From assembly GCF_002067135.1 (NCBI RefSeq), contig NZ_CP020105.1, positions 5,456,001 through 5,520,000 of the forward strand: a stretch of DNA of 64,000 bases, in the 5' to 3' direction. Within the stretch, counting starts at the first letter, position 1; each line of letters opens with the position of its first letter. Below the pieces are notes generated by a model. It was given only the letters and a program-made list of their open reading frames with translations. It was not told the DNA's origin and did no database searches. The translations under genes and the position numbers were made by a program. This DNA is from Spirosoma rigui (GTDB taxonomy: Bacteria > Bacteroidota > Bacteroidia > Cytophagales > Spirosomataceae). Shown piece by piece: positions 1-64,000 of this stretch.

Positions 1-418
1 GTACCTGGATGTTGGCAGCCGCCGGCGACAGATCGGGATCGAGGCCCGAACCTGACGCCGTTACCAACTCGGCCGGGATATCCGATGTACGAACGCCCGG
101 ATTATGCACCAGGAACGTATCGATACGGGCCTGAACGGTTTTCAGGTACTCAGGATTAGTAGCCCCTTTGTTCGACCCGCCCGACCCGGCTGCGTTATAA
201 TCCACCGCCGACGGGCGTCCGTTAAAATACCGGTCCTGCGTAAATTTCTGGCCGATGGCGGCATAGCCAACTACTTTTCCGTTGGTGGATACGGTTTCGC
301 CCCGTCCCCCGCCGGGGGCCAGTCGGGCAATGCCCGCCACAACGAGCGGATAGATGACGGAAACGAGCACCAGCAAGACGAGGGTTAGCCGGATGGCTGG
401 CGAAATATGATTTTTCAT
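1..418 (-). CDS. kdpC: Potassium-transporting ATPase subunit C, 3' end outside window
   Basis: KdpC is the single-span subunit of the KdpFABC potassium pump in the inner membrane; it stabilises the KdpA-KdpB complex. Reading the minus strand from ATG 418 gives one hydrophobic N-terminal helix (about residues 10-30), then the KdpC hallmarks GQKF, YFNGRPSA, GATNPEY and the near-invariant VTASGSGLDPDLSP. About 139 residues are visible and the frame is still open at the window edge, so the C-terminus is missing. It lies 70 bp downstream of kdpB, as expected for the last structural gene of the operon. The call is secure; only the end is unknown. Confidence 0.95.
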   Translation of the reverse strand, partial: MKNHISPAIRLTLVLLVLVSVIYPLVVAGIARLAPGGGRGETVSTNGKVVGYAAIGQKFTQDRYFNGRPSAVDYNAAGSGGSNKGATNPEYLKTVQARIDTFLVHNPGVRTSDIPAELVTASGSGLDPDLSPAAANIQV

Positions 419-488
419 CGTGTGTTGCCGGGCCTCAGCCCGGTCGTTTACTTAGTCTTGAGTACTATAAGGACTATGTCCGGCAGCA

Positions 489-2558
489 TTACACAAAGAG
501 TCCTACCACCAGATCAAGGAGTTTGATGCCAATGAAAGGGGCAACCAGCCCACCGAAGCCATAGATAAACAGGTTCCGACGGAGCAGCGCCGACGCGCCG
601 ATGGGTTTGTAGTCAACTCCTCGTAAGGCCAGGGGAATCAACATCGGAATGATGATCGCGTTGAAAATAACCGCCGACAGGATGGCAGATTCGGGTGAGT
701 GCAGTTGCATCAGGTTCATGCGCTGCAAGGCGGGAATACTAGCCACGAATAGGGCCGGAACAATGGCGAAGTACTTGGCTACGTCGTTGGCAATACTAAA
801 CGTCGTGAGCGTTCCGCGCGTGATGAGCAACTGCTTCCCAATCTCTACGATCTCAATGAGTTTCGTCGGGTCGTTGTCCAGGTCGACCATGTTACCGGCT
901 TCCTTGGCTGCCTGCGTCCCCGAGTTCATGGCCACACCTACATCGGCCTGGGCCAGCGCCGGCGCATCGTTCGTACCGTCGCCCATCATCGCCACGAGCT
1001 TACCTCCCGTCTGCTCGGTGCGGATGTACTGCATCTTATCTTCCGGCTTGGCCTCGGCAATGAAGTCATCGACACCCGCTTTTTCGGCAATGAATCTGGC
1101 CGTGAGCGGATTGTCGCCCGTGACCATTACGGTTTTCACGCCCATCTTCCGCAGCCGGTCGAAGCGTTCGGCAATGCCGGGTTTGATGATATCCTGCAAT
1201 TCGACCACCCCCATTACCTGCTCATTCTGGATAACCACCAGCGGTGTACCGCCATTGGCGGCAATGGCTTTCGCCTGTTCTTCGACCGCTGCCGGGAACG
1301 AATTTCCGGCCCGGACCACGATAGCCCGGATGGAATCTGTCGCACCCTTCCGGATGCGCTCGCCCGTAGTCAGGTCGATTCCTGATGAACGGGTTTCGGC
1401 CGTGAACTTGATCAGCGTAGCACCGGTCGTACTCAGCCCCCGGGTTACCTCGGGTCCGGCCAGCTCAACGATCGACTTCCCTTCGGGGGTTTCGTCGGCC
1501 AGCGAACTCAATACTGATGCCCGGATCATAGCCTCCTGCGCAACGCCCGGTGCGGCATAAAAATGGGTTGCTTTCCGGTTACCGATGGTGATGGTACCCG
1601 TTTTGTCCAGCAGCAACGTATCAATATCACCGGCTGTTTCAACCGCTCTCCCCGATTTGGCAATCACGTTGGCCCGCAAGGCCCGGTCCATTCCCGCAAT
1701 ACCGATGGCCGACAGCAGCCCGCCAATGGTCGTTGGAATCAGGCACACGAACAGCGAGATCAGGGCGGCTACTGTAATGGGCGTATTGGCATAGACCGCA
1801 AACGGTTTCAGCGTAACGCAAACGATGATGAATACCAGTGTAAAGCCCGCCAGCAAAATGGTCAGGGCAATTTCATTCGGCGTCTTCTGCCGCGATGCCC
1901 CTTCGACCAGGGCAATCATCTTGTCGAGAAATGACTCGCCCGGCTGGGTGGTCACAACGACCTTGATTTTATCGGACAGAACCTTTGTGCCCCCCGTCAC
2001 CGACGATTTGTCCCCACCGGCTTCGCGGATCACCGGTGCCGACTCACCCGTAATGGCCGACTCATCGATGGTCGCCAGTCCTTCGATAATCTCGCCGTCC
2101 GACGGGATGATATCGCCCGGTTCGCACAGGAACACATCCCCCTTTTTGAGCTGTGCCGACGAGATCACCGATACCTCATTCACTTTATGCTGACCAACGG
2201 GCCGGACTATTTTGGCGGGCGTTTCCTGGCGCGTTTTACGGAGCGATTCGGCTTGTGCTTTGCCCCGCGCTTCGGCAATGGCCTCGGCGAAGTTAGCGAA
2301 CAGTATTGTCAGCAGCAGGATGGCGGTTATGACGCTGTTGTAGACAAGCGAGCCCTGGGTCGTATCGCCTGACAGCGCGATATAGGCCGTCACGACCAGC
2401 ATGATGACCGTGCCGATTTCGACCGTAAACATCACCGGATTCTTGATTAACACCACCGGATTGAGTTTACTGAACGATTGTTTTATGGCGGTTCCCAGCT
2501 GTTCGCGTTGGAACAAAGCCGTGCCACGGGCGGCTTTCGGGGATTGATTCTTTATCAT
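489..2558 (-). CDS. kdpB: Potassium-transporting P-type ATPase subunit B
   Basis: KdpB is the ATP-hydrolysing P-type subunit of the high-affinity potassium pump. The 689-residue protein has the normal family length. Motifs seen are the actuator-domain TGES (residues 170-173), the phosphorylation motif DKTGTIT with Asp318, TGDNPLTA, and the hinge [10 protein letters not shown]. Membrane helices lie near residues 40-90, 235-290 and the C-terminus. The start ATG at 2558 is well placed. Unusually, the gene is separated from kdpA by about 660 bp that hold a two-gene module on the opposite strand, so kdpAB co-transcription would have to cross that module antisense. Nothing suggests the protein itself is damaged. 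Confidence 0.97.
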
Positions 2559-2572
2559 TTTTGTTAACTTTG
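2544..2572 (+). promoter_or_regulatory. Bacteroidota-type promoter for the antisense toxin-antitoxin-like pair
   Basis: TTG at 2544-2546, an 18-bp spacer and TAACTTTG at 2565-2572 match the Bacteroidota sigma-A consensus TTG-N17..23-TAnnTTTG. The -33 box lies inside the first codons of kdpB and the kdpB start codon (2556-2558) lies in the spacer. Transcription would begin near 2579. It is placed correctly for the plus-strand pair and, if used, excludes a TTG start at 2561. Confidence 0.6.
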
Positions 2573-2584
2573 ATAAAACGGGAT

Positions 2585-2887
2585 TTGACTGTGACAGTTG
2601 AGCAGGCTTCTGTTGAAAGCATTTTTCATGAGATGGGGTATGCTTCCAGCACGGATTACGCGATCAAAAAAGCGTGGGAAGAACTGCTGCGGGATCTTAA
2701 AGTCAGTTTAGAACGCATTGATACGTTTGAGCGAAAATATGGCATGTCTTACGCCGACTTTGATAAGCAATTTCATGAGCTGACCCAATACAGTTTGTTC
2801 GAACGTGAGGATGATAGCATGGATTGGCGACTTGAACTCAACGAAATTCGTGAAGTTGAAAAACGTCTCATCAAGCTCGTTTCATGA
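2585..2887 (+). CDS. Putative antitoxin partner of a TumE-like toxin
   Basis: A small acidic/basic, mostly alpha-helical protein of about 100 residues with no signal peptide or membrane segment; I do not recognise its family from sequence. The role is inferred from context: it precedes a TumE/DUF6516-type gene, and its stop overlaps the next ATG by four bases (ATGA, 2884-2887), as is common in toxin-antitoxin pairs. The start is uncertain. TTG 2561 is in frame but lies inside the predicted promoter; TTG 2585, GTG 2591 or ATG 2633 are possible, and TTG 2585 was chosen as the first after the predicted transcription start. It sits antisense inside the kdp operon. Confidence 0.6.
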
Positions 2888-3231
2888 CGCCAGACCTCTC
2901 TCCCTTCGCATTTATCAGTGTATCAACTGGGATTGAGCGTATCGAGCAGCGTCGTACAGCCACTACGTCACGAATGCAACTTACATGTATCGATGGCTCT
3001 GTTTTGCACGTTCGCGAAAACCACATTTCGGCAACTGGCTGGATTGATTATGCTTGCCAGTGGCAGCTCCCCAATCACCAGCTAATCCGTTGGTGGGACA
3101 ATGCGCATGAAGTACCGGGCATCGCCACTTCACCCCACCACCAGCACATCGGCTCCGAAGACAACGTGCACCCTTCCGAACCCATGACCCTTGAGCAAGT
3201 GCTCTCTTTCATTGCCGTGCAGTTAACGTAG
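2884..3231 (+). CDS. TumE/DUF6516-like toxin family protein
   Basis: This 115-residue protein matches the TumE-type toxin family (DUF6516) by its pattern: a beta-rich N-terminus with LTCIDGSVLHVREN, a central YACQWQL strand, LIRWWDNAHE, then PHHQHIG and a C-terminal PSEPMTLEQVLSFI helix. The WDN and PHHxHxG motifs are the most family-specific. TumE proteins are reported as toxins of two-gene modules; whether this one is toxic is not shown by sequence. The start is fixed by the ATGA overlap with the upstream gene. Its last nine bases overlap the 3' end of kdpA tail-to-tail, so the pair fills the kdpA-kdpB gap almost exactly. Confidence 0.75.
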   Translation: MTPDLSPFAFISVSTGIERIEQRRTATTSRMQLTCIDGSVLHVRENHISATGWIDYACQWQLPNHQLIRWWDNAHEVPGIATSPHHQHIGSEDNVHPSEPMTLEQVLSFIAVQLT

Positions 3232-4953
3232 TGAGAAAAACTCGGCGAGTGGTCCCAGTGTCAGGGCCGGGAAGAACGCCAGAGCCGCAATGATCGCGAT
3301 CACCGCAAACGTCATCAGCCCAAACGTACCCGTATCGGTTGGCAGCGTCCCCATACTCTGCGGCACAAACTTCTTCTGAGCCAGTAACCCCGCGATAGCC
3401 AGCGGCCCGATAATGGGCAGGAAGCGACCCAGCAGCAGCACAAAGCCGGTTGAAACATTCCACCAGACGTTGTTATCCCCCAGCCCCTCGAAGCCCGAGC
3501 CATTGTTAGCCGCCGACGAGGTGAACTCGTACAGCATCTCGGAGAAGCCATGAAAACCGGCCGGAGTGACGTTACAGTTGCTGAGCCAGGTGGCAGGCTT
3601 CACCGCCCAGTCGGCATCGGGCCAGTTGACGAGCGTATAGGTTGCCAGCGCCGTACCCGTCAAAATCAGCAACGGGTGCAGAATAGCGATCAGCGAAGCA
3701 ATTTTCATCTCGCGTGCTTCTACTTTGCGACCAAAGAACTCCGGAGTACGGCCTACCATCAGTCCCGAGATGAATACCGCCACGATCAGGTAGATATAAT
3801 AGTTGAGAAAACCAACGCCACAGCCCCCGTAAAAGGCATTAGTCATCATACCCAGCAGTTGCATGGCACCCGACAGCGGCATTGATGAGTCATGCATGCT
3901 GTTGACCGAACCCGTTGAAATGATGGTGGTCACGATGCTCCAGTAAGCCGACGCCATGGGGCCAAACCGGACTTCTTTACCTTCCATGACGCCCGTTGGC
4001 TGCGCAATGCCCAGCTGCGCCAAGGCCGGGTTACCGCCCACTTCCGACACGATGGTGGGAACCAGCAACAATAGCATGCCAATGGTCATCACGCCATACA
4101 CAACCCAGGCGAACTTCCGTCGTCTGATGTAGAAACCCAGCGCGAATACCATAGCGATCGGGATGAGTACCTGCGTGACCATCTCGACCATGTTGGTCAG
4201 GTAGTTCGGGTTCTCCAGGGGATGCGCCGAGTTGACCCCGAACCAGCCCCCCCCGTTGGTACCGAGGTGCTTGATGGCGATCATACCGGCCGCCGGACCG
4301 CGCGACACACCTACGGTATCGCCCTGCAGCGTTACGATGGTATCTTTGCCGTCAAAACTGGCGGGCGTTCCGTTGAACGCCAGGATCACAGCGACCAGCA
4401 GCGAAATCGGTAACAGCAGCCGGGTGATCGACTTTACGAAGTACGTGTAGAAGTTACCCGACCGCTCGGTCACCTCCGGCAGAAAGTGCCGAAAAACAAG
4501 GACCAACGCTGCAATACCCGTTGCCGCCGACACGAACTGTAGGAACGTAACGACGCCCAGCTGGGTCAGGTATGTAAGCCCCGACTCACCGGAATAGTGC
4601 TGCAAATCGCAGTTCACCAGGAAGCTGATGGCCGTATTGAAAGCCAGGTCGGGCGACATGGACGGGTTACCATCGGGGTTGAGCGGCAGGCTCCCCTGCG
4701 TGATCAGGAGCACAAAGGCCAGTACAAACCAGACCAGATTGACGGTCAGCAACGCGACCAGGTTCTCTTTCCAGTGCATATCGCGCGACGCGTCAATACC
4801 CCCGATCCGGAAAATCAGCCGTTCGACCGGCGCCATAAAATCCAGTGCGTTCGGTTTATTAGCGAACACCTTGGCGAGGTAATTACCCAGCGGGATAGCC
4901 AGTAATACGGTCAGGCCGTACATGACGATCACGCCTAAAATTTCTGTTGTCAT
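3223..4953 (-). CDS. kdpA: Potassium-transporting ATPase subunit A
   Basis: KdpA is the channel-like subunit that binds and selects potassium in the KdpFABC pump. About 576 residues, with ten or so hydrophobic segments and the selectivity-filter regions expected for the family, including TNGGGWFGVNSAHP and FLVNCDLQHYSG. The chosen start is ATG 4953 (MTTEILGV), which matches the usual KdpA N-terminus; an ATG 15 bp upstream would add five atypical residues. It follows kdpF after 54 bp. Its stop codon overlaps the convergent TumE-like gene by nine bases, and kdpB resumes on the same strand only after that module. Confidence 0.96.
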   Translation of the reverse strand: MTTEILGVIVMYGLTVLLAIPLGNYLAKVFANKPNALDFMAPVERLIFRIGGIDASRDMHWKENLVALLTVNLVWFVLAFVLLITQGSLPLNPDGNPSMSPDLAFNTAISFLVNCDLQHYSGESGLTYLTQLGVVTFLQFVSAATGIAALVLVFRHFLPEVTERSGNFYTYFVKSITRLLLPISLLVAVILAFNGTPASFDGKDTIVTLQGDTVGVSRGPAAGMIAIKHLGTNGGGWFGVNSAHPLENPNYLTNMVEMVTQVLIPIAMVFALGFYIRRRKFAWVVYGVMTIGMLLLLVPTIVSEVGGNPALAQLGIAQPTGVMEGKEVRFGPMASAYWSIVTTIISTGSVNSMHDSSMPLSGAMQLLGMMTNAFYGGCGVGFLNYYIYLIVAVFISGLMVGRTPEFFGRKVEAREMKIASLIAILHPLLILTGTALATYTLVNWPDADWAVKPATWLSNCNVTPAGFHGFSEMLYEFTSSAANNGSGFEGLGDNNVWWNVSTGFVLLLGRFLPIIGPLAIAGLLAQKKFVPQSMGTLPTDTGTFGLMTFAVIAIIAALAFFPALTLGPLAEFFSLR

Positions 4954-5007
4954 TGCGTAAAGAGCCAAAAGAAGCGTGGAAAATATAGTGCGAAGGCGTT
5001 CACTGAA

Positions 5008-5082
5008 TCAGAAGCGTTCGGGCCGGATCAGCACATAGAGCATGTAGGCGAAAACCAGCAGGGAGATGATGAATAAAAGCAT
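5008..5082 (-). CDS. kdpF: KdpF small subunit of the potassium ATPase
   Basis: A 24-residue single-helix peptide beginning MLLFIISLLVFAYMLYVL and ending RPERF. KdpF proteins are 25-30-residue lipid-like stabilisers of the Kdp complex with exactly this layout: one hydrophobic helix followed by a short basic C-terminus ending in P-x-R/K-F. It lies 54 bp upstream of kdpA on the same strand, which is the standard position. It is far below usual gene-calling length and is easily missed. Confidence 0.88.
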   Translation of the reverse strand: MLLFIISLLVFAYMLYVLIRPERF

Positions 5083-5136
5083 GTCTTAGGTAGAGACGCA
5101 ATCCCTTGCGTCTGTTTTACTACGTCTGTTACGCGA

Positions 5137-5223
5137 CTAGATCCGTTCGAACCAGTCGATGGCTTTGTAGAAGAGGGCGAAGCAGAGCAGCGCCGAAACG
5201 AGGAGCAGAAAAATGGTTACCAT
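5137..5223 (-). CDS. 28-residue single-span membrane protein upstream of kdpF
   Basis: A second tiny membrane peptide starts at ATG 5223, directly after an in-frame TAA, so the start is well defined. It begins MVTIFLLLVSALLCFALF and ends with an amphipathic tail YKAIDWFERI. It is the first gene of the kdp operon, 54 bp upstream of kdpF, the same spacing as kdpF to kdpA. It is not KdpF itself. A second accessory peptide of the potassium pump is an inference from position and shape only. Confidence 0.6.
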   Translation of the reverse strand: MVTIFLLLVSALLCFALFYKAIDWFERI

Positions 5224-5361
5224 TGATTAATCAGGTTGTTTGGTTACCGAAGGGGTATGCCAAGAATCGGCCCAGACGAGCCACCAGCGCAAAAACAAAC
5301 CCATACATCATTGTCAGTTAACCATTTACCTAAAAAATTCAACACTTTAGATAGGGCACAA

Positions 5362-5398
5362 AAAAGCGGACCTTACCAAAATGGTAGGGTCCGCTTTT
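5362..5398 (-). terminator. Intrinsic terminator downstream of the first GH13 gene
   Basis: A 16-bp stem (5362-5377 with 5383-5398, one G-T pair) closes a five-base loop. On the minus strand it is followed by a run of T. It lies about 40 bp past the stop of the GH13 gene and separates it from the kdp operon. Confidence 0.85.
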
Positions 5399-5439
5399 CA
5401 ATTCGGTAGTGTGTTCAGGACCAATACGTCCGATACGGC

Positions 5440-7287
5440 CTAGTCGAGGGCCAGAATCACGGCTGATTTGGCAGCTACCGATAAGGGCTGACTGAGCGGC
5501 TGGGTCTGGCCCGTCAGTACGTCGGTAGCCGTTTTCCTACCGGCCAGCACTTCGCCGTATTTAACCATGTCCAGCGTTTTAGCATCTGCCGATTTATTCA
5601 TGACCACCAGTACGCGCTGCGCGTCGGTATAGCGTACGTATACGTACAGACCCTCCCGGGCCGCAAAATGCTTGAGCTTACCCGTTTGCACAGCCTCGTT
5701 GGATTTGCGCCAGGTAAGCAGTTTTTTCAGAAACTCTTTGGCCGTCCGCTGCTGCTCCGTCAGTCCGATGCCCGTAAAGACACTGGTCGTATGGTCGGCC
5801 CAGCCGCCGGGCATCTCGCCCCGAATATCGTCGTGGCGGTCGCTGGTGGGGTTGGTCATCAGAATCTCGGTACCGTAGTACACCTGCGGAACGCCCCGGG
5901 TTGTGAGCAGGTGGATCATCCCCATTTTCCACAAGGCGACATCTTCGTGAATCTGCGTAAAAAAACGGCTCATGTCGTGGTTGTCGGCAAACGTGACCAG
6001 GTTGTCGGGGCGCTCGTACAGAAAATCCTGTGACAGCGTCTGGTAGATTTTGACCAGCCCCCGGTTGTACTGCCGGTCGTCTTCGTTGAGTGCTTCAACG
6101 AGGGCATTCTGCAGCGGAAAGTCGAACATACCGGGCATCGACGATACATACCCATTACGGTTTGTCTTGCCCTTTTGCCAGAACGCAATGAGCGCCGGAT
6201 TAAGCGACCACTCTTCGCCTACCATATTAAACGCCGGGTATTCCTGCATAACCCGCCGGGACCACTCGGCCATAAAGTCCTTATCTGGATACGGATAGGT
6301 ATCCATCCGAATCCCGCGCAGATCGGCATATTCGATCCACCAGAGAGTGTTCTGGATCAGGTAGGTTGCCAGCAGGGGGTTGCGCTGGTTGAGGTCAGGC
6401 ATAGTCGATACAAACCAACCGTCGGCATGTAGTTTTTTGTCGTACTCGGACGCGTGCGGGTCCTGGATGCTCTCCCGGGCGTGGCTCGTCATTTTTGGGT
6501 CACCCTGAAAGTTGAGCCAATCGTCGGTGGGCAGATCGCTCATCCACCAGTGCGACGAGCCACAGTGGTTCACGATCAGATCGATGATCAGTTTTATACC
6601 CCGCTTCTGCGCAGCTTTGGACAGGGCGCGGTAGTCTTCGTTGCTCCCGAAACGGGGGTCTATTTTGTAGAAATCAGTGCTGGCATACCCGTGATACGAA
6701 GCCGACGGCATGTTATTCTCCACCAGCGGATTAATCCAAAGGGCGGTAAAACCCATATCCTGCAGGTAGTCCAGGTGGTTGGCAATTCCCTGAATGTCGC
6801 CCCCGTGGCGGGCATCGCGGCCCGTTCGGTTGGCTTTATCGGGCATTCCGGCCACCACATCGTTGGCCGAATTTCCATTCGCAAAGCGGTCGGGCGTAAT
6901 CATGTACATGACATCGGCCGCCGTATACCCCTTTCGCTGGGCCGAGTTGGCCTCCCGGGCTTTGAGTTCGTAGGGATACGTCAGCACCGATTTACCGTCC
7001 TTCACGAACTGAATGGGAAACGTACCCGCTTTGGCGGCTGGGCTAATGACCAGATCGACGAACAGGTAGTTGGGGCTTTTAACGCGCGTGACTGTAGCGA
7101 CTGTGACGCCCGGATACATCAGTTTAGGCTGGGCCGAGCCAATATTTTTCTCATGAATCAACAACTGCAGGCGGGTATCTTTCATACCTACCCACCAGAA
7201 GGCGGGTTCAACACGCTGTGCGAACAGCGGGTACGTTATGAAAACAAGTACTAACGTAAGTAATGCAAAGCAACGTTTAATCATCAT
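5440..7287 (-). CDS. Secreted GH13 cyclomaltodextrinase/neopullulanase-like enzyme
   Basis: Cleaves alpha-1,4-glucans or cyclodextrins, probably in the periplasm. The 615-residue protein has a signal peptide ending at FAQ (residue 24), an N-terminal beta-sandwich like the cyclomaltodextrinase N domain (about 25-110), the GH13 barrel from about 120, and a C-terminal beta domain. Catalytic residues are visible: nucleophile Asp329 in GIRMDTYPYP, acid/base Glu358 in MVGEEWS, and Asp438 in FADNHDMSR. The calcium/substrate motif DLIVNHCG is present. It resembles SusA of Bacteroides, but no SusC/SusD genes are adjacent. A second, similar enzyme is encoded at 11398-13269. Confidence 0.92.
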   Translation of the reverse strand: MMIKRCFALLTLVLVFITYPLFAQRVEPAFWWVGMKDTRLQLLIHEKNIGSAQPKLMYPGVTVATVTRVKSPNYLFVDLVISPAAKAGTFPIQFVKDGKSVLTYPYELKAREANSAQRKGYTAADVMYMITPDRFANGNSANDVVAGMPDKANRTGRDARHGGDIQGIANHLDYLQDMGFTALWINPLVENNMPSASYHGYASTDFYKIDPRFGSNEDYRALSKAAQKRGIKLIIDLIVNHCGSSHWWMSDLPTDDWLNFQGDPKMTSHARESIQDPHASEYDKKLHADGWFVSTMPDLNQRNPLLATYLIQNTLWWIEYADLRGIRMDTYPYPDKDFMAEWSRRVMQEYPAFNMVGEEWSLNPALIAFWQKGKTNRNGYVSSMPGMFDFPLQNALVEALNEDDRQYNRGLVKIYQTLSQDFLYERPDNLVTFADNHDMSRFFTQIHEDVALWKMGMIHLLTTRGVPQVYYGTEILMTNPTSDRHDDIRGEMPGGWADHTTSVFTGIGLTEQQRTAKEFLKKLLTWRKSNEAVQTGKLKHFAAREGLYVYVRYTDAQRVLVVMNKSADAKTLDMVKYGEVLAGRKTATDVLTGQTQPLSQPLSVAAKSAVILALD

Positions 7288-7385
7288 TCGACTTAACTAA
7301 GGTACTGGCTGACACGTCAACGGTGTACCGTCACCGCGTTCAGCGATCTATTTACGGATAGTAGGTAACGAAAGGCGGGACATCC

Positions 7386-8183
7386 TCAGTACAAAACCGG
7401 ATTCAGTTCGGTGTCGATGACCTCGCCAACCCGGGCACCGGGACACCAGGTGTGCCAGTCGTTCTCCTGATTTTTGTTGGCCGGCTGCTGAAGCACCATA
7501 TCCTTGTCCATGTAAATGATTGTCATCACTTTGCGCACCTGGTCGGTTTCATTCGCACCGGCCCGGTGAAATACCCAGCCGGAATGAAAGCTTACTTCAC
7601 CCAGCTCAAACGGCTCGATAACGTGCTCAAAGTCAGTCACACGTAATTTTTCGGCAATAAGTTTTTCGCTGTCATCGCCAATTTTCAACTCACGTCCTTC
7701 CACGATCTGGTGGCTACCGGCACTAAATTCCAGCGGACCCAGCGGCAGGGGCGTTTCCTGCAGCGGAATCCAGGCCGTGATCGTTTTATCGCTGCTGAGC
7801 GGCCAGTAGTACTGGTCGGCATGCCAGGGCGTTATGCCCCCGCCCCCTTCTTTAAACAAGGCCTGATCGTGGTACATACGTACGCCCGCTACCTGCATCA
7901 GGTCGGCGGCAATTTTAGCCAGCCGTTTACCGAACACGAAGGTTTTGACATCGCTATTTTCCCGCCACAGGTTAAATAACTGGAGAAAGGCTTTACCGTA
8001 GGTATCGCGCTCATCGAGTTTGGTGGTGACAGTATTCATCGATTCGACCTGCCGGGTAATGACGTCGGTATAGTATGCCAGCGTCTCGCCGTCGAAGACA
8101 TTTTTGAGTTTAATGAACCGGTTTCTCTGGTAGAAATCGATTTGCTCAGCACTGAGCTGATACGGTGTATCGAGGAGTTGCAT
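7386..8183 (-). CDS. Phytanoyl-CoA dioxygenase (PhyH) family protein
   Basis: A non-haem Fe(II)/2-oxoglutarate oxygenase of 265 residues. The iron-binding HxD is His121-Asp123 (WHADQYYWP); the distal histidine lies in FHSGWVFHRAGAN (His200 or His206). No signal peptide, so it acts in the cytoplasm. It is divergent from an AraC regulator across a 214-bp region with inverted repeats, a common pairing in Bacteroidota where the regulator likely controls the oxygenase. The substrate is unknown; family members hydroxylate small metabolites as well as phytanoyl-CoA, and nothing here supports a fatty-acid substrate specifically. Confidence 0.88.
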   Translation of the reverse strand: MQLLDTPYQLSAEQIDFYQRNRFIKLKNVFDGETLAYYTDVITRQVESMNTVTTKLDERDTYGKAFLQLFNLWRENSDVKTFVFGKRLAKIAADLMQVAGVRMYHDQALFKEGGGGITPWHADQYYWPLSSDKTITAWIPLQETPLPLGPLEFSAGSHQIVEGRELKIGDDSEKLIAEKLRVTDFEHVIEPFELGEVSFHSGWVFHRAGANETDQVRKVMTIIYMDKDMVLQQPANKNQENDWHTWCPGARVGEVIDTELNPVLY

Positions 8184-8274
8184 AAACAGTGAGCGTATTC
8201 GTGAGAGTTGTCTTACTAATGTTTACCCTGCAAAGTTGAGGAAGCAAGGCACAATACGGGTTTACGCATCTACG

Positions 8275-8337
8275 CTACTATTATGCAAATCTTACCACTG
8301 ATGCAGAATTTAAAGAAATATAGTGGTAATATAGTAG
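8275..8337. promoter_or_regulatory. Nested inverted repeats between PhyH and AraC genes
   Basis: TTACCACT (8292-8299) is an exact reverse complement of AGTGGTAA (8322-8329). Outside them CTACTAT (8275-8281) mirrors ATAGTAG (8331-8337). ATGCA also repeats directly inside. The arrangement suits paired binding sites for the adjacent AraC-type regulator controlling both divergent genes; this is an inference from position and symmetry. Confidence 0.5.
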
Positions 8338-8397
8338 TACAACGTACGCCTTTCCCTAAATAAAAGAGGAATAGCCCCGGCGTCGTTAGCCCCTCAA

Positions 8398-9243
8398 ATG
8401 AGACCCGAACTGGAACCCGGTATTTCGAACGCAGCGGATGCTTCGTTCAAGGCTTTTCGATTAGTTCAGCCAGCCTTTAAATCCCACTGGCACTATCATC
8501 CTGAACTGGAACTGGTGTATTTTGCCCGGGGCCGGGGCATGCGGTTTATTGGCGACGACATCGCTTTGTACCAGGAAGGCGATCTGTTCCTGATTGGTGA
8601 AAACCTGCCTCACACCTTTGTGAGTTACCCCGAGGAGTCCACACCACTCGTCGACGCTTACTGTCTGCAGTTTTCCAGACACCTGTTTAGTCCTTTTGCC
8701 GAATGCCAACCGTTACAGCACCTATTCGACGCGGCCCGGCGGGGACTCTTCATAACTACGCCGGGGGAGGACCTAATCGAAAAAATCAGGCAGGTTGCAA
8801 CAACCACCGGGATACCGGCCCTCGCCGGCCTTCTCGACCTGCTTGGCTCCCTGTGTCAGGAAACGGAACCGACCCCGATACTCCAGCAAACGTACCAGCG
8901 TCACGCCGTGCTGTCGGATACCACCTCCCGAATTCGCGTGGCTATCGATTACATCAACGCCCATTACCAGCACCCCATCACGCTGGCTGAGATGGCCAAT
9001 ACATGCCATTTCTCACCCAATGCCTTTTGTCGGTGGTTCAAGCAGCACATGGGGCTCACGTTCATCGACTACCTCAACAAAGTCCGTTTAACGCACGTTT
9101 GCCAGTTGCTGATCTCAACCGATCTGAGTATCGGTCAGATTGCCGTCCAAACGGGATTCGACAACATCAGTACGCTTAACCGGCTATTTCAGCACAAACT
9201 CCACAGCTCTCCACGGCGCTACCGGGGACAGCATGGTTTCTAG
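8398..9243 (+). CDS. AraC-family transcriptional regulator
   Basis: A 281-residue DNA-binding regulator. The N-terminal half is a cupin-like sensor (HWHYHPELELVYFARG, with EGDLFLIGENLPH), and the C-terminal 100 residues are the double helix-turn-helix of AraC (ITLAEMANTCHFSPNAFCRWFK and LSIGQIAVQTGF). It starts 214 bp from the divergent PhyH gene and probably regulates it, perhaps also itself, through the inverted repeats between them. It ends five bases from the convergent response-regulator gene, with no terminator seen in between. The effector is unknown. Confidence 0.9.
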   Translation: MRPELEPGISNAADASFKAFRLVQPAFKSHWHYHPELELVYFARGRGMRFIGDDIALYQEGDLFLIGENLPHTFVSYPEESTPLVDAYCLQFSRHLFSPFAECQPLQHLFDAARRGLFITTPGEDLIEKIRQVATTTGIPALAGLLDLLGSLCQETEPTPILQQTYQRHAVLSDTTSRIRVAIDYINAHYQHPITLAEMANTCHFSPNAFCRWFKQHMGLTFIDYLNKVRLTHVCQLLISTDLSIGQIAVQTGFDNISTLNRLFQHKLHSSPRRYRGQHGF

Positions 9244-9248
9244 TTCAA

Positions 9249-10607
9249 TTACGCTTCCAGGCCGTATTCGGCCAGTTTGCGGTACAGCGTTGTCAAACCG
9301 ATGCCCAGCAGGCGGGCCGACTCGGTTTTGTTGCCACCCGTGTGGCGCAGTACCCGGCCAATATGCTGCCGTTCGAGCGTGGCCAGGTCGACAATGGCAT
9401 TGGGATCGGTAGAGACTATACCATCCTGCATCTCATAGGGTAACAGGTCGGGGGTTAGCTCGGTTACGCCATCTCTACCGGTATCCGACAAGATTACGGC
9501 TCGCTCAATTACGTTCTTCAGTTCGCGAATGTTACCCTTCCAGGGGTGCCGCTTCAGCTTCTGCACAAATCCCGGACTTAGCTGCACAACCCGCCGACCC
9601 ACTTTCCCGGCATCCTGCCGGGCAAACAGTTCGGCCAGTTCGGGAATGTCGTCGCGCCGGTCGCGCAGGGGCGGCAACTGAATGCTGAACACTGAAAGCC
9701 GGTAGTAGAGGTCCAGCCGGAAATGATTGGCGGTAGCTTCCGCTTCCAGACTCCGGTTGGTAGCCGCAATAACGCGCACGTCCGTACGGGTCGGTTTGGT
9801 GTCGCCCACGCGCAGAAACTCGTGGGTTTCCAGCACCCGGAGCAGTTTGGCTTGCAGGTCGAGGGGCATTTCGCCAATCTCGTCCAGGAAAATGGTGCCT
9901 TTGTCGGCTTCGGCAAACAAGCCTTTCTGATCGCGGCTGGCGCCCGTAAACGCCCCCGCCCGATGTCCGAACAACTCGCTTTCCAGAATATCTTTTCCCA
10001 GCGCTCCGCAGTTGATGGCCACAAACGGCCCTTTCCGGCGCAGACTGGCCGTATGGATGGCCTGCGCAAAAACTTCCTTTCCCGTACCCGTTTCGCCCGT
10101 CAGCAACACGGTCGTATCGGTTACCGCCACCCGACGGGCCAGCGCCACCGCCTGCTGAATGGCGGGGGAGTGACCGATAATACTCTCGAATCGATGCTGT
10201 TTGCCAACCTGCTCTTCCAGCTGCCGCACCCGGAATTGCAGGGTAGCTTTGTCAACCGCCCGGCTCACCAGAGGGATAATCCGGTCGTTGTCATCGCCTT
10301 TGGTGATGTAATCGAAAGCGCCATTCTGAATGGCCAGCACCCCATCGGCAATGGTTCCATAGGCCGTCAGGACGATGACTTCAGTAGCGGGAGCGAGCTG
10401 TTTAAACCGCGTGGTCAGTTCTACCCCGTTACCATCGGGCAGTTTAACATCGCAGATGATGACGTGGACCGTTTCCCGCTCCAGCGTTCTGAGGCCGGCA
10501 CGAGCATTCTCGGCTTCCAGGACGGTATAGCCTTCAAGCTGTAAAATCCGGGCCAGTAGCTGCCGAAGCCGGGATTCGTCGTCGATAAGAAGTAGCGTAG
10601 CAGCCAC
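9249..10607 (-). CDS. NtrC-family sigma-54-dependent response regulator
   Basis: A 452-residue activator with three domains: receiver (phospho-acceptor Asp53 in [11 protein letters not shown]), AAA+ sigma-54 interaction domain with Walker A GETGTGKE and the sigma-54 contact loop GAFTGA, and a Fis-type helix-turn-helix ([20 protein letters not shown]). The start is GTG 10607, five bases after the pgmB stop, suggesting translation coupled to pgmB. No histidine kinase gene is adjacent, so it is an orphan here. I saw no convincing -24/-12 site in the neighbouring intergenic regions, so its targets are unknown. Confidence 0.93.
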
Positions 10608-10612
10608 GCCGG

Positions 10613-11269
10613 TTATCGGTTACTCGTCGCCAGTACCTCGTCAACCGTCAGTTCCTGCAGCGACGGCGCCACCATATCGGCCTGTGTCAGTACGTCGGGC
10701 GACCCAATTCCCACCACGAACATGCCACCCCGTTTACCGGCTTCGACACCGGCCACGGCATCTTCGAAAACGACGCATTCGGCGGGGGATACACCCAGTT
10801 CGTCGGCCCCTTTCGTAAACACTTCCGGGTCGGGTTTACCCTTGCTGATCTTGTTACCGTCGATGACCGCGTCGAACACGTCCGACATACCGATACGCTC
10901 CAGAATCAGGGGCGCATTCTTACTGACCGAGCCAAGGGCTGTTTTCAGGTTAGCCTTGTGCACCTGCGAGAAAAACTGCGCTACGCCAGGCAAAATATCA
11001 TCGGACGTCATACGGCTGACGAGCTCCAGGTACCATTCGTTTTTCTGGGTAGCCAGCTGCGCTTTTTCTTCGTCGGGCAGCGTCAGGTTGCCGTGGGCCA
11101 GAATAAGGTCGAGCGAATCGGTACGGCTCACGCCTTTGAGCTGCTCGTTGAACTCTTCCGAAATGTCGAAACCCAGTTCGTTGGCCAGGCGCTTCCACGC
11201 CTGGTAATGGTATATAGCGGTGTCGACAATGACACCATCGAGATCGAATAAAAAAGCCTTGATAGGCAT
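10613..11269 (-). CDS. pgmB: Beta-phosphoglucomutase
   Basis: A HAD-superfamily mutase of 218 residues that interconverts beta-glucose 1-phosphate and glucose 6-phosphate, used after maltose or trehalose phosphorolysis. The nucleophile motif FDLDGVIVDT carries Asp9 and Asp11; the cap has the beta-PGM signature GVSRTDSL, and later HAD motifs are LGSVSKN, KGKPDPEVF and VFEDAVAGVEAG. It lies between a secreted GH13 enzyme and the orphan NtrC-type regulator on the same strand, consistent with alpha-glucan catabolism. No maltose phosphorylase gene is visible in this window. Confidence 0.9.
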   Translation of the reverse strand: MPIKAFLFDLDGVIVDTAIYHYQAWKRLANELGFDISEEFNEQLKGVSRTDSLDLILAHGNLTLPDEEKAQLATQKNEWYLELVSRMTSDDILPGVAQFFSQVHKANLKTALGSVSKNAPLILERIGMSDVFDAVIDGNKISKGKPDPEVFTKGADELGVSPAECVVFEDAVAGVEAGKRGGMFVVGIGSPDVLTQADMVAPSLQELTVDEVLATSNR

Positions 11270-11322
11270 AGCTGTTCAGGTTGATACCGTTGGTAAAAGT
11301 ACGGCTTTTTGGCCGACGTTTG

Positions 11323-11389
11323 TCGCCGGACCGGTGGCTGACCTTCGCAACAGCACGGCTGCTACCCGGGTCAGCTACAGGTCCGGCGA
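11323..11389. repeat. Large imperfect hairpin between GH13 gene and pgmB
   Basis: Arms 11323-11343 and 11369-11389 are complementary at 20 of 21 positions counting one wobble pair; the 25-base loop holds a further small AGCA/TGCT stem. It starts just after the GH13 stop. No T-run follows it directly on the minus strand, so it may be an mRNA-stabilising or partial-termination element rather than a full terminator. Confidence 0.6.
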
Positions 11390-11397
11390 TGGGCGGT

Positions 11398-13269
11398 TTA
11401 TTTTTTCAGTTCCAGCACCAGTGCTGTTTTCGCCGGGAGCTTGATGGCTTTCAGATCACCGATGGAGGTGTCGGTCAGCACATTTCGGGCCGACGAAAAG
11501 CCGGTCATTCGTTCCGCGAACCGGGCCGTATCGAGCACAATTTCCTTGTCGTTCGTATTGGTAGCAACCATCACAGTTTTGCTGCCGTCATACCGAAAAT
11601 AAACGTAGGTGCCCTCCTGGGGCAAAAACTGCATGAGTTTTCCCGTGTGCAACACTGGATTGTCGCGCCGGTAAGTAGCCAGCTTCCGAACAAACTGGAA
11701 GGCGTTGTTCTCCCGGTCGTTACGGCCAGCCGCTTCGAACTTGTTTTCCTTGTCGCCGGGGAAGCCGCCGGGGAAATCACGTCGCACTTCGGCATCCGAC
11801 GGATCTTTGAAGTTCTTCATCAGGATCTCGGTACCGTAGTACATGCTCGGGATACCCCGCGTAGTCAGTAGCCACGTCAGGCCAATCTTGTACTTGTCCA
11901 GGTCCTCACCAATGACCGACAGGTAACGGTCGGTATCGTGATTGTCGAGGAAGGTAACGAGTTTGGTGGGATCAACGTAAACGGCATCCTGCGCCAGCGC
12001 CTGATAGAACCGATTCACCCCATCGTCCCACGAGAATTTCTGTTTGAGCGCGTCGAGCATGGCTGAGTAAACCACAAAATCGAGTCCACCCGGCTGGTTC
12101 GACTTGAACGGAAAGTTAATGGTGTTGCGGGTGTAGTACGCCTGGTCGACCACATTGTTGACCCATGATTCACCGAAGATGTGAATGGCCGGGTATTCGT
12201 TCATCAGAGCCGCGTTGCAGCGATTCATGAACGGCTGGTCGTTGTACATGTACGTATCGATCCGCCACGCGTCGATCCCGAAATTCTCAACCGACCAGAG
12301 GGCGTGCTGAATCAGGAAGTTGGCTACGTAGGGATTGCTCTGGTTCAGGTCGGGCAGGAACGGCACAAACCAGCCGTCGAGGGTTACGCGCCGGTCGCTT
12401 TCGGCCCCGTGGGGGTCGGTAATGGGCTGGTATTTATAGGACGTATTGGTATAGGTTGGCCACTGGTGCAGCCAGCTTTTCATCGGCAGGTCTTTCAGTA
12501 TCCAGTGGTTAATGCCGCAGTGGTTATAAACGGCATCCTGCACTACCTTTAACCCGGCCGCGTGGGCGCGCTGCACAAATGCTTTGTAGGCATCGTTGCC
12601 GCCCAATCGCTTGTCAACGGTATAGTGGTCGGTAAAACCGTAGCCATGGTAAGCCGAGCGCATCACGCCACCCTCGTTGGTAAGTGGCTGGTTGTTTTCC
12701 AGTACGGGGGTGAACCAGATGGCTGTTACGCCAAGATCTTTCAGGTAATCGAGCCGCTGGCTGGCCCCGGCCAGGTCGCCCCCGTGCCGATAGAACGGAT
12801 TGGCCCGGTCGGCGTTAGGATCGGCCATGTCAGCAAATTTGTCATTGCTTTGATCGCCGTTGACAAAGCGGTCCGGCATCGCCAGGTAAATAAAATCGGC
12901 TGCGGTAACCCCCTGCCCTTTCGGCTCACGGCTCCGGGCTTTCAGCACAAACGGCTGCGTGAGAGTCTGGCTTCCTCTTTTCCCCACCAGGTTGAGGGTA
13001 CCGGGCTTAGCGGAAGCGGCAATGGTCAGATCGAGAAAGGCGTAATTCGGGTTTTCGACCGTATGGGCCTTGACCAGCTTCACCCCCGGGTAGTTAACGG
13101 TATAGGTGAGCGTGCCGGCGTTGGGGCCGTAGACGAGCAACTGCAGCGTCGGATTTTTCATGCCGACCCACCAGTTTGTGGGATTGACCCGCTTGATTTC
13201 AGCGGTTTGCGCCTGTACTGCCCCGCCTGCCAATGCCAGGGAAAGCAGCAGAAAAAGAATTCGTTTCAT
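11398..13269 (-). CDS. Secreted GH13 cyclomaltodextrinase/neopullulanase-like enzyme (second copy)
   Basis: A 623-residue paralogue of the enzyme at 5440-7287. Signal peptide ends at VQAQ (about residue 21); N-terminal beta domain with the shared NPTNWWVGMKNP start; GH13 barrel from about 120; C-terminal beta domain. Catalytic residues: Asp338 in AWRIDTYMYND, Glu367 in IFGESWV, and the Asp of FLDNHDTDR. Probably degrades maltodextrins or cyclodextrins in the periplasm. It is divergent from a third GH13 gene and is followed on its strand by pgmB. The two secreted copies differ enough to suggest an old duplication with possible substrate split. Confidence 0.92.
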   Translation of the reverse strand: MKRILFLLLSLALAGGAVQAQTAEIKRVNPTNWWVGMKNPTLQLLVYGPNAGTLTYTVNYPGVKLVKAHTVENPNYAFLDLTIAASAKPGTLNLVGKRGSQTLTQPFVLKARSREPKGQGVTAADFIYLAMPDRFVNGDQSNDKFADMADPNADRANPFYRHGGDLAGASQRLDYLKDLGVTAIWFTPVLENNQPLTNEGGVMRSAYHGYGFTDHYTVDKRLGGNDAYKAFVQRAHAAGLKVVQDAVYNHCGINHWILKDLPMKSWLHQWPTYTNTSYKYQPITDPHGAESDRRVTLDGWFVPFLPDLNQSNPYVANFLIQHALWSVENFGIDAWRIDTYMYNDQPFMNRCNAALMNEYPAIHIFGESWVNNVVDQAYYTRNTINFPFKSNQPGGLDFVVYSAMLDALKQKFSWDDGVNRFYQALAQDAVYVDPTKLVTFLDNHDTDRYLSVIGEDLDKYKIGLTWLLTTRGIPSMYYGTEILMKNFKDPSDAEVRRDFPGGFPGDKENKFEAAGRNDRENNAFQFVRKLATYRRDNPVLHTGKLMQFLPQEGTYVYFRYDGSKTVMVATNTNDKEIVLDTARFAERMTGFSSARNVLTDTSIGDLKAIKLPAKTALVLELKK

Positions 13270-13289
13270 GGTATTCGATTACAGTTAGC

Positions 13290-13320
13290 CACGCTTGCCG
13301 GCGCAACACCGGCAGGCGTG
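13290..13320. repeat. Inverted repeat in the divergent GH13 intergenic region
   Basis: Twelve-base arms (CACGCTTGCCGG with CCGGCAGGCGTG, one G-T pair) flank a seven-base loop, 20 bp upstream of the minus-strand GH13 start. It could be an operator for both divergent glucan genes or a 5'-leader hairpin. Confidence 0.4.
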
Positions 13321-13386
13321 AGTGAATGGAAGGGAGCAGGCCTTCGATTGGCAAAAATAACCCAAGTTTTTCGACGGGAAAGGCCA

Positions 13387-13394
13387 TAATTTTG
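13387..13394 (+). promoter_or_regulatory. Putative -7 box of the plus-strand GH13 gene
   Basis: TAATTTTG matches TAnnTTTG and lies 30 bp before the ATG at 13425. The -33 side is only T-rich (TTTTTC near 13365), so the match is partial. Confidence 0.4.
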
Positions 13395-13424
13395 TAGCGC
13401 GATCAAAGGAGCCCGCCTGACACG

Positions 13425-15131
13425 ATGAATACAACGACTGCAGTACCCGTAATGGACAAGCTGATTATCTACCAGATCTTCACCCGGCTCTTCGGCAATA
13501 CGAATACAACCAACAAAACAAACGGCTCGCGCGACGAAAACGGAGTGGGTACGCTGGCCGATATCAACGATGCAGCCCTGCAGTCGATCCGGCAGTTTGG
13601 TGCATCCCACGTCTGGTATACGGGTGTTATCGAGCATGCTACCCAGACCAATTACGCTGCCTACGGTATTCATCCCGACGATCCGGCGGTGGTAAAGGGC
13701 AAGGCGGGATCGCCCTACGCGGTTAAGGATTATTACGATATCGACCCCGACCTGGCCGTCAGTGTTCCCGACCGCATGGCGGAGTTCGAATCCCTCGTGC
13801 AGCGAACCCATGCCCACGGCCTGAAAGTTATTATCGACTTCATTCCCAACCACGTAGCCCGGCAGTACGGATCCGACGTGAAACCGGCCGGGGTAACCGA
13901 TCTGGGCGAGAACGATGACACAACGGTCAGTTTCGCACCCGATAACAATTTTTACTACCTGCCCGGCCAACGCTTCGTGGCGCCCGGTAGCGGGGGCAGC
14001 ACGTTACACGAATACCCGGCCAAGGTGACTGGCAGCGGCTCCATCACGGCAACGCCCGACAGCAACGACTGGTACGAAACCGTTAAGCTCAACTACGGAA
14101 TCAACGTATTCGACGGCAGCCGTCACTTCGATCCGGCACCGGCAACCTGGCACCAGATGCTCGACATCCTGCTGTTCTGGTCGGCCAAAGGGGTCGATGG
14201 ATTCCGGTGCGATATGGCGCAGCTGGTGCCCGTCGAATTCTGGACCTGGGCTATCAGCCGGGTTAAGCAGCGGTATCCACGGATGATCTTTATCGCCGAA
14301 ATCTACGAACCTCACCTCTATCGGTCTTACATTTTCGAAGGTGGGTTCGACTACCTCTACGACAAAGTAGGCCTGTACGACGCTGCCCGCCGACTCATGG
14401 AAGGACACGGCTCCTGCTACGAACTGACCCAGGTATGGCAACGCGAATCCGGCGATTTCGCCAACCACATGCTGCGTTTTCTGGAAACCCACGACGAGCA
14501 GCGTATTGCCTCCCGGTTTTTCACCAATGATCCGTGGGCAGCGGTCCCGGCCATGACGCTCACCGCCACTATGCACACCGGCCCGTATCTGCTGTATTTC
14601 GGGCAGGAGATCGGCGTGCGGGCGGAAGGCAGTGAGGGATTCAGTGGCGACGATGGACGCACAACTATTTTCGATTACTGGGGCCTGCCCGATTGGCAGA
14701 ACTGGATCAATGGCGGAGCGTATGACGGAGCCGCCCTGACCGACGACCAGCGCGACCTGCGGGCTTTTTATCAGCAGCTTAACCACCTCGTCAACGGGTC
14801 TGATGCTGTGCAGAACGGCTATTTCTACGACCTCCAGTACGCAAATGATGCCGGTCAGAGCGAGGGCTACGACGCGCATCAGCTCTACAGTTACTTTCGC
14901 TACACTGATCGTCAGAAGTTACTGATTGTGTGTAATTTCTCTAACCATACCACCTACGAAACCACCATCCGTATTCCCCGCCACGCGTTTGAAACCATGG
15001 GGCTGGACCCGTTCCGAACGTTTCTGTTCACGGACATATTCCTGGCTACCAGCCAGCAGGAAGTCGTTGGACGCGCGGGGGTTCCGGTCACGTTGCCCCC
15101 GCGCGGGGTCCGTGTGATGGAGATTAAATGA
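13425..15131 (+). CDS. GH13 alpha-amylase family enzyme without signal peptide
   Basis: A 568-residue GH13 enzyme, probably cytoplasmic because the N-terminus is MNTTTAVPVMDKLIIYQIFTR without a hydrophobic leader. Conserved GH13 regions are present: VIIDFIPNHVAR, the nucleophile Asp in GFRCDMAQLVP, acid/base Glu in FIAEIYEP, and FLETHDEQR. A C-terminal beta-sandwich follows. It is divergent from the secreted GH13 gene and 19 bp upstream of the DUF1460 gene, which it may share an mRNA with. It likely finishes breakdown of imported maltodextrins, feeding the pgmB branch; exact specificity cannot be read from sequence. Confidence 0.9.
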   Translation: MNTTTAVPVMDKLIIYQIFTRLFGNTNTTNKTNGSRDENGVGTLADINDAALQSIRQFGASHVWYTGVIEHATQTNYAAYGIHPDDPAVVKGKAGSPYAVKDYYDIDPDLAVSVPDRMAEFESLVQRTHAHGLKVIIDFIPNHVARQYGSDVKPAGVTDLGENDDTTVSFAPDNNFYYLPGQRFVAPGSGGSTLHEYPAKVTGSGSITATPDSNDWYETVKLNYGINVFDGSRHFDPAPATWHQMLDILLFWSAKGVDGFRCDMAQLVPVEFWTWAISRVKQRYPRMIFIAEIYEPHLYRSYIFEGGFDYLYDKVGLYDAARRLMEGHGSCYELTQVWQRESGDFANHMLRFLETHDEQRIASRFFTNDPWAAVPAMTLTATMHTGPYLLYFGQEIGVRAEGSEGFSGDDGRTTIFDYWGLPDWQNWINGGAYDGAALTDDQRDLRAFYQQLNHLVNGSDAVQNGYFYDLQYANDAGQSEGYDAHQLYSYFRYTDRQKLLIVCNFSNHTTYETTIRIPRHAFETMGLDPFRTFLFTDIFLATSQQEVVGRAGVPVTLPPRGVRVMEIK

Positions 15132-15150
15132 CCACCTCACTACGTTCGTA

Positions 15151-16020
15151 ATGACAGGAAAATTTACAGTACTACTCATTCTTTTCAGTACAGTGGCCGG
15201 TTGGGCCCAGCCCCCCGCTCCCACTGATCTTCGTCAACTGAACATTGTGGCCGGCAAAACCCCGACAGAAACCGCCGTTGCCATTGGGCGGCAGTTTCTG
15301 GGCAAGCCCTACGTTCCGCATACGCTCGATGTCAACCCCGCGGAGCAGCTTATTGTGAACGTGCGGGAGTTCGACTGTACTACGTATCTGGAAACGGTGC
15401 TGGCGCTTTCACTGGCCTCGCATGACACGCCCGATAAAGTCAACGGCCCCCAATTTGAGCAATCATTTCGGTCATATCTAACCAAGCTACGGTACCGTAA
15501 TGGTAAAATTGATGGCTACGCCAGTCGTTTGCACTACTTCTCGGACTGGCTTCGCGACAACGAGCGCAAGGGGTTGCTGACCGATGTAACGGGTGAACTG
15601 ACGGGTAGTATGTCGGTAGCCAAACCCGTCTCGTACATGACAACGGCCACCTACCGGTATCCCCAGTTGAGCGACCCGGCCACGTTCAAACAAGTGCAGC
15701 TGGCCGAAGCATCGTTGAATCAGCAGTCGTTTACGTTCATTCCCAAGAAAAATATGCGGCTGGCCGAGAGCCAGCTTCGGGAGGGCGATATTATCATGCT
15801 CACGTCGGCGCGGCCGGGTCTGGATATGAAACACGTTGGACTCGCCGTGAAGCAACCCAGCGGCCGGATTCATCTGATGCACGCGTCGTCCGAACAGGGC
15901 GAAGTCGTTATTACTCCTTATCCCCTCAGCGACTACGTGCTCTGGCACAAACACCTCTCGGGCATCCGGGTGGCGCGCCTGCGGGGCAACGGTGTGCTGA
16001 CGGCAGTTGATTTGCCGTAG
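15151..16020 (+). CDS. DUF1460 (N-acetylmuramoyl-alanine amidase-like) secreted protein
   Basis: A 289-residue exported protein of the DUF1460 family, an NlpC/P60-related cysteine-peptidase fold thought to act on peptidoglycan fragments. The signal peptide ends near WAQ (residue 20). The likely catalytic cysteine is Cys76 in VREFDCTTYLE; the histidine region is MKHVGLAVK with LMHASSEQGEV following. It starts 19 bp after the GH13 gene and probably shares its transcript, although the functional link to alpha-glucan use is unclear. Confidence 0.85.
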   Translation: MTGKFTVLLILFSTVAGWAQPPAPTDLRQLNIVAGKTPTETAVAIGRQFLGKPYVPHTLDVNPAEQLIVNVREFDCTTYLETVLALSLASHDTPDKVNGPQFEQSFRSYLTKLRYRNGKIDGYASRLHYFSDWLRDNERKGLLTDVTGELTGSMSVAKPVSYMTTATYRYPQLSDPATFKQVQLAEASLNQQSFTFIPKKNMRLAESQLREGDIIMLTSARPGLDMKHVGLAVKQPSGRIHLMHASSEQGEVVITPYPLSDYVLWHKHLSGIRVARLRGNGVLTAVDLP

Positions 16021-16102
16021 GCGCCGGGATCTACTCTCTCCGCCAGCCACTACGACCGTAATCGTGCCGGCTGCGTCCGCTCTATCATCCGGTATCCTCG
16101 CT

Positions 16103-16905
16103 ATGTCACTCCACGACCTCCAACGTTGTTTCTGTTTCCTGTTAGTGCTGTGGTGTTCAACAGAAACCCAGGCCCAGAAAGCCACCGAGATCCAGCGGTT
16201 TCAGCTGAGTCAGGTCCAGCAGGGCGTAGCGGTCGACCGCGATCACTTCTACGTGATTAATAATCATTCGATAACGAAACACCGCAAAAAGAGGGTAGGC
16301 AGGTGGGTAGCTGGCAGGATACGACCGGACTACTAAAGCATATGAACAGTGGCGTGGTCATTGGCCGGAAACTCTACTGCACTCATTCCAACTACCCCGA
16401 TGTTCCCATGGCCAGTTCCATCGAGATTTTCGATACGCAGACACTCCGGCACATTGGAACACATAGTTTCGGCCTGTTTCCGGGTTCGGTTACCTGGGCC
16501 GATTTCTACCAGGGCCATTGGTGGGTAGCGTTTGCCAACTACTCGAATAAAGCATCGGCCGAAGGGCGCGACAACCGCTGGACGACACTGGTTAAATACG
16601 ATAAAAACTGGCAGCAGCGCGAAGCCTGGGCTTTTCCGGCGAACGTACTGATGGCCTTCTCGCCCTACAGCACGTCGGGCGGCACCTGGGGGCCGGACGG
16701 GCGTATCTATTGTACCGGTCACGACAAGCCAGAACTGTACGTACTTGAACTGCCCGAGCGGGGCCACACACTGCAGTTCGTCAAGATAATTCCGACCATC
16801 AGCGAGGGGCAGGCCTTTGCCATCGACCGCAGCAGAAAAAACAGGCTGATCCTGTACGGAATTACCCGCAACGACAACTACGTAGTGGTTTTAGTTATAG
16901 ACTGA
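16103..16905 (+). pseudogene. Secreted propeller-like protein broken by a frameshift
   Basis: Two frames together encode one protein. The first, from ATG 16103, has a signal peptide (LLVLWCSTETQA) and mature sequence up to about HRKK; the second continues from EGRQVGSWQD to the stop at 16905, about 265 residues in all. The switch lies at a run of five A (16286-16290); six A would restore one open frame. The downstream part has repeats like IEIFDTQTLRH and WGPDGRIYC, resembling beta-propeller/NHL proteins; I do not recognise the family. It follows the DUF1460 gene by 82 bp. It may be a true pseudogene or a one-base sequence error. Confidence 0.7.
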
Positions 16906-17256
16906 TTCGTGCCTCCCATTCAGTAGCCTGGTCCAGGGCGTAAAGACTGAAACAAAAACAAGCCCGGAACGGCGTTATACCCCGGCCGGAACCGCCCCTT
17001 CAGTTGACCATCCAATCCCATTGACCGCTTTGGCGGAATACACGTTTAGCCTTGCACGGCAGCTGGGTTAACACAGCGGCTACGGCATTGTCGTTTCAGC
17101 CAGAGGCTGATACATAAGGAAGTACAAATTAAGTTATCCCTATACGTATAGGCCTAGAAGATAGAGGAATAGCACAACGACCTATTGAGTATTTTTTAAT
17201 AGAATTGTGCCGGAAATAACCCCGTAGAATAAATAGGTTATTGATACTCCTCTTTT
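16906..17256. other. Intergenic region, no gene seen
   Basis: 351 bp between the frameshifted gene and the Wzi-like gene. It contains a short direct repeat of CCGGAAC near 16970-17000 but no convincing small gene, RNA or strong promoter match. Confidence 0.5.
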
Positions 17257-18732
17257 ATGAAACAAATCTACTTGCTCAGTACACTCCTGTGCGTCGCTTA
17301 TGGCTCACCCGGCCAGTCGACAGGCCAGCATCAAGCGTATGTTGAGGCCGGCGGTCTGGCTGCATCAACGGATCGAACCCCCTTCTGGCTGCGGGCCAAT
17401 CAATTTGGAACAGTTCCCTACAGAGCTCCCATCGGCACGGTGCGAGCGGGCGTTGGCGGCTCCATTGCGCTGACCGATACGGTTCAAAATGCCCGCAGCC
17501 GCGCCTGGCTACTTCGCTACGGTGCCGAAGCCGTTGGCAATGTCGGCAAAGACAACCAGTTCGTACTACCCGAGTATTACATCCGGTTGATGCACCGACG
17601 GATTCAGCTGACAATTGGCCGCCGACGCGAGGTAGTTGGCCTTGTTGACAGTAGCCTGACATCCGGTTCCTACGCCTGGTCGGGTAATGCTTTACCAATT
17701 CCCGGCATTCAGTTTGGTACGCGCGGATTCGCGCCCCTGGGCCGTCGTCAGTGGCTGGCCGTCAACGCATTCATAGGGCATGGTATGTTTGCCAATACCA
17801 GCTTCATGCAGCATTCGTTTCTGCATCAGAAATCGGTGATCCTGCGGGTAGGCAAACCCACCTCGCCTGTACACGTCTACGCGGGTATCAACCACAACGC
17901 GCAGTGGGGCGGTCAGTCGGCCTATCTGGACCCCCGCATTGCGGTTAATGGTCAACTACCCGGACAGTTACGCGACTTTCCCAACGTGCTTTTCTCGATC
18001 CGGACGGGCGGTATCAATAATCCACGGATTACGTCCTTCGATTACATAAACATGTATGGAAACCACGTGGGCAGCACCGACGTAGGACTGGATATTCAAT
18101 TACCGGCGGCCAAACTGCTGTTATACCACCAGCACAGCTTCGACGATGCGTCGGGCGTCATGTTTCAGAACTTTCCTGATGGCCTGACCGGGTTTCGACT
18201 ACAGCCCCGGACCGGTAACCGTGCCGGATTTAGGCTCAATGCCTTCCTGGTTGAGTTTTTGTCGACCCTGAACCAGAGTGGACCAACCTTTTACCAGGCC
18301 AACACACACACCAAAGGGGCTGATAATTACTTTAACAATGGCCAGTATCAGGAAGGCTGGACCTATAAAGAGCACGTGATTGGTACACCTTTTATAACCC
18401 GCCGAGAGGATATCAAGCCCGCCTACCGAAACACCGCTGGCTGGGCAATTGTCAACAACCGCGTTCAGCTGCTTCACGTGGGGATGCAGGCTACCGTAGC
18501 GAACCGGATTTCTTTACGCACCAAAGTATCCTACAGTCGAAATTATGGACTTACGGATGCACCGCTGGCAGGAACGCCTGCGCAATGGTCAACCTTACTT
18601 CAGATGGGTATGCCCATTGACTGGTTAGGCGGGGTGGCGCTCACGGCATCGGTTGCCGCCGATTATGGGCAACTCTTCACCAATTCGATTGGGACGTATG
18701 TGGGGCTGCGGAAGGCTGTCTGGACCCGGTAA
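17257..18732 (+). CDS. Wzi-family capsule assembly outer-membrane protein (stand-alone copy)
   Basis: A 491-residue outer-membrane beta-barrel of the Wzi-like capsule assembly family, whose members hold extracellular polysaccharide at the cell surface. Signal peptide residues 1-20 (LLCVAYGSPGQ). Family motifs include RTPFWLRANQFGT, GRRREVVGL, SLTSGSYAWSGNALP and HNAQWGG. It is clearly paralogous to the protein at 60973-62475, which sits in the exopolysaccharide locus 42 kb away. This copy has no polysaccharide genes next to it. A terminator follows 36 bp after the stop, so it is a single-gene unit. Confidence 0.85.
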   Translation: MKQIYLLSTLLCVAYGSPGQSTGQHQAYVEAGGLAASTDRTPFWLRANQFGTVPYRAPIGTVRAGVGGSIALTDTVQNARSRAWLLRYGAEAVGNVGKDNQFVLPEYYIRLMHRRIQLTIGRRREVVGLVDSSLTSGSYAWSGNALPIPGIQFGTRGFAPLGRRQWLAVNAFIGHGMFANTSFMQHSFLHQKSVILRVGKPTSPVHVYAGINHNAQWGGQSAYLDPRIAVNGQLPGQLRDFPNVLFSIRTGGINNPRITSFDYINMYGNHVGSTDVGLDIQLPAAKLLLYHQHSFDDASGVMFQNFPDGLTGFRLQPRTGNRAGFRLNAFLVEFLSTLNQSGPTFYQANTHTKGADNYFNNGQYQEGWTYKEHVIGTPFITRREDIKPAYRNTAGWAIVNNRVQLLHVGMQATVANRISLRTKVSYSRNYGLTDAPLAGTPAQWSTLLQMGMPIDWLGGVALTASVAADYGQLFTNSIGTYVGLRKAVWTR

Positions 18733-18768
18733 GCAGCGTAGGTATTGACGCTGGCCGACAAACGAAGA

Positions 18769-18805
18769 AGCCCGGCTGCAATACGGCCGGGCTGTCTTTT
18801 ATTAT
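18769..18805 (+). terminator. Intrinsic terminator of the Wzi-like gene
   Basis: AGCCCGGC (18769-18776) pairs with GCCGGGCT (18786-18793) around a nine-base loop, followed by a T-rich tail. Confidence 0.85.
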
Positions 18806-18981
18806 TTACCTTGGCGGACATGCCATTGCACTAATGCTCAAATGTACATACCTATCCGGTTAGGGACAGTAGTTTTTTAGCCAAGTTAGGGAAAGGCCCT
18901 GTTTGGGATGCCCGAATCAGGAAGCCTGACCTTCGGCATGTGAAGCAACTTGATAATTGATCCGATCAATCCTGTAAAAAA

Positions 18982-19015
18982 ATCAGCCCCTTAGCAGAAA
19001 TGCTAAGGGGCTGAT
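18982..19015 (-). terminator. Terminator downstream of the tRNA gene
   Basis: A perfect 15-bp stem (18982-18996 with 19001-19015) closed by a GAAA tetraloop, followed on the minus strand by a run of T. It lies eight bases beyond the tRNA 3' end. Confidence 0.9.
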
Positions 19016-19023
19016 AATCAATG

Positions 19024-19107
19024 AGCCAGTGGAGGGATTCGAACCCCCGACGCGCTTGCGCATCCTGATTACAAATCAGGCGGAATCGACCGCTATCCGA
19101 CACTGGC
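19024..19107 (-). tRNA. tRNA-Thr(UGU) with long variable arm
   Basis: An 84-base cloverleaf on the minus strand: acceptor stem GCCAGTG/CACTGGC, anticodon stem CCTGA/TCAGG with loop TTTGTAA (anticodon TGT, reading ACA), and T-loop TTCGAAT with stem GGGGG/CCCTC. The C2-G71 pair and G35-U36 agree with threonine identity. The variable region is 15 bases (ATGCGCAAGCGCGTC) and can form its own stem, unlike ordinary class I tRNA-Thr. The D-stem is short (GGA/TCC). No CCA is encoded. The amino-acid call rests on the anticodon. Confidence 0.85.
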
Positions 19108-19231
19108 CAAGACCAACGACCCGTTTCCGAATCGTGATGCAAAAGTAAGGCTTTTACCTCTTTTCTGCAAGATCAAGTCCGGATATTCCGGCACGGATAA
19201 CTCTTTTTATTATCCGTACCGTTTTTCCTTC

Positions 19232-21580
19232 CTATGCCTGCGCTACTTTCAGCTGGTGTTTTAGCTCGTCCAGTTGCTTCTGCGCTTCGGCGATTTTCTT
19301 GTCGATATCGGCACGAAGCTGATCCGCATTCTTGGAGCGGGCAAAGAATTCAATGTTATTCCGATACGTAGCAATGTCGTTTTCGATGGCCGTCATGCGC
19401 CGACGGATGTCGTTCTCGCGTTTGTTGCCACTGTCGCCACCACCCCGGTTGTAATCACCCCGATCATCGCGGTCGCGGCCAAATCCACGATCGCCACCCC
19501 GGTCCTGCCGACCACCGCGATCACCACCCCGATCGCGGCCACCGCCCCGGGTAGCTTCGGCTTCGCTTTGAAGCATGATCCGTTCCTTATCTTTGGCCGG
19601 GATCTTACCCGTTGCGCTCACCAATGCATTTACCGCATTGATGTAGCGTTTCTGGATCGACTGCATATCTTTCTTCGGCACGAACCCGATAGCACTCCAC
19701 TCCTTTTTAAACTCGTTGAGTTGCGAAAGGTCGGTGTTTTCGGTCGCAGCGGCTTCGATCCGCTCGATCAGCGCTACTTTTTGAGCCAGGTTGGCTTCAA
19801 ATTCACGCTCAGTATCCTGATTTTTGAGTCGCTTCTTATTGAAGAACGCATCGCAGGCGGCCTTGAATCGGTCGAAGATTGAGTTTTTCTGTTTCTCGGG
19901 AACCTGGCCAATATTTTTCCACTGGCGCTGCAAGTCAATAACCGTCTGCGTCGTCTCCGGCGATTCTTCGCCCGAAGCCAGAATAGCTTCTACCTGCTCA
20001 CACAGTTCGGTCTTGGCCCGCAGATTTTCTTCCCGCTTGCTTTCCAGCTGTTTGAAGAACTCCCCTTTGTTATGAAAGAATGTTTTCAGGGCCGCCCAGA
20101 ACTTTTTGCTCAGTTCCTTGCCTTCCTCGCGGGGCATTGGTCCTTTGATACCGTTCCATCGGTCCTGCAGGGCCATAACGGCCTTCGTTTTGTCGTTCCA
20201 GTCGTTGATGCTGTTCGAGGTGAACGATGTCAGCGGTACGAGTTCTTCGTAGATCGCCGATTTCTCTTCGTACAGTTGCGCCGACTCTTTGCGCTGCTCG
20301 TTGGTCTGGCCCCGGCGTTTGTCATACAGCACGTCGAGAGCCGCTTTCATGCGCCCCCACAACACTTCCTGCTCAGCTTTGGGGGCCGGGCCGATGTGCT
20401 TATATTCTTCAAAGAGCGCGTTGGCATCGTCGATCGTTTGCCGCGTAACGGGCGTCTCTTCCGACGCTTTCGCCATGGCTTCAACCTTCTCGATGACCTC
20501 GGTTTTCAGGCTGATATTCCGTTTCCGGTCTAGCTCCTTCAGTTCGAAATAAATATTCCGATTGCTGTAATACCGATCAACGAGGGCGTGGTACGTAGCC
20601 CACAACGTAGCGTTGTGCGGGGAATTCATGTTCCCGGCGGCTTTCCAGTCGTCCTGTATTTTCTTGAACTCATTCCAGCTCGCTTTTGGGTCACCGGCGT
20701 TGTTCTCGTCGGTTTCGACCAGCACACGTAGCCGGGTCAGCAAATCGGTTTTAGCCGCGAAGTTACCGTCTTTGGCTTTGTCCAGATTCTGAAAATAGGT
20801 GTTTTTCTGGCTCTTGATCTGTTTGTAGAGATCATCGAACTGCTGAACGGTATCATCGTTCTTGAACTCAAATCCCTCCTCAGAACCGGTCTCGGCAACG
20901 TACGCCTGTAAGGCTACCTCGCGCTCAGCCCGCTTCATCTGATCAAACAGCGGTTTGACATCTTTCAGCGTCTGGTCGGCTTTTTTGAAGTCGCCGGGCG
21001 ATACCGTAGTGCCACTGATGGACGCCAGCTTGTTTTCGAGCAGCGCCACAAAGTCCTGCTTCGAGAACTGGCTGTAGTCTACCGCAGGCTGACCATGCGC
21101 TTCCTCTTCAGCCTCATCGGCTACGTCGGCATACTGCGCAGTGATCTCTTCACGCTCGGCGGTTTCGCCGGTAGCGTCCACTTCAGGAGCGGCTTCGGCA
21201 GTGGGAGCCTCCGCTTCCGGGGCAGCAGTTACGTCGGCAGCGGGCGCTTCGGCCTCAACGGTTTCCGTCGGTACTGCGCTTTCCGATGTCGTCTCACCGC
21301 TAACCTCCTCTCCAGCCGTCGCTGGCTCGGGCTGCTCAGCATCCGTCGTGGGCTGAATACCCGCTACAGGCTCGTCAGCGGGCGTTTCGGCCGCTGGTTC
21401 GGGCATGGCAGATGGGTCACCGCTCGCTGTGTCGGATTGCGATTCAACCGCGCCGACTGCCGAAGCGTCGGTAGCCTCAGCCGTGGTTGCGGTCTCGTCG
21501 GATGTATTGACGGCCAGCGCGTCGGTCAACGGGGTGGAGTTATCCGGCTGCTGGTTAATTTCCTGTTCTTCGTTTGCCAT
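19232..21580 (-). CDS. DUF349-repeat protein with acidic N-terminus and RGG-like tail
   Basis: A 782-residue cytoplasmic protein. Residues 1-160 are low-complexity, rich in Ala, Thr, Pro and Glu; the middle holds several DUF349 helical repeats recognisable by W-K/W..I-G patterns (DDWKAAGNMN, EYKHIGPAP, DRWNGIKGP, RQWKNIGQVP, KEWSAIGFVP); then an Arg/Gly-rich segment (GGGRDRGGDRGGRQDRGG) and a C-terminal coiled coil. The start at ATG 21580 (MANEEQ) is preferred because an upstream in-frame start at 21619 falls in the predicted promoter. The function is unknown; the RGG-like stretch suggests RNA binding, as inference. Confidence 0.88.
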   Translation of the reverse strand: MANEEQEINQQPDNSTPLTDALAVNTSDETATTAEATDASAVGAVESQSDTASGDPSAMPEPAAETPADEPVAGIQPTTDAEQPEPATAGEEVSGETTSESAVPTETVEAEAPAADVTAAPEAEAPTAEAAPEVDATGETAEREEITAQYADVADEAEEEAHGQPAVDYSQFSKQDFVALLENKLASISGTTVSPGDFKKADQTLKDVKPLFDQMKRAEREVALQAYVAETGSEEGFEFKNDDTVQQFDDLYKQIKSQKNTYFQNLDKAKDGNFAAKTDLLTRLRVLVETDENNAGDPKASWNEFKKIQDDWKAAGNMNSPHNATLWATYHALVDRYYSNRNIYFELKELDRKRNISLKTEVIEKVEAMAKASEETPVTRQTIDDANALFEEYKHIGPAPKAEQEVLWGRMKAALDVLYDKRRGQTNEQRKESAQLYEEKSAIYEELVPLTSFTSNSINDWNDKTKAVMALQDRWNGIKGPMPREEGKELSKKFWAALKTFFHNKGEFFKQLESKREENLRAKTELCEQVEAILASGEESPETTQTVIDLQRQWKNIGQVPEKQKNSIFDRFKAACDAFFNKKRLKNQDTEREFEANLAQKVALIERIEAAATENTDLSQLNEFKKEWSAIGFVPKKDMQSIQKRYINAVNALVSATGKIPAKDKERIMLQSEAEATRGGGRDRGGDRGGRQDRGGDRGFGRDRDDRGDYNRGGGDSGNKRENDIRRRMTAIENDIATYRNNIEFFARSKNADQLRADIDKKIAEAQKQLDELKHQLKVAQA

Positions 21581-21597
21581 GTTGGGAACGTACCAAT

Positions 21598-21613
21598 TAC
21601 TTTTGCAAAAGTA
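21598..21613. promoter_or_regulatory. Palindromic back-to-back -7 boxes of two divergent genes
   Basis: TACTTTTG (21598-21605, plus) and its exact mirror (21606-21613, minus) both match TAnnTTTG and form a 16-bp palindrome. The plus side has TTTG at 21573-21576 with a 21-bp spacer and leads to pdxH; the minus side leads to the DUF349 gene with about 20 bases of leader. No clear -33 box is seen for the minus side. Confidence 0.55.
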
Positions 21614-21673
21614 CGACAAAATGCGAATTTAACTGTATTTCGGCCATTGAAAAGCCGGTAACCAACCTACCCA

Positions 21674-22315
21674 ATGCCGTCAGCAATCAGCGACTTACGA
21701 AAAGATTACACGCTTCATGGCTTGGACAAAGTCGATGTATTGCCCAACCCCATCGATCAGTTCCGAATCTGGTTCGAAGCCGCGCTGGGCGCTGGTGTTC
21801 CCGAACCGAACGCGATGCACGTCAGCACTGTTACGGCCGATGGCCGTCCAGATGGCCGTATCGTCCTTATTAAAGATGTATCAGACGCGGGCTTTGTGTT
21901 CTATACCAACTACGAAAGCCGCAAAGGTCGCGAACTTATTGATCGGCCCTTTGCCGCCCTCACCTTCTTCTATCCCGAACTCGAACGCCAGATCCGGATT
22001 GAAGGGACCGTAGAAAAAGTGAGCAGCGACGAGTCGGATACTTATTTCAACAGTCGTCCGCGCGGTAGTCAGATTGGTGCCTGGGTATCCAACCAGAGCA
22101 CCGTCGTGGCGAGCCGCGATGTGCTGGAAAGCCGCCAGCGGGATCTGGAAGCCCAGTTTGCGGAACAACCCGTGCCGCGCCCTCCCCACTGGGGTGGCTT
22201 TCGGGTTGTTCCGGATACGCTGGAATTCTGGCAGGGCCGCCCCAGCCGCCTGCACGATCGGATTCGCTACCGGCGAGAAGGTCAGCACTGGCTCATCGAT
22301 CGCTTGTCGCCTTAG
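21674..22315 (+). CDS. pdxH: Pyridoxamine 5'-phosphate oxidase
   Basis: The FMN enzyme that makes pyridoxal 5'-phosphate, the last step of vitamin B6 synthesis and salvage. At 213 residues it has the usual length. Visible signatures: the N-terminal helix LRKDYTLHGLD, MHVSTVTADGRPDGRIVLIKD (FMN and substrate site), FYTNYESRKGREL, the conserved QIGAWVSNQS, and the C-terminal PxxWGGFRVVPDTLEFWQGRPSRLHDR signature, read here from about residue 177 to the end. A terminator follows. Confidence 0.95.
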   Translation: MPSAISDLRKDYTLHGLDKVDVLPNPIDQFRIWFEAALGAGVPEPNAMHVSTVTADGRPDGRIVLIKDVSDAGFVFYTNYESRKGRELIDRPFAALTFFYPELERQIRIEGTVEKVSSDESDTYFNSRPRGSQIGAWVSNQSTVVASRDVLESRQRDLEAQFAEQPVPRPPHWGGFRVVPDTLEFWQGRPSRLHDRIRYRREGQHWLIDRLSP

Positions 22316-22470
22316 TCGTGGTGCTGGCCGGATGACTCCGGAAAACGGCCAGACAGCGTTGACAGTGGGAATTAGGGCTTTCTGATTCCGATTATTCCCG
22401 CTGCGAATCAACTAAGCCTGTATCGTTCGCTGCCCATTATTCGTACGTCAATTGGCGTCATTCCGCTTAC

Positions 22471-22501
22471 AGAAACCGGCATTCCACCGGTTTCTTTTTT
22501 T
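22471..22501 (+). terminator. Intrinsic terminator before the histidine kinase gene
   Basis: AGAAACCGG (22471-22479) pairs with CCGGTTTCT (22487-22495), loop of seven, followed by a run of T. The T-run also supplies the TTTG of the next promoter. It lies 156 bp after the pdxH stop. Confidence 0.75.
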
Positions 22502-22528
22502 GCCGGGTCCGCTCGATCTGTAGTTTTG
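22499..22528 (+). promoter_or_regulatory. Promoter of the histidine kinase gene, almost leaderless
   Basis: TTTG (22499-22502), an 18-bp spacer and TAGTTTTG (22521-22528) fit the Bacteroidota consensus well. The ATG at 22533 is only four bases past the -7 box, so the mRNA would start at or next to the start codon. Confidence 0.6.
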
Positions 22529-22532
22529 TAAA

Positions 22533-23681
22533 ATGACCATCACTACCGTATCATACCGCCTGACCAACCGGCAAAAATGGCAGCTAGCCCTCAGCGTGTT
22601 TGTCATCTACTGGCCTATTCGGTTGTATGTCAACGTGCAACATTCTACCCTGCAATTCTGGCTGCGGTGGACTCCAGTCTTCATTATGGAGATTCTGGTC
22701 ACGGTTGCGTTCTTCTACGTATGGATCAATGTTATTGACTGGATTCAGCAACGGACATTTGCCCGGTTTGGCAATGACTTTCTGGTCGAGTTCAAACTAC
22801 CCGCCCAGGTTACCACGCTTTTGATTGCCAGTGCCATGGCGCTTGTCTTCAATGAAGGGTTTCACACGCTTCAACGTAGCCTGAACGGCTTTCTGGAAAG
22901 TAAATTTTCGGTCTACCAACAGGTACCTATCTGGGGCCGGGCCGCTGATGGTCGCCCGTTTACGCCCCAGCAAAAACAGACCTACCGCGAACAACGGCGA
23001 CGGATGAACAATGGCCTGACTGTGATGGCCATGCTGTCGGCCTTTTACCTGGCTGCCAGCCGCCGTGCTTACCGTCGGCTGGAAGACGTGCAGGTGCGGG
23101 CCGAGCGGCTCGAAAAAGAAAACGTACAAGCCCAGTTTGCGGCCCTCAAAAGCCAGGTAAACCCGCATTTTCTGTTCAACAGCCTGAGTATTCTGTCGTC
23201 CCTAGTCTACGCCGACGCAGAATTGTCGGAGAAGTTTATCGATCAGTTGTCGCGGGCGTATCGGTATATCCTCGAGCAGAAAGATAATGAACAGGTGTTG
23301 CTCAAAACCGAGTTGGAGTTCATTCAGGCATACCGGTTTTTGCTTAATATTCGCTTCGAAAATAAATTCGATGTACTCCTCAACGTACCCGAGGAAGACC
23401 AGAAGCGCTACAGCATTGCCCCCCTCACGCTCCAGCTCCTGGTTGAAAACGCGGTAAAACACAATCGTATGTCGGCCAAAGAACCGCTACGGGTTCACAT
23501 CGATCTGGAAGGCGAATGCCTGGTGGTTCGTAATAACCGCCAGCTACGTCCGCAGTCCGAAGCCTCCACGGGCGTAGGGTTGCAAAACATCATAAACCGG
23601 TATGCATTGCTCACCGATCGGCCCGTCTGGATTGGCGAAAGCGACGGTGGTTTTGTCGTAAAGATTCCGTTGCTCACCTGA
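22533..23681 (+). CDS. LytS/YehU-type sensor histidine kinase
   Basis: A 382-residue inner-membrane kinase of the His_kinase (PF06580) class. Membrane helices lie near residues 16-32, 48-70, 92-110 and 163-178; a coiled coil leads to the phospho-acceptor His212 in QVNPHFLFNSLS. The ATPase end has QLLVENAVKHN and TGVGLQNIINRY. It lies 64 bp upstream of a LytTR response regulator, its obvious partner. The stimulus is unknown; no separate sensor domain is visible. Confidence 0.92.
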   Translation: MTITTVSYRLTNRQKWQLALSVFVIYWPIRLYVNVQHSTLQFWLRWTPVFIMEILVTVAFFYVWINVIDWIQQRTFARFGNDFLVEFKLPAQVTTLLIASAMALVFNEGFHTLQRSLNGFLESKFSVYQQVPIWGRAADGRPFTPQQKQTYREQRRRMNNGLTVMAMLSAFYLAASRRAYRRLEDVQVRAERLEKENVQAQFAALKSQVNPHFLFNSLSILSSLVYADAELSEKFIDQLSRAYRYILEQKDNEQVLLKTELEFIQAYRFLLNIRFENKFDVLLNVPEEDQKRYSIAPLTLQLLVENAVKHNRMSAKEPLRVHIDLEGECLVVRNNRQLRPQSEASTGVGLQNIINRYALLTDRPVWIGESDGGFVVKIPLLT

Positions 23682-23745
23682 TTTAACGCAGCGGAAGGGT
23701 ACCTCCGCCGTAGCTGGTTCCCTCCCGCTCACTACTCCTTGTACT

Positions 23746-24537
23746 ATGAACGTTGTCATTATCGAAGACGAAAACCTGACGGCCAAACGGCTCGAAGGGA
23801 TGCTCCACAAGTATGACGCCACCATACACGTACTGGCCCGAATTCCTTCCGTCGCCGAAGCGGTTACGTGGTTTCGCCAGCCAACCGAACCCGTTGATCT
23901 GGTGTTCATGGACATTCACCTCGAAGATGACCTGGGCTTTCGGATTTTTGAACAGGCCAACCTGACGACACCGGTCATTTTTACGACGGCCTACGATGAA
24001 TACATGATTCAGGCCTTTAAGGTCAACAGCATCGATTACCTGCTTAAACCCATCAATTATACCGAACTGGTAGCGGCCATTGAAAAATTCAATGCCTTGA
24101 AAAAACAGTTCAGTCAGGGTAGCGACAGCGCGACAAGCCAGGCTGGACCCGATCTGGAAACACTGCTTCAGCTGTTGGGCAAGCACAAAAACACCGACTA
24201 CAAAGAGCGGTTCATGATTACAGTCGGCACCAAAATCAGGAGTATCGAAACATCCGACGTCGCTTATTTCTACCTGGAGGAGAAAATTGTCTTCCTCGTC
24301 ACTAAAGATGGCCTGAACTTGCCCGTCGACTACAGCCTAGATAAGCTGACGCAGCTGCTCAACCCCAAACATTTTTTCCGGATCAGCCGCCAGTTTCTGA
24401 TCTCGTTACCTGCCATCCAAACGATCCATACTTACTCGGCGGGTAAGCTCAAGCTCGATCTCATGCCTAAATCCCGGCAGGATGTATTCGTCAGTGGCGA
24501 CCGCATGACCGAATTTAAGGAGTGGTTGGGGAAATGA
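23746..24537 (+). CDS. LytTR-family response regulator
   Basis: A 263-residue regulator with an N-terminal receiver (phospho-acceptor Asp56 in LVFMDIHLED, conserved Lys in DYLLKPINY) and a C-terminal LytTR DNA-binding domain (about 165-262, with IRSIETSDVAYFYLEEK and HFFRISRQFLISL). It pairs with the upstream histidine kinase. Its last 23 bases overlap the 3' end of the convergent Nudix-type regulator gene, so the two transcripts are complementary at their ends. Targets are unknown. Confidence 0.93.
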   Translation: MNVVIIEDENLTAKRLEGMLHKYDATIHVLARIPSVAEAVTWFRQPTEPVDLVFMDIHLEDDLGFRIFEQANLTTPVIFTTAYDEYMIQAFKVNSIDYLLKPINYTELVAAIEKFNALKKQFSQGSDSATSQAGPDLETLLQLLGKHKNTDYKERFMITVGTKIRSIETSDVAYFYLEEKIVFLVTKDGLNLPVDYSLDKLTQLLNPKHFFRISRQFLISLPAIQTIHTYSAGKLKLDLMPKSRQDVFVSGDRMTEFKEWLGK

Positions 24538-25252
24538 ACCGATATAGATAAGGTGCTTTGTGGGCACCCCCGCTCATCTTCTTTTCCAGCCGCTCCAGAA
24601 TGCCCAGACTCAGCAGTTTGCGCTGAAAGTTCGTGCGCTGTAGCGGCTTGCCCAGAATTGTTTCGTAAAGCTGCTGTAGTTCGGCCATCGTGAAGGTTTC
24701 GGGCAGCAACGCAAATCCAATCAGTTTGTCGTCCAGATTTTTCTGCAGTGCTTCCAGCGCCTTCTGCACAATATGCGCATGGTCGAAGATCAGCGGAGGA
24801 AGGTTTGCCAGGTCGTGCCAGCCACAACTGTCGGAAAGCGGATCGGGAGTGGGATTGGCTTTGGTAAAGTCGATCAGGGCGTAGTAGCCGATCGAGACGA
24901 ATCGCTGAAGCAGCCAGTGCTCCCCGGGCAGTTCAACGCCGTTGCCCAGCAGCAATGTCTGCTGCGTTCCCGCATCGCGCCGGTCTCGTTTCCCGAAGGT
25001 GTAAAACTGGTCGAGGTAAATTTCACGGAGCCCTGTACGCTCAAAGAGCACCCGGGCGGCTGCTTCGTCCACATCTTCCGTCAGGTGTACAAAGCCACCC
25101 GGCAGCGCAAAGGCATCCATGCCCCGAAAGCGAAGCAGTAGTATTTTCAGCTGGCCTTCGTGAAACCCAAAAATAACCGGGTCGATCGACAGACCCGGCA
25201 TCAGCCCACGCCCGTCGACAATCAGGTTTTTATCCCATGCTTCGCTGTTCAT
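24515..25252 (-). CDS. NrtR/AraR-like Nudix transcriptional regulator
   Basis: A 245-residue protein with an N-terminal Nudix domain (about 20-150) and a C-terminal winged helix (about 165-240; FTMAELQQLYETILGKPL, RTNFQRKLLSLGIL). The Nudix box is degenerate: GGFVHLTEDVDEAAARVLFE followed by RTGL, where the catalytic RE and EE pairs read RV and ER, so it is likely a ligand sensor and not a hydrolase. Such regulators control NAD or, in Bacteroides, arabinose genes. It is divergent from a GH3 glycosidase, with a perfect palindrome in the 88-bp gap, suggesting it regulates that gene and itself. Confidence 0.87.
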   Translation of the reverse strand: MNSEAWDKNLIVDGRGLMPGLSIDPVIFGFHEGQLKILLLRFRGMDAFALPGGFVHLTEDVDEAAARVLFERTGLREIYLDQFYTFGKRDRRDAGTQQTLLLGNGVELPGEHWLLQRFVSIGYYALIDFTKANPTPDPLSDSCGWHDLANLPPLIFDHAHIVQKALEALQKNLDDKLIGFALLPETFTMAELQQLYETILGKPLQRTNFQRKLLSLGILERLEKKMSGGAHKAPYLYRFISPTTP

Positions 25253-25310
25253 GCCGCGAGTTTAGCAAAAAGCTGGGTATAACGTTGGACCATACCCGGC
25301 AATAACTTAC

Positions 25311-25333
25311 TATTGTATCATAAAGATACAATA
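25311..25333. promoter_or_regulatory. Perfect palindromic operator between Nudix regulator and GH3 gene
   Basis: TATTGTATC (25311-25319) and GATACAATA (25325-25333) are exact reverse complements around a five-base spacer. The 23-bp site lies seven bases before the GH3 start and 58 bp before the regulator start. It is AT-rich against a GC-rich background. Probably the binding site of the adjacent Nudix-type regulator. Confidence 0.65.
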
Positions 25334-25340
25334 TACAGCC

Positions 25341-27230
25341 ATGACTTACCGCTTTACCTTTCTTGCGGCTGCCGCACTGATTACGCTGATCGGTGCCGGG
25401 CAACCCACCCCCCCTGCTGCGCCCGTTCGTGACCTAAACAAAAATGGCAAAGTTGATCCGTATGAAGACCCGAAACAATCCATCGAAGCGCGCATAACGG
25501 ACTTGCTCAGGCAGATGACCGTAGCCGAAAAAGCGGGGATGATGTTTATTAACGGTACAATCATCAACAATGACGGCACCATCGACAAAAAGCCTGGTGA
25601 ACAGGGCCCGGCGGCCATGATGCCCAGCGCCATTGAAAACATAACGGAGCGGCACATGACGCACTTCAACCTGTGGGCGGTGCCAGGTACGCGTGCCTTC
25701 GCCATGGGTAACAATGCCATTCAGAAACTGGCAGAGAACACGCGGCTGGGTATTCCCGTCACGATTGCGTCGGACCCGCGCCATTACTTCAGCAGTTCCA
25801 TCTTCGGCATGGCCGCCGACGGGTTTTCGCAGTGGCCGGAGCAGTTGGGCTTTGCCGCCATTGGCGACGTAACGCTGATGCAGCAGTTTGCCGATATTGC
25901 CCGGCAGGAGTACCTGGCCGTTGGCATTCGGGAAGCGTTGCATCCCATGGCCGATCTGGCTACCGAGCCCCGCTGGGCGCGGGTGAGCGGGACGTTCGGT
26001 GAAGATGCCAACCTGTCGGCTAAGCTGGTCGAAGCGTACGTGCGCGGTTACCAGGGTCCAACGCTCGGACCCACCAGCGTAGCCTGCATGACCAAGCACT
26101 TCTCGGGCGGTGGCCCGCAAAAGGAAGGTCTCGACCCGCACTTCGAATTTCAGAAAGGCCAGGTATATCCAGGCAAGAATTTCAACTATCACCTGATTCC
26201 GTTCGAAGCGGCTTTTGCGGCCAAAACAGCTGCCATCATGCCCTACTACGGTATTCCCACCGACCAGACGAGCGAGAACGTAGCTTTTTCGTTCAATAAA
26301 GATATCATTACCCGGCTGCTGCGCGACAAGTACAAGTTCGACGGGGTAGTATGTACCGACTGGGGGCTGATCACCGACTCGAAGATGGGTCCGGCGGTCT
26401 GGCCTGCCCGCGCCTGGGGCGTCGAAAAACTGAGCCGCGAAGAGCGGGTACTCAAAGCCCTGCAGGCGGGTGTCGATCAGTTCGGGGGCGAGCACTGCCC
26501 GGAACTGGTGGTCAAGCTGGTGACTGACGGCAAGATTTCGGAGGCACGTATCGATCAGTCGATCCGGCGGTTACTGCGGCAGAAATTCACCCTCGGTTTG
26601 TTCGATAACCCGTATGTCGACGTCGAGAAGGCTACGCAAATTGTGGGCCAGCCCGCATTCCGCCAGGCGGGTGAAGCTGCCCAGCGCCGGTCGCTGACGC
26701 TGCTGAAAAACGACGCCAAAACCCTGCCGCTGGCGATGGGAAAACTAAAAATTTACGTCAGGAACGTCGATCCTAAAGTAGCCGCGGCTTACGGAACTGT
26801 AGTGGGGAAACCCGAAGAAGCCGATGTAGCCATTATCCGGCTCAAAACCCCCTGGGTGCCCGTGGAGACCCAAAACCCGATGGCCCGCGGATTCCACCAC
26901 GGCGACCTCGATTTCAAAGGCAAGGAAAAGGAAGAGATTCTGGCCCTACTCAAAACCGTACCGACCATCGTCGATATTTACCTCGACCGCCCGGCGGTGA
27001 TTCCCGAAATCAGCGCCGGGGCGAAAGGGTTACTGGCTAACTACGGCGCCAGCGACGCAGCCGTGCTGGACGTTATTTTCGGCAAAGCCAAACCGCAGGG
27101 AAAACTGCCGTTCGAGCTACCTTCGTCAATGGAAGCTGTTGTGAACCAGAAGGAAGACGTTCCCTACGACTCTAAAGACCCACTTTATACATTTGGCTTT
27201 GGCCTGCGCTACCCGGCCGTCCTGAACTAG
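25341..27230 (+). CDS. Glycoside hydrolase family 3 (beta-glucosidase-like), secreted
   Basis: A 629-residue GH3 enzyme with a signal peptide (residues 1-20, LITLIGAGQ). The N-terminal barrel carries ARQEYLAVGIREALHPMADL, TKHFSGGG and the nucleophile aspartate in VVCTDWGLITD; the C-terminal domain begins around 430 (RSLTLLKNDAKTLPL). It probably removes terminal beta-linked sugars in the periplasm or at the surface. It is controlled from a divergent promoter with an operator palindrome next to the Nudix regulator. Substrate (glucoside, xyloside or arabinoside) cannot be fixed by eye. Confidence 0.9.
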   Translation: MTYRFTFLAAAALITLIGAGQPTPPAAPVRDLNKNGKVDPYEDPKQSIEARITDLLRQMTVAEKAGMMFINGTIINNDGTIDKKPGEQGPAAMMPSAIENITERHMTHFNLWAVPGTRAFAMGNNAIQKLAENTRLGIPVTIASDPRHYFSSSIFGMAADGFSQWPEQLGFAAIGDVTLMQQFADIARQEYLAVGIREALHPMADLATEPRWARVSGTFGEDANLSAKLVEAYVRGYQGPTLGPTSVACMTKHFSGGGPQKEGLDPHFEFQKGQVYPGKNFNYHLIPFEAAFAAKTAAIMPYYGIPTDQTSENVAFSFNKDIITRLLRDKYKFDGVVCTDWGLITDSKMGPAVWPARAWGVEKLSREERVLKALQAGVDQFGGEHCPELVVKLVTDGKISEARIDQSIRRLLRQKFTLGLFDNPYVDVEKATQIVGQPAFRQAGEAAQRRSLTLLKNDAKTLPLAMGKLKIYVRNVDPKVAAAYGTVVGKPEEADVAIIRLKTPWVPVETQNPMARGFHHGDLDFKGKEKEEILALLKTVPTIVDIYLDRPAVIPEISAGAKGLLANYGASDAAVLDVIFGKAKPQGKLPFELPSSMEAVVNQKEDVPYDSKDPLYTFGFGLRYPAVLN

Positions 27231-27439
27231 TCGGAAGACATTACAGCTTTCCGCCCCACTCTTCTCTACCCGTCAAAGGCGGGAAGTGAACGGCGAAAGA
27301 CACATATGCCGCAACTGGTAGTCAGCCACGCTGGCTTTTCTGAATCAAACGGAAGCCAAGTGGCTGATGAGTTCGGCGGGAAGCGTACCTTTGCTGCATA
27401 GCCGGTTCCCAAACGGGCTTTACCTGCAACAATAAGCCA

Positions 27440-28366
27440 ATGGATAATACCGACAAGCCAAAACGGCAACGTGGTCAACGGACCAGCATAACCCTGCCCG
27501 TAGCGGAGCCCGCCCAGTTGATGGCGTTTCTGATTGATCAGCTCCCCCACAAAAACCGCAACAATATAAAATCGCTGCTCAGCAACAAACAGGTGCTGAT
27601 CGACGGCAAAGTGTATACCCAGTTCAACCATCCCCTGCAACCGGGGCAGGTGGTGACCGTTGCCGCCAACCGGGCTCCCGAAATCAGCCAGTACCGGGGT
27701 CTGACAATCCTCTACGAGGATCAGTTTTTGATCGTTATCAACAAGCAGGCGGGTTTGCTCTCCATGGCAACCAGCAAGGAGCGCGACCGTACGGCCTACG
27801 GTATCCTGAGCGACTACGTCAAGAAAGAGAACCCTAAGAACAAGATGTTCATCATCCACCGGCTCGACCGCGAAACCTCGGGCGTCATGATGTTTGCCCG
27901 TAGCGAAAAGGTGCAGAAGCTGATGCAGGAATCGTGGAACGATACGACCAAGCAACGTACCTACGTAGCCCTCGTGGAAGGAACACCCGAGCCGCCTACC
28001 GGCACCATCTCATCCTACCTGCGGGAGAGTAAAGCCCTGATCGTGTACTCCAGCCAGAACCCAGACATGGGGCAGCTTTCGGTGACGAACTATACCGTTG
28101 TGAAAGCGAACGAAGATTTTGCCCTGCTGGAACTGGAACTGGAAACAGGCCGCAAAAACCAGATCCGGGTCCACATGCAGGATATTGGTCACCCCATTGT
28201 GGGAGACGCCAAATACGGAGCGGCCAGCAACCCGATTGGTCGACTTGGTCTGCACGCCGAGCGGCTGGCGTTTGAACACCCCATCACCGGCGAACAACTA
28301 CAGTTCAGCGCGCCCATCCCCAAATCGTTTTTAGCCGTAGTAAAAACGCAGCAGGATAACGACTGA
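27440..28366 (+). CDS. RluA-family 23S rRNA pseudouridine synthase
   Basis: A 308-residue RNA-modifying enzyme. An S4 RNA-binding domain occupies about residues 27-75 (NIKSLLSNKQVLIDGKVY), followed by the RluA catalytic domain with the active aspartate Asp143 in HRLDRETSGVMMFA. Later motifs LELETGRKNQIRVHMQDIGHP and LHAERLAFEHP are typical. It likely converts uridine to pseudouridine in large-subunit rRNA; the exact site (RluC/RluD-like) cannot be decided. The 209 bp upstream hold nothing recognisable, and a strong terminator follows. Confidence 0.93.
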   Translation: MDNTDKPKRQRGQRTSITLPVAEPAQLMAFLIDQLPHKNRNNIKSLLSNKQVLIDGKVYTQFNHPLQPGQVVTVAANRAPEISQYRGLTILYEDQFLIVINKQAGLLSMATSKERDRTAYGILSDYVKKENPKNKMFIIHRLDRETSGVMMFARSEKVQKLMQESWNDTTKQRTYVALVEGTPEPPTGTISSYLRESKALIVYSSQNPDMGQLSVTNYTVVKANEDFALLELELETGRKNQIRVHMQDIGHPIVGDAKYGAASNPIGRLGLHAERLAFEHPITGEQLQFSAPIPKSFLAVVKTQQDND

Positions 28367-28390
28367 CTCCATATAGCCGCTCGTACAACA

Positions 28391-28429
28391 CAAAAACGCC
28401 TGCTCCCATACCGGGAGCAGGCGTTTTTG
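28391..28429. terminator. Bidirectional terminator
   Basis: A perfect 17-bp stem (28391-28407 with 28413-28429) around the loop ATACC, with A-run and T-run at the two ends. It sits between the convergent pseudouridine synthase and TPR membrane protein genes and can serve both. Confidence 0.92.
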
Positions 28430-28448
28430 TGCAGTCCATTCAGCTCAA

Positions 28449-30470
28449 TCAGTATTTCCTGATGACCGAATCCGGCAGCATTTTCACATCAAGTCCCGTT
28501 GCTTTGAGCAGGCTGGCCCGGTTGTTCTGTCCGTCAACGTAGGCGGGGTTAACGATCATCGACTGGTTGTAATAGTACGAAGCCAGTTCTAGCTTTTTCC
28601 GGTTGTTCTCCGCGAAGCCTTCTCCCTGGTAGATCACGCCCAGGTTATTGTAAGCCGGTGCGTAGGCCGATGCCGCTCGGATCGTTTGTTTGTAGTAATA
28701 CTTGGCCGAGTCGACGTTAGGGGTGATCTTCTGGAATACGTAGGCCATCGAAAAATAAGCTTCGCCAAAACTGGGATAAATCCGCGTCGATTCCTGTAGG
28801 TGATCAAGCGCCCAGCGCCCGTGCTTGTTGGCGCGGGCCAGGTTGGAGTCGATGAGGGCTTGCCCTTTCTTCACCTGCTCGGGCGTGGGCCGGGGTTTGA
28901 TTCCGTTAACAGCGGCCGCAATGGAATCGGCTTTGGCGCGGTCTTTCAATCCCTTCTCGATCCATTCGTTAGCTACGTGCCGTTGAACCTGGCAACTATT
29001 CGGTGCATAAGGCAGAGCGGAGTTGAACAGCACGAAATTATTCTCCCAGTCGCGGTTACGTTCTACGGTCTTGAACGAATAAAGGCCGGCTACTACGGCC
29101 ATCAGGCCGAGTAAAGGCGCGTACTGCACCAATACGGGGCGAGTGGCCGGGACATTGTCGTTGTCGGGGGCGTTACGAACCAGGAGTTTCTGGAGCGCCC
29201 AGATCAGCACGAAACCAAAGCCCATAACAGCGGCATACGTAAACCGCTCGGCCAGGATACCACCCCGGAACCAGATAAAGCCCAGACCCGGTGCCATGGT
29301 CACGAAAAACCAGAACAGTCCGAATCCCCAGAGCGTACGTTTGACAAATCCTTTCCACGTGAGCCAGATCATGGCCAGCAGGCCCAGAAAACCTGTCCAG
29401 GTCAGCAAATCACCCTTACTGCCCGATGGGATGACGTTGTAAGAATAGTCGTACACCAGCGGATGGGGCAGTACCAGTAACCGAATGTAGTAAGTCAGGA
29501 ATTTGAACATCGTTGACTTTTGTGTCTTCTCCAGCGCATACGGGTAGTTGGCCCAGTCGACGGGTGGGTTGCCACTCAGGGTACCAATCATGGCCTTTTT
29601 CTGGTAAAAGAACAGGGCTGCCACCACCAGAAACGGCCACAAACTGATGAGTGATTGCCAGATGCTCTGCCGGGCGAACCAGTACTGCATGGCAGGAATC
29701 AGGGCCAGACTTACAATCGATGATTCTTTGGAGAGGAACGCCAGGTAGAGCGACAGACAGGCACCAATCAGCCAGCCAACCTGCTTCGTCTCCAGATAGC
29801 GCCAGTAGGACAGCAGCATCAGACTGATGAACAGAAAGCTCAGTATTTCGTCGCGCCCCTTAATGTTGGCTACAATCTCGGTATGCAGCGGGTGCGCCAT
29901 AAAAACGACACCAATCAAAAATGCGGTGATTATCTGGTTCGGCAACCATTTCTGTAGCAGTACACCAATAACCAGTCCCGTCAGGCCATACAGGCCCGCG
30001 TTGATCATGTGGCTGATGTGCGCGTTGTCCTTGAAGTACTCCTGTTCCAGGGCAAAGGTGATCAGCGACAGTGGCCGGTAATAGCCAAGCGAGATGTTGC
30101 TAAAGTGCCAGAACTCGGTACGGAGCAGATCCGGAATACCGGCAATGCCCTTTTTAACGAACAAATTCTGGCTGATGGCAGCAATATCGTCCAGTGCATA
30201 CTGGTGACCATAGGTATTGATGTACAGCAAAAAGCCAAGAAGCGTCAGCACCAGCGGAGGCCACCAGGTGACCGGACGAGCGTCGATCGGTAATGACGGG
30301 CTGACTGGGCTGGACGCTGCCGGTCGAACGGGTGGACGCGTTGGAGCGTCGGCAGGCCGGGTAGATCGAACCGGAGGGGCCGTGGACGGGGCAGGTTTGG
30401 GAACTGCCGGACGAACTGGCCTATCGTTGCCCGACTTCTCGAAGCCGGCGGGTTGCTTTTTTTTAGCCAT
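28449..30470 (-). CDS. TMTC-like multi-span membrane protein with C-terminal TPRs
   Basis: A 673-residue integral membrane protein. Residues 1-65 are a Pro/Arg-rich cytoplasmic tail; about ten membrane helices follow (70-470); the rest is a set of tetratricopeptide helices (SFGEAYFSMAYVFQKI, APAYNNLGVIYQGEG). The first loop has the acidic pair DD in YALDDIAAI, and GVVFMAHPLHTEIVANIKGRDEILS matches the conserved loop of eukaryotic TMTC O-mannosyltransferases. It is therefore probably a GT-C-fold glycosyltransferase using a lipid-linked sugar, perhaps acting on exported proteins; that activity is inferred. Single-gene unit with its own terminator. Confidence 0.75.
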   Translation of the reverse strand: MAKKKQPAGFEKSGNDRPVRPAVPKPAPSTAPPVRSTRPADAPTRPPVRPAASSPVSPSLPIDARPVTWWPPLVLTLLGFLLYINTYGHQYALDDIAAISQNLFVKKGIAGIPDLLRTEFWHFSNISLGYYRPLSLITFALEQEYFKDNAHISHMINAGLYGLTGLVIGVLLQKWLPNQIITAFLIGVVFMAHPLHTEIVANIKGRDEILSFLFISLMLLSYWRYLETKQVGWLIGACLSLYLAFLSKESSIVSLALIPAMQYWFARQSIWQSLISLWPFLVVAALFFYQKKAMIGTLSGNPPVDWANYPYALEKTQKSTMFKFLTYYIRLLVLPHPLVYDYSYNVIPSGSKGDLLTWTGFLGLLAMIWLTWKGFVKRTLWGFGLFWFFVTMAPGLGFIWFRGGILAERFTYAAVMGFGFVLIWALQKLLVRNAPDNDNVPATRPVLVQYAPLLGLMAVVAGLYSFKTVERNRDWENNFVLFNSALPYAPNSCQVQRHVANEWIEKGLKDRAKADSIAAAVNGIKPRPTPEQVKKGQALIDSNLARANKHGRWALDHLQESTRIYPSFGEAYFSMAYVFQKITPNVDSAKYYYKQTIRAASAYAPAYNNLGVIYQGEGFAENNRKKLELASYYYNQSMIVNPAYVDGQNNRASLLKATGLDVKMLPDSVIRKY

Positions 30471-30574
30471 AACAGCGGATATCTCGTCTATTTTAGGTCA
30501 ATTTTGCACTCACATAGTATATCAATCGACTAAGTAGCGCAGTTACGTTATATTAGTTGTAAAGTTCACTAAGA

Positions 30575-31459
30575 ATGTCAGCAAAATCAATTCTGGCCGT
30601 GTATCGGGTCAAATCTCTTATTTATACCGTCGGGCTGGCGCTTTTTTTCGCGGGATGCTCCCCGGCCAACCTGCCTAAATCGACGGGCACCGGTTCCACG
30701 CTGCCCACCCGCGACGATAATGTCGCCCTGGGCAATCCCAGCAACGCCACCACCAGCGACCCGGATAACTACTTGATGATCAAACCACAGTACGTTTTAT
30801 CCTATAGCCGCAGCCGGGGCATTGCCAATTGGGTAAGCTGGCATTTGAGCGCGGTCTGGAAAGGGGATACTCCGCGCAAGGACGCCTTCCGTCCCGACCC
30901 GGCTTTGCCATCCGGCTGGTATGCTGCCAAACCGTCCGATTATACTAATACCGGCTTTGATCGGGGCCACCTTTGCCCATCGGATGATCGCGATGGATCG
31001 CCCGACGACAACGCGGCTACGTTTCTCCTAACCAACATCGTGCCACAAGCCCCCCGTAACAACCGCGAAGTCTGGAAATATTTGGAGGAATACGAACGAC
31101 AGCTGACCACGACGGGCAACGAAATCTACGTCATTGCCGGTACGCACGGCACCGGCGGTATCGGGCAAAATGGCGCAGCCACCGCGCTGGCGGGGGGTAA
31201 GGTAACCGTTCCGGCTACGCTCTGGAAAATAATTGTAGTGCTGCCAACAGGCTCGGACGATGCAGCCCGCGTTTCGACAAATACGCGTATCATAGCCGTC
31301 AGTATTCCCAACAACCAGTCGGCAGCCGATAAGCCATGGCGCGCCTACGTTACCAGCGTCGACGCGCTGGAACAGCTGACAGGCTACGATTTCCTGTCGA
31401 ACGTACCGACGGATGTGCAGCGTATCATTGAAGCCCGCATTGACGGCGGCAACAGCTGA
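30575..31459 (+). CDS. Lipoprotein DNA/RNA non-specific endonuclease (NUC1 family)
   Basis: A 294-residue nuclease of the beta-beta-alpha-metal (Serratia/NUC1) family. A lipoprotein signal ends at LFFAGC (Cys28), so it is anchored in the envelope. The catalytic motif is FDRGHL with His131; the metal-binding asparagine is in the PRNNREVWKYLE helix. Such enzymes degrade extracellular DNA or RNA for nutrients. It meets the convergent desaturase gene with no gap at all between the two stop codons, and no terminator is visible between them. Confidence 0.92.
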   Translation: MSAKSILAVYRVKSLIYTVGLALFFAGCSPANLPKSTGTGSTLPTRDDNVALGNPSNATTSDPDNYLMIKPQYVLSYSRSRGIANWVSWHLSAVWKGDTPRKDAFRPDPALPSGWYAAKPSDYTNTGFDRGHLCPSDDRDGSPDDNAATFLLTNIVPQAPRNNREVWKYLEEYERQLTTTGNEIYVIAGTHGTGGIGQNGAATALAGGKVTVPATLWKIIVVLPTGSDDAARVSTNTRIIAVSIPNNQSAADKPWRAYVTSVDALEQLTGYDFLSNVPTDVQRIIEARIDGGNS

Positions 31460-32530
31460 TTACGAGATAGCTACCTGTAAATCAGGCTCTCCAACCTGGA
31501 TACGTTCCGTCCGGCGACGTAATACGGCGATGGCTTCTTCCTCGCTCGAAAACGCGTTGTTGACGTTCACCATGTGCTGCGCGAGCGTTTTGTAACGCTT
31601 GTTCATGAGCAGGTAAAACACCTGTAGAAAATCCAGCCCGTCGAAAATGATGGCCTGGTTTTGTGCGTATTTATCGAGGGTCTTCTGGAAAAAAGTAGGG
31701 TGCTCTGTCCAGTGCATGGCCGGACGAACGTGGTGGCTGATGTGGTACCCATCGTTCCAGCACTTCTTGTTGTATTTTACATTAATGCAGGTAATGCTGT
31801 TTTTGTACGCATTACCCGGATCTTCGCTGTCCACAAATGCGTGCTGGGTCCAGTTGCCCAGCATGGCAATCAGGCGATACACGAAGAGGGGCAGCAGAAA
31901 GACCAGCACCGTAGCGGGCCAGTTGACAAACAGCAGGATCAGGCAGACTACGCCAAAGGTGATTTCACCGATCAACGCCCGGCGCGCCAGTTTCGAACGC
32001 TTTTTCACCCGCAGATAAGCCAGCAGGTCGTGTACACCACGGACGAAGAATTGCCCGAAATAGGCCAGAAAACTCCGGAAGCTATCCCGTTTAAACGTCA
32101 TGGTACTGCTTTCGTCATCTTCAAGATTGTTCTCAGGATGGTGCATTCCGATGTGGTGACTATAATAGGTCTCCGGAGTATGACCAAAGAACGGTGCCAG
32201 CACCCACGGCAGGTAATTGTTCATCCAGCCATACTCGGGCTTGAAAAACGGGCGGTGGCTCGTGCAGTGCAGCATCAGCCCAAAGGGGCCTTTAAAGACG
32301 AACGTACTCACAAAAAAATGGAGAGCCGCTACTAACCACCACACCGCCCCCGTTACGAAGGGCATGAACAACAGGATGCTGAGTGGAATCAGAATCAGGC
32401 TGATCCGAATAGTTAGGTAGACAAACGGCAGGTCGCGCTCGTCTTTTATGTACTTCAGTAAGAACGTATCAATACGTGTGTAGGTACGACCCGTAAAAAC
32501 AGGATCGTGAATAGGCCCGAGTAACTTCAT
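31460..32530 (-). CDS. Fatty acid desaturase family membrane protein
   Basis: A 356-residue membrane di-iron enzyme. Histidine clusters fit the desaturase/hydroxylase superfamily: HCTSHR (about 108-114), YYSHHIGMHHPE and YHISHHVRP. Four hydrophobic spans flank them. It would introduce a double bond or hydroxyl group into a lipid acyl chain. The exact reaction is unknown. Its promoter region is the long AT-rich gap upstream. Confidence 0.85.
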   Translation of the reverse strand: MKLLGPIHDPVFTGRTYTRIDTFLLKYIKDERDLPFVYLTIRISLILIPLSILLFMPFVTGAVWWLVAALHFFVSTFVFKGPFGLMLHCTSHRPFFKPEYGWMNNYLPWVLAPFFGHTPETYYSHHIGMHHPENNLEDDESSTMTFKRDSFRSFLAYFGQFFVRGVHDLLAYLRVKKRSKLARRALIGEITFGVVCLILLFVNWPATVLVFLLPLFVYRLIAMLGNWTQHAFVDSEDPGNAYKNSITCINVKYNKKCWNDGYHISHHVRPAMHWTEHPTFFQKTLDKYAQNQAIIFDGLDFLQVFYLLMNKRYKTLAQHMVNVNNAFSSEEEAIAVLRRRTERIQVGEPDLQVAIS

Positions 32531-33103
32531 GCAACGGAGAAAACGGAGATTCGAAAACGACTAGTAACTGAAAGAGGAGTTGTTGAGCGAGTGACTCTGC
32601 ACGTATGAAAATGCCAACCTAATACGACTTATGCCAGATTAACGAACAAAGTTGAACAAGATTTACTGGAACATAAAATTATGTAAACTTTTTCTTTCTA
32701 ACACACTATTGACGTGCGTAGCCATTTAGGTTACTAAGTTTTGAACTTATTAGCCTGGTAGGCTTCTATGCAATCATCCGAAGTTCATCGCGCGTAGCTC
32801 TCTTGCCTCACAGCATGTCTTCTGTTGTCAATCAGGGTTCGGTCCTATCTCCTTTCCAGAGAATGAATTATGCCGAAGCTGTTGAATCACTACGTCTCCG
32901 CAGCGGTACGAGTTGGTCTAGCATCCTATCAAGTCTACCTATCCCATAAAATTTTTTATTTACCATAAAAAGACCATTAATATAATATATTAAAGTTTCT
33001 ATACATTCTATAACATTTTCTGACCTTATTATACGCTATATGAAATAAGGGATACTATTTTTGGTGTAATACCCACCTCATAAATCTATACCGCTACAAT
33101 CGT
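32531..33103. other. AT-rich intergenic region
   Basis: 573 bp between the divergent desaturase and TPR genes, much more AT-rich than the surrounding genes. TATTTTTG at 33056-33063 matches the -7 consensus 40 bp before the TPR gene, but a matching -33 TTG is not seen. No protein or RNA gene recognised. Confidence 0.5.
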
Positions 33104-34474
33104 ATGAAGTTTGTTTACTTACCCTTTATTACCGCTGCGCTCTGTTTAACAACGCATCTGGCCGCAGCCCAGCAGACTGCCGCTGAGTTTTTCAGTGACG
33201 GCATTGCCAAGAGTAATGTCCGCAATTACTCCGGTGCTCTCCAGTCCTTCACGGCCTCCATTATTCTCAATCCGGAAAATGCCGCCAGTTATTACAACCG
33301 CGCGCTGGCAAAAATCAGTCTGAATGATATTCAGGGAGCCAATCAGGACCTCGATCAGGCCATCGAATTGAACAGTACCGATGCGAACGCTTATTTCTAC
33401 CGGGGCCAGAACCGCACGAAACAGGAAGATTTCCGGGGTGCCATGCAGGATTTTAACCGCGCCATTGAGTTGAACCCCGACGACGCCGTTCTGTACTACC
33501 AGCGGGGCCTGTGCCGAATGCAGATCAATTACCTCAACAGTGCCCTGAGCGATTTTAACAAGGCGGCTACCCTCGACCCGGCCGATGCCAATATCCTCAC
33601 GGCGCGGGGTAACTGTAAAACCCAGCTGAACGATTTCAAAGGAGCCGCAGCTGATTACACCACCGCCCTCGAAAAATCGCCCGCTAAAACCCCGGCGCTG
33701 GCGGGCCGTGGCTATGCCCGGTTCAAACTGGAAGATTATAAGAACGCCATGATTGACTTCAACCGGGCGATCGAATTGAACAAAGATGATGCCGAACTCT
33801 ACTACAGGCGAGGGCTGGTCAAGACCCGGACGGGCGACTACGAAAGTGCGGTGATCGACTTCGATAAAACGGCGCTGCTCAACCCAACCCACTACCGGGC
33901 GCTGTTCAGCCGGGGCTTTTGCCGGAGCCGGCTGGGCGGCAACAAACAGGCCATCGCCGATATTGACAAGTCAATTGAAGTAGGACCGGCCGCCAACTAC
34001 TACCAGAACAAAGCTTATTACAGTGATTTTATCACGACCAGTACGCTCCCCCTGCTGACATCGGTTGTACAGGAGCGTTACCGGATGACGGAGCTTACCG
34101 ACGATCGATCGGATGCGTACCTGGTACGGGGTATTCTGAAAAACGCATCGGGTGATGGCAAAGCATCGCTGCAGGACCTGAACCGCGCCGTAGAACTGAA
34201 CCCCACCAATCCGGAAGCGTACTTCATTCGGGGCACGATCCGCTCCTCCCTGGGCGACCAGCGGGGCTCCCTCATTGACTGCAACAGCACCATCAAGTTG
34301 AATGCCCGTCATGCCGAGGCATATTACCTGCGGGGCATCATTCGGTATGATTCGGGCGATGAGGTGAACGCCTGTGCCGATCTGAGCCGGGCTGGTGAGT
34401 TAGGCTACAGCCAGGCATTCAAAATCATAACGGCCAAGTGTAACAACACCCGTCGACCATCGGCGATGAGGTAG
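33104..34474 (+). CDS. Secreted tetratricopeptide repeat protein
   Basis: A 456-residue periplasmic protein with a signal peptide ending at AAAQ (about residue 22). The rest is about ten TPR units, each with the pattern A-x2-D-x-N/D-R/K-A-I-E-L-N-P (for example DFNRAIELNPDDAVLYYQRG). One stretch near residues 285-330 (IEVGPAANYYQNKAYYSDF) departs from the repeat. TPRs bind partner proteins; the partner is unknown and no neighbour suggests one. A terminator lies 32 bp downstream. Confidence 0.88.
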   Translation: MKFVYLPFITAALCLTTHLAAAQQTAAEFFSDGIAKSNVRNYSGALQSFTASIILNPENAASYYNRALAKISLNDIQGANQDLDQAIELNSTDANAYFYRGQNRTKQEDFRGAMQDFNRAIELNPDDAVLYYQRGLCRMQINYLNSALSDFNKAATLDPADANILTARGNCKTQLNDFKGAAADYTTALEKSPAKTPALAGRGYARFKLEDYKNAMIDFNRAIELNKDDAELYYRRGLVKTRTGDYESAVIDFDKTALLNPTHYRALFSRGFCRSRLGGNKQAIADIDKSIEVGPAANYYQNKAYYSDFITTSTLPLLTSVVQERYRMTELTDDRSDAYLVRGILKNASGDGKASLQDLNRAVELNPTNPEAYFIRGTIRSSLGDQRGSLIDCNSTIKLNARHAEAYYLRGIIRYDSGDEVNACADLSRAGELGYSQAFKIITAKCNNTRRPSAMR

Positions 34475-34505
34475 TAGAAAGTTACAAGGGTTCGTTCGAC
34501 GTAGT

Positions 34506-34551
34506 CGTACAGGGGCCGACGCTAGTAGTCGCTGGCATCAGCCCCTGTACG
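34506..34551. terminator. Hairpin between convergent TPR and VanZ genes
   Basis: CGTACAGGGGC (34506-34516) pairs with GCCCCTGTACG (34541-34551); the 24-base loop contains an inner CGAC/GTCG stem. Probably a bidirectional terminator, though T-runs are weak. Confidence 0.55.
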
Positions 34552-34568
34552 ATTATATTGACGTATCG

Positions 34569-34922
34569 CTAAGCCAGTTTACCCGCGATCCACACGATCC
34601 CGATCCCGATGAGGGCTCCAATGGTGTCGGCCAGCGCATCGTACAGGTCGAATGAGCGGTTCAGCGGCATCACGCCCTGCCACACTTCAATAAGCATTCC
34701 GTAGACCGCGCCGGCAATCAGCACACGCCACACACCGTAGCCGGCCAGCCGCCATAAGATACTGAACAGTACGAAGATGCCCAGGTGCATGAGCTTGTCT
34801 GAGCGGGTAAACGCGTGAGGGAGCCCATCGCCCGGAATCGAGCAGCCAATAAAAATAGCCACCGTCCAGCCGATGGCTGCGTAATACAACAACTTGGTAC
34901 GGTTCATCAGAAGAGTATTCAC
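34569..34922 (-). CDS. VanZ family membrane protein
   Basis: A 117-residue protein with four predicted membrane helices and the VanZ-like pattern SIPGDGLPHAFTRSDKLMHLGIF, then VYGMLIEVWQGVMPLNRSFDLYDALADTIGALIG. The acidic/aromatic loop around EVWQ and the D-x2-DALADT motif are family hallmarks. The start is GTG 34922, overlapping the gldF stop by four bases; ATG 34907 is an alternative five codons in. It is the last gene of a five-gene operon. Function is unknown; VanZ was named for low-level teicoplanin resistance. Confidence 0.82.
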   Translation of the reverse strand: MNTLLMNRTKLLYYAAIGWTVAIFIGCSIPGDGLPHAFTRSDKLMHLGIFVLFSILWRLAGYGVWRVLIAGAVYGMLIEVWQGVMPLNRSFDLYDALADTIGALIGIGIVWIAGKLA

Positions 34923-35638
34923 TGCCTGAGTTGATTTACAGTCAGAAGTAAGAAGAGGAAGATTAAACTGCTCAAGTACACTACATTACGGGAGTCGATT
35001 AACCCGCGCCCCAGCGCCCGATACTGTTCGTCGAGGGCGAAATACGACAAATAATAAGCCAGTCCGCCGGGAGTCAGCAAACCAGCCAGCGCCCCCAGTC
35101 CCACGTAAAACAGGAAGCATCCAAACACGCCCAGCACAAAGGCAACGACCTGGTTGTCGTTCAGCGATGAGGCCCAGGTGCCAATGGCAACAAACACCCC
35201 GGCCAGCAAAATCAGCCCGATATACGAGCCAAATACCCCCGCCGAATCGATATTGCCCACCGGCGACCCCAGCTGGTACAGCGTTACGTAGTATACCAGC
35301 GTTGGCAACAACGTCAGAATGACCAGCAGCCAGCTCGCGCCAAACTTGCCAGCCACCACGCCCCATCGACTGACGGGTTTAGTAAGCAGCCATTCCAGCG
35401 TTCCCGTCCGTATTTCGTCGGCAATAGAGCGCATGGTAATGGCCGGAACCATAAACAGCATGACGTAAGGCGTCAGATTAAAGAATGCGCCCATATCAGC
35501 GTAGCCATTGTCGAGCAGACTCGTATCCGGAAATACCCACAGCAACAAGCCCACCGCCGTCAGGAACACGCCCATGATAATATAGGCGATGGGTGACGAA
35601 AAAAATTGGTTGACTTCTTTGCGAAAGATGGCCAGCAT
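34919..35638 (-). CDS. gldF: Gliding-type ABC transporter permease
   Basis: A 239-residue ABC-2-type permease with six membrane helices. The N-terminus FRKEVNQFFSSPIAYIIMGVF and RSIADEIRTGTLEWLLTKPVS match GldF, first described in gliding Flavobacterium. The usual partner gldG is not next to it; instead the gene sits between a DUF4199 gene and a VanZ gene, with overlapping or short junctions on both sides. It would work with an ATPase (GldA-like) not present in this window. Confidence 0.85.
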   Translation of the reverse strand: MLAIFRKEVNQFFSSPIAYIIMGVFLTAVGLLLWVFPDTSLLDNGYADMGAFFNLTPYVMLFMVPAITMRSIADEIRTGTLEWLLTKPVSRWGVVAGKFGASWLLVILTLLPTLVYYVTLYQLGSPVGNIDSAGVFGSYIGLILLAGVFVAIGTWASSLNDNQVVAFVLGVFGCFLFYVGLGALAGLLTPGGLAYYLSYFALDEQYRALGRGLIDSRNVVYLSSLIFLFLLLTVNQLRQ

Positions 35639-35660
35639 GGCGGACGGATAGACTATTTTT

Positions 35661-36179
35661 TTACTCGAACGGGTTCGCTTTACTCTGGCGAAGAATAGCT
35701 GCGATCACCAGCGAAAACACCACCCCAATGAAAATCGTACCAAAAATACCGATGATGAACTGCAGCCCCGGACTCTGAAACGTCTGGGCAATACTTACGG
35801 CCTGTTCGATCTGCTCATCGCTCATACCCTGGGTTTCCAGTTGATCCCGCATCTGCTCCGTTACCCGTTCCTGCATTCCGGGATCAATCACGGTGCTGTA
35901 CAACACGGTATAGGCCGACGACAGCAGACCCGCCACCGCCGACAGCAATGCCCCCAGGCCTACCCCTTCGCCGAAAGTCAGGTAGCCCCCGTTCAGGGTT
36001 CGGTATTCACGCATGCCCAGCACCAGTCCAATGATGATGATCACGTAAATAATTACCGTCAGCATCCCGTTCGCCATCTGCCCGAGGGTGTAGAGCAGGG
36101 TTGAGTAAACGATCAGGGCCAGACCAGTAATGACACCCCATTTCAGGGCCACGCGGGCGGTAGAGGTTTCGTCGTTCAT
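35661..36179 (-). CDS. DUF4199 membrane protein (copy 2)
   Basis: A 172-residue protein with four membrane helices; the DUF4199 pattern is MREYRTLNGGYLTFGEGVGLGALLS followed by a loop ending in two more helices. It is a tandem paralogue of the next upstream gene, 16 bp away. DUF4199 proteins are near-exclusive to Bacteroidota and have no known function. Confidence 0.85.
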   Translation of the reverse strand: MNDETSTARVALKWGVITGLALIVYSTLLYTLGQMANGMLTVIIYVIIIIGLVLGMREYRTLNGGYLTFGEGVGLGALLSAVAGLLSSAYTVLYSTVIDPGMQERVTEQMRDQLETQGMSDEQIEQAVSIAQTFQSPGLQFIIGIFGTIFIGVVFSLVIAAILRQSKANPFE

Positions 36180-36195
36180 TTCCAGTATATTTAGT

Positions 36196-36750
36196 TTATG
36201 GGTTAAGCACTCCGTAATCCTGCTTTCGGAAGATCAGGGATATAATCAGCACAGGCAGCACCGCCAGCGCCGTTTTCTTGGTCAGCTCATCGGGCAGCAG
36301 CACAGACGGTTGCATGGTACTGACTTTTGACCATTGTTCGTTGAACGTTTCCGGACCAAACTGATCGACCAGTTGTTTCTTCCCTTCCAGCAGCAACTTC
36401 TTCGAGTTGACCACATAGTCGGCAAAGACGCCGGGGTCAACCTGCGTCACGAACAGGTAGATGAGCCAGCCCGTTACCAGGGCTGCCACCGTATTCAGTA
36501 CGTAGCCAATTGTGAGGCCTTCCCACAAATGCAGGCGACCGTGTCCGATCGTCTTCCGGTAATACCAAACGGTGGCAACAATCATAATGATATGTATACC
36601 GTAGTCGAGCACCCGAATATTCCCCAAGGCAGGTACGCCCAGGGCGTATAAACCCAGAAAATACAAAAAACACAATACCCCCGTTGCCAGCCCGGCCAGG
36701 AGCGGGAACTTCAACAGGGGGTGATTGAAATAAGCGGCAATTTTGTTCAT
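36196..36750 (-). CDS. DUF4199 membrane protein (copy 1)
   Basis: A 184-residue protein with four membrane helices and the DUF4199 middle motif HGRLHLWEGLTIGYVLNTVAALV. Its ATG overlaps the stop of the dihydroorotase-like gene by four bases (36747-36750), so translation is probably coupled. Function unknown. Confidence 0.82.
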   Translation of the reverse strand: MNKIAAYFNHPLLKFPLLAGLATGVLCFLYFLGLYALGVPALGNIRVLDYGIHIIMIVATVWYYRKTIGHGRLHLWEGLTIGYVLNTVAALVTGWLIYLFVTQVDPGVFADYVVNSKKLLLEGKKQLVDQFGPETFNEQWSKVSTMQPSVLLPDELTKKTALAVLPVLIISLIFRKQDYGVLNP

Positions 36751-38042
36751 ACGGCAGGTGTGAACTGGCCCTGATGCACCGTACCGACAACGCGGCCGGT
36801 GAGCGTCTGGCCCAGAAACGGTGAATTTTTGGACTTCGATAACGTCCGGTCAAACGTCCACGTTCCGGTCGGATCGAAGAGCGTCAGACTGGCTACCTGC
36901 CCCTCGGCAACCGTAAGGGCCGGAAGTCGGAGAATCTGACGGGGACGGGCGGTAATTTTAGCCACCAGTGTTGCCAGGGGTATGGTTTTGTTCTTGCTCG
37001 TGACCGCAGCGAAAACAGTTTCCAGGCCGGTCATGCCAAACTCGGCCTGATCAAACTCCAGGTTCTTGCTTTCGGCATCCTGCGGACTATGATCCGATAC
37101 GATAGCATCGATGGTGTCGTCGGCGAGGCCCGCCCAGAGCGCAGCTACGTCATCGACCGACCGGAAGGGCGGGTTCACTTTCAGATTCGTGTCGAATCCA
37201 GCCATCACGGAGTCGTCGAAAACGAGTTGGTGAGCGGCTACGTCGCAGCTTACAGGCATTCCCTGCGCTTTGGCACGCCGGATCAGTTCGACCGACCGAG
37301 CAGTCGAAACCGTTGAGAAGTGCAGCACGGGGTCCGTAGCCGGGGTGGCCGGTCCGGTTTCGCCGAGTACGTATTCCAGCAGCCGCAGATCGCGCTCCAC
37401 CATCAGCTCCTCAGCCAGCGCCGGCATTCCCTTCAGTCCAAGCAGGGTACTTTGAACGCCTTCGTGCATCTGCCCGAACCGGGTCAGCATTTCCTCCTCC
37501 GGGCGGTTCATCAGCAGGCCGTTGATCGGATGCAGATACTGCAGCGTCTTAAGCAGCAAATCGGGATTTTGCAGCGGATGGTGTCCATCCGAAAAGGCGA
37601 CCGCGCCGGCATGGTGCAGATCGAGCATATCGGTAAAATCTTCACCAGCCGCCTTCTTGGTGATAGCGGCAATTACGTGAACGGTTACCGGTTGCCCCTC
37701 GCCCAACCGACGGACATAACCAAGTGTATCCTTGGCGTCGATAACGGGCTGCGTGTTGGGTAATACGGCAATATCGGTGAAGCCGCCGGCGGCAGCCGCG
37801 CGGCATACCGAAGTCAGGTCTTCTTTGTGCTCGAAACCGGGGTCCTGCGCCAGCACGCGCATGTCGATCCAGCCCGGCGATACGTGCAGATTGTCGGCGT
37901 CGATAACGCGGGTGTTTTCACCGGCGGGGAGGCCGGTACCAATCTGGCGGATCAGACCATGTTCAATGAGAAGATCACAGACCTGCCCGTCGAATGACGA
38001 AGCAGCATCAACAACGCGAGCGGAACGGATTAAGATTTGCAT
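36747..38042 (-). CDS. Dihydroorotase-like protein lacking the HxH metal site
   Basis: A 431-residue amidohydrolase homologous to dihydroorotase (pyrimidine synthesis). The family motif after strand 1 is normally D-x-H-x-H, two metal ligands; here it reads Asp60-Met-Arg62-Val-Leu64 (PGWIDMRVLAQDPG). Other active-site positions are partly kept: LPNTQPVID, HFSTVST and SDHSPQ. It thus resembles the inactive dihydroorotase homologues that some bacteria use as partners of aspartate transcarbamoylase. It heads an operon with two DUF4199 genes, gldF and VanZ. Catalytic activity is doubtful. Confidence 0.85.
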   Translation of the reverse strand: MQILIRSARVVDAASSFDGQVCDLLIEHGLIRQIGTGLPAGENTRVIDADNLHVSPGWIDMRVLAQDPGFEHKEDLTSVCRAAAAGGFTDIAVLPNTQPVIDAKDTLGYVRRLGEGQPVTVHVIAAITKKAAGEDFTDMLDLHHAGAVAFSDGHHPLQNPDLLLKTLQYLHPINGLLMNRPEEEMLTRFGQMHEGVQSTLLGLKGMPALAEELMVERDLRLLEYVLGETGPATPATDPVLHFSTVSTARSVELIRRAKAQGMPVSCDVAAHQLVFDDSVMAGFDTNLKVNPPFRSVDDVAALWAGLADDTIDAIVSDHSPQDAESKNLEFDQAEFGMTGLETVFAAVTSKNKTIPLATLVAKITARPRQILRLPALTVAEGQVASLTLFDPTGTWTFDRTLSKSKNSPFLGQTLTGRVVGTVHQGQFTPAV

Positions 38043-38098
38043 GGCCTTGCCCTGTCTGGCCTTTTGGCAGGAAGGGGGTGGAAGGTTAATTCATAAAA

Positions 38099-38132
38099 AA
38101 GGCTCCACGGGCGAACTGCCTGCCGGAGCCTT
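38099..38132 (-). terminator. Terminator of gcvH
   Basis: AAGGCTCC (38099-38106) pairs with GGAGCCTT (38125-38132); on the minus strand a T-run follows. It separates gcvH from the dihydroorotase-like operon. Confidence 0.8.
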
Positions 38133-38155
38133 CTCACGTTTTGTCAGAAAATGAA

Positions 38156-38539
38156 TCAGGCACCAACTAACTCCTGATAGGCTTCAGCCGTCAGCAGTCC
38201 GTCTTTGTCTCCCGAATCAGCCGGTTTCACCCGAATGATCCAGCCTTCGCCGTAGGGATCGCTGTTGAGCAATTCAGGTGACTTTTCGATAGCGGGATTC
38301 AGCTCCAGTATTTCGCCTTCGATGGGCAAAAATAGGTCTGATACCGTTTTTACAGCCTCTACCGACCCGAACACATCACCCTTCGCGAGCGATTGTCCGG
38401 TGCTGCTCACGTCGACATAAACGATATCACCCAGTTCGTGCTGGGCAAAATCAGTAATGCCAACAACGGCCGTACCGTCGGCTTCCATCCGAATCCATTC
38501 GTGATCCTGCGTATAACTCAGTTCTGCGGGGAAATTCAT
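38156..38539 (-). CDS. gcvH: Glycine cleavage system H protein
   Basis: The lipoyl carrier of the glycine cleavage system, shuttling the aminomethyl group between the P, T and L proteins. The 127-residue length is typical. The N-terminus has [11 protein letters not shown] and the lipoylated lysine is Lys64 in [14 protein letters not shown]. The C-terminal [13 protein letters not shown] pattern is also conserved. A terminator follows directly, so it is transcribed alone. Confidence 0.96.
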
Positions 38540-38710
38540 TGCGGGGTGAGTAATTTATAGATAGCGCAAAATACGGTAGCCGTGGCCGCATTTGCAAACC
38601 TATTCGGCGACCATCCCACCGCTTCGGAAAGCATCCCCCGTTACCAGCCGTACCGAAAGGCCGTGCATGAGCGGGGATGCTTTCCCGGAGAGCCGTGGGC
38701 GGCCAACTGA

Positions 38711-39799
38711 TTAGTTTTCGTTCTTCAGCGACTGCATGTCAATCACGAAGCGGAACCGAACGTCTTCTTTCTGCATCCGGTCGAAAGCTTCGTTGATGTC
38801 CTGCATCGCAATCATCTCTACGTCTGGCTTGATGCCATGCTCGGCGCAGAAGTCCAGTACTTCCTGCGTTTCCTGGATGCTGCCGATGAGCGAGCCGGAG
38901 ATGGATCGACGCTGGAACGCAACTTCCATGTTGCTGAGCGCGCTTTTGTAAGGAGCCAGCAGCCCTACTGTAACAATGGCACCGTCGTGTTTCAGCAGGC
39001 TGACGTATGGATTGAGGTCAAATTCGTCCGGAACGGTAGCCAGAATGAAGTCGAAAGTAGCTTCGTGCTGCTTCATGATTTTTGTATCGGTCGATACAAT
39101 AACCTGATGAGCTCCCAGGGCCAGGGCGGCCTGCCGTTTAGCCTCTGTTGTGGTGATGGCAGTTACCGTAGCGCCCATAGCCCGGGCCAGTTTAACGGCC
39201 ATGTGACCGAGTCCGCCAATGCCTACTACACCCACGGTGCTGCCGGCCTGAATATTCCAGTGGCGCAGGGGGGAATAGGTCGTCACGCCAGCGCACAGGA
39301 TGGGCGCAGCGGCTTTGATGTCCAGCGCGTCGGGAATGCGTAGCACGAATGATTCTTTCACGACCACGCTGGTCGAATACCCACCGAAGGTATTGAACTT
39401 GCTGCCGTCCGGCTTCATGTAACCGTTGTAGGTAGCGGTCCAGCTAACGGGTCCCTGGCAGTAATTTTCCTCCCCCTGCTTACACGACGGACACGAGCCG
39501 CAGGAATCAACCATGCAGCCGACGCCAACAACGTCACCCACCTTGAACTTGCTGACGCCGGTACCCGCCTGAATAACTTTACCGATAATTTCGTGGCCCG
39601 GTACGCACGGGTAAACCGTGTTGTTCCAGTCGTTGCGAACCTGGTGAAGGTCGGAGTGGCACACGCCACAGTACAGAATGTCAATGAGCACTTCATCGGC
39701 CTTGGGTGTGTTCCGCTCGATGTCCATCCGGCTCAGGGTGTTGAACCGGTTCAGGAGCGCGCCTTCGGTTCCGTACGCTTTTACTGTAAGTTGTTCCAT
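38711..39799 (-). CDS. Zinc-dependent NAD(P) alcohol dehydrogenase (cinnamyl-alcohol/YahK type)
   Basis: A 362-residue medium-chain dehydrogenase. Catalytic zinc ligands are in CGVCHSDLH and the GHE of CVPGHEIIGKV; the structural zinc cysteines are in DSCGSCPSCKQGEENYC; the cofactor fold begins at VGVVGIGGLGHMAVKLA. This layout matches YahK/cinnamyl-alcohol dehydrogenases that reduce a broad range of aldehydes. No functional link to neighbours is evident. Confidence 0.92.
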   Translation of the reverse strand: MEQLTVKAYGTEGALLNRFNTLSRMDIERNTPKADEVLIDILYCGVCHSDLHQVRNDWNNTVYPCVPGHEIIGKVIQAGTGVSKFKVGDVVGVGCMVDSCGSCPSCKQGEENYCQGPVSWTATYNGYMKPDGSKFNTFGGYSTSVVVKESFVLRIPDALDIKAAAPILCAGVTTYSPLRHWNIQAGSTVGVVGIGGLGHMAVKLARAMGATVTAITTTEAKRQAALALGAHQVIVSTDTKIMKQHEATFDFILATVPDEFDLNPYVSLLKHDGAIVTVGLLAPYKSALSNMEVAFQRRSISGSLIGSIQETQEVLDFCAEHGIKPDVEMIAMQDINEAFDRMQKEDVRFRFVIDMQSLKNEN

Positions 39800-39962
39800 A
39801 ACGTTGTTAACACTTGATTGGGGCTATTAACTATATACCTACGGAATAAATAGATATAAGCCTCAAATGTTTGAGCGCACACTCACTTGCTATAGAGACG
39901 TCCGTACCGATCGGCCGGATGCTCGCTCTACCGCCGACCGGCACGGACGCATTATACACAAA

Positions 39963-40013
39963 ACCGGGCTCAACGGGTTGCCTTCCTGCGAAGAGCAACC
40001 CGTTGAGCCCGGT
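39963..40013 (-). terminator. Strong terminator of the Gfo/Idh/MocA gene
   Basis: A perfect 19-bp stem (39963-39981 with 39995-40013) around a 13-base loop that itself holds CTTC/GAAG. On the minus strand a T-rich stretch follows. It lies 37 bp beyond the oxidoreductase stop. Confidence 0.8.
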
Positions 40014-40049
40014 CGGTCAATGGCTACCGTTTTCCTGAATAATTCCTGC

Positions 40050-41144
40050 TTACAACCGCACCGGCATACCGGTTTTAACCGATTCGTCGCAGGCAAAGGC
40101 GATCTGTAAACTGTTCACAGCGTCCTGAACGTGGTCGGTCAGATCGATATCCTCCGTAATAGCCCGTAAAAAATAGCGTTGTTCCCGATTGCAGAGTTCT
40201 TGGTGGCCGGGTTCGTCCTGCATATCGATCCACTGATCCGGCTTTGTAAACTCATCCTCACTGTTGAGATCGGCGTAGTGGACTCGCAGCGATTCGGTTT
40301 TGGTGTGCGCATCAACATTGTCTGAGTTGCCAGCAGCAGCGGCATTCTTGGCCACGATAGACACGCACCCTTTGGGTCCGATCACGTCCTTGACAAAGAA
40401 GGCCGTTTCACTCATCATGGGGCCCCAGCCGGCTTCATACCAACCTACCGATCCATCCTCGAACCGGATCTGTAGCTGGCCGTAGTTGTAGTTGTCAGCA
40501 GGGATATCATCCGTCAGCCGGGCACCAATGGCATTTACCTGTACCGGTTTGGAACGGGTCATCTGGCACATCACATCGATGTAGTGCACCCCACAATCGA
40601 CGATTGGGCTGAGCGACTTCATCAGGTTCCGGTGAACGGTCCACATCATCCCGTGGCTCTGCTGGTTGAGGTTCATCCGCATCACCAGCGGGCTGCCCAT
40701 TTCGCGGGCCACCTCCACAAACTTCTCCCAGGACGGGTGATGCCGCAGGATATAGCCCACGACCACTTTCTTTCCTGCTTTCTGCGCGGCTTCCATCACC
40801 CGCTTTGCCCCTTCGACCGTATCGGCCAGCGGCTTTTCAATGAACACGTGGCATCCCTGTTCGAGCGCCTGTAACGCGAATGATTCGTGCGTATCGGGGT
40901 AGGTAGAAATACAGACTGCATCAGGCCGGGTTTCGGTCAGCGCCGTCGTGTAGTCATCAAACAGGGCATAGGCCCCACCGAGCCGCTCGTTTAGTACGTT
41001 TTTACTGTTGCCCGTCGATACGATCCCGCAGATCTCGAAACCGTCGATCGACTGGTACGCTATGGCATGAGACGCGCCCATGTTACCGCAGCCCACGACC
41101 AGAACGCGCAGCGATTGTTGTAATGAATTCGTTGAACTTGACAT
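40050..41144 (-). CDS. Gfo/Idh/MocA family oxidoreductase
   Basis: A 364-residue NAD(P)-dependent sugar or inositol dehydrogenase-like enzyme. The Rossmann start is VLVVGCGNMGASHA; the family motif is CHVFIEKPLADTVEGA with the conserved E-K-P lysine. The catalytic histidine is likely within SPIVDCGVHYIDVMCQM. It follows a sugar dehydrogenase-like gene by 67 bp on the same strand, perhaps forming a small sugar-oxidation unit. The substrate is unknown. Confidence 0.9.
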   Translation of the reverse strand: MSSSTNSLQQSLRVLVVGCGNMGASHAIAYQSIDGFEICGIVSTGNSKNVLNERLGGAYALFDDYTTALTETRPDAVCISTYPDTHESFALQALEQGCHVFIEKPLADTVEGAKRVMEAAQKAGKKVVVGYILRHHPSWEKFVEVAREMGSPLVMRMNLNQQSHGMMWTVHRNLMKSLSPIVDCGVHYIDVMCQMTRSKPVQVNAIGARLTDDIPADNYNYGQLQIRFEDGSVGWYEAGWGPMMSETAFFVKDVIGPKGCVSIVAKNAAAAGNSDNVDAHTKTESLRVHYADLNSEDEFTKPDQWIDMQDEPGHQELCNREQRYFLRAITEDIDLTDHVQDAVNSLQIAFACDESVKTGMPVRL

Positions 41145-41211
41145 GAAGAAAGGTTTTGACCCGCAACGTTGACGAATCGCTTCAACAAAAATAGGTATCC
41201 GTTTCGTTATT

Positions 41212-42540
41212 CTATTTCTTACCCGACGCCGATGCTGACTTTACACCCCCCGCCGGACTTTTATAAGCAATCCGGAACAGGGTTCCGTTCAGGTCGTCGG
41301 TTACATACAGCGAACCATCCGGTCCCTGGGCCAGTCCACAGGGGCGGTGCTGCACGGGCCCCGTTGGTTTCACCAGGTCGGTACCGGCGAAGTTATCGGC
41401 AAAGATCTCCCACTTGCCCGCTGGCTTGCCATTTTTAAACGGAATAAACCCAACCAGGTACCCTTTGTGGAGCGACGCCGACTGAGCGTGGAAAGCGATA
41501 AATGCGCCGTTGCGGTACTTTTCCGGAAAGGCCGTGCCGGTGTAGAACAGCAGGCCATTGGGACCCATGTGGGCCGGGAAAGCCGCCAGGGGTGTAATGG
41601 TTTTCTCACCACCCGTTTTTTTGCCATCACCGCCGTATTCCGGTGCCAGGATCTTCTTCTTCTGGATGTGGTCGTAATAAACGTAGGGCCAGCCAGCGTC
41701 ATCGCCCTTGTGCACTTCATACATCGTTTCGGCGGGTAGCTCGGCACTTTGCTGGGGCGTATAGTACTGCGGATAGAAATCGTGGAACTGCCCGCGCCCG
41801 TGCTGCAGCACAAAAAGGGAGTTACTCTTCGGGTTCCAGTCGAGGCCAACCACGTTTTTCAGACCTGTAGCGTAGCGAACCCCGTCGGCAAAAGCCTGGT
41901 TGGGCTTGTTGGCGTTGAATTGCCAGATACCGGCAGCCGAATCGAGCAGGGGGCACGGCATCATACCCTTGCCCGTACCGGCTTCCCGGCAGGCATCATT
42001 GTCGGACGCAATGTTGACGTAAATATTATTCTGATTGTCGACGGCGATGGACTTCGACTGGTCACGGGTTTTCACCCGCAGGCCGGAAACGATCTGTTCG
42101 GGCTGCTCGGGGTTGATGACCTCCTCTTTCTCGTTTAGTTTATAGCGGTAGATACCCGAATTGGAAGAGGCATACAGGAATCCGTTTTTGAGGTAGATAC
42201 CCGTGCCTGGATAGTCGCCAAAACCGGTTCGCTCGTCAGCAACGCCATCCTTATCCGTATCGCGCAGGCGGTAGATGCCTTTACCATCCTTTAATTTCGA
42301 GAGCTTGACGTAGATATCGCCCGTTCGGGTGATGGCGATGTGCCGGGCAGGGCCCAAGTCTTCGGCCACGATACTCGCCGAGAAGCCGGTCGGGAGTTTA
42401 ATCTCGGCTGGCGAAATAGCTTTGTGCCGACTACCGGTGGATCGGACGGGCGTTTTCCCGTGGTGAGGGGGCGTACCCAGGCAGGTTGTGGCGACCAGCA
42501 TAGCCAGTAAGGCAGGAAGGCGCCCAGAAGAGTTCGTCAT
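41212..42540 (-). CDS. Secreted glucose/sorbosone dehydrogenase-like beta-propeller
   Basis: A 442-residue exported protein with a leader ending near LGTPPHHG. The body is a six-bladed propeller of the soluble PQQ sugar dehydrogenase/sorbosone dehydrogenase type: LPTGFSASIVAEDLGPARHIAI at the start, YATGLKNVVGLDWNP, VLQHGRGQFHD, GDDAGWPYVYYD and the final GPDGSLYVTDDLNGTLFRI. It probably oxidises a sugar in the periplasm with bound PQQ, but no PQQ synthesis genes are visible, so the cofactor is an assumption. Confidence 0.82.
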   Translation of the reverse strand: MTNSSGRLPALLAMLVATTCLGTPPHHGKTPVRSTGSRHKAISPAEIKLPTGFSASIVAEDLGPARHIAITRTGDIYVKLSKLKDGKGIYRLRDTDKDGVADERTGFGDYPGTGIYLKNGFLYASSNSGIYRYKLNEKEEVINPEQPEQIVSGLRVKTRDQSKSIAVDNQNNIYVNIASDNDACREAGTGKGMMPCPLLDSAAGIWQFNANKPNQAFADGVRYATGLKNVVGLDWNPKSNSLFVLQHGRGQFHDFYPQYYTPQQSAELPAETMYEVHKGDDAGWPYVYYDHIQKKKILAPEYGGDGKKTGGEKTITPLAAFPAHMGPNGLLFYTGTAFPEKYRNGAFIAFHAQSASLHKGYLVGFIPFKNGKPAGKWEIFADNFAGTDLVKPTGPVQHRPCGLAQGPDGSLYVTDDLNGTLFRIAYKSPAGGVKSASASGKK

Positions 42541-42701
42541 GATATAGTCAACCGGAAGCGGGGCTCCGTCTAAGGTTTTACTCCTTAGTAAGCGCCAACA
42601 CGCCGATCCATACTACATCAGCAGACCAGCAAACAGCGGAACCTCGTCAATTTGACGGGTCTATCGTGCCGAAACCAGGCTATAGTGACAACGGAGCCGG
42701 C

Positions 42702-43226
42702 TCACCGATCAGCATACGAAATAGTCATGATCAGCAGTACCTCTTCTCCTTTTACGGTCCGCAGGGCAAACTCCTCCCCCACCCGTTTGCCCTGCATGGC
42801 CCGCGCCAGGGGGGCCGTAAATGCAATACACCCGTGCGATGCATTGGCTTCATCGACGCCGACAATGGTAAACCGGCGCTCCGTTCCTTTGGCGCTGCCG
42901 GTTTTTGTCCGGATCGTGACCGTAGCACCGAAACGTACCTCGTCGTGCGGCTGATTGGCGGGGTCAACGACTTTGGCGCTGGCAATACGCTGGTTGAGGT
43001 TGGCGATCTGGCCGTTCAGCAACGCCAGCTGCCGCATACGGTCGTTTTCCTCGCTGGCTTCGGTTTGACTACGGGCGTGTTCGGTTTCCAGCGCTGTCAA
43101 CTCATTACGTAGCAGGTCCAGACCGTGGGCCGTCACGTAGTTGGTCGCGCCGGGTGGCAACGGCGCCCGGGCCGGAATAACGACCGGCGCATCGGCGGTT
43201 TCATTTTTGAGAAAAGCACTGCTCAT
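42702..43226 (-). CDS. GreA/GreB-family transcription elongation factor
   Basis: A 174-residue protein that rescues stalled RNA polymerase by stimulating transcript cleavage. It has an N-terminal coiled coil (about 25-95; NELTALETEHARSQTEASEENDRM) and the C-terminal FKBP-like Gre domain (FGATVTIRTKTGS, RFTIVGVDEANASHG, RAMQGKRVGEEFAL). The usual acidic tip of Gre coiled coils (D-x2-E) is present only approximately as EASEEND, so a Rnk- or Gfh-like variant cannot be excluded. Confidence 0.83.
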   Translation of the reverse strand: MSSAFLKNETADAPVVIPARAPLPPGATNYVTAHGLDLLRNELTALETEHARSQTEASEENDRMRQLALLNGQIANLNQRIASAKVVDPANQPHDEVRFGATVTIRTKTGSAKGTERRFTIVGVDEANASHGCIAFTAPLARAMQGKRVGEEFALRTVKGEEVLLIMTISYADR

Positions 43227-43273
43227 GGCGAAGTTCGTCAGTTGATGAATGAATCGGCCCGTTTACGACCCAC

Positions 43274-43300
43274 ACCGGTCAGGCAACACGGCTGACCGGT
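43274..43300. repeat. Short hairpin upstream of the Gre gene
   Basis: ACCGGTCAG (43274-43282) and CTGACCGGT (43292-43300) are exact complements around a nine-base loop, between the aminotransferase stop and the Gre start. No T-run, so it may be a weak terminator or an operator. Confidence 0.4.
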
Positions 43301-43397
43301 ACGTCTGTTAAAACCGGGGGGCATGCATAAGGTTTCGCCCCGCCGATAGTGCAGAGCTCGACGGATTGACGAACCGGTTCATCAACGGACCAACTCC

Positions 43398-44654
43398 TTA
43401 CCCCGCCAGCTCGCGCAGCGCCTTCACGAACGTATCCAGCTCGGCGATGGTGGTATAGAGGTGGGGCGTTACCCGCACCCCTTGTACGGCTGGCGAGTCG
43501 ATGGCGACGGTGAATATCCGGTATTGATCGAATAGTCGCTTCGCCAGGTCGGCGGGGGCGGTCCCCCGGATACCCACGTTGGCAATGGCGCAGGAACGGG
43601 CCGGATCAAAGGGGGTATTGAGAACGATACGGGGATGCTGCCGAACCTGGTCCGTCCAGTAGCGCTGCAGGTACCGAAGCCGGGATTCTTTTCGGGCAAT
43701 GCCTATTGTCTGGTGGAAACGGATAGCGTCCTGAATAGCGAGATCGGTGGCGACGGGATGCGTTCCGGTATGGTTTAACTTACGGATGTCATCATCGGCC
43801 ACGCTGCTATCGCCAAAAAGCGGCCAGAGCGGTTTGATTTTGTCCCTGCGGACATAGAGTAACCCGGCACCCAAGGGCGTACCCAGCCACTTGTGCAGAC
43901 TCGTTCCGTAGTAGTCACAGCCGCCCAGATCGGCAATGGTAAAGTCCAGATGAGCGAAGGCGTGCGCTCCATCGACCAGCACCTCCACGTTATGCCGATG
44001 TGCCATCTCCGTAATCTTCCGGACGGGCATAATTTGACCCGTAATATTGACCATGTGGCACACCATCAGCATCCGGGTTTTGGGCGTAATAGCCTGCTCA
44101 TACAGCCGAACCAGTTCGTCGTCGGAAGCGGGGTGGTTGGGAATGGAGACAACCCGGTTGACCATACCATAGCGACGGGCCTGGAGTTTGAACATATCGA
44201 GCATGGCACCGTAATCCTGTTCGGCCATGACGGCTTCATCGCCCGCTTTCCAGTCGATGCCGGAAATGATCGTATCGAGCGATTCGGTTGTGTTGCGCGT
44301 AATGATCACTTCATCGGGCGAGCAGCCCAGCAGACTCGCCAGCTGCCGGTGGGAGGTCACCTTGTCGTCGAACTGACGGGTACGCATGTAATAAGACGAT
44401 ACCGCATTGATAGACCGGATGTGCTGCTGGTAACGGTCCAGCACGTCCTGCGCGGCCAAAGAATAGTAGCCGTTTTCGAGCTGGATGAAGTCCTTGGTTA
44501 CCGGATACGCAGCCCGAATCTGCTGCCAGAAATCGTCGGGGCCGGTTGCTTTGGCTACGGCCTTCTCGCAATCGGTCAGCGACAGGGTAGGCGCAACAGT
44601 AGTTATACCGGCAAGGGTTTTCAGAAATTGGCGAGTCGACAGTATAGAGAGCAT
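43398..44654 (-). CDS. Class V aminotransferase-fold PLP enzyme (isopenicillin N epimerase-like)
   Basis: A 418-residue PLP enzyme. The cofactor lysine is in YYGTSLHKWLGTPLG; the PLP-binding aspartate region is VEVLVDGAHAFAHLD; TRNTTESLDTII binds phosphate. The N-terminus FLKTLAGITTVAPTLSL is mildly hydrophobic, and some relatives carry Tat-like leaders, but no twin arginine is seen. Relatives include cysteine desulfurase-like and isopenicillin N epimerase-like proteins; the substrate is unknown. Confidence 0.87.
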   Translation of the reverse strand: MLSILSTRQFLKTLAGITTVAPTLSLTDCEKAVAKATGPDDFWQQIRAAYPVTKDFIQLENGYYSLAAQDVLDRYQQHIRSINAVSSYYMRTRQFDDKVTSHRQLASLLGCSPDEVIITRNTTESLDTIISGIDWKAGDEAVMAEQDYGAMLDMFKLQARRYGMVNRVVSIPNHPASDDELVRLYEQAITPKTRMLMVCHMVNITGQIMPVRKITEMAHRHNVEVLVDGAHAFAHLDFTIADLGGCDYYGTSLHKWLGTPLGAGLLYVRRDKIKPLWPLFGDSSVADDDIRKLNHTGTHPVATDLAIQDAIRFHQTIGIARKESRLRYLQRYWTDQVRQHPRIVLNTPFDPARSCAIANVGIRGTAPADLAKRLFDQYRIFTVAIDSPAVQGVRVTPHLYTTIAELDTFVKALRELAG

Positions 44655-44730
44655 GGCAGGTTCCTGGGGTGAACAGCCGGACAGGCCGCGGCTGCCAGAG
44701 CAAGATAAGCCAATTCCGGCAAATCGGCCC

Positions 44731-46347
44731 TTATTTACAGTACATCGACGCCCTGATTTTCAGTACCCACTCGTCTTCTTCGATTTCATAATCATTTTGC
44801 CGCAGGGGCCACGTAGCGCCCCCGTCCGTACTGGCCCGGAAATCGTACTTGCGGCCGGGCTGTATTTTGTACGACGACACTGTACGTACCAGCCGCGTGG
44901 CCGTGATCAGTTCGTGCCAGTTTTCCTTACCCGCTTCGCTGTACTGCGTACGAATTTGCGCCGGCAGGGCCGACTCGTCCAGTTTGGTACCACCGGGACA
45001 GGAGAACTTAATTTCTACCGTCATCTTGGGCGGCACCGGCAACCCACCGAGGTTAATGGCAACGGGCGTTGGATCACAGGCCGTTCCAATCCCTGACTCG
45101 GCCATCAGGCCCCCTTTTTCGCCTTTGCCCCAGGCGTCTGTTTCGTCATACACGCGCAGCTTCAGCCGGCGTCCCCGCGCCTGATTTGCAATCCGGATCT
45201 GCGCGCCATTGTTGACATTGGCATAGAACGAACTCACCTGCTCCCCCGTTCCGGCATCAATGACCCGGCAGAGGTAGTTGACGTCTACATTGGCCAGCTT
45301 GCTGGTCACCGTAAATACGGGACCTACATCACAAACCGACTCGCTCCAGGTAGCTACGTAGGCCGCTACGTGGGGAGCGTCGGCCCGGTACACAAGCCGC
45401 CCGTTACTCCGCGTGACTACACCGGGCTTTTCCTGCTGCCAGCGATTTGTAAACGCGTCATAACTAAACAACGGAATAGTATCGCCCGCCTGCACGGCCC
45501 GCCCGTTGGTACCGTTGATGGTAGCCGGATTTATATCTATTGCCCACGATAGCGGTTTAGAGAGTTTTTTAGCCAGCCGATAGGTCTCATCATACAGTTC
45601 AATCGTCGCTGACCCCGCCATGGAAGTCACGCGCAGTGTACCCAGCGATGCGCCCCCGTTCAGTCCGTTAACGTGATTCAAGATGCCGCCACCCGGGACC
45701 TGGCTTGTCACGTCGCCCGTTCGGGTGTTCGTGTGAATGACTGCCATGGTAATACCGCCACCGAGGGCTACCCCCTCCCGGTCCTGAAGCGTTGTTCCCG
45801 GCGCTACAGTCACCGACGCCCGATCGGCATCGCTGGCCGCCGGAGCAGTGGTCACGCTGATTGGACCCGCCACGGTACCGTCCGAACTGGCCCGTCCCGT
45901 GGTGCGGGCTGCTGTCAGCGTCCGGGGCGGTTTGCTCAGGCTAATCTGACGAACCAGCCGGGTAACCCGGTTGTCGTCGACCAGCGAAAACGGCTGTACT
46001 ACGGTCAGGTAATCGTCGGCTTCAACTACGGCCGTAAAGCGGAAAGGGGCCTGACCAGACAACCGTATGCCCGGTGCTGGTGCCAGTAACAGCACCCCAT
46101 CCGAATTTACTTTATAGCGATTGGTATTCAGCGTAGTCACCACCTGGCTGGCATCGGGTCCGGCAATGATAATCCGGCTGCTGGCGGGTAGTGGACTGCC
46201 CGCCGGGTCATACAACCGACACTCGACCACTCCCCTGTCGATAGGATCTTTAACCCGTATCTGAATCCCTTCTATCGGGTTTTGGCAGGCATCCATTAAC
46301 AACGGCAGCGCCATAAATCCATACAGAAAAAAACGGTCTGTTCTCAT
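44731..46347 (-). CDS. Unknown envelope lipoprotein
   Basis: A 538-residue protein I cannot assign to a family. It has a short leader with a possible lipobox LLMDAC (Cys near residue 21). The rest is beta-rich with several immunoglobulin-like or carboxypeptidase-regulatory-like blocks, for example VECRLYDPAGSPLPASSRI at the start, a central GGGITMAVIHTNTRTG part, and a Cys-containing C-terminal half (VNYLCRVIDAGTGEQV, KFSCPGGTKLDE). It lies 12 bp after an outer-membrane barrel gene, so the two probably work together at the outer membrane. It has weak similarity in style to Bacteroidota adhesin lipoproteins. Confidence 0.75.
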   Translation of the reverse strand: MRTDRFFLYGFMALPLLMDACQNPIEGIQIRVKDPIDRGVVECRLYDPAGSPLPASSRIIIAGPDASQVVTTLNTNRYKVNSDGVLLLAPAPGIRLSGQAPFRFTAVVEADDYLTVVQPFSLVDDNRVTRLVRQISLSKPPRTLTAARTTGRASSDGTVAGPISVTTAPAASDADRASVTVAPGTTLQDREGVALGGGITMAVIHTNTRTGDVTSQVPGGGILNHVNGLNGGASLGTLRVTSMAGSATIELYDETYRLAKKLSKPLSWAIDINPATINGTNGRAVQAGDTIPLFSYDAFTNRWQQEKPGVVTRSNGRLVYRADAPHVAAYVATWSESVCDVGPVFTVTSKLANVDVNYLCRVIDAGTGEQVSSFYANVNNGAQIRIANQARGRRLKLRVYDETDAWGKGEKGGLMAESGIGTACDPTPVAINLGGLPVPPKMTVEIKFSCPGGTKLDESALPAQIRTQYSEAGKENWHELITATRLVRTVSSYKIQPGRKYDFRASTDGGATWPLRQNDYEIEEDEWVLKIRASMYCK

Positions 46348-46359
46348 CCGGGAGCGAGG

Positions 46360-47064
46360 TTAGCGAGTACGATTGAGGGCGTAAGCCAGGGTAAAGCTGA
46401 GCGACGGTAAGTATCGGTAATTGGCCAGGTTCCGTTCCACGACCGGTACCTGTTCGTCGATTGTCGTTGTTTCCAGAAACCCTTCGTAGTCGAGCTGCAC
46501 CGTGGGTTTGCCCAGGTAGTAGACGCCCAGTTCAAAACCGATACTAACCCGACGTCGTGGTATGGTCCGACCGAAGCCACCGCCGATATAGCCCACGACC
46601 GGATGCCACCGCACACCGAGATCAATGGTACCCACGTCTTCCGGCGCCAGTTCGAGCCCCCCCAGATTAAGCTTATCGTTGGCTGTCAGCAGCACATTCA
46701 GCGACGGATGCCAGGTGTAACCAAGGCCAGCGGCAACAAAGAATGATCCATGCCGGAATGGATGCCACTTCAGGCCCGTTTGCACTGTCCCAATCACAAA
46801 ATCCGGCTTGACGGTGAGGTAGGAGTTAGGTGCAGTTTCCAGCCGTATGGGCTTGCGATAGGCAATGTACTGGCCACCAATCCGCCACACTAGTCGCCGG
46901 TCGCTACGTAGGACTCGATTATAGAATAGGCCCGGCCCGAGCGTGCCTAGCTGCCCACTCAGGGAATGAGTTCCGGCCGACCCGGCTTGCGGGTCAGATG
47001 CTTCCTGGGCACTGACCGTTCCTCCTGCCAGACTAAGTAAAATGACGGTGATTAATGTACGCAT
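46360..47064 (-). CDS. Outer-membrane beta-barrel protein
   Basis: A 234-residue exported protein. The signal peptide ends at VSAQ (about residue 19). The mature part alternates polar and hydrophobic residues with aromatic girdles, such as VWRIGGQYIAYR, SFFVAAGLGYTWHP and VSIGFELGVYYLG, and ends in an aromatic/basic strand (SFTLAYALNRTR) typical of barrels. It forms a two-gene operon with the unknown lipoprotein downstream. Function unknown. Confidence 0.78.
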   Translation of the reverse strand: MRTLITVILLSLAGGTVSAQEASDPQAGSAGTHSLSGQLGTLGPGLFYNRVLRSDRRLVWRIGGQYIAYRKPIRLETAPNSYLTVKPDFVIGTVQTGLKWHPFRHGSFFVAAGLGYTWHPSLNVLLTANDKLNLGGLELAPEDVGTIDLGVRWHPVVGYIGGGFGRTIPRRRVSIGFELGVYYLGKPTVQLDYEGFLETTTIDEQVPVVERNLANYRYLPSLSFTLAYALNRTR

Positions 47065-47634
47065 ACCCGGCTTATCGTAGCAAAAATCTCTTATTTACCA
47101 TAAACAACCAAAGGTAACATAACATAGTCTATTTGGCGTATAGATAAGGTGAAAATAAAGTCATTTCTGGTCGCTTACAGTTCCTGAAGGCGCTGTATCG
47201 GACAATTATACCAATTTTAGCAAACAATATATTATTCTACTTGAGTCAACATTGACCAAACGATCTATTGAAAATCAAGCGAGGAATACCGATCATATAT
47301 GAATTAATCGGCGAATATAATTTTACCGTAAAAAAGAATCACCAAAACAAGCCTACAGGAACGTCCAATCAATTTTGTTAAATATTGCTGTAAAAAAATG
47401 ATTAACAAATTACCTTTATTGATGTATTGTAAATTTGATTTGCTATTTTTGTCTACGATTCTTTACTAACAATAAGTAAAAAGGCATCCTTTACCAAGCC
47501 CATAGACTGACTGAATAATGTAAGTAGTACCTAAAACTAGTCCTTCGGTAGACCTAACACGTCAATTAAACTTATAATAGGCTCTATATAGTACTAGTTA
47601 AAAAAACAAATTATTGATAAACAACTTAATCTAC
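47065..47634. other. AT-rich leader region of the exopolysaccharide operon
   Basis: About 570 bp between the divergent barrel gene and the export operon, strongly AT-rich. No protein gene is convincing. It contains the putative promoter listed at 47419-47451 and would give an untranslated leader of about 180 bases, long enough for regulation, although I see no recognised riboswitch or RNA motif. Confidence 0.55.
47419..47451 (+). promoter_or_regulatory. Putative promoter of the exopolysaccharide operon
   Basis: TTG (47419-47421), 22-bp spacer and TATTTTTG (47444-47451) match the Bacteroidota consensus. It is the best match upstream of the operon. Confidence 0.45.
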
Positions 47635-48468
47635 ATGAATCTACCTATTATGCCATCTGATCGTACCCGTTACCTCTCTTTACTATTCGCTACACTACTG
47701 ACAGGTAGTCAGGTTTTGACAAGTTGTGTTCCCACCAAGCAGCTCGCTTATTTTCAGGGTGAACCTACCCGCATGGATACCCTGACGGTCGCTTCCCGCT
47801 ACGTACCAAAAATTCAGGCAGGCGACGTATTGTCCGTTCAGATCAGCAGTTTAAATCCAGAAGCTTCTTCGTTTTTTAACCCCTACGCAGCCTTAACCAT
47901 TGCCGACCGGGGTGGCACTCAGCAAAACCTGTTGAACAGTACCACGCCGTTGCCCGCTCAAAACGGGTATCTGGTCGACAACACCGGTGCCATTGAATTA
48001 CCTGTTATTGGTAAGATCAACGTAGCTGGTCAAACGGCTGGCGAAGTAAAAGAACGGCTGCGCGATTCACTGAAAGAGTACCTGAAAGAACCTACCGTAA
48101 ACATCCGTAACCTCAACTTCCGGATTTCGGTTATGGGCGAGGTGCTGCGCCCCTCCCTGTTCACAATTCCCAACGAGCAGATCACGCTGCTGGAAGCACT
48201 CAGCCTGTCGGGTGATGTAACCATCTTCGGTCGCCGGGACAACGTACTTCTGATCCGCGAAGAAAATGGCAAACGGACATTTGCCCGCGTTGATCTGACC
48301 CGCCGTGACCTGTTCACCTCACCCTATTATTATCTGCATCCAAACGATGTGGTGTACGTAGAACCAGGTAAAGCCCGGGCCGCTACAGCCGACCGTACCA
48401 ACCAGCTCTTACCGCTTTTCATCAGCGGGCTGTCGTTTCTGGCGGTCATTGCGTCGCGATTCCGTTAA
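47635..48468 (+). CDS. Wza-family polysaccharide export lipoprotein
   Basis: The outer-membrane export channel lipoprotein of a Wzx/Wzy-type exopolysaccharide system. About 277 residues from ATG 47635 (a further TTG lies upstream at 47614 and an ATG at 47650). The lipobox LTSC places the lipid-bearing cysteine at residue 31. The polysaccharide export domain is seen in QAGDVLSVQISSLNPEA, and SLBB-like parts follow (GYLVDNTGAIELPVIGKINVAG; FRISVMGEVLRPSLF). A C-terminal hydrophobic helix (FISGLSFLAVIASRF) is typical of Bacteroidota members. First gene of the operon, 30 bp before the kinase. Confidence 0.92.
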   Translation: MNLPIMPSDRTRYLSLLFATLLTGSQVLTSCVPTKQLAYFQGEPTRMDTLTVASRYVPKIQAGDVLSVQISSLNPEASSFFNPYAALTIADRGGTQQNLLNSTTPLPAQNGYLVDNTGAIELPVIGKINVAGQTAGEVKERLRDSLKEYLKEPTVNIRNLNFRISVMGEVLRPSLFTIPNEQITLLEALSLSGDVTIFGRRDNVLLIREENGKRTFARVDLTRRDLFTSPYYYLHPNDVVYVEPGKARAATADRTNQLLPLFISGLSFLAVIASRFR

Positions 48469-48498
48469 TATTCTTTTATCCAATAAATAGATAACTCA

Positions 48499-50841
48499 AT
48501 GTCAAGTCAGAACAACTACGCCTACGCACCCTACCAGGTGTATGAAGCCGAGAGCTCGCCCAACCTGCGGGTCATATTGATGCGCTACGCGCGGCATTGG
48601 AAGTGGTTTGTGTTATCACTGGTTTTGGCCGGGGCGGGTGCCTATGTCTTTTTCATGTTCCAGACACCCATCTATAAAGTACAAACCAGCCTGCTCATCA
48701 AGGATGACAAGAAAGGACTTAGCGAAGACAACATCCTGAAAGAGATGGACATCTTCGCCCCGAAGAAGGTCGTCGAAAATGAGATGGAAATCCTGAAATC
48801 CTACGCTCTGATGAACAAGGTTGTCGGTGAGCTAGGCCTGGATGTGAAGTACTATCAGAATACGGATTTTGGTAAACGGGAGATCTACGATGCCTCGCCA
48901 ATCCGGGTTATTGTTGAGCGGGCAACGCCATCGCTCTACGAAACAGAACTGGATATTACGGCTACGGGAGCTAAAACAGTACGTATCAATGATAAGATTT
49001 ATCCCGTCAACCAGAGCGTACAAACGCCCTATGGCCGGTTGCGCGTGTTTGCTAACAAACCCCTTCAAGTAGACAGTGAAATGGTGGTTGTTCAGGCACT
49101 ACCCCGTCAGGTAGCCGTTGATAAATACCTCAAAAATCTTACGGTTGAGACAACCAGTAAAGCCTCGACGGTACTACAGATGACACTTGAAGATGCCGTA
49201 CCTCGTAAGGGAGAAGCGGTCCTGAACAAGCTGATTACCGAATACAATCAGGCTGCCGTGGTCGACAAGAACATTGTGGCCTCGAACACCTTAAGTTTCA
49301 TCGAAGAGCGGCTCCGGCTGATTGCGGGTGAGTTGTCGACGGTTGAGAAAGGTGTCGAAAACTACAAATCGGCCGAGGGTATTACGGACCTGAGTTCACA
49401 AGCCCAGGTGTTCCTGGCTACGGTGAAGGAAAACGACGATCAACTCAATCAGACCAACATCAAGCTGGGTATGATCGAAGACATCGAACGCTACGTCAAC
49501 AGCCGTAGTGATGAGCGGGGCGTTGCGCCGGCAACACTCAGCGTAAGCGATCCCGTTCTGATTGGTCTGGTAGGCAAACTAAGCGAACTGGAGTTACAGC
49601 GTGACCAGCTTAGCCGGACAACTACGGCCAGCAACCCCATCCTGCAATCGCTGGACAGCCAGATCAAAGCAACCCGGACAAGTCTGACCGACAATATCAC
49701 CAACATGAAGCAATCGCTGATTGGTACCCGAATGAAGATGCGGGCTACCAACCGGCAGCTGGAAAGCCAGATTCGGACTATTCCACACAAGGAGCGGGCG
49801 CTGGTTAACATCACCCGTCAGCAGTCGATCAAAAACAACCTGTATACTTACCTGCTTGAAAAGCGGGAAGAGACAGCACTGTCCTACGCATCGACGGTGG
49901 CAGACAGCCGTACTATCGACCCCCCCCGGTCGGGAGCTGAGCCGGTAAAACCCGTGAAGGCTACCATCTTTCTGTTGTTCGGATTGCTGGGTCTGATGAT
50001 GCCTGTTGGCGTTATTGCTGCCCGTGACGTCTTAAACGACCGCGTAAGTCGTCGCTCAGATATTGAAGATGCATCACAGGTGCCCATTATGGGTGAAATT
50101 ATGGCCAGTCGAAACATCGATCCGCTGGTTATGGTATCAGGTAAGCGTTCCGTTATTGCTGAACAGATCCGTACCCTACGCACTAACCTACAGTTCCTGC
50201 GGTCGAATCCAACGGGTAGCCAGGTGGTCATGTTTACCTCGAGCATTAGTGGCGAGGGCAAATCGTTCCTGTCCCTGAATCTGGGTGCCAGCCTGGCGTT
50301 GGTTGACCGGCCAACGGTGATTCTGGAAATGGACTTACGAAAACCGAAGCTCCACTCCGTCCTCGATATGCCGAATACGGTGGGTTTGAGCAACTATCTG
50401 ATTCAGGAGGCTTCGCTGGACGATGTGCTGCAGCCGATTCCCGGTTTTCCAAACTACCATATCATTACCTGCGGTCCTATTCCACCGAATCCGGCCGAAT
50501 TATTGAGCAGCCCCCAACTCGAAAAACTATTTACGGAGCTACGCGAGCGGTTCGCTTACGTCATTGTCGACTCGCCACCCATCGGCCTGGTGACCGACGC
50601 GCAACTGATCGCTCCGCATGTTGATGCTACGATGTTCATGGTGCGTCACGACCACACGCCCAAAGCTTACCTGCGAATGATTGATAACCTGTACAAGGAA
50701 AATCGATTCAACCGGCTCAACCTGGTGCTCAATGGCGTAGGGGGTGGAGAATCCTACCAGTATGGCTACAGCTATAACTACGGTGGGTACTACGAAGAAG
50801 CCAACAAACCGGCTAAACCCGCCATTCGCAAAATACGCTAG
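48499..50841 (+). CDS. Wzc-type polysaccharide co-polymerase and tyrosine kinase
   Basis: A 780-residue inner-membrane protein controlling chain length and export. Two membrane helices flank a large periplasmic Wzz-like domain with coiled coil (about 35-55 and 490-510). The cytoplasmic BY-kinase domain has Walker A SSISGEGKSFLSLNL, Walker A' VILEMDLRKPKL and Walker B YVIVDSPPIG. The tail is tyrosine-rich (SYQYGYSYNYGGYYEE), the autophosphorylation cluster. The CpsB-type phosphatase at 62739 is its likely counterpart. Confidence 0.95.
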   Translation: MSSQNNYAYAPYQVYEAESSPNLRVILMRYARHWKWFVLSLVLAGAGAYVFFMFQTPIYKVQTSLLIKDDKKGLSEDNILKEMDIFAPKKVVENEMEILKSYALMNKVVGELGLDVKYYQNTDFGKREIYDASPIRVIVERATPSLYETELDITATGAKTVRINDKIYPVNQSVQTPYGRLRVFANKPLQVDSEMVVVQALPRQVAVDKYLKNLTVETTSKASTVLQMTLEDAVPRKGEAVLNKLITEYNQAAVVDKNIVASNTLSFIEERLRLIAGELSTVEKGVENYKSAEGITDLSSQAQVFLATVKENDDQLNQTNIKLGMIEDIERYVNSRSDERGVAPATLSVSDPVLIGLVGKLSELELQRDQLSRTTTASNPILQSLDSQIKATRTSLTDNITNMKQSLIGTRMKMRATNRQLESQIRTIPHKERALVNITRQQSIKNNLYTYLLEKREETALSYASTVADSRTIDPPRSGAEPVKPVKATIFLLFGLLGLMMPVGVIAARDVLNDRVSRRSDIEDASQVPIMGEIMASRNIDPLVMVSGKRSVIAEQIRTLRTNLQFLRSNPTGSQVVMFTSSISGEGKSFLSLNLGASLALVDRPTVILEMDLRKPKLHSVLDMPNTVGLSNYLIQEASLDDVLQPIPGFPNYHIITCGPIPPNPAELLSSPQLEKLFTELRERFAYVIVDSPPIGLVTDAQLIAPHVDATMFMVRHDHTPKAYLRMIDNLYKENRFNRLNLVLNGVGGGESYQYGYSYNYGGYYEEANKPAKPAIRKIR

Positions 50842-50863
50842 ATAAATCAATGTTTTGACCTGA

Positions 50864-50894
50864 TCCTTGGGTTGCTGGTTCAGCAACCCAAGGA
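50864..50894 (+). repeat. Perfect hairpin between kinase and sugar transferase genes
   Basis: A 14-bp perfect stem (50864-50877 with 50881-50894) with a three-base loop. No T-run follows. It may lower transcription into the downstream genes or protect the upstream mRNA. Confidence 0.6.
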
Positions 50895-50966
50895 CATTAA
50901 TGACCTGACACAAGCGATCAAGCCCACCAGTAATTCGCAAATAACCTCTCCATAAAACTAACGACT

Positions 50967-51653
50967 ATGCTAAACTTGTCTCTTCCATCGCTCAATGAGC
51001 AAGCTGTTTTTAGCGAATCGTATTCTGCTCAAACAAGCCATTTCGCAATACCGGCACCCAAACATAGTCTGAAGAAACGCCTGTTTGATATTGTGATTGC
51101 GTCTATCGCTATCCTGTCCATTCTAATCTGGTTTATCCCACTGGTAGGACTTTTGATCCGGCTTACTTCCCCCGGTCCGGTTCTGTTCGTGCAGCTTCGC
51201 ACCGGGCGCAATGGGCGACCCTTCCGCTGCCTGAAATTCCGGACAATGACGTACGACCGGAATGCCGAATTCCGCCAGGCGACTAAAAACGATACCCGCG
51301 TAACCAGAATTGGTCAGTTTCTGCGCAAGACAAATCTGGATGAATTACCACAAGTGTTCAACGTATTACTTGGTACGATGAGCATCGTGGGCCCGCGCCC
51401 CCATCCTATACAGCTCGACGCACAGCACTGGCATACCCTGCCCCTGTATCCAAGCCGTTACGCTGTTAAGCCAGGGATTACCGGTCTGGCACAGGTACGC
51501 GGCCACCGGGGTGAAACGGCCCGGCTGATCGATATGGAGCATCGGGTCCGGCTGGATCGCCTGTACATCCAAAAGAGAACCTTGCTTCTTGACATGCGCA
51601 TCTGCTGGTGGACATTCACGAGTATGGTTAAAGGAGACAAAAAGGCTTTCTAA
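50967..51653 (+). CDS. Initiating sugar phosphotransferase (undecaprenyl-phosphate)
   Basis: A 228-residue membrane enzyme of the bacterial sugar transferase family that loads the first sugar-phosphate onto undecaprenyl phosphate. It is the short form: one membrane hairpin (KKRLFDIVIASIAILSILIWF), then the catalytic domain with RTGRNGRPFRCLKFRTM, RKTNLDELPQVFNVL and GPRPHP. It begins 125 bp after the kinase. The sugar it carries is not predictable by eye. Confidence 0.93.
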   Translation: MLNLSLPSLNEQAVFSESYSAQTSHFAIPAPKHSLKKRLFDIVIASIAILSILIWFIPLVGLLIRLTSPGPVLFVQLRTGRNGRPFRCLKFRTMTYDRNAEFRQATKNDTRVTRIGQFLRKTNLDELPQVFNVLLGTMSIVGPRPHPIQLDAQHWHTLPLYPSRYAVKPGITGLAQVRGHRGETARLIDMEHRVRLDRLYIQKRTLLLDMRICWWTFTSMVKGDKKAF

Positions 51654-51679
51654 ACTAACGCCAAAAGTCCATGTGTATA

Positions 51680-51707
51680 GTCTAATTAAGCATTTATCGA
51701 ATTAGAC
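51680..51707 (+). repeat. Small hairpin before the flippase gene
   Basis: GTCTAATT (51680-51687) pairs with AATTAGAC (51700-51707). It lies at the start of the AT-rich block and could be a weak terminator. Confidence 0.35.
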
Positions 51708-51745
51708 AGTGTTATATATAGCCAAAAAAATATTTACGATATAGT

Positions 51746-52969
51746 ATGAGGTCATACTTAAAAAAAGGGGGAATTGCTGTAGCGGATCAAATCCTGTTTT
51801 CGGGCAGCAATTTTCTCCTGAATATATTTTTAGTTAAGCTACTAACTACTGCTGATTACGGCTTATTTGGAAGTCTATACTCAATCTATTTATTGACCTG
51901 CATAAGCTTCATCGCTATATTCCTGGAGCCTTATATTTACTATAAAAACACACTAAAAGACACCTTACGTTACACGAGTTTACACGCTGGTCTCGCTAAT
52001 GCTTTACTCGTACTGTCTTTATTATTTACAATTTCAGGATTTTTAGTACAGCAGTACCTACTGGTTTATATTGCTTACACGTTTTCAACTTGTGTCATAT
52101 ACTTCTATAAAAGGCACTTTGTATCAATCCTAGCGCCTAAATACTCACTATTTATCAGTTTAAATTACTTCATATTAATAAGCGTGGGTTTATTGTGTTT
52201 AAATTATTTAATAGAAAAAACAATACTGAACGCTTTTTTTGTACTTAACATAGCATCTATCCTTAGTGTACTCCCGAGTATACTGAGCAATAGTCAATTT
52301 AAAACATTTTTATATAAAACACATAACATAGTAGAATTTTCTAGAATATTAAAAAACCAAAAAAAATATTCATTTCACTGTTTTACGTCTGGCGTTCTAT
52401 CATGGGTCCCAAACAACATTTACTTTATACTGTTACCGCTATTTTACTCAAGAGAAATCAACGCATTATTCAAAGCATTACAAAATATTAACTTACCGAT
52501 TACCCACCTGAATATTGCCATAGTTAGCTTACTTGTACCAATATTCATGAAATCCAGCAAACCAGAGAAACTAATAAAAACCATATCAACCTTATTTACT
52601 GTGCTACCATTACTATACTTATCAATAATATTGTTCTCTCTGAAATACATTGAGCATTTTATTTATAACGACAAATATAACCTGACACCACTTGTCGTAT
52701 CTATATTCTTATTATCCATTATTCCTGAAATAATTGCGAACATATACAAAGCTTATTTTAGATCAATTGAAAGACCTGAACTCGTTACAAAAATTAACCT
52801 TGGCAATGCCATTATTGCAATCACCTGCTCTTATTTTGTTTACCGCTTCGGAATCAGTGGCATATTAACGTCATATATCATTGTTAATACATTCAATCTC
52901 ATAAGTTCTTTATACGCTTATTCAAATGAATCAAAAAAAATCCTTCAAAATAACTACAAGATGATATAA
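51746..52969 (+). CDS. Polysaccharide flippase (Wzx-like)
   Basis: A 407-residue protein with about 12 membrane helices, matching the oligosaccharide flippase/MATE-like pattern (start YLKKGGIAVADQILFSGSNF, typical of polysaccharide transporters). It would move lipid-linked repeat units across the inner membrane. The coding sequence is strongly AT-rich compared with its upstream neighbours, as wzx genes often are, pointing to horizontal exchange. Confidence 0.85.
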   Translation: MRSYLKKGGIAVADQILFSGSNFLLNIFLVKLLTTADYGLFGSLYSIYLLTCISFIAIFLEPYIYYKNTLKDTLRYTSLHAGLANALLVLSLLFTISGFLVQQYLLVYIAYTFSTCVIYFYKRHFVSILAPKYSLFISLNYFILISVGLLCLNYLIEKTILNAFFVLNIASILSVLPSILSNSQFKTFLYKTHNIVEFSRILKNQKKYSFHCFTSGVLSWVPNNIYFILLPLFYSREINALFKALQNINLPITHLNIAIVSLLVPIFMKSSKPEKLIKTISTLFTVLPLLYLSIILFSLKYIEHFIYNDKYNLTPLVVSIFLLSIIPEIIANIYKAYFRSIERPELVTKINLGNAIIAITCSYFVYRFGISGILTSYIIVNTFNLISSLYAYSNESKKILQNNYKMI

Positions 52970-53027
52970 ATATATACACTTGACGGCTATAATGTAATTT
53001 TTTTCATTAAAAATTATTTCCAATTTT

Positions 53028-54473
53028 ATGGAAGCAACTATCACCAATCCAATTAATGTACGAAATGTAGTTCCAATAAGTCTTCTCCAGCAGGACACAT
53101 TTAGTATAATGACATATCAGATGTACGTTTTCTCTCTGATACTAACATGGTTTCCATCAAAAATCCTTTCATATGGTTCACCATATATTTTGATGATTTT
53201 TGTCTTTGTGGTTTACAATAACTATGAACTCCTGTTTAATTATATAAAAACAACAATCATAATAATACTTTTTTTGGGAGTTAATTATATTATCAGAGAA
53301 AAATACATCTTTTCAAATGGAGTTTTAACTATCGTAACATACGGCCCGTTTATTCTTCTATGGGCTATGTCAAATAAAAGCATTTCTAAAGTATATATAA
53401 GGAAAATAATTCGTGTTACTTATTTTTTTGTTTTCTTTCAGAGTTCCATCGGTATAGTACAATTCGCAATTGCATATATAAAATTTGGAGGTTATAGCGT
53501 AGATATGGGGGATTTTATACAGGGTTCTATTGTCCCATTATCTTTTAACTTAGAAGGAGACAGAGGTATTGGCAACGCATACTTCGTGATTAATATCTTA
53601 ATAATGACATTGTTCCTTCTTGTAGATGAGAAGAAGGATAGAAAATCATATTTAATTATAACACTCGGCTGTATAACGGTAATACTTGCGGGAGTTCACC
53701 ATGCTTTAATTTCTCTCTTTTTAGGATTATTTCTCGCTCTGTGCATAGCTGAATTTACTAAAGCATTAAAATATAGTTTTGCTATTATTCCAGCAATACT
53801 CGCAGCTGGCACTATATTTTATCTATTAAACCCCAATAACGTATACTTATATTCTCATTATTTCAATTTATACGCTACAGGTGAATCCTTTAAAACTTTA
53901 GCAATGAAAAAAGCTATTATAGATTTATACCAAGATCATCCTGATATAAGCGTTCTGGGAACGGGCCTCGGCCAATTCTCAAGTAGAGCTGGATTAATAG
54001 CTTCTGGAACATACCTTGGCGGTTTAGACGAAAACAGAAGTATTCCTTTTTTTCCAATTTCACAATCTGAGTATTTTAAGAATTATGCATTTGATATATA
54101 TTACTCGATGAAGATGGATAAGAGCACCGTACATGGAGCGGCTAGTAGAACTTTCTTTTCTTTGATGTCAATATACGTTGAATTAGGCATAGCTGTTTCT
54201 ATCATTATTGTATTCTATATAATACAGAAAATTAGAAGCTTAAAAACAAGATATCTATTATTCAACAATTACAATTTAAACTACGAGAAAAATATAGTCA
54301 TTATCATAATAGCCACAATATTATTTTTTATTTTCATTTCTTTTTTTGAAAACTATTTAGAAATGAGTCAAGCCACATTAACATGCTTTATATTAATAAA
54401 AATTTTTTACAATAAAATAAGCCAACCTATAAATAAAACGATAATCGAAAAACAAACAGCAAAATATTTATGA
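53028..54473 (+). CDS. O-antigen/EPS polymerase-like membrane protein (Wzy-like)
   Basis: A 481-residue protein with about 11 membrane helices and a large extracytoplasmic loop (about 285-375; containing SVLGTGLGQFSSRAG, a motif like the G-x-G-x-G of Wzy/ligase proteins). It would polymerise repeat units on the periplasmic side. Very AT-rich, like the flippase gene before it. It overlaps the next ATG by four bases (ATGA at 54470). Assignment rests on topology, length and position, since Wzy proteins share little sequence. Confidence 0.75.
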   Translation: MEATITNPINVRNVVPISLLQQDTFSIMTYQMYVFSLILTWFPSKILSYGSPYILMIFVFVVYNNYELLFNYIKTTIIIILFLGVNYIIREKYIFSNGVLTIVTYGPFILLWAMSNKSISKVYIRKIIRVTYFFVFFQSSIGIVQFAIAYIKFGGYSVDMGDFIQGSIVPLSFNLEGDRGIGNAYFVINILIMTLFLLVDEKKDRKSYLIITLGCITVILAGVHHALISLFLGLFLALCIAEFTKALKYSFAIIPAILAAGTIFYLLNPNNVYLYSHYFNLYATGESFKTLAMKKAIIDLYQDHPDISVLGTGLGQFSSRAGLIASGTYLGGLDENRSIPFFPISQSEYFKNYAFDIYYSMKMDKSTVHGAASRTFFSLMSIYVELGIAVSIIIVFYIIQKIRSLKTRYLLFNNYNLNYEKNIVIIIIATILFFIFISFFENYLEMSQATLTCFILIKIFYNKISQPINKTIIEKQTAKYL

Positions 54474-55657
54474 GCAAATACTTTATTCTGGGTCACTTTG
54501 GTGGTTTTAACACTGGAGATGAAGCAATGCTTGGTGGTTTTTTAAACCTTGTCCCAAAAACCAGCGCTGTTTCCATTAAATACAAGAATGGAGTTAATGT
54601 GCATTGGGGTGATAATGTGACATTGTTTCATGGCAGCTACACCGATTTTGTGGCACCAATTGGACCGGGTGATACGCTGGTGCTCTGTGGCGGCACTCAC
54701 TTTCATGACGACTACAGTCCCATCCGACTATTGCGCCACTGGCTTTATCTGGCACGCATCAATTATCTGTTCGATCAGGCTAAACGCAAAGGAGCCCAGA
54801 CACAATGTATCGGCAATGGATTTGGCCCGATCAATGAAGGCATTACGGGTTGGTTGACGCGGCAGTTTATAAAGCTATGTGATGTAGTCACCGTACGGGA
54901 CAAAAACTCAGCCCGGGCTTTGGCCGCTCTGGACTGCAAAGCTGACCTGGTCCACCCGGATCTGGCCATGTTGCTGTATAAACCTGACCGGCGGGTCGTC
55001 AAGGAAAATATAATCGGGGTTTCCCTAACGTCACTCACGTCACAAAGCGCCGACACTATTTCTGATGACGTATTGGTAAACTCGATTGCGGACGAACTCA
55101 CAACTTTCTCGGCCACCAATCCTGATGCCCTGGTACGCTTGTTTGTCATCCGGTCCGGTAACCGCGAAAGTGATGCACCGATCATGAACCAATTGCACCA
55201 GCAATTACAAAGCAATGGTGTCCAATCGGAAGTCTACGAGTTTACCAACGATCTGAGCGAACTGGTCGAGCAGATGATTCCCTGTCGGGTATTTCTGGCA
55301 TCACGGTTCCACAGCGCCGTGTTGGGAGCCGTAACACAGAATAAACTCATTATCCTCTCCTACCACAAAAAATTAGTTTCGTTGGCGGAGGAAATGACTA
55401 TGGATCGTCGGTACGTGATCGATTTACAACAACCGACGGCCGCTACTAAAATCAACCACTTAGCCGATACTATCGGTGAGCTTTATTCTGCTAACCAGCT
55501 TAATTACTCATTCCCGGAAACTGAGATTTTACAGTTAGGTGAACATGTTCGTACTATTTATGAAGAAGGTCTTGATTTTCGTGTTCACGCCAACTTACGG
55601 CGGGCCCCACAACCAGGTGAACCGTTTGTGCCAGCCGCTACGCGAGCAGCACTATGA
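54470..55657 (+). CDS. Polysaccharide pyruvyl transferase family protein
   Basis: A 395-residue cytoplasmic enzyme that would add a pyruvate ketal to a sugar of the repeat unit, giving negative charge. Family features: FILGHFGGFNTGDEAMLGG at the N-terminus, GDTLVLCGGTHFHDDY, GNGFGPINEG, VTVRDKNSARAL, ASRFHSAVLGAVTQNKLIIL. The C-terminal 33 residues (after HVRTIYEEG) look unlike the family, and that part overlaps the next gene by 98 bases in another frame, so the stop may have moved. GC content returns to normal within this gene. Confidence 0.88.
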   Translation: MSKYFILGHFGGFNTGDEAMLGGFLNLVPKTSAVSIKYKNGVNVHWGDNVTLFHGSYTDFVAPIGPGDTLVLCGGTHFHDDYSPIRLLRHWLYLARINYLFDQAKRKGAQTQCIGNGFGPINEGITGWLTRQFIKLCDVVTVRDKNSARALAALDCKADLVHPDLAMLLYKPDRRVVKENIIGVSLTSLTSQSADTISDDVLVNSIADELTTFSATNPDALVRLFVIRSGNRESDAPIMNQLHQQLQSNGVQSEVYEFTNDLSELVEQMIPCRVFLASRFHSAVLGAVTQNKLIILSYHKKLVSLAEEMTMDRRYVIDLQQPTAATKINHLADTIGELYSANQLNYSFPETEILQLGEHVRTIYEEGLDFRVHANLRRAPQPGEPFVPAATRAAL

Positions 55658-56732
55658 GTCGGTTCTATGCGTCCACCAGGATTTTGAACCCAAGTGGGAA
55701 CATCATTTTCATCAGTTAGGTGTTCGTGTTCTTAAATACGACTTTAAACGACTTCGATTCAATTCATTCGTAAAAAACAATTATCAGTACCTCTCCACTT
55801 TTTTCAAGGATGTCAGAGCCCTTGAGACGCTGATCAGAGAAGAGAAGCCGGATGTTGTTCAGGTATGTGGGTTACTGAATATTCAGGCAGTGCTGGCGGC
55901 CAAACGGGCGGGCATTCCGGTAGTATGGCAACTACTCAGCACATTCTCGCCACCTCCTATGCGCTTTGTTTACGGGCAGCTAGTGAAACGTTGGGCTAAC
56001 TCCATTATGAGTACAGGATCGCTAGTAGCCCACAAACACTACCTGCAGGGCAATACACTGGAACGTACCTTTCCTTTTTACCCACCCGTAGAAACGTCCC
56101 GTTTTGTCGCTGCTACGGACAAAAAGTTGGCAGCCCGCCAGTTCTTCGCTATTCCGGAAGATGCTATCGTCATTGGCACTGTCGGAAACCGAAACCGCCA
56201 GAAGTCGCATGATCAGTTTGTCCAGATCGCGAAGCAGGTATTAAGCCGGACGAAGAAGGACGTGTATTTTGTCATTGTGGGTGCTATCACACCCTCGTAC
56301 CAGCCTACTTACGCAACGCTGGTCGAGCAGTTTATTAAGGACAACAAACTGGAAAATCGCATTAAGTTGTTCCAGTCCACCATTCCCGTTGACACTATTC
56401 TATCAGGATTCGACGCGTTCCTGCTTTCATCCATGGCCGAGGGAGTACCTACTGTACTTTTAGAAGCTATGTCGATTGGGGTCCCGATTGTATCGACTGA
56501 TGTGGGAGCCATACCGGAAATAGTTAGAGAGAGTGTGAATGGCTTCCTGTATCGGTTTGGTCAAAACGAGAAAGCAGCCGAGCTGATCCTTCAACTTATC
56601 GATGACCAAAAACTCAGGCAGGCTATGTCACGCACGAATGCTGGCGACGCCAAAACCAAGTTCGATACGGAGATCTGTTCCGAAGTTCACAAGAAAGCAT
56701 ATGATTTCGCGCTGGCTCACCAGGCTGCCTGA
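55560..56732 (+). CDS. GT4-family glycosyltransferase
   Basis: A 390-residue GT-B glycosyltransferase adding a sugar to the lipid-linked repeat unit. The N-terminal motif KKVLIFVFTPTYGGPHNQV requires the start at ATG 55560; a GTG 21 bp earlier is less likely. The C-terminal E-x7-E region is SSMAEGVPTVLLEAMSIGVPIVST, preceded by VGNRNRQKSHD. The first 98 bases overlap the pyruvyltransferase gene. It is the last gene of the plus-strand operon. Confidence 0.9.
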   Translation: MKKVLIFVFTPTYGGPHNQVNRLCQPLREQHYESVLCVHQDFEPKWEHHFHQLGVRVLKYDFKRLRFNSFVKNNYQYLSTFFKDVRALETLIREEKPDVVQVCGLLNIQAVLAAKRAGIPVVWQLLSTFSPPPMRFVYGQLVKRWANSIMSTGSLVAHKHYLQGNTLERTFPFYPPVETSRFVAATDKKLAARQFFAIPEDAIVIGTVGNRNRQKSHDQFVQIAKQVLSRTKKDVYFVIVGAITPSYQPTYATLVEQFIKDNKLENRIKLFQSTIPVDTILSGFDAFLLSSMAEGVPTVLLEAMSIGVPIVSTDVGAIPEIVRESVNGFLYRFGQNEKAAELILQLIDDQKLRQAMSRTNAGDAKTKFDTEICSEVHKKAYDFALAHQAA

Positions 56733-56748
56733 CATCCAGATAGCCTCT

Positions 56749-56802
56749 ACATGAAACGGGCGCTCCGGGAATAAATTTATTCCCGGAGCGCCCGTTTCAT
56801 GT
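56749..56802. terminator. Perfect 54-bp palindrome, bidirectional terminator
   Basis: Both halves (56749-56775 and 56776-56802) are exact reverse complements without spacer, giving a 27-bp hairpin with a GC-rich middle and AT-rich tip (ATAAATTTAT). It sits 17 bp after the GT4 stop and 16 bp after the convergent WecG stop, so it serves both operons. Flanking T-runs are poor. Confidence 0.85.
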
Positions 56803-56817
56803 AAGGATAAGCAAAAA

Positions 56818-57594
56818 TTATCCAGCGTTCGAAACCCGTCGGGTTTTGCCGGGTGTAATCAGTTCCTTCAGGTTGTAGAATATAAACAGCGGTACAATTT
56901 CCATGTATCGTTTATAAAGTCGCTTGGGTTCCATCAACAAGCGAAAAAACCATTCCATGGAAAGCTGCTGCATCCAGGCTGGCGCCTGCTGTACCTTATC
57001 TGTGTGAAAATCAAATGCAGCGCCAACGGTAACGATAAAATGAACCGAGGTATACTTTTCTAATTGTTTGGCAAACCGTTCCTGCTTGGGCGTGCTTAGG
57101 CCAATCCATACGATGTTTGCTCCCGATTTATTGATCTGATCACCCAGCGCCCTAAATTCGTCATCGGTCAGCGCCCGAAACGGTGGGCAGAACGTACCGA
57201 CAACGTTGTGATTGGCAAACTTTTTGCCAACTGCAACTTTCAACTCGTCGGCAACACCTTCTTTACCACCACACAGGAAGTGCTTGATGGTCGTAGTAGC
57301 GCTGTCCTCAAATACACGTTTAAAAAAATCAGGACCGTAGCAGCGATTCATTGCTGTTGCTCCTTTCATACGGCCAACCCATACGCCAGGCATACCATCG
57401 GGCAGATTCCAGTAAAAAGAGTCCAGGACCTGTTGAAAATCGTGTTCTTTTATCGCTGTAATCATGCCGTGAGCTCCCGTGGCGCTTACGCATTTATTTT
57501 CTCGTAAACTTGACGGGGTGCTTTGCTCGATAATTTCACTAACGGCTGTTTCCAGGCCAGCGTCGTATAATTCAGTTTTTAATACCCGTACCAT
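56818..57594 (-). CDS. WecG/TagA/CpsF family glycosyltransferase
   Basis: A 258-residue GT26 enzyme. Motifs: GMPGVWVGRMKGATAMNRCYGPDFF, FLCGGKEGVADELK, VVGTFCPPFRALTDDE, IVWIGLSTPKQERFA and VGAAFDFHTDKVQQAPAWMQ, with the final MEWFFRLLMEPKRLYKRY. In E. coli WecG adds ManNAcA to the second position of the lipid-linked chain; here it likely adds an early sugar of the polymer. It lies 11 bp after the cupin gene, third in the epimerase operon. Confidence 0.93.
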   Translation of the reverse strand: MVRVLKTELYDAGLETAVSEIIEQSTPSSLRENKCVSATGAHGMITAIKEHDFQQVLDSFYWNLPDGMPGVWVGRMKGATAMNRCYGPDFFKRVFEDSATTTIKHFLCGGKEGVADELKVAVGKKFANHNVVGTFCPPFRALTDDEFRALGDQINKSGANIVWIGLSTPKQERFAKQLEKYTSVHFIVTVGAAFDFHTDKVQQAPAWMQQLSMEWFFRLLMEPKRLYKRYMEIVPLFIFYNLKELITPGKTRRVSNAG

Positions 57595-57605
57595 CGTATA
57601 GTAGA

Positions 57606-57950
57606 TTACTCTGTAGCAATACCGAAATAGATATATTGTAAAGGATTTTCACCTACTGCCTCCAGCCGGTGTTTGACACCGGCAGGTATTCGAACAAATA
57701 CTCCGTTTTCCAGCGGTATCTGTTTGTCGCCCACCGTATAAATGCCCTTTCCACTCAGGAAGAAGAAGACCTCTTCCATGGTAGCATGACTGTGCAGTTC
57801 ACAAAAATCAGTCGTGCGAAACGTGCCATAGGCTACCTGCGTTAACGCGGTGGGCGTGTCGGCATTCCGCAGAAAGACCTTTTTGGAGCCTTGCAGGTGG
57901 GCAGTAACCTCACCTGCAAGGCCGTCAAGCGTTGCTGTTATCGTATCCAT
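57606..57950 (-). CDS. Cupin-fold protein, possible sugar or nucleotide-sugar modifier
   Basis: A 114-residue single-domain cupin. Motif 1 has HSHATMEEVFFFLSGKG (metal-binding His/His/Glu) and motif 2 has VRIPAGVKHRLEAVGENPL. The ATG at 57950 overlaps the epimerase TAA by one base (TAATG), fixing the start and implying coupled translation. Its function is unknown. Position between an epimerase and a glycosyltransferase suggests a role in sugar-nucleotide modification. Confidence 0.82.
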   Translation of the reverse strand: MDTITATLDGLAGEVTAHLQGSKKVFLRNADTPTALTQVAYGTFRTTDFCELHSHATMEEVFFFLSGKGIYTVGDKQIPLENGVFVRIPAGVKHRLEAVGENPLQYIYFGIATE

Positions 57951-58939
57951 TAAACTGTTTCCAGTTCTTCTACTTCTACTTTTTTCTGGATTTGCTCCGA
58001 GATCCAATCGTAGGTTTTCTGAACGCCAACCTGTAGCGGAACCGACGGTGCCCAGCCCAACTTCTGCTGGATAAGGTGGTTATCAGAATTCCGACCCCGT
58101 ACACCCGTTGGACCTTCGATATTTTTGATCGAAATGTTCTTACCCGACAGATCGATGACCATCCGGGCGAAATCGTTGAGCGATATCATCTCCTCTGAAC
58201 CGATGTTGACCGGCCCCGAGAAATCAGACTCCATCAGCCGGCGAATACCCTCAACGCATTCATCAACGATCAGGAATGAACGGGTTTGCTTGCCATCACC
58301 CCAGATTTCGATAACACCGCCTTCATCGGCCATAGCGACCTTACGGCATACAGCAGCCGGTGCTTTTTCACGACCACCTTCCCACGTGCCCTGGGGGCCA
58401 AAAATGTTGTGGAAACGCGCGATACGCACCTCAATACCGTGGTTCCGCTGGTAGGTAAGGTACAGCCGCTCAGAGAAGAGCTTCTCCCAACCATATTCGC
58501 TATCAGGCGCTGCTGGATAGGCAGAATCTTCCGAGCATTTTGGATTCTCGGGATCGAGCTGGTTGTACTCGGGGTACATACAGGCCGATGACGAATAGAA
58601 TATACGTTTTACACCTTTGTTCTTGGCTTCGTCCAGGACATTCAGGTTGCACAAAACCGAATTGTGCATGATGGCCGCGTCGTTTGTACCCGTAAATACG
58701 AACCCTGCACCACCCATATCAGCCGCTAGCTGATAAATCTCGTCTAAATCACTTGTAACTACTTTAGCTGAAACGGTAGGATCGGTCAAGTCGCCGATAA
58801 TGAACTCGTCGGCGTTGGCATTGCCATATTCATTATGTTTTATATCCACGCCACGCACCCAATAACCTTCTGACTTTAAGCGGTTTACCAGATGACCGCC
58901 AATGAATCCACCGGCTCCACAAACAAGTGCCTTCTTCAT
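57950..58939 (-). CDS. GDP-mannose 3,5-epimerase-like enzyme
   Basis: A 329-residue extended SDR protein. Cofactor motif GAGGFIGG (8-15); SDR Tyr149-xxx-Lys153 in YGWEK; FHNIFGPQGTWEGG and REKAPAAVCRK (Lys192) match the plant GDP-mannose 3,5-epimerase, whose catalytic Cys and Lys correspond to Cys120 (SSSACMYPE) and Lys192. The plant enzyme makes GDP-L-galactose and GDP-L-gulose. Here it probably supplies such a sugar for the exopolysaccharide. First gene of a three-gene operon with cupin and WecG. Confidence 0.88.
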   Translation of the reverse strand: MKKALVCGAGGFIGGHLVNRLKSEGYWVRGVDIKHNEYGNANADEFIIGDLTDPTVSAKVVTSDLDEIYQLAADMGGAGFVFTGTNDAAIMHNSVLCNLNVLDEAKNKGVKRIFYSSSACMYPEYNQLDPENPKCSEDSAYPAAPDSEYGWEKLFSERLYLTYQRNHGIEVRIARFHNIFGPQGTWEGGREKAPAAVCRKVAMADEGGVIEIWGDGKQTRSFLIVDECVEGIRRLMESDFSGPVNIGSEEMISLNDFARMVIDLSGKNISIKNIEGPTGVRGRNSDNHLIQQKLGWAPSVPLQVGVQKTYDWISEQIQKKVEVEELETV

Positions 58940-59263
58940 AGTACAATGTTTTTTTTATAGTTTATAATAGTAGTTGATTATTACGAGTGCAATATAACTA
59001 AGAACTAGATAAGAACAATTTACAAACACAGTATTTACAAATATTTGATTTAATTAACTAATTAAAACACAAAAGTTCAATAAAAAGTACAAATAGTGTA
59101 TTGATAATCCTGAAAAAGCATTTTTGAATTTAGTGTATATAAAATCATTCATCTTAGTTATCAATCTTAAATAATAACAAACACTCAGTAAGTAAAAAAG
59201 CGGAGACTACTGATTCGTCTTCGCTTTTTTACTTACTGAGTGTTTGTGAGTACTTGGATGGCT
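58940..59263. other. AT-rich intergenic region upstream of the epimerase operon
   Basis: 324 bp, strongly AT-rich. It must hold the promoter of the epimerase operon (TATATTGC near 59000 on the minus strand is a partial -7 match) and includes the xylanase terminator. No gene seen. Confidence 0.5.
59178..59246 (-). terminator. Very long hairpin terminator of the GH10 gene
   Basis: 25-bp perfect arms (59178-59202 with 59222-59246) extend inward by a G-T pair and four more pairs, leaving a nine-base loop. The stem includes an A/T run. It lies 17 bp after the GH10 stop. Confidence 0.85.
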
Positions 59264-60448
59264 TTAATTTATTGCACCATCCATCAATCCATAAAAGGCT
59301 GGCTTTTTATTGTAGCTCCCATCAAAAATGCATGGTGCATCGTTCTTTTTCTTCTGCGCAACGATCCAGCTGTCCGCATCGCTAAAATCCCATAGCGTAA
59401 TACCATATTGTAACCGAGTAGGTACCAATTGCTTATAGGCAACGACTACTGCCTTATACTTTGCACGCTGAGTATCGAGCAATTGTTGGTTAATAATCAA
59501 ATTAGCATCATTCGTTGGGTTGACCGCTATATCGAGTTCTGAGATATGAATCAGTAAGCCAGTAGCTGTTAGCTTTAGAAGAGAATTGCGGATACCAGCA
59601 TCGGAGGTATTAATATTGATATGCATCTGCGAACCAACACCATTGATAGGGATACCACTCTTCTTAAAATCTTCAACCATCGAAACTACGGCATCTAGCT
59701 TTGCTTGAGAGTTTTCCATCGAAAAGTCATTATAGAATAATAATGCGTTAGGATCAGCTTCATGTGCCCACTTGAAGCATTGCTTAACGAAAGTTAAATA
59801 TGCTTCATCGCTAGTATACAACTTTCTGAAGGGTGTTTGATCAATCTTTCCTTGGCTGGTGAAAATTTCGTTAAAGACATCCCAGCCTTGAATTTTTCCT
59901 TTCTGACGCCCAACTATAGTCTGAATGTGCTTCTTTATCATCAGCTCAAAGTCACTCGTATTACCTTTAAATTGAAGCATCCATTCAGGAGCACCTGTGT
60001 GAAAAACTAAGCAATGCCCGTGTAAACGTACTGGGTTAGTCTCAGCCCATTTGGCCCAAAAATCAAGTTCCTGAAAATTGAATACGCCTTGAGAAGTTTC
60101 AATGCTCATATAAGCATGAACTGTCTTTGAATCAAACTGCGTTTTAAAAACTTCATAACCTTTAGCCTTCTTGGTTATCCAAGACCCTGGTGTTGCTCCG
60201 ATTGGGAAAGTTGCTACTGACTTTAAAGTGCTGTTACTGTCAATAACTGCAGTAGCCCGGGTGCTGGCCGTGTAAGCCGTTTCCGTCACGCTATCCGGAT
60301 TCACTGAGTCTGGGCTGCAGCTTGTCAGGTTAAGAAGAAGGGAGAATAACGTAGCAACCATGATAGCTCGCGCCGTACGAAGGGTAGTTACAAAGTACGA
60401 ATTTTGTGTGTTGTTATTGTTACCCTTGGTTGCAGTGAAAGTTGCCAT
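59264..60448 (-). CDS. GH10 endo-xylanase-like lipoprotein in the EPS locus
   Basis: A 394-residue GH10 enzyme that cleaves beta-1,4-xylan-like chains. Acid/base Glu194 is in WDVFNEIF, nucleophile Glu304 in HISELDIAV; HGHCLVFH and the late ITLWDFSDADSWI complete the fold. Before the lipobox LTSC (Cys44) lies an unusually long polar N-terminus (MATFTATKGNNNNTQNS), so the true start may be a later Met such as residue 30. It is AT-rich compared with most genes here. Its place among exopolysaccharide genes suggests it trims the secreted polymer. Confidence 0.88.
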   Translation of the reverse strand: MATFTATKGNNNNTQNSYFVTTLRTARAIMVATLFSLLLNLTSCSPDSVNPDSVTETAYTASTRATAVIDSNSTLKSVATFPIGATPGSWITKKAKGYEVFKTQFDSKTVHAYMSIETSQGVFNFQELDFWAKWAETNPVRLHGHCLVFHTGAPEWMLQFKGNTSDFELMIKKHIQTIVGRQKGKIQGWDVFNEIFTSQGKIDQTPFRKLYTSDEAYLTFVKQCFKWAHEADPNALLFYNDFSMENSQAKLDAVVSMVEDFKKSGIPINGVGSQMHININTSDAGIRNSLLKLTATGLLIHISELDIAVNPTNDANLIINQQLLDTQRAKYKAVVVAYKQLVPTRLQYGITLWDFSDADSWIVAQKKKNDAPCIFDGSYNKKPAFYGLMDGAIN

Positions 60449-60972
60449 TTCTTTGATCTTTTGCGTTTTGCTTGATCAAAGTTGGCTTCTGAAAGGGGGG
60501 TCGATCGGTTCTATTCGATGAGCTGCAGGTTCCGCCGGTTTTTTGACATATTTACCCGTTAAAGCGTTTTCGTATCATCACCCTTTTTGGACTTTTACGC
60601 TACCTATTGTCTGCTAAGGGCTTTTTAAACGCCGGTGTTTTGTCTACCCTCTTTTATCTAATAGGCCATAAAAGGCTTTTATCTTTTACTGAAAGCCTTA
60701 AATAGCAACATAGCCAGGACTCATGTAGGCTCAAATTCAAATAAACTAGCAACTGAAAAAATGGGCAAAATTGAACTATTAAAAGAACATTAAAAGTTCG
60801 ATTTTGCCCAATTCATTAACTAGTTCGCAATTCGTTGTCCCTTAATAACAGCTATAAACAACAAGGTCGGCCCTGCGATGACGCAGGGCCGACCTTGTTA
60901 TGTCGATTGGAATGATAATACCGGGGGCAGGGTGTCAACCCTGCTGAGTGGGTAGCCTCATGCCGTACGCCT
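60449..60972. other. Intergenic region upstream of the GH10 gene
   Basis: 524 bp between the Wzi-like gene and the GH10 gene. Apart from the hairpin at 60860-60899 and a loose TTTGATC/GATCAAA repeat (60452-60458, 60474-60480) just before the GH10 start, I see no gene and no strong promoter match. Confidence 0.5.
60860..60899 (-). terminator. Terminator of the second Wzi-like gene
   Basis: A perfect 18-bp stem (60860-60877 with 60882-60899) closed by the loop ATGA, about 75 bp past the stop. Confidence 0.85.
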
Positions 60973-62475
60973 TCAGCGTACTGTAGTAAAGGTTTTCTTC
61001 AGGCTGATCCAACCGCCTAGCGTATTATCGTAAAGCTGACCCTGATCGAGTGCAACAGCCGTTTGCAGTTGGGATCCACCAAACCAGTGTAACGGCCAGG
61101 TGAGCCAGGCAGCACCACTAAACTGACCTACACTCGGTTCAAACGGAATCCGAATGGTCCCATGGTTGGCACTATAAGAGAGTTTGGTTTGCAGGTGTAC
61201 GCCTGATTGAAACAGGGCCGTAAGACCGATATGAAGTAGTTGAACGCGATTGTTTATGATGGCCAGTTGGTATCTGGAAAGCCCACTTCCTGCATTTTGC
61301 AATGACGGCTGCACCTCATCCCGGGGCGATAGAAAAGGGGTACCAATAACCTGGTGCTGGCTGATCCAGCCGTTTCTATACTGAAAGTTGTTGAAGTAAT
61401 CGTCTATCCCCTGCAAACGGGGTCCCAGCGTTAGACCCGACTGGTCCATCGTTGATAGGTATTCAACAACGAATTGATCAATTCTAATCCAGGGAGACGC
61501 AGTAACAGGCTTTCGTTTAAAACGTACTCCATACAGACCATCCGGAAAGTTTACAAACTTAAGGCCGGACTTATCTTCGAACGGATGTTGATAATAACTC
61601 AACACATGCCAACGGGCTGTTTCCCATTCGGCCCCCAGGTCAATTGACCCTAAATGGTTGCCAATCTGGTTCACTTTGTCAATTTCCGCGTATTTTCCCT
61701 CCTGGTCCGGTTGCTTAGCCACAATCACCGACAGATAATCCGTAAATGAAGAAGGAAGCCTTCCGTTGACGGCCAATGTTTTTGAGAGGTAGTCAGATCG
61801 GCCGCCCCACTGTGCATTGTGCAAGAGCCCCCCGTATAATTTAACCGGCCAGTTTGGCTTACCCAGTCGCCCGTAAACGGCCTTTTGGTGCAGATAAGAC
61901 CCCTGAATTAAATCAGTGCTGGGAAACCAGCCGTGGGCAAAGAACGCGTTGACAGAAATAAGGCCTTTTGTAAAGGCCAGGGGAACGAAGCCATTGGTAC
62001 CAATCTGCACCTTTGTTATCGGTAATGCATTACCCGACCAGGCATAAAATCCCGATGTCAGCGTAGAGTCACCCAACCCTATAACCTCCTTTTTACGGCC
62101 AGCCCACAAAACGACTTTGCCAAGATTGAGTGACAGAAAAGCTTGCGGCACCAGCACTGTCGATCGGCGGGCTGCGCTTCCTGCTACCTCCAATCCGTAG
62201 CTTAACTGGCGCGATGGACGACGTTCACTCAATGAAAAATGTCCACTTGTACCCGCAATGACCAGACCCGCAGGACTGTTGATGGGCACAATACCGTACC
62301 GATTAGCGCGTAGCCAGAAGGGTGTGCGGCTACCGGTAGCCATCAGACCAACCGCTTCTACGCTGTACGTTGTGGCATTCCTGCTCAGTACGGGCAGTGT
62401 ATCGTTCTGAGCATGTGCTTTATCGAACAGAAACGTAATTAAGACTACAAGTATACTACATCTAACACCAGACAT
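60973..62475 (-). CDS. Wzi-family capsule assembly outer-membrane protein (EPS locus copy)
   Basis: A 500-residue outer-membrane barrel, paralogue of the protein at 17257-18732. Signal peptide ends near KAHAQ (about residue 23). Shared motifs: SRTPFWLRANRYGIVP, GRKKEVIGLGDSTLTSGFYAWSGNALP, HNAQWGGRSDYL, NFPDGLYGVRF. Probably anchors or organises the exported polysaccharide at the cell surface. It is a single-gene unit with its own terminator, upstream of the GH10 gene. Confidence 0.87.
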   Translation of the reverse strand: MSGVRCSILVVLITFLFDKAHAQNDTLPVLSRNATTYSVEAVGLMATGSRTPFWLRANRYGIVPINSPAGLVIAGTSGHFSLSERRPSRQLSYGLEVAGSAARRSTVLVPQAFLSLNLGKVVLWAGRKKEVIGLGDSTLTSGFYAWSGNALPITKVQIGTNGFVPLAFTKGLISVNAFFAHGWFPSTDLIQGSYLHQKAVYGRLGKPNWPVKLYGGLLHNAQWGGRSDYLSKTLAVNGRLPSSFTDYLSVIVAKQPDQEGKYAEIDKVNQIGNHLGSIDLGAEWETARWHVLSYYQHPFEDKSGLKFVNFPDGLYGVRFKRKPVTASPWIRIDQFVVEYLSTMDQSGLTLGPRLQGIDDYFNNFQYRNGWISQHQVIGTPFLSPRDEVQPSLQNAGSGLSRYQLAIINNRVQLLHIGLTALFQSGVHLQTKLSYSANHGTIRIPFEPSVGQFSGAAWLTWPLHWFGGSQLQTAVALDQGQLYDNTLGGWISLKKTFTTVR

Positions 62476-62645
62476 ACAGTAGCGTATAATATCTATCTAT
62501 AATTTACGATAATAACTTTATTGTAAATCTATCATTCTTTTCGATTCATAAAAAGCAAATACCAGTAACTATAGAAAACATAACATCACTTGCGAAATCT
62601 CGTTGACGATTTACGGCGAGACTTCACAGATCGGTATCATGTCTA

Positions 62646-62687
62646 AAGTCTGCTACATCCAGGCCGGTAACCAGACGTAGCAGACTT
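62646..62687 (-). terminator. Probable terminator of the CpsB-type gene
   Basis: AAGTCTGCTAC (62646-62656) pairs with GTAGCAGACTT (62677-62687) around a 20-base loop, 52 bp past the stop. No T-run follows on the minus strand. Confidence 0.45.
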
Positions 62688-62738
62688 CTCATTACGCAGA
62701 AGCGTTCCTTGGAATGTAAGAAATTTGTCGTGCCTCGC

Positions 62739-63506
62739 TTACAACAGCGACTCGTTCAGGAGGGGTTGCTTGCGGAGCAGGTCATAGTCGGCCGATGAGA
62801 ACAGAGCGGCCAGCGCATTCAGGTCATTAGGTCGGTGGAGGTCGCTGCCGACGAAATCGACCCAATTCTTCCGGAGTAATGAACGACCCTGCGCCTGCGC
62901 CCGCTCGCCGTAGCGGCCCGTGAGTGACGCCCAGTTTAACTGGAACAGGCAGCCCTGCTCGTGGAGGTGTTCGAGTGGGGAAGGATCGTCGTAGTAGTAG
63001 CTATAGCGTTCCGGGTGGGCCAGTATAGGTGTGTATCCACGCGTCCTCAACTTGAACAGAACATCGTCGATTTGGTGCGGGGCAGCCGCCCAGCCCAGTT
63101 CAAACAATAAATAGCGGGGCTCCCCAAAGGTCAGGAGATCGTCAGAAGCGACGAGGGCCGGGAAAAACTCGTCGAGCAGGTACTCCGCTGCAACCTCGAT
63201 GGTAAGACCTAAGCCATTATCGTCAGACAGCGCCTGGAGAGTAGCCTGCTGAGCCCGGAGTTGTGCTGACTCGTTCGGATACCAGTCGCGGCTAATGTGC
63301 GGAGTGGTAATAACCTTTTTAATACCCCAACTGGCAAGCTGGTCCAGACACACCAAGGCCTGCTCAGTACTGTTCACGCCATCATCTACGTCAGGTACCA
63401 GGTGAGAGTGCATATCTACCCGCCAGAAACAGGGCTCTGCTTCATTCAATGTCACCGGTCCGGATTGCGCCGTAATTGCCTGTCGAATTGTTTGCCAAAA
63501 ACTCAT
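62739..63506 (-). CDS. CpsB/CapC-type protein tyrosine phosphatase (PHP fold)
   Basis: A 255-residue metal-dependent phosphatase of the PHP superfamily. Metal ligands are in VDMHSHLVPDVDDG, ITTPHISRD, LAHPERY and VGSDLHRP. In polysaccharide systems CpsB dephosphorylates the Wzc-type kinase to keep it cycling; the kinase at 48499 is the likely target. The start is ATG 63506 (MSFWQT); a GTG at 63512 would add two residues. It is divergent from the epimerase gene at the window edge. Confidence 0.92.
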   Translation of the reverse strand: MSFWQTIRQAITAQSGPVTLNEAEPCFWRVDMHSHLVPDVDDGVNSTEQALVCLDQLASWGIKKVITTPHISRDWYPNESAQLRAQQATLQALSDDNGLGLTIEVAAEYLLDEFFPALVASDDLLTFGEPRYLLFELGWAAAPHQIDDVLFKLRTRGYTPILAHPERYSYYYDDPSPLEHLHEQGCLFQLNWASLTGRYGERAQAQGRSLLRKNWVDFVGSDLHRPNDLNALAALFSSADYDLLRKQPLLNESLL

Positions 63507-63677
63507 AGTCACGTCAGGCGGTCACCAACTGGTCAATGGACCCACCTAGCTCCCAAATCTACCATACTTTTTTAGAAAAAAGACTATAAGTCTATATATT
63601 GGAAACAAGTAAACGTATTATAAACGACATTTACTATTTGTTACCTTAATTAGATCATTTAAGCCAATATCTTCGCT

Positions 63678-64000
63678 ATGACGATCCTTTTAACGGGTGT
63701 TGCTGGGTTTATTGGATCACACCTGGCCGAGCAGTTGTTGGCGGTGGGGCATAGCGTCATTGGGTTCGACAACCTGGATGACCAGTATGATCCTGTTCTG
63801 AAATGGCAAAATATCGGTCTGTTTATCGATCACCCCTGTTTCAATTTTATTCAGGGCGACATACGCGACCAGGCGTTGGTAAGCGACACCATCCGACGAT
63901 ACCAGTGTGATACCGTTGTTCACCTGGCGGCCCGGGCGGGCGTTCGGTCATCCGTCAAAGAACCGGGCCGTAGTATCGATGTCAACGTAAATGGTACACT
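63678..64000 (+). CDS. NAD-dependent nucleotide-sugar epimerase, 3' end outside window
   Basis: The first 107 residues of an extended SDR enzyme: cofactor motif TGVAGFIGSHLAEQL, FDNLDDQYD, IQGDIRD and VVHLAARAGVRSSVKEP. This start resembles UDP-glucuronate 4-epimerases and related enzymes that make precursors for the polymer. The catalytic YxxxK lies beyond the window, so the exact activity is open. It starts 171 bp from the divergent phosphatase gene. Confidence 0.85.
   Translation, partial: MTILLTGVAGFIGSHLAEQLLAVGHSVIGFDNLDDQYDPVLKWQNIGLFIDHPCFNFIQGDIRDQALVSDTIRRYQCDTVVHLAARAGVRSSVKEPGRSIDVNVNGT

Follow-up and report, generated by a model that had tools for sequence, protein, structure and literature searches.

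Spirosoma and some of its relatives probably carry a three-gene module that makes a rare L-sugar from GDP-mannose for a surface polymer. In the window, i.e. the whole 64 000-nt stretch of Spirosoma rigui DNA analysed here, the module comprises genes for a GDP-mannose 3,5-epimerase (GME), a cupin and a GT26 glycosyltransferase. To the complete explanation, which joins GME, GT26 and a CapF-like cupin, we assign a probability of roughly 0.55. The part that concerns GME and GT26, argued from sequence, is likely; for the cupin we tentatively put forward an analogy to CapF, whose zinc cupin works alongside its own SDR domain: it may likewise be an epimerase that assists the SDR.

Organization of the locus

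The preliminary description had reported an epimerase gene whose stop overlaps a cupin start (TAATG), followed at 11 bp by a WecG-type gene; both the gene positions and the spacing were confirmed. All three genes are on the minus strand. GME, an SDR of 329 aa identified by its PDB match and by residue tests, occupies positions 57950-58939; the single-domain cupin of 114 aa (57606-57950) matches PF07883 with 51.8 bits, and the GT26 (WecG/TagA/CpsF) protein of 258 aa (56818-57594) matches PF03808 with 164.2 bits at a cut-off of 27.4. The overlap is formed with the cupin ATG at 57950, the cupin ORF as listed beginning earlier, at TTG; 11 bases separate the cupin stop from the GT26 start. The GT4 and GT26 genes converge on a perfect palindrome of 56 bases (56748-56803), read by eye in the sequence, which is a probable two-way terminator closing the block.

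The other genes of the exopolysaccharide (EPS) locus are on the plus strand. ORFs named by eye as a Wza-like export protein (47614-48468) and a Wzc-like tyrosine kinase (48499-50841) have homologues in identical order in the second GME locus of the genome. They are followed by a WcaJ-type undecaprenyl-phosphate sugar-phosphate transferase (50967-51653; PF02397 above cut-off, TIGR03023 of NCBIfam below it), which, judging by its sequence, would initiate the repeat unit. Two further ORFs, likewise named by eye and having no Pfam match, look like a flippase (51746-52969) and a polymerase (53028-54473), both membrane proteins; next come a polysaccharide pyruvyl transferase (54470-55657, PF04230) and a GT4 glycosyltransferase (55566-56732, PF00534), the start of which was picked inside a longer ORF.

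Identity of the epimerase

The closest PDB match of the window SDR is Arabidopsis GME (2c59, E-value 1.6e-103, residues 4-320). In the alignment to 2c59, Cys120 and Lys192 fall on C145 and K217, so that the catalytic Cys and Lys of the plant vitamin C pathway enzyme, claimed in the preliminary description, are indeed there. Together with Arg283 they provide the Cys acid, the Lys base and the Cys-acidifying Arg; Ser118, Tyr149, Lys153, Asn178 and Arg220 are kept as well, Ser118/Tyr149/Lys153 making up the SDR triad, and the SDR glycine motif GAGGFIG is found at residues 8-14. The eight tested positions are conserved in 39/39 aligned GME proteins, an alignment from which locus L086 was dropped as it gave no GME ORF. 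Roles of the Arabidopsis residues have been described, a Lys base with Arg being the pattern of GME and a His base with Lys that of GDP-L-fucose synthase, GMER (PMC8787198). The presence of Lys192 and Arg283 instead of His/Lys rules out GMER, and identity as a GDP-fucose synthase or UDP-sugar epimerase was rejected both on residues and on the E-value gap (1e-103 for GME, 1e-32 for the next PDB family). Identification of the window SDR as a GDP-mannose 3,5-epimerase is thus supported by every residue test made on the sequence. An apparent GME fusion in another locus, L073 (a 608-aa frame), was judged an artefact of an open frame that extends into the GT26 region upstream.

The enzyme had also been called 'plant-like'. 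This is correct as far as shared residues go; it is not distinctive, since bacterial GME is known and GME was found in 22 of 395 genomes sampled from the phylum (own genome counted). According to PMC6678494, GME from Methylacidiphilum was characterized in 2019, was active on its own when purified, and had its gene tied to LPS by the authors through a neighbouring glycosyltransferase and other genes. All tested catalytic and binding residues of the window protein are like those of the plant and Methylacidiphilum fumariolicum enzymes (EC 5.1.3.18); unlike them, its gene forms a module with GT26 and the cupin within an EPS locus.

Conservation of the three-gene block

A search for the block in other genomes, which the preliminary description had proposed, proved it real and conserved. 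With E-value cut-offs of 1e-80 for GME and 1e-8 for the cupin, GME was found in 13 of 36 Spirosoma genomes and the cupin in the same 13, own genome included (Fisher p 4e-10 over the 36 genomes, kinship ignored). The cupin gene adjoins that of GME at all 15 GME loci of these 36 genomes, and GT26 is in the block at 14 of them, the exception being L038. Gene order varies: GME-cupin-GT26 occurs at 3 loci, GT26-GME-cupin at 11, and a block without GT26 at 1. The genome of the window itself has a second copy of the module, in another EPS locus and in a different gene order. Spirosoma fluviale and S. endophyticum are among the culturable carriers.

Across 22 phylum loci, a search with a motif and a profile found a family cupin only at L072 within the stretch covered. 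Four loci outside the genus (L040, L071, L073 and L077) have GME paired with a GT26 >50% identical and carry no cupin; hence the cupin is not required by every such pair.

Sorting of GT26 alleles with the epimerase

The window GT26 shares with the TagA/WecG/CpsF family (GT26, GT-E fold) the PF03808 domain and the Asp base: Asp66 aligns with Asp65, which is the catalytic base in TagA. At the columns of TagA Thr37 and Asn39, in the donor/acceptor pocket, it has Ala38 and Gly40, so the residues proper to TagA are absent; the donor of TagA is UDP-ManNAc, whereas that of the window GT26 would be a GDP-L-hexose.

The EPS skeleton Wza-Wzc-WcaJ-GT26-flippase is shared by seven genus loci, each in a different genome, that lack GME. 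Such loci speak for an alternative explanation, in which GT26 serves the EPS as a general second transferase, another transferase adds the L-sugar, and GME and the cupin are mere neighbours; in xanthan, the second transferase GumM is a GT26. However, GT26 of these seven loci is a different allele: it forms a single diverged clade (support 96/91 with 27 rows, 73/93 with 19 rows). In the five-gene trees (19 loci, with 4 window-type loci left out), separation of the seven from the 12 loci with GME as one group was rejected by the rest of the skeleton, with p 0.005 for Wza, 4e-12 for Wzc, 0.017 for WcaJ and 1e-133 for the flippase. The transferase sorts by presence of GME and the other four genes do not, which argues for coupling of GT26 to the epimerase. 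Moreover, GT26 accompanies GME despite the changed gene order, and does so in the four cupin-less loci outside the genus. We therefore consider the general-transferase explanation rather unlikely; coupling of GME to the cupin and GT26, as the preliminary description had it, is supported by both neighbourhood conservation and allele sorting.

Some groupings of loci differ from gene to gene. That of L035, L127 and L128, seen in the WcaJ and Wzc trees, is rejected by GT26 (p 8e-5), while that of L037, L125 and L126, seen in the Wzc tree, is not (p 0.087). The Wzc and flippase trees conflict, L127 and L128 standing beside L035 in one and beside L024 and L039 in the other; recombination is common in the EPS locus. 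L169 and L073 gave no WcaJ. Since GT26 and GME share a block, hitch-hiking could account for the allele sorting.

Three GT26 columns fully split 16 sequences with GME from 7 without. One of them, Gly40 versus Asp40, aligns with TagA Asn39, modelled close to the acceptor sugar. Gly40 is present in all four of the cupin-less, GME-linked transferases >50% identical, and is absent from two GME-near GT26 proteins at 40% identity (Ser in L041, Asn in L086). The other two columns are not constant in the four outside loci (position 70 has Thr, Gly, Ala and Ala).

The cupin family and its possible role

The cupin belongs to an apparently uncharacterized family. Residues of metal-ligand type, H53, H55, E60 and H94 (HxH...E...H), are invariant across an alignment of 26 sequences, made up of 12 genus cupins (all 15 but those of L029, L031 and L033) and 14 others; the 11 invariant residues also include T16, H18, G21, K23 and Q38. 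The structure model is confident (pLDDT 94.9) and resembles small metal cupins, so that sequence and model together indicate a protein that probably binds metal. Cupin folds serve many unrelated functions; a possible parallel is WbuC, a cupin of O-antigen loci.

A metal cupin epimerizing a nucleotide sugar beside an SDR has a precedent in CapF of the Staphylococcus capsule (PMC5393024). CapF carries its SDR and zinc cupin in one chain, and its SDR is a reductase; in the window the two are separate, overlapping genes and the SDR is an epimerase. In the Foldseek comparison the cupin model matched the CapF cupin with 26% identity and TMq 0.70; CapF was not among the best 50 entries of the VIA-align comparison. 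KdgF and the Thermococcus phosphomannose isomerase match the fold as well as CapF or better. This counts against the proposed explanation, as does the activity of purified Methylacidiphilum GME on its own. CapF works on a UDP-sugar, in contrast to the GDP-sugar considered here.

Of the 15 cupin relatives found outside the genus, 12 are among GDP-sugar or GT26 genes. Their partners include GME, GMD/Fcl, a GME-like SDR (L132, L163, L164) in which Cys is kept and Gln replaces the Lys base, and a phosphomannose isomerase to which the cupin is fused; the role of the family is therefore not specific to GME. Three relatives (G449, G492 and one on a Segatella plasmid) are away from sugar genes. A contig scan with one narrow peptide pattern, which is no census, confirmed at least 12 cupin loci. 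The plasmid search matched six records, in which the Segatella protein is a true family member; of the five rhizobial matches (one Mesorhizobium, four Rhizobium), the signature check covered Mesorhizobium, and this protein was rejected as lacking T-x-H-x-x-G-x-K.

The phosphomannose isomerase contexts raise a different explanation, that the cupin is a small phosphomannose or hexose-phosphate isomerase boosting the GDP-mannose supply of the module. The fusion to a type I isomerase occurs in two Bacteroidales genomes (L161, L162; Cupin_2 + PMI_typeI_cat + MPI_cupin_dom), the majority of the cupin's sugar contexts derive from GDP-mannose, and the single-domain Thermococcus enzyme (7zvy, 7zvm) is close in size and fold (Z 15.7 to 7zvy), with 12-13% identity over the aligned part. 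Yet each of the 28 genus genomes tested (of 36) has one type I isomerase, with or without the cupin, the window's genome has one besides its cupin, and the fusion genomes hold two each; in these genomes the isomerase step is thus already filled. Among eight outside genomes tested, the cupin-bearing G148 and G526 gave no type I match. The sole type II family match of G148 is below cut-off, so the cupin could fill the step there, but in G526 two other small proteins exceed the type II cut-off. The window cupin itself matched neither MannoseP_isomer (PF01050) at E-value 0.001 nor the type I profile; two relatives match PF01050 slightly under its cut-off. We regard the isomerase role as doubtful.

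We know of no cupin that alters a finished GDP-L-hexose (e.g. its pyranose/furanose form or anomer), or just binds it, in such a way as to pull the GME equilibrium to product before GT26, and a role of this kind is unlikely here. The cupin does share a block with GT26 at 8 of 15 outside relatives and 14 of 15 genus loci, and the equilibrium of GME is unfavourable, with ∼80% remaining GDP-mannose (PMC6678494); against this, GME and GT26 pairs without a cupin occur. It is very improbable that GME, though of the same family as the plant enzyme, feeds a free L-galactose metabolism in vitamin C style with no polymer, as both GME copies of the genome lie in EPS loci.

Proposed mechanism

In the explanation that we favour, the three genes would form one allelic module of the EPS locus. 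GME would oxidize GDP-mannose, epimerize C3 and C5 and re-reduce the product, giving GDP-L-galactose and some GDP-L-gulose, as its residues and homology suggest. GT26, judging by the allele sorting and the mechanism of its family, would extend the lipid-linked sugar started by WcaJ with this L-hexose or with one of its derivatives, and the cupin would be a metal enzyme on the same GDP-sugar branch. A polymer containing L-galactose or L-gulose, which the preliminary description had suggested, is predicted from the GME identity, the EPS setting and the coupling to the cupin and GT26; the cupin-dependent further modification of the GDP sugar that it named as an alternative is a possibility. One could speculate further that a free-standing, CapF-like metal cupin shares the two epimerizations with the SDR, steering the GME product (L-galactose, L-gulose or altrose) and supplying an epimerization for the GME-like SDR devoid of Lys, an idea that we hold improbable.

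Significance

In the open-licence literature we found no paper joining GDP-L-galactose with a cupin and exopolysaccharide, nor one joining it with capsular polysaccharide and a gene cluster. A bacterial GME gains a likely role in exopolysaccharide synthesis, with GT26 as the candidate transferase, and one locus within one genus offers a natural comparison of GME presence and absence. The apparently undescribed cupin family has a catalytic-looking signature and partners that point to GDP-sugar chemistry. If the cupin changes the products of GME, the pair would be a possible tool to make scarce L-sugars. If it is a free-standing CapF-like GDP-sugar epimerase, the synthesis of GDP-L-sugars would be divided between an SDR and a cupin, and such a split would bear on the existence of single-site 3- or 5-epimerases, a question posed in PMC8787198.

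Gene block and exopolysaccharide locus

The preliminary description placed an epimerase, a cupin and a WecG-family gene at 56818-58939, with a TAATG overlap at the first junction and an 11-base gap at the second; the coordinates are correct and both junctions are present in the sequence. On the minus strand, an ORF for an SDR epimerase of 329 residues (57950-58939), assigned below as a GDP-mannose 3,5-epimerase (GME), ends within the ATG of a cupin gene (114 residues, 57606-57950), and the gene of a GT26 protein (WecG/TagA/CpsF-type glycosyltransferase, 258 residues, 56818-57594) starts past the cupin stop. A 56-base perfect palindrome, found by eye between the block and a convergent GT4 gene (56748-56803), is probably a two-way terminator. 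The plus strand upstream encodes Wza-like and Wzc-like proteins, a WcaJ-type sugar-phosphate transferase, two membrane proteins, a pyruvyl transferase and the GT4 enzyme; by its look, this is a Wzx/Wzy-type exopolysaccharide (EPS) locus. A GH10 xylanase-family gene (59264-60448 in the window) lies within about 6 kb of GME in all four loci of the window's type (the window, L027, L028 and L169) and is possibly a hydrolase for the polymer.

Identity of the epimerase

The Arabidopsis GMEs were the best PDB matches of the epimerase, covering residues 4-320 at an E-value of about 1e-103; the next-best family reached 1e-32. Ser118, Cys120, Tyr149, Lys153, Asn178, Lys192, Arg220 and Arg283 correspond to those that PMC8787198 lists for the Arabidopsis enzyme. 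In that paper the Lys base and an Arg divide GME from GDP-fucose synthase; the window enzyme has both and falls on the GME side. All eight positions were conserved in 39 of 39 aligned GME proteins, an alignment that leaves out locus L086, where no ORF was called. The enzyme had been called plant-like for its catalytic Cys and Lys, and this likeness to Arabidopsis stands; since characterisation of a GME from a bacterium was published in 2019 (PMC6678494), finding the 'plant-like' type in bacteria is not new in itself. Supply of GDP-mannose is plausible, as the genome encodes a single type I phosphomannose isomerase and gives one match to the GDP-mannose pyrophosphorylase helix family. We infer that the product is GDP-L-galactose/L-gulose.

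Distribution of the block

GME (E-value 1e-80) was found in 13 of 36 Spirosoma genomes, the window's own included, at 15 loci, and the cupin (E-value 1e-8) in the same 13 of the 36; three of the GME-less genomes are only 71-82% complete. The cupin adjoins GME at every one of the 15 loci. The search for the three-gene block, proposed in the preliminary description, recovered GME, cupin and GT26 together at 14 loci in two orders, GT26-GME-cupin (11 loci) and, as in the window, GME-cupin-GT26 (3 loci). GT26 is not near GME at the remaining locus, L038; this is the second GME-cupin pair of Spirosoma profusum, and the 20 kb examined there contain no homologue of Wza, Wzc, WcaJ or GT26 from the window. 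A second GME of the window genome (G000:C1:4691902, 85% identical) belongs to a second EPS locus with the order Wza-Wzc-WcaJ-GT26-GME-cupin-flippase.

In a wider phylum sample of 395 genomes, GME (E-value 1e-80) was present in 22 and the cupin (E-value 1e-9) in 6; within the family, a cupin profile (E-value 1e-10) matched 15 genomes out of 150, and within the order of genome G406 it matched 5 out of 295. At four loci outside the genus (L040, L071, L073 and L077) GME adjoins a GT26 of >50% identity, and the family cupin is absent from the examined stretch. The GMEs of L072 and L071, from two genomes of the same phylum, one of them Balneolaceae, are 80% identical to the window's, which suggests gene transfer. 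Mapped onto the GME tree, presence or absence of the cupin requires at least three changes; therefore, the GME-cupin pairing was gained or lost more than once. We found no description of a GME-cupin-GT26 module in the open-licence literature, which is not proof that none exists.

The cupin and its possible role

Eleven residues (T16, H18, G21, K23, Q38, H53, H55, E60, G67, H94 and G110) are invariant in 26 cupin sequences, 12 of the 15 genus cupins and 14 others. H53, H55, E60 and H94 correspond to the usual cupin metal ligands; the conservation of the rest suggests a substrate pocket. The structure model is confident (pLDDT 94.9) and resembles many small metal cupins, including TM1287, TM1459, KdgF, Thermococcus phosphomannose isomerase and the CapF cupin domain. 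Function cannot be read from such a fold by itself, and the neighbour genes are more telling.

Among 15 distinct cupin loci outside the genus, 12 are set among GDP-sugar or GT26 genes. The cupin stands beside GME at four: Larkinella soli (G462, locus L141), two further genomes of the family (G488, G487) and Balneolaceae G148 (L142). The order is SDR-cupin-GT26 at three (G159, G526, G599), cupin-GT26-GMD-Fcl at two (G406, Phocaeicola L145) and cupin-GT26 at one (Mediterranea L143); in two Bacteroidales genomes the cupin is fused, by Pfam, ahead of a type I phosphomannose isomerase (G867, L161:1501-2922; G687, L162:421-1788), with GMD and Fcl downstream in G867. At the other three (G449, G492 and a Segatella plasmid) it lies amid unrelated genes. 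Mediterranea L143 has two closely similar GT26 genes (6353-7090 and 9443-10189), one directly after the cupin.

The SDRs of G159, G526 and G599 have GME as the nearest PDB match (E-value 1e-42, tested for G159) and keep Cys and Arg, with Gln at the position of the Lys base. They form a clade of GME-like SDRs (L132:6397-7392, L163:7182-8246, L164:9139-10134), followed by cupin and then GT26 in 3 of 3 cases, and are candidate single-site GDP-sugar epimerases. In G526, Fcl and GMD come after the SDR-cupin-GT26 genes.

The products of GME and of GMD plus Fcl have the L-galacto shape in common. Our guess, by analogy, is that the cupin is a CapF-like epimerase: CapF, whose cupin domain is among the fold matches, sets a precedent in which a zinc cupin works next to an SDR and epimerises a nucleotide sugar (PMC5393024). 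On the other hand, both pathways are known to work without a cupin. Alternatively, the cupin may be an isomerase of the phosphomannose isomerase type. This role is weakened in the genus, since all 28 genomes tested have one type I enzyme each, cupin or not; it is possible elsewhere, because two of eight outside cupin genomes tested, G148 and G526, had no type I match, and in G148 the sole match to the type II family fell below its cut-off. G526 has two small proteins above the type II cut-off (G526:C12:416194-416487, locus L186, and G526:C25:18449-18673).

Sorting of GT26 alleles

In seven GME-less Spirosoma genomes the same skeleton occurs, Wza-Wzc-WcaJ-GT26-flippase. Its GT26 is 60-67% identical to that of the window, and the flippase gene follows directly (at L129 both lie within one long open frame). 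Were GT26 purely a backbone enzyme, its tree would be expected to track the neighbour genes. This is not what the trees show: GT26 from the seven GME-less genomes group in a single clade, with support 96/91 (27 rows) and 73/93 (19 rows). Holding the seven together against 12 GME-bearing loci, in tests that leave out loci of the window's type, was rejected by WcaJ (p 0.017), Wza (0.005), Wzc (4e-12) and flippase (1e-133); the WcaJ and GT26 pattern was known before its test, while the Wzc, Wza and flippase groups were set before the trees were seen. The grouping L035+L127+L128 of WcaJ and Wzc was rejected by GT26 (8e-5), and the Wzc grouping L037+L125+L126 was not (0.087). The Wzc and flippase trees also conflict with each other, so recombination is common at the EPS locus. 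GT26 alone among the skeleton genes tracks GME.

Hitch-hiking of an adjacent gene is a fair alternative explanation of this sorting, weakened by the altered gene order in loci of the window's type. Three GT26 columns (40, 70 and 232) fully divide 16 GME-linked proteins (14 from the genus, 2 others) from the 7 GME-less. Position 40, Gly with GME versus Asp without, aligns with TagA Asn39, modelled beside the acceptor sugar in PMC6493773; Asp66 aligns with the TagA base Asp65. Gly40 is kept in all four GT26 of L040, L071, L073 and L077, where positions 70 and 232 vary, and is absent from two GME-near GT26 of 40% identity (L041, L086). In our reading of the sorting, GT26, GME and cupin move together as a single allele, and we infer that GT26 is the transferase for the GME product.
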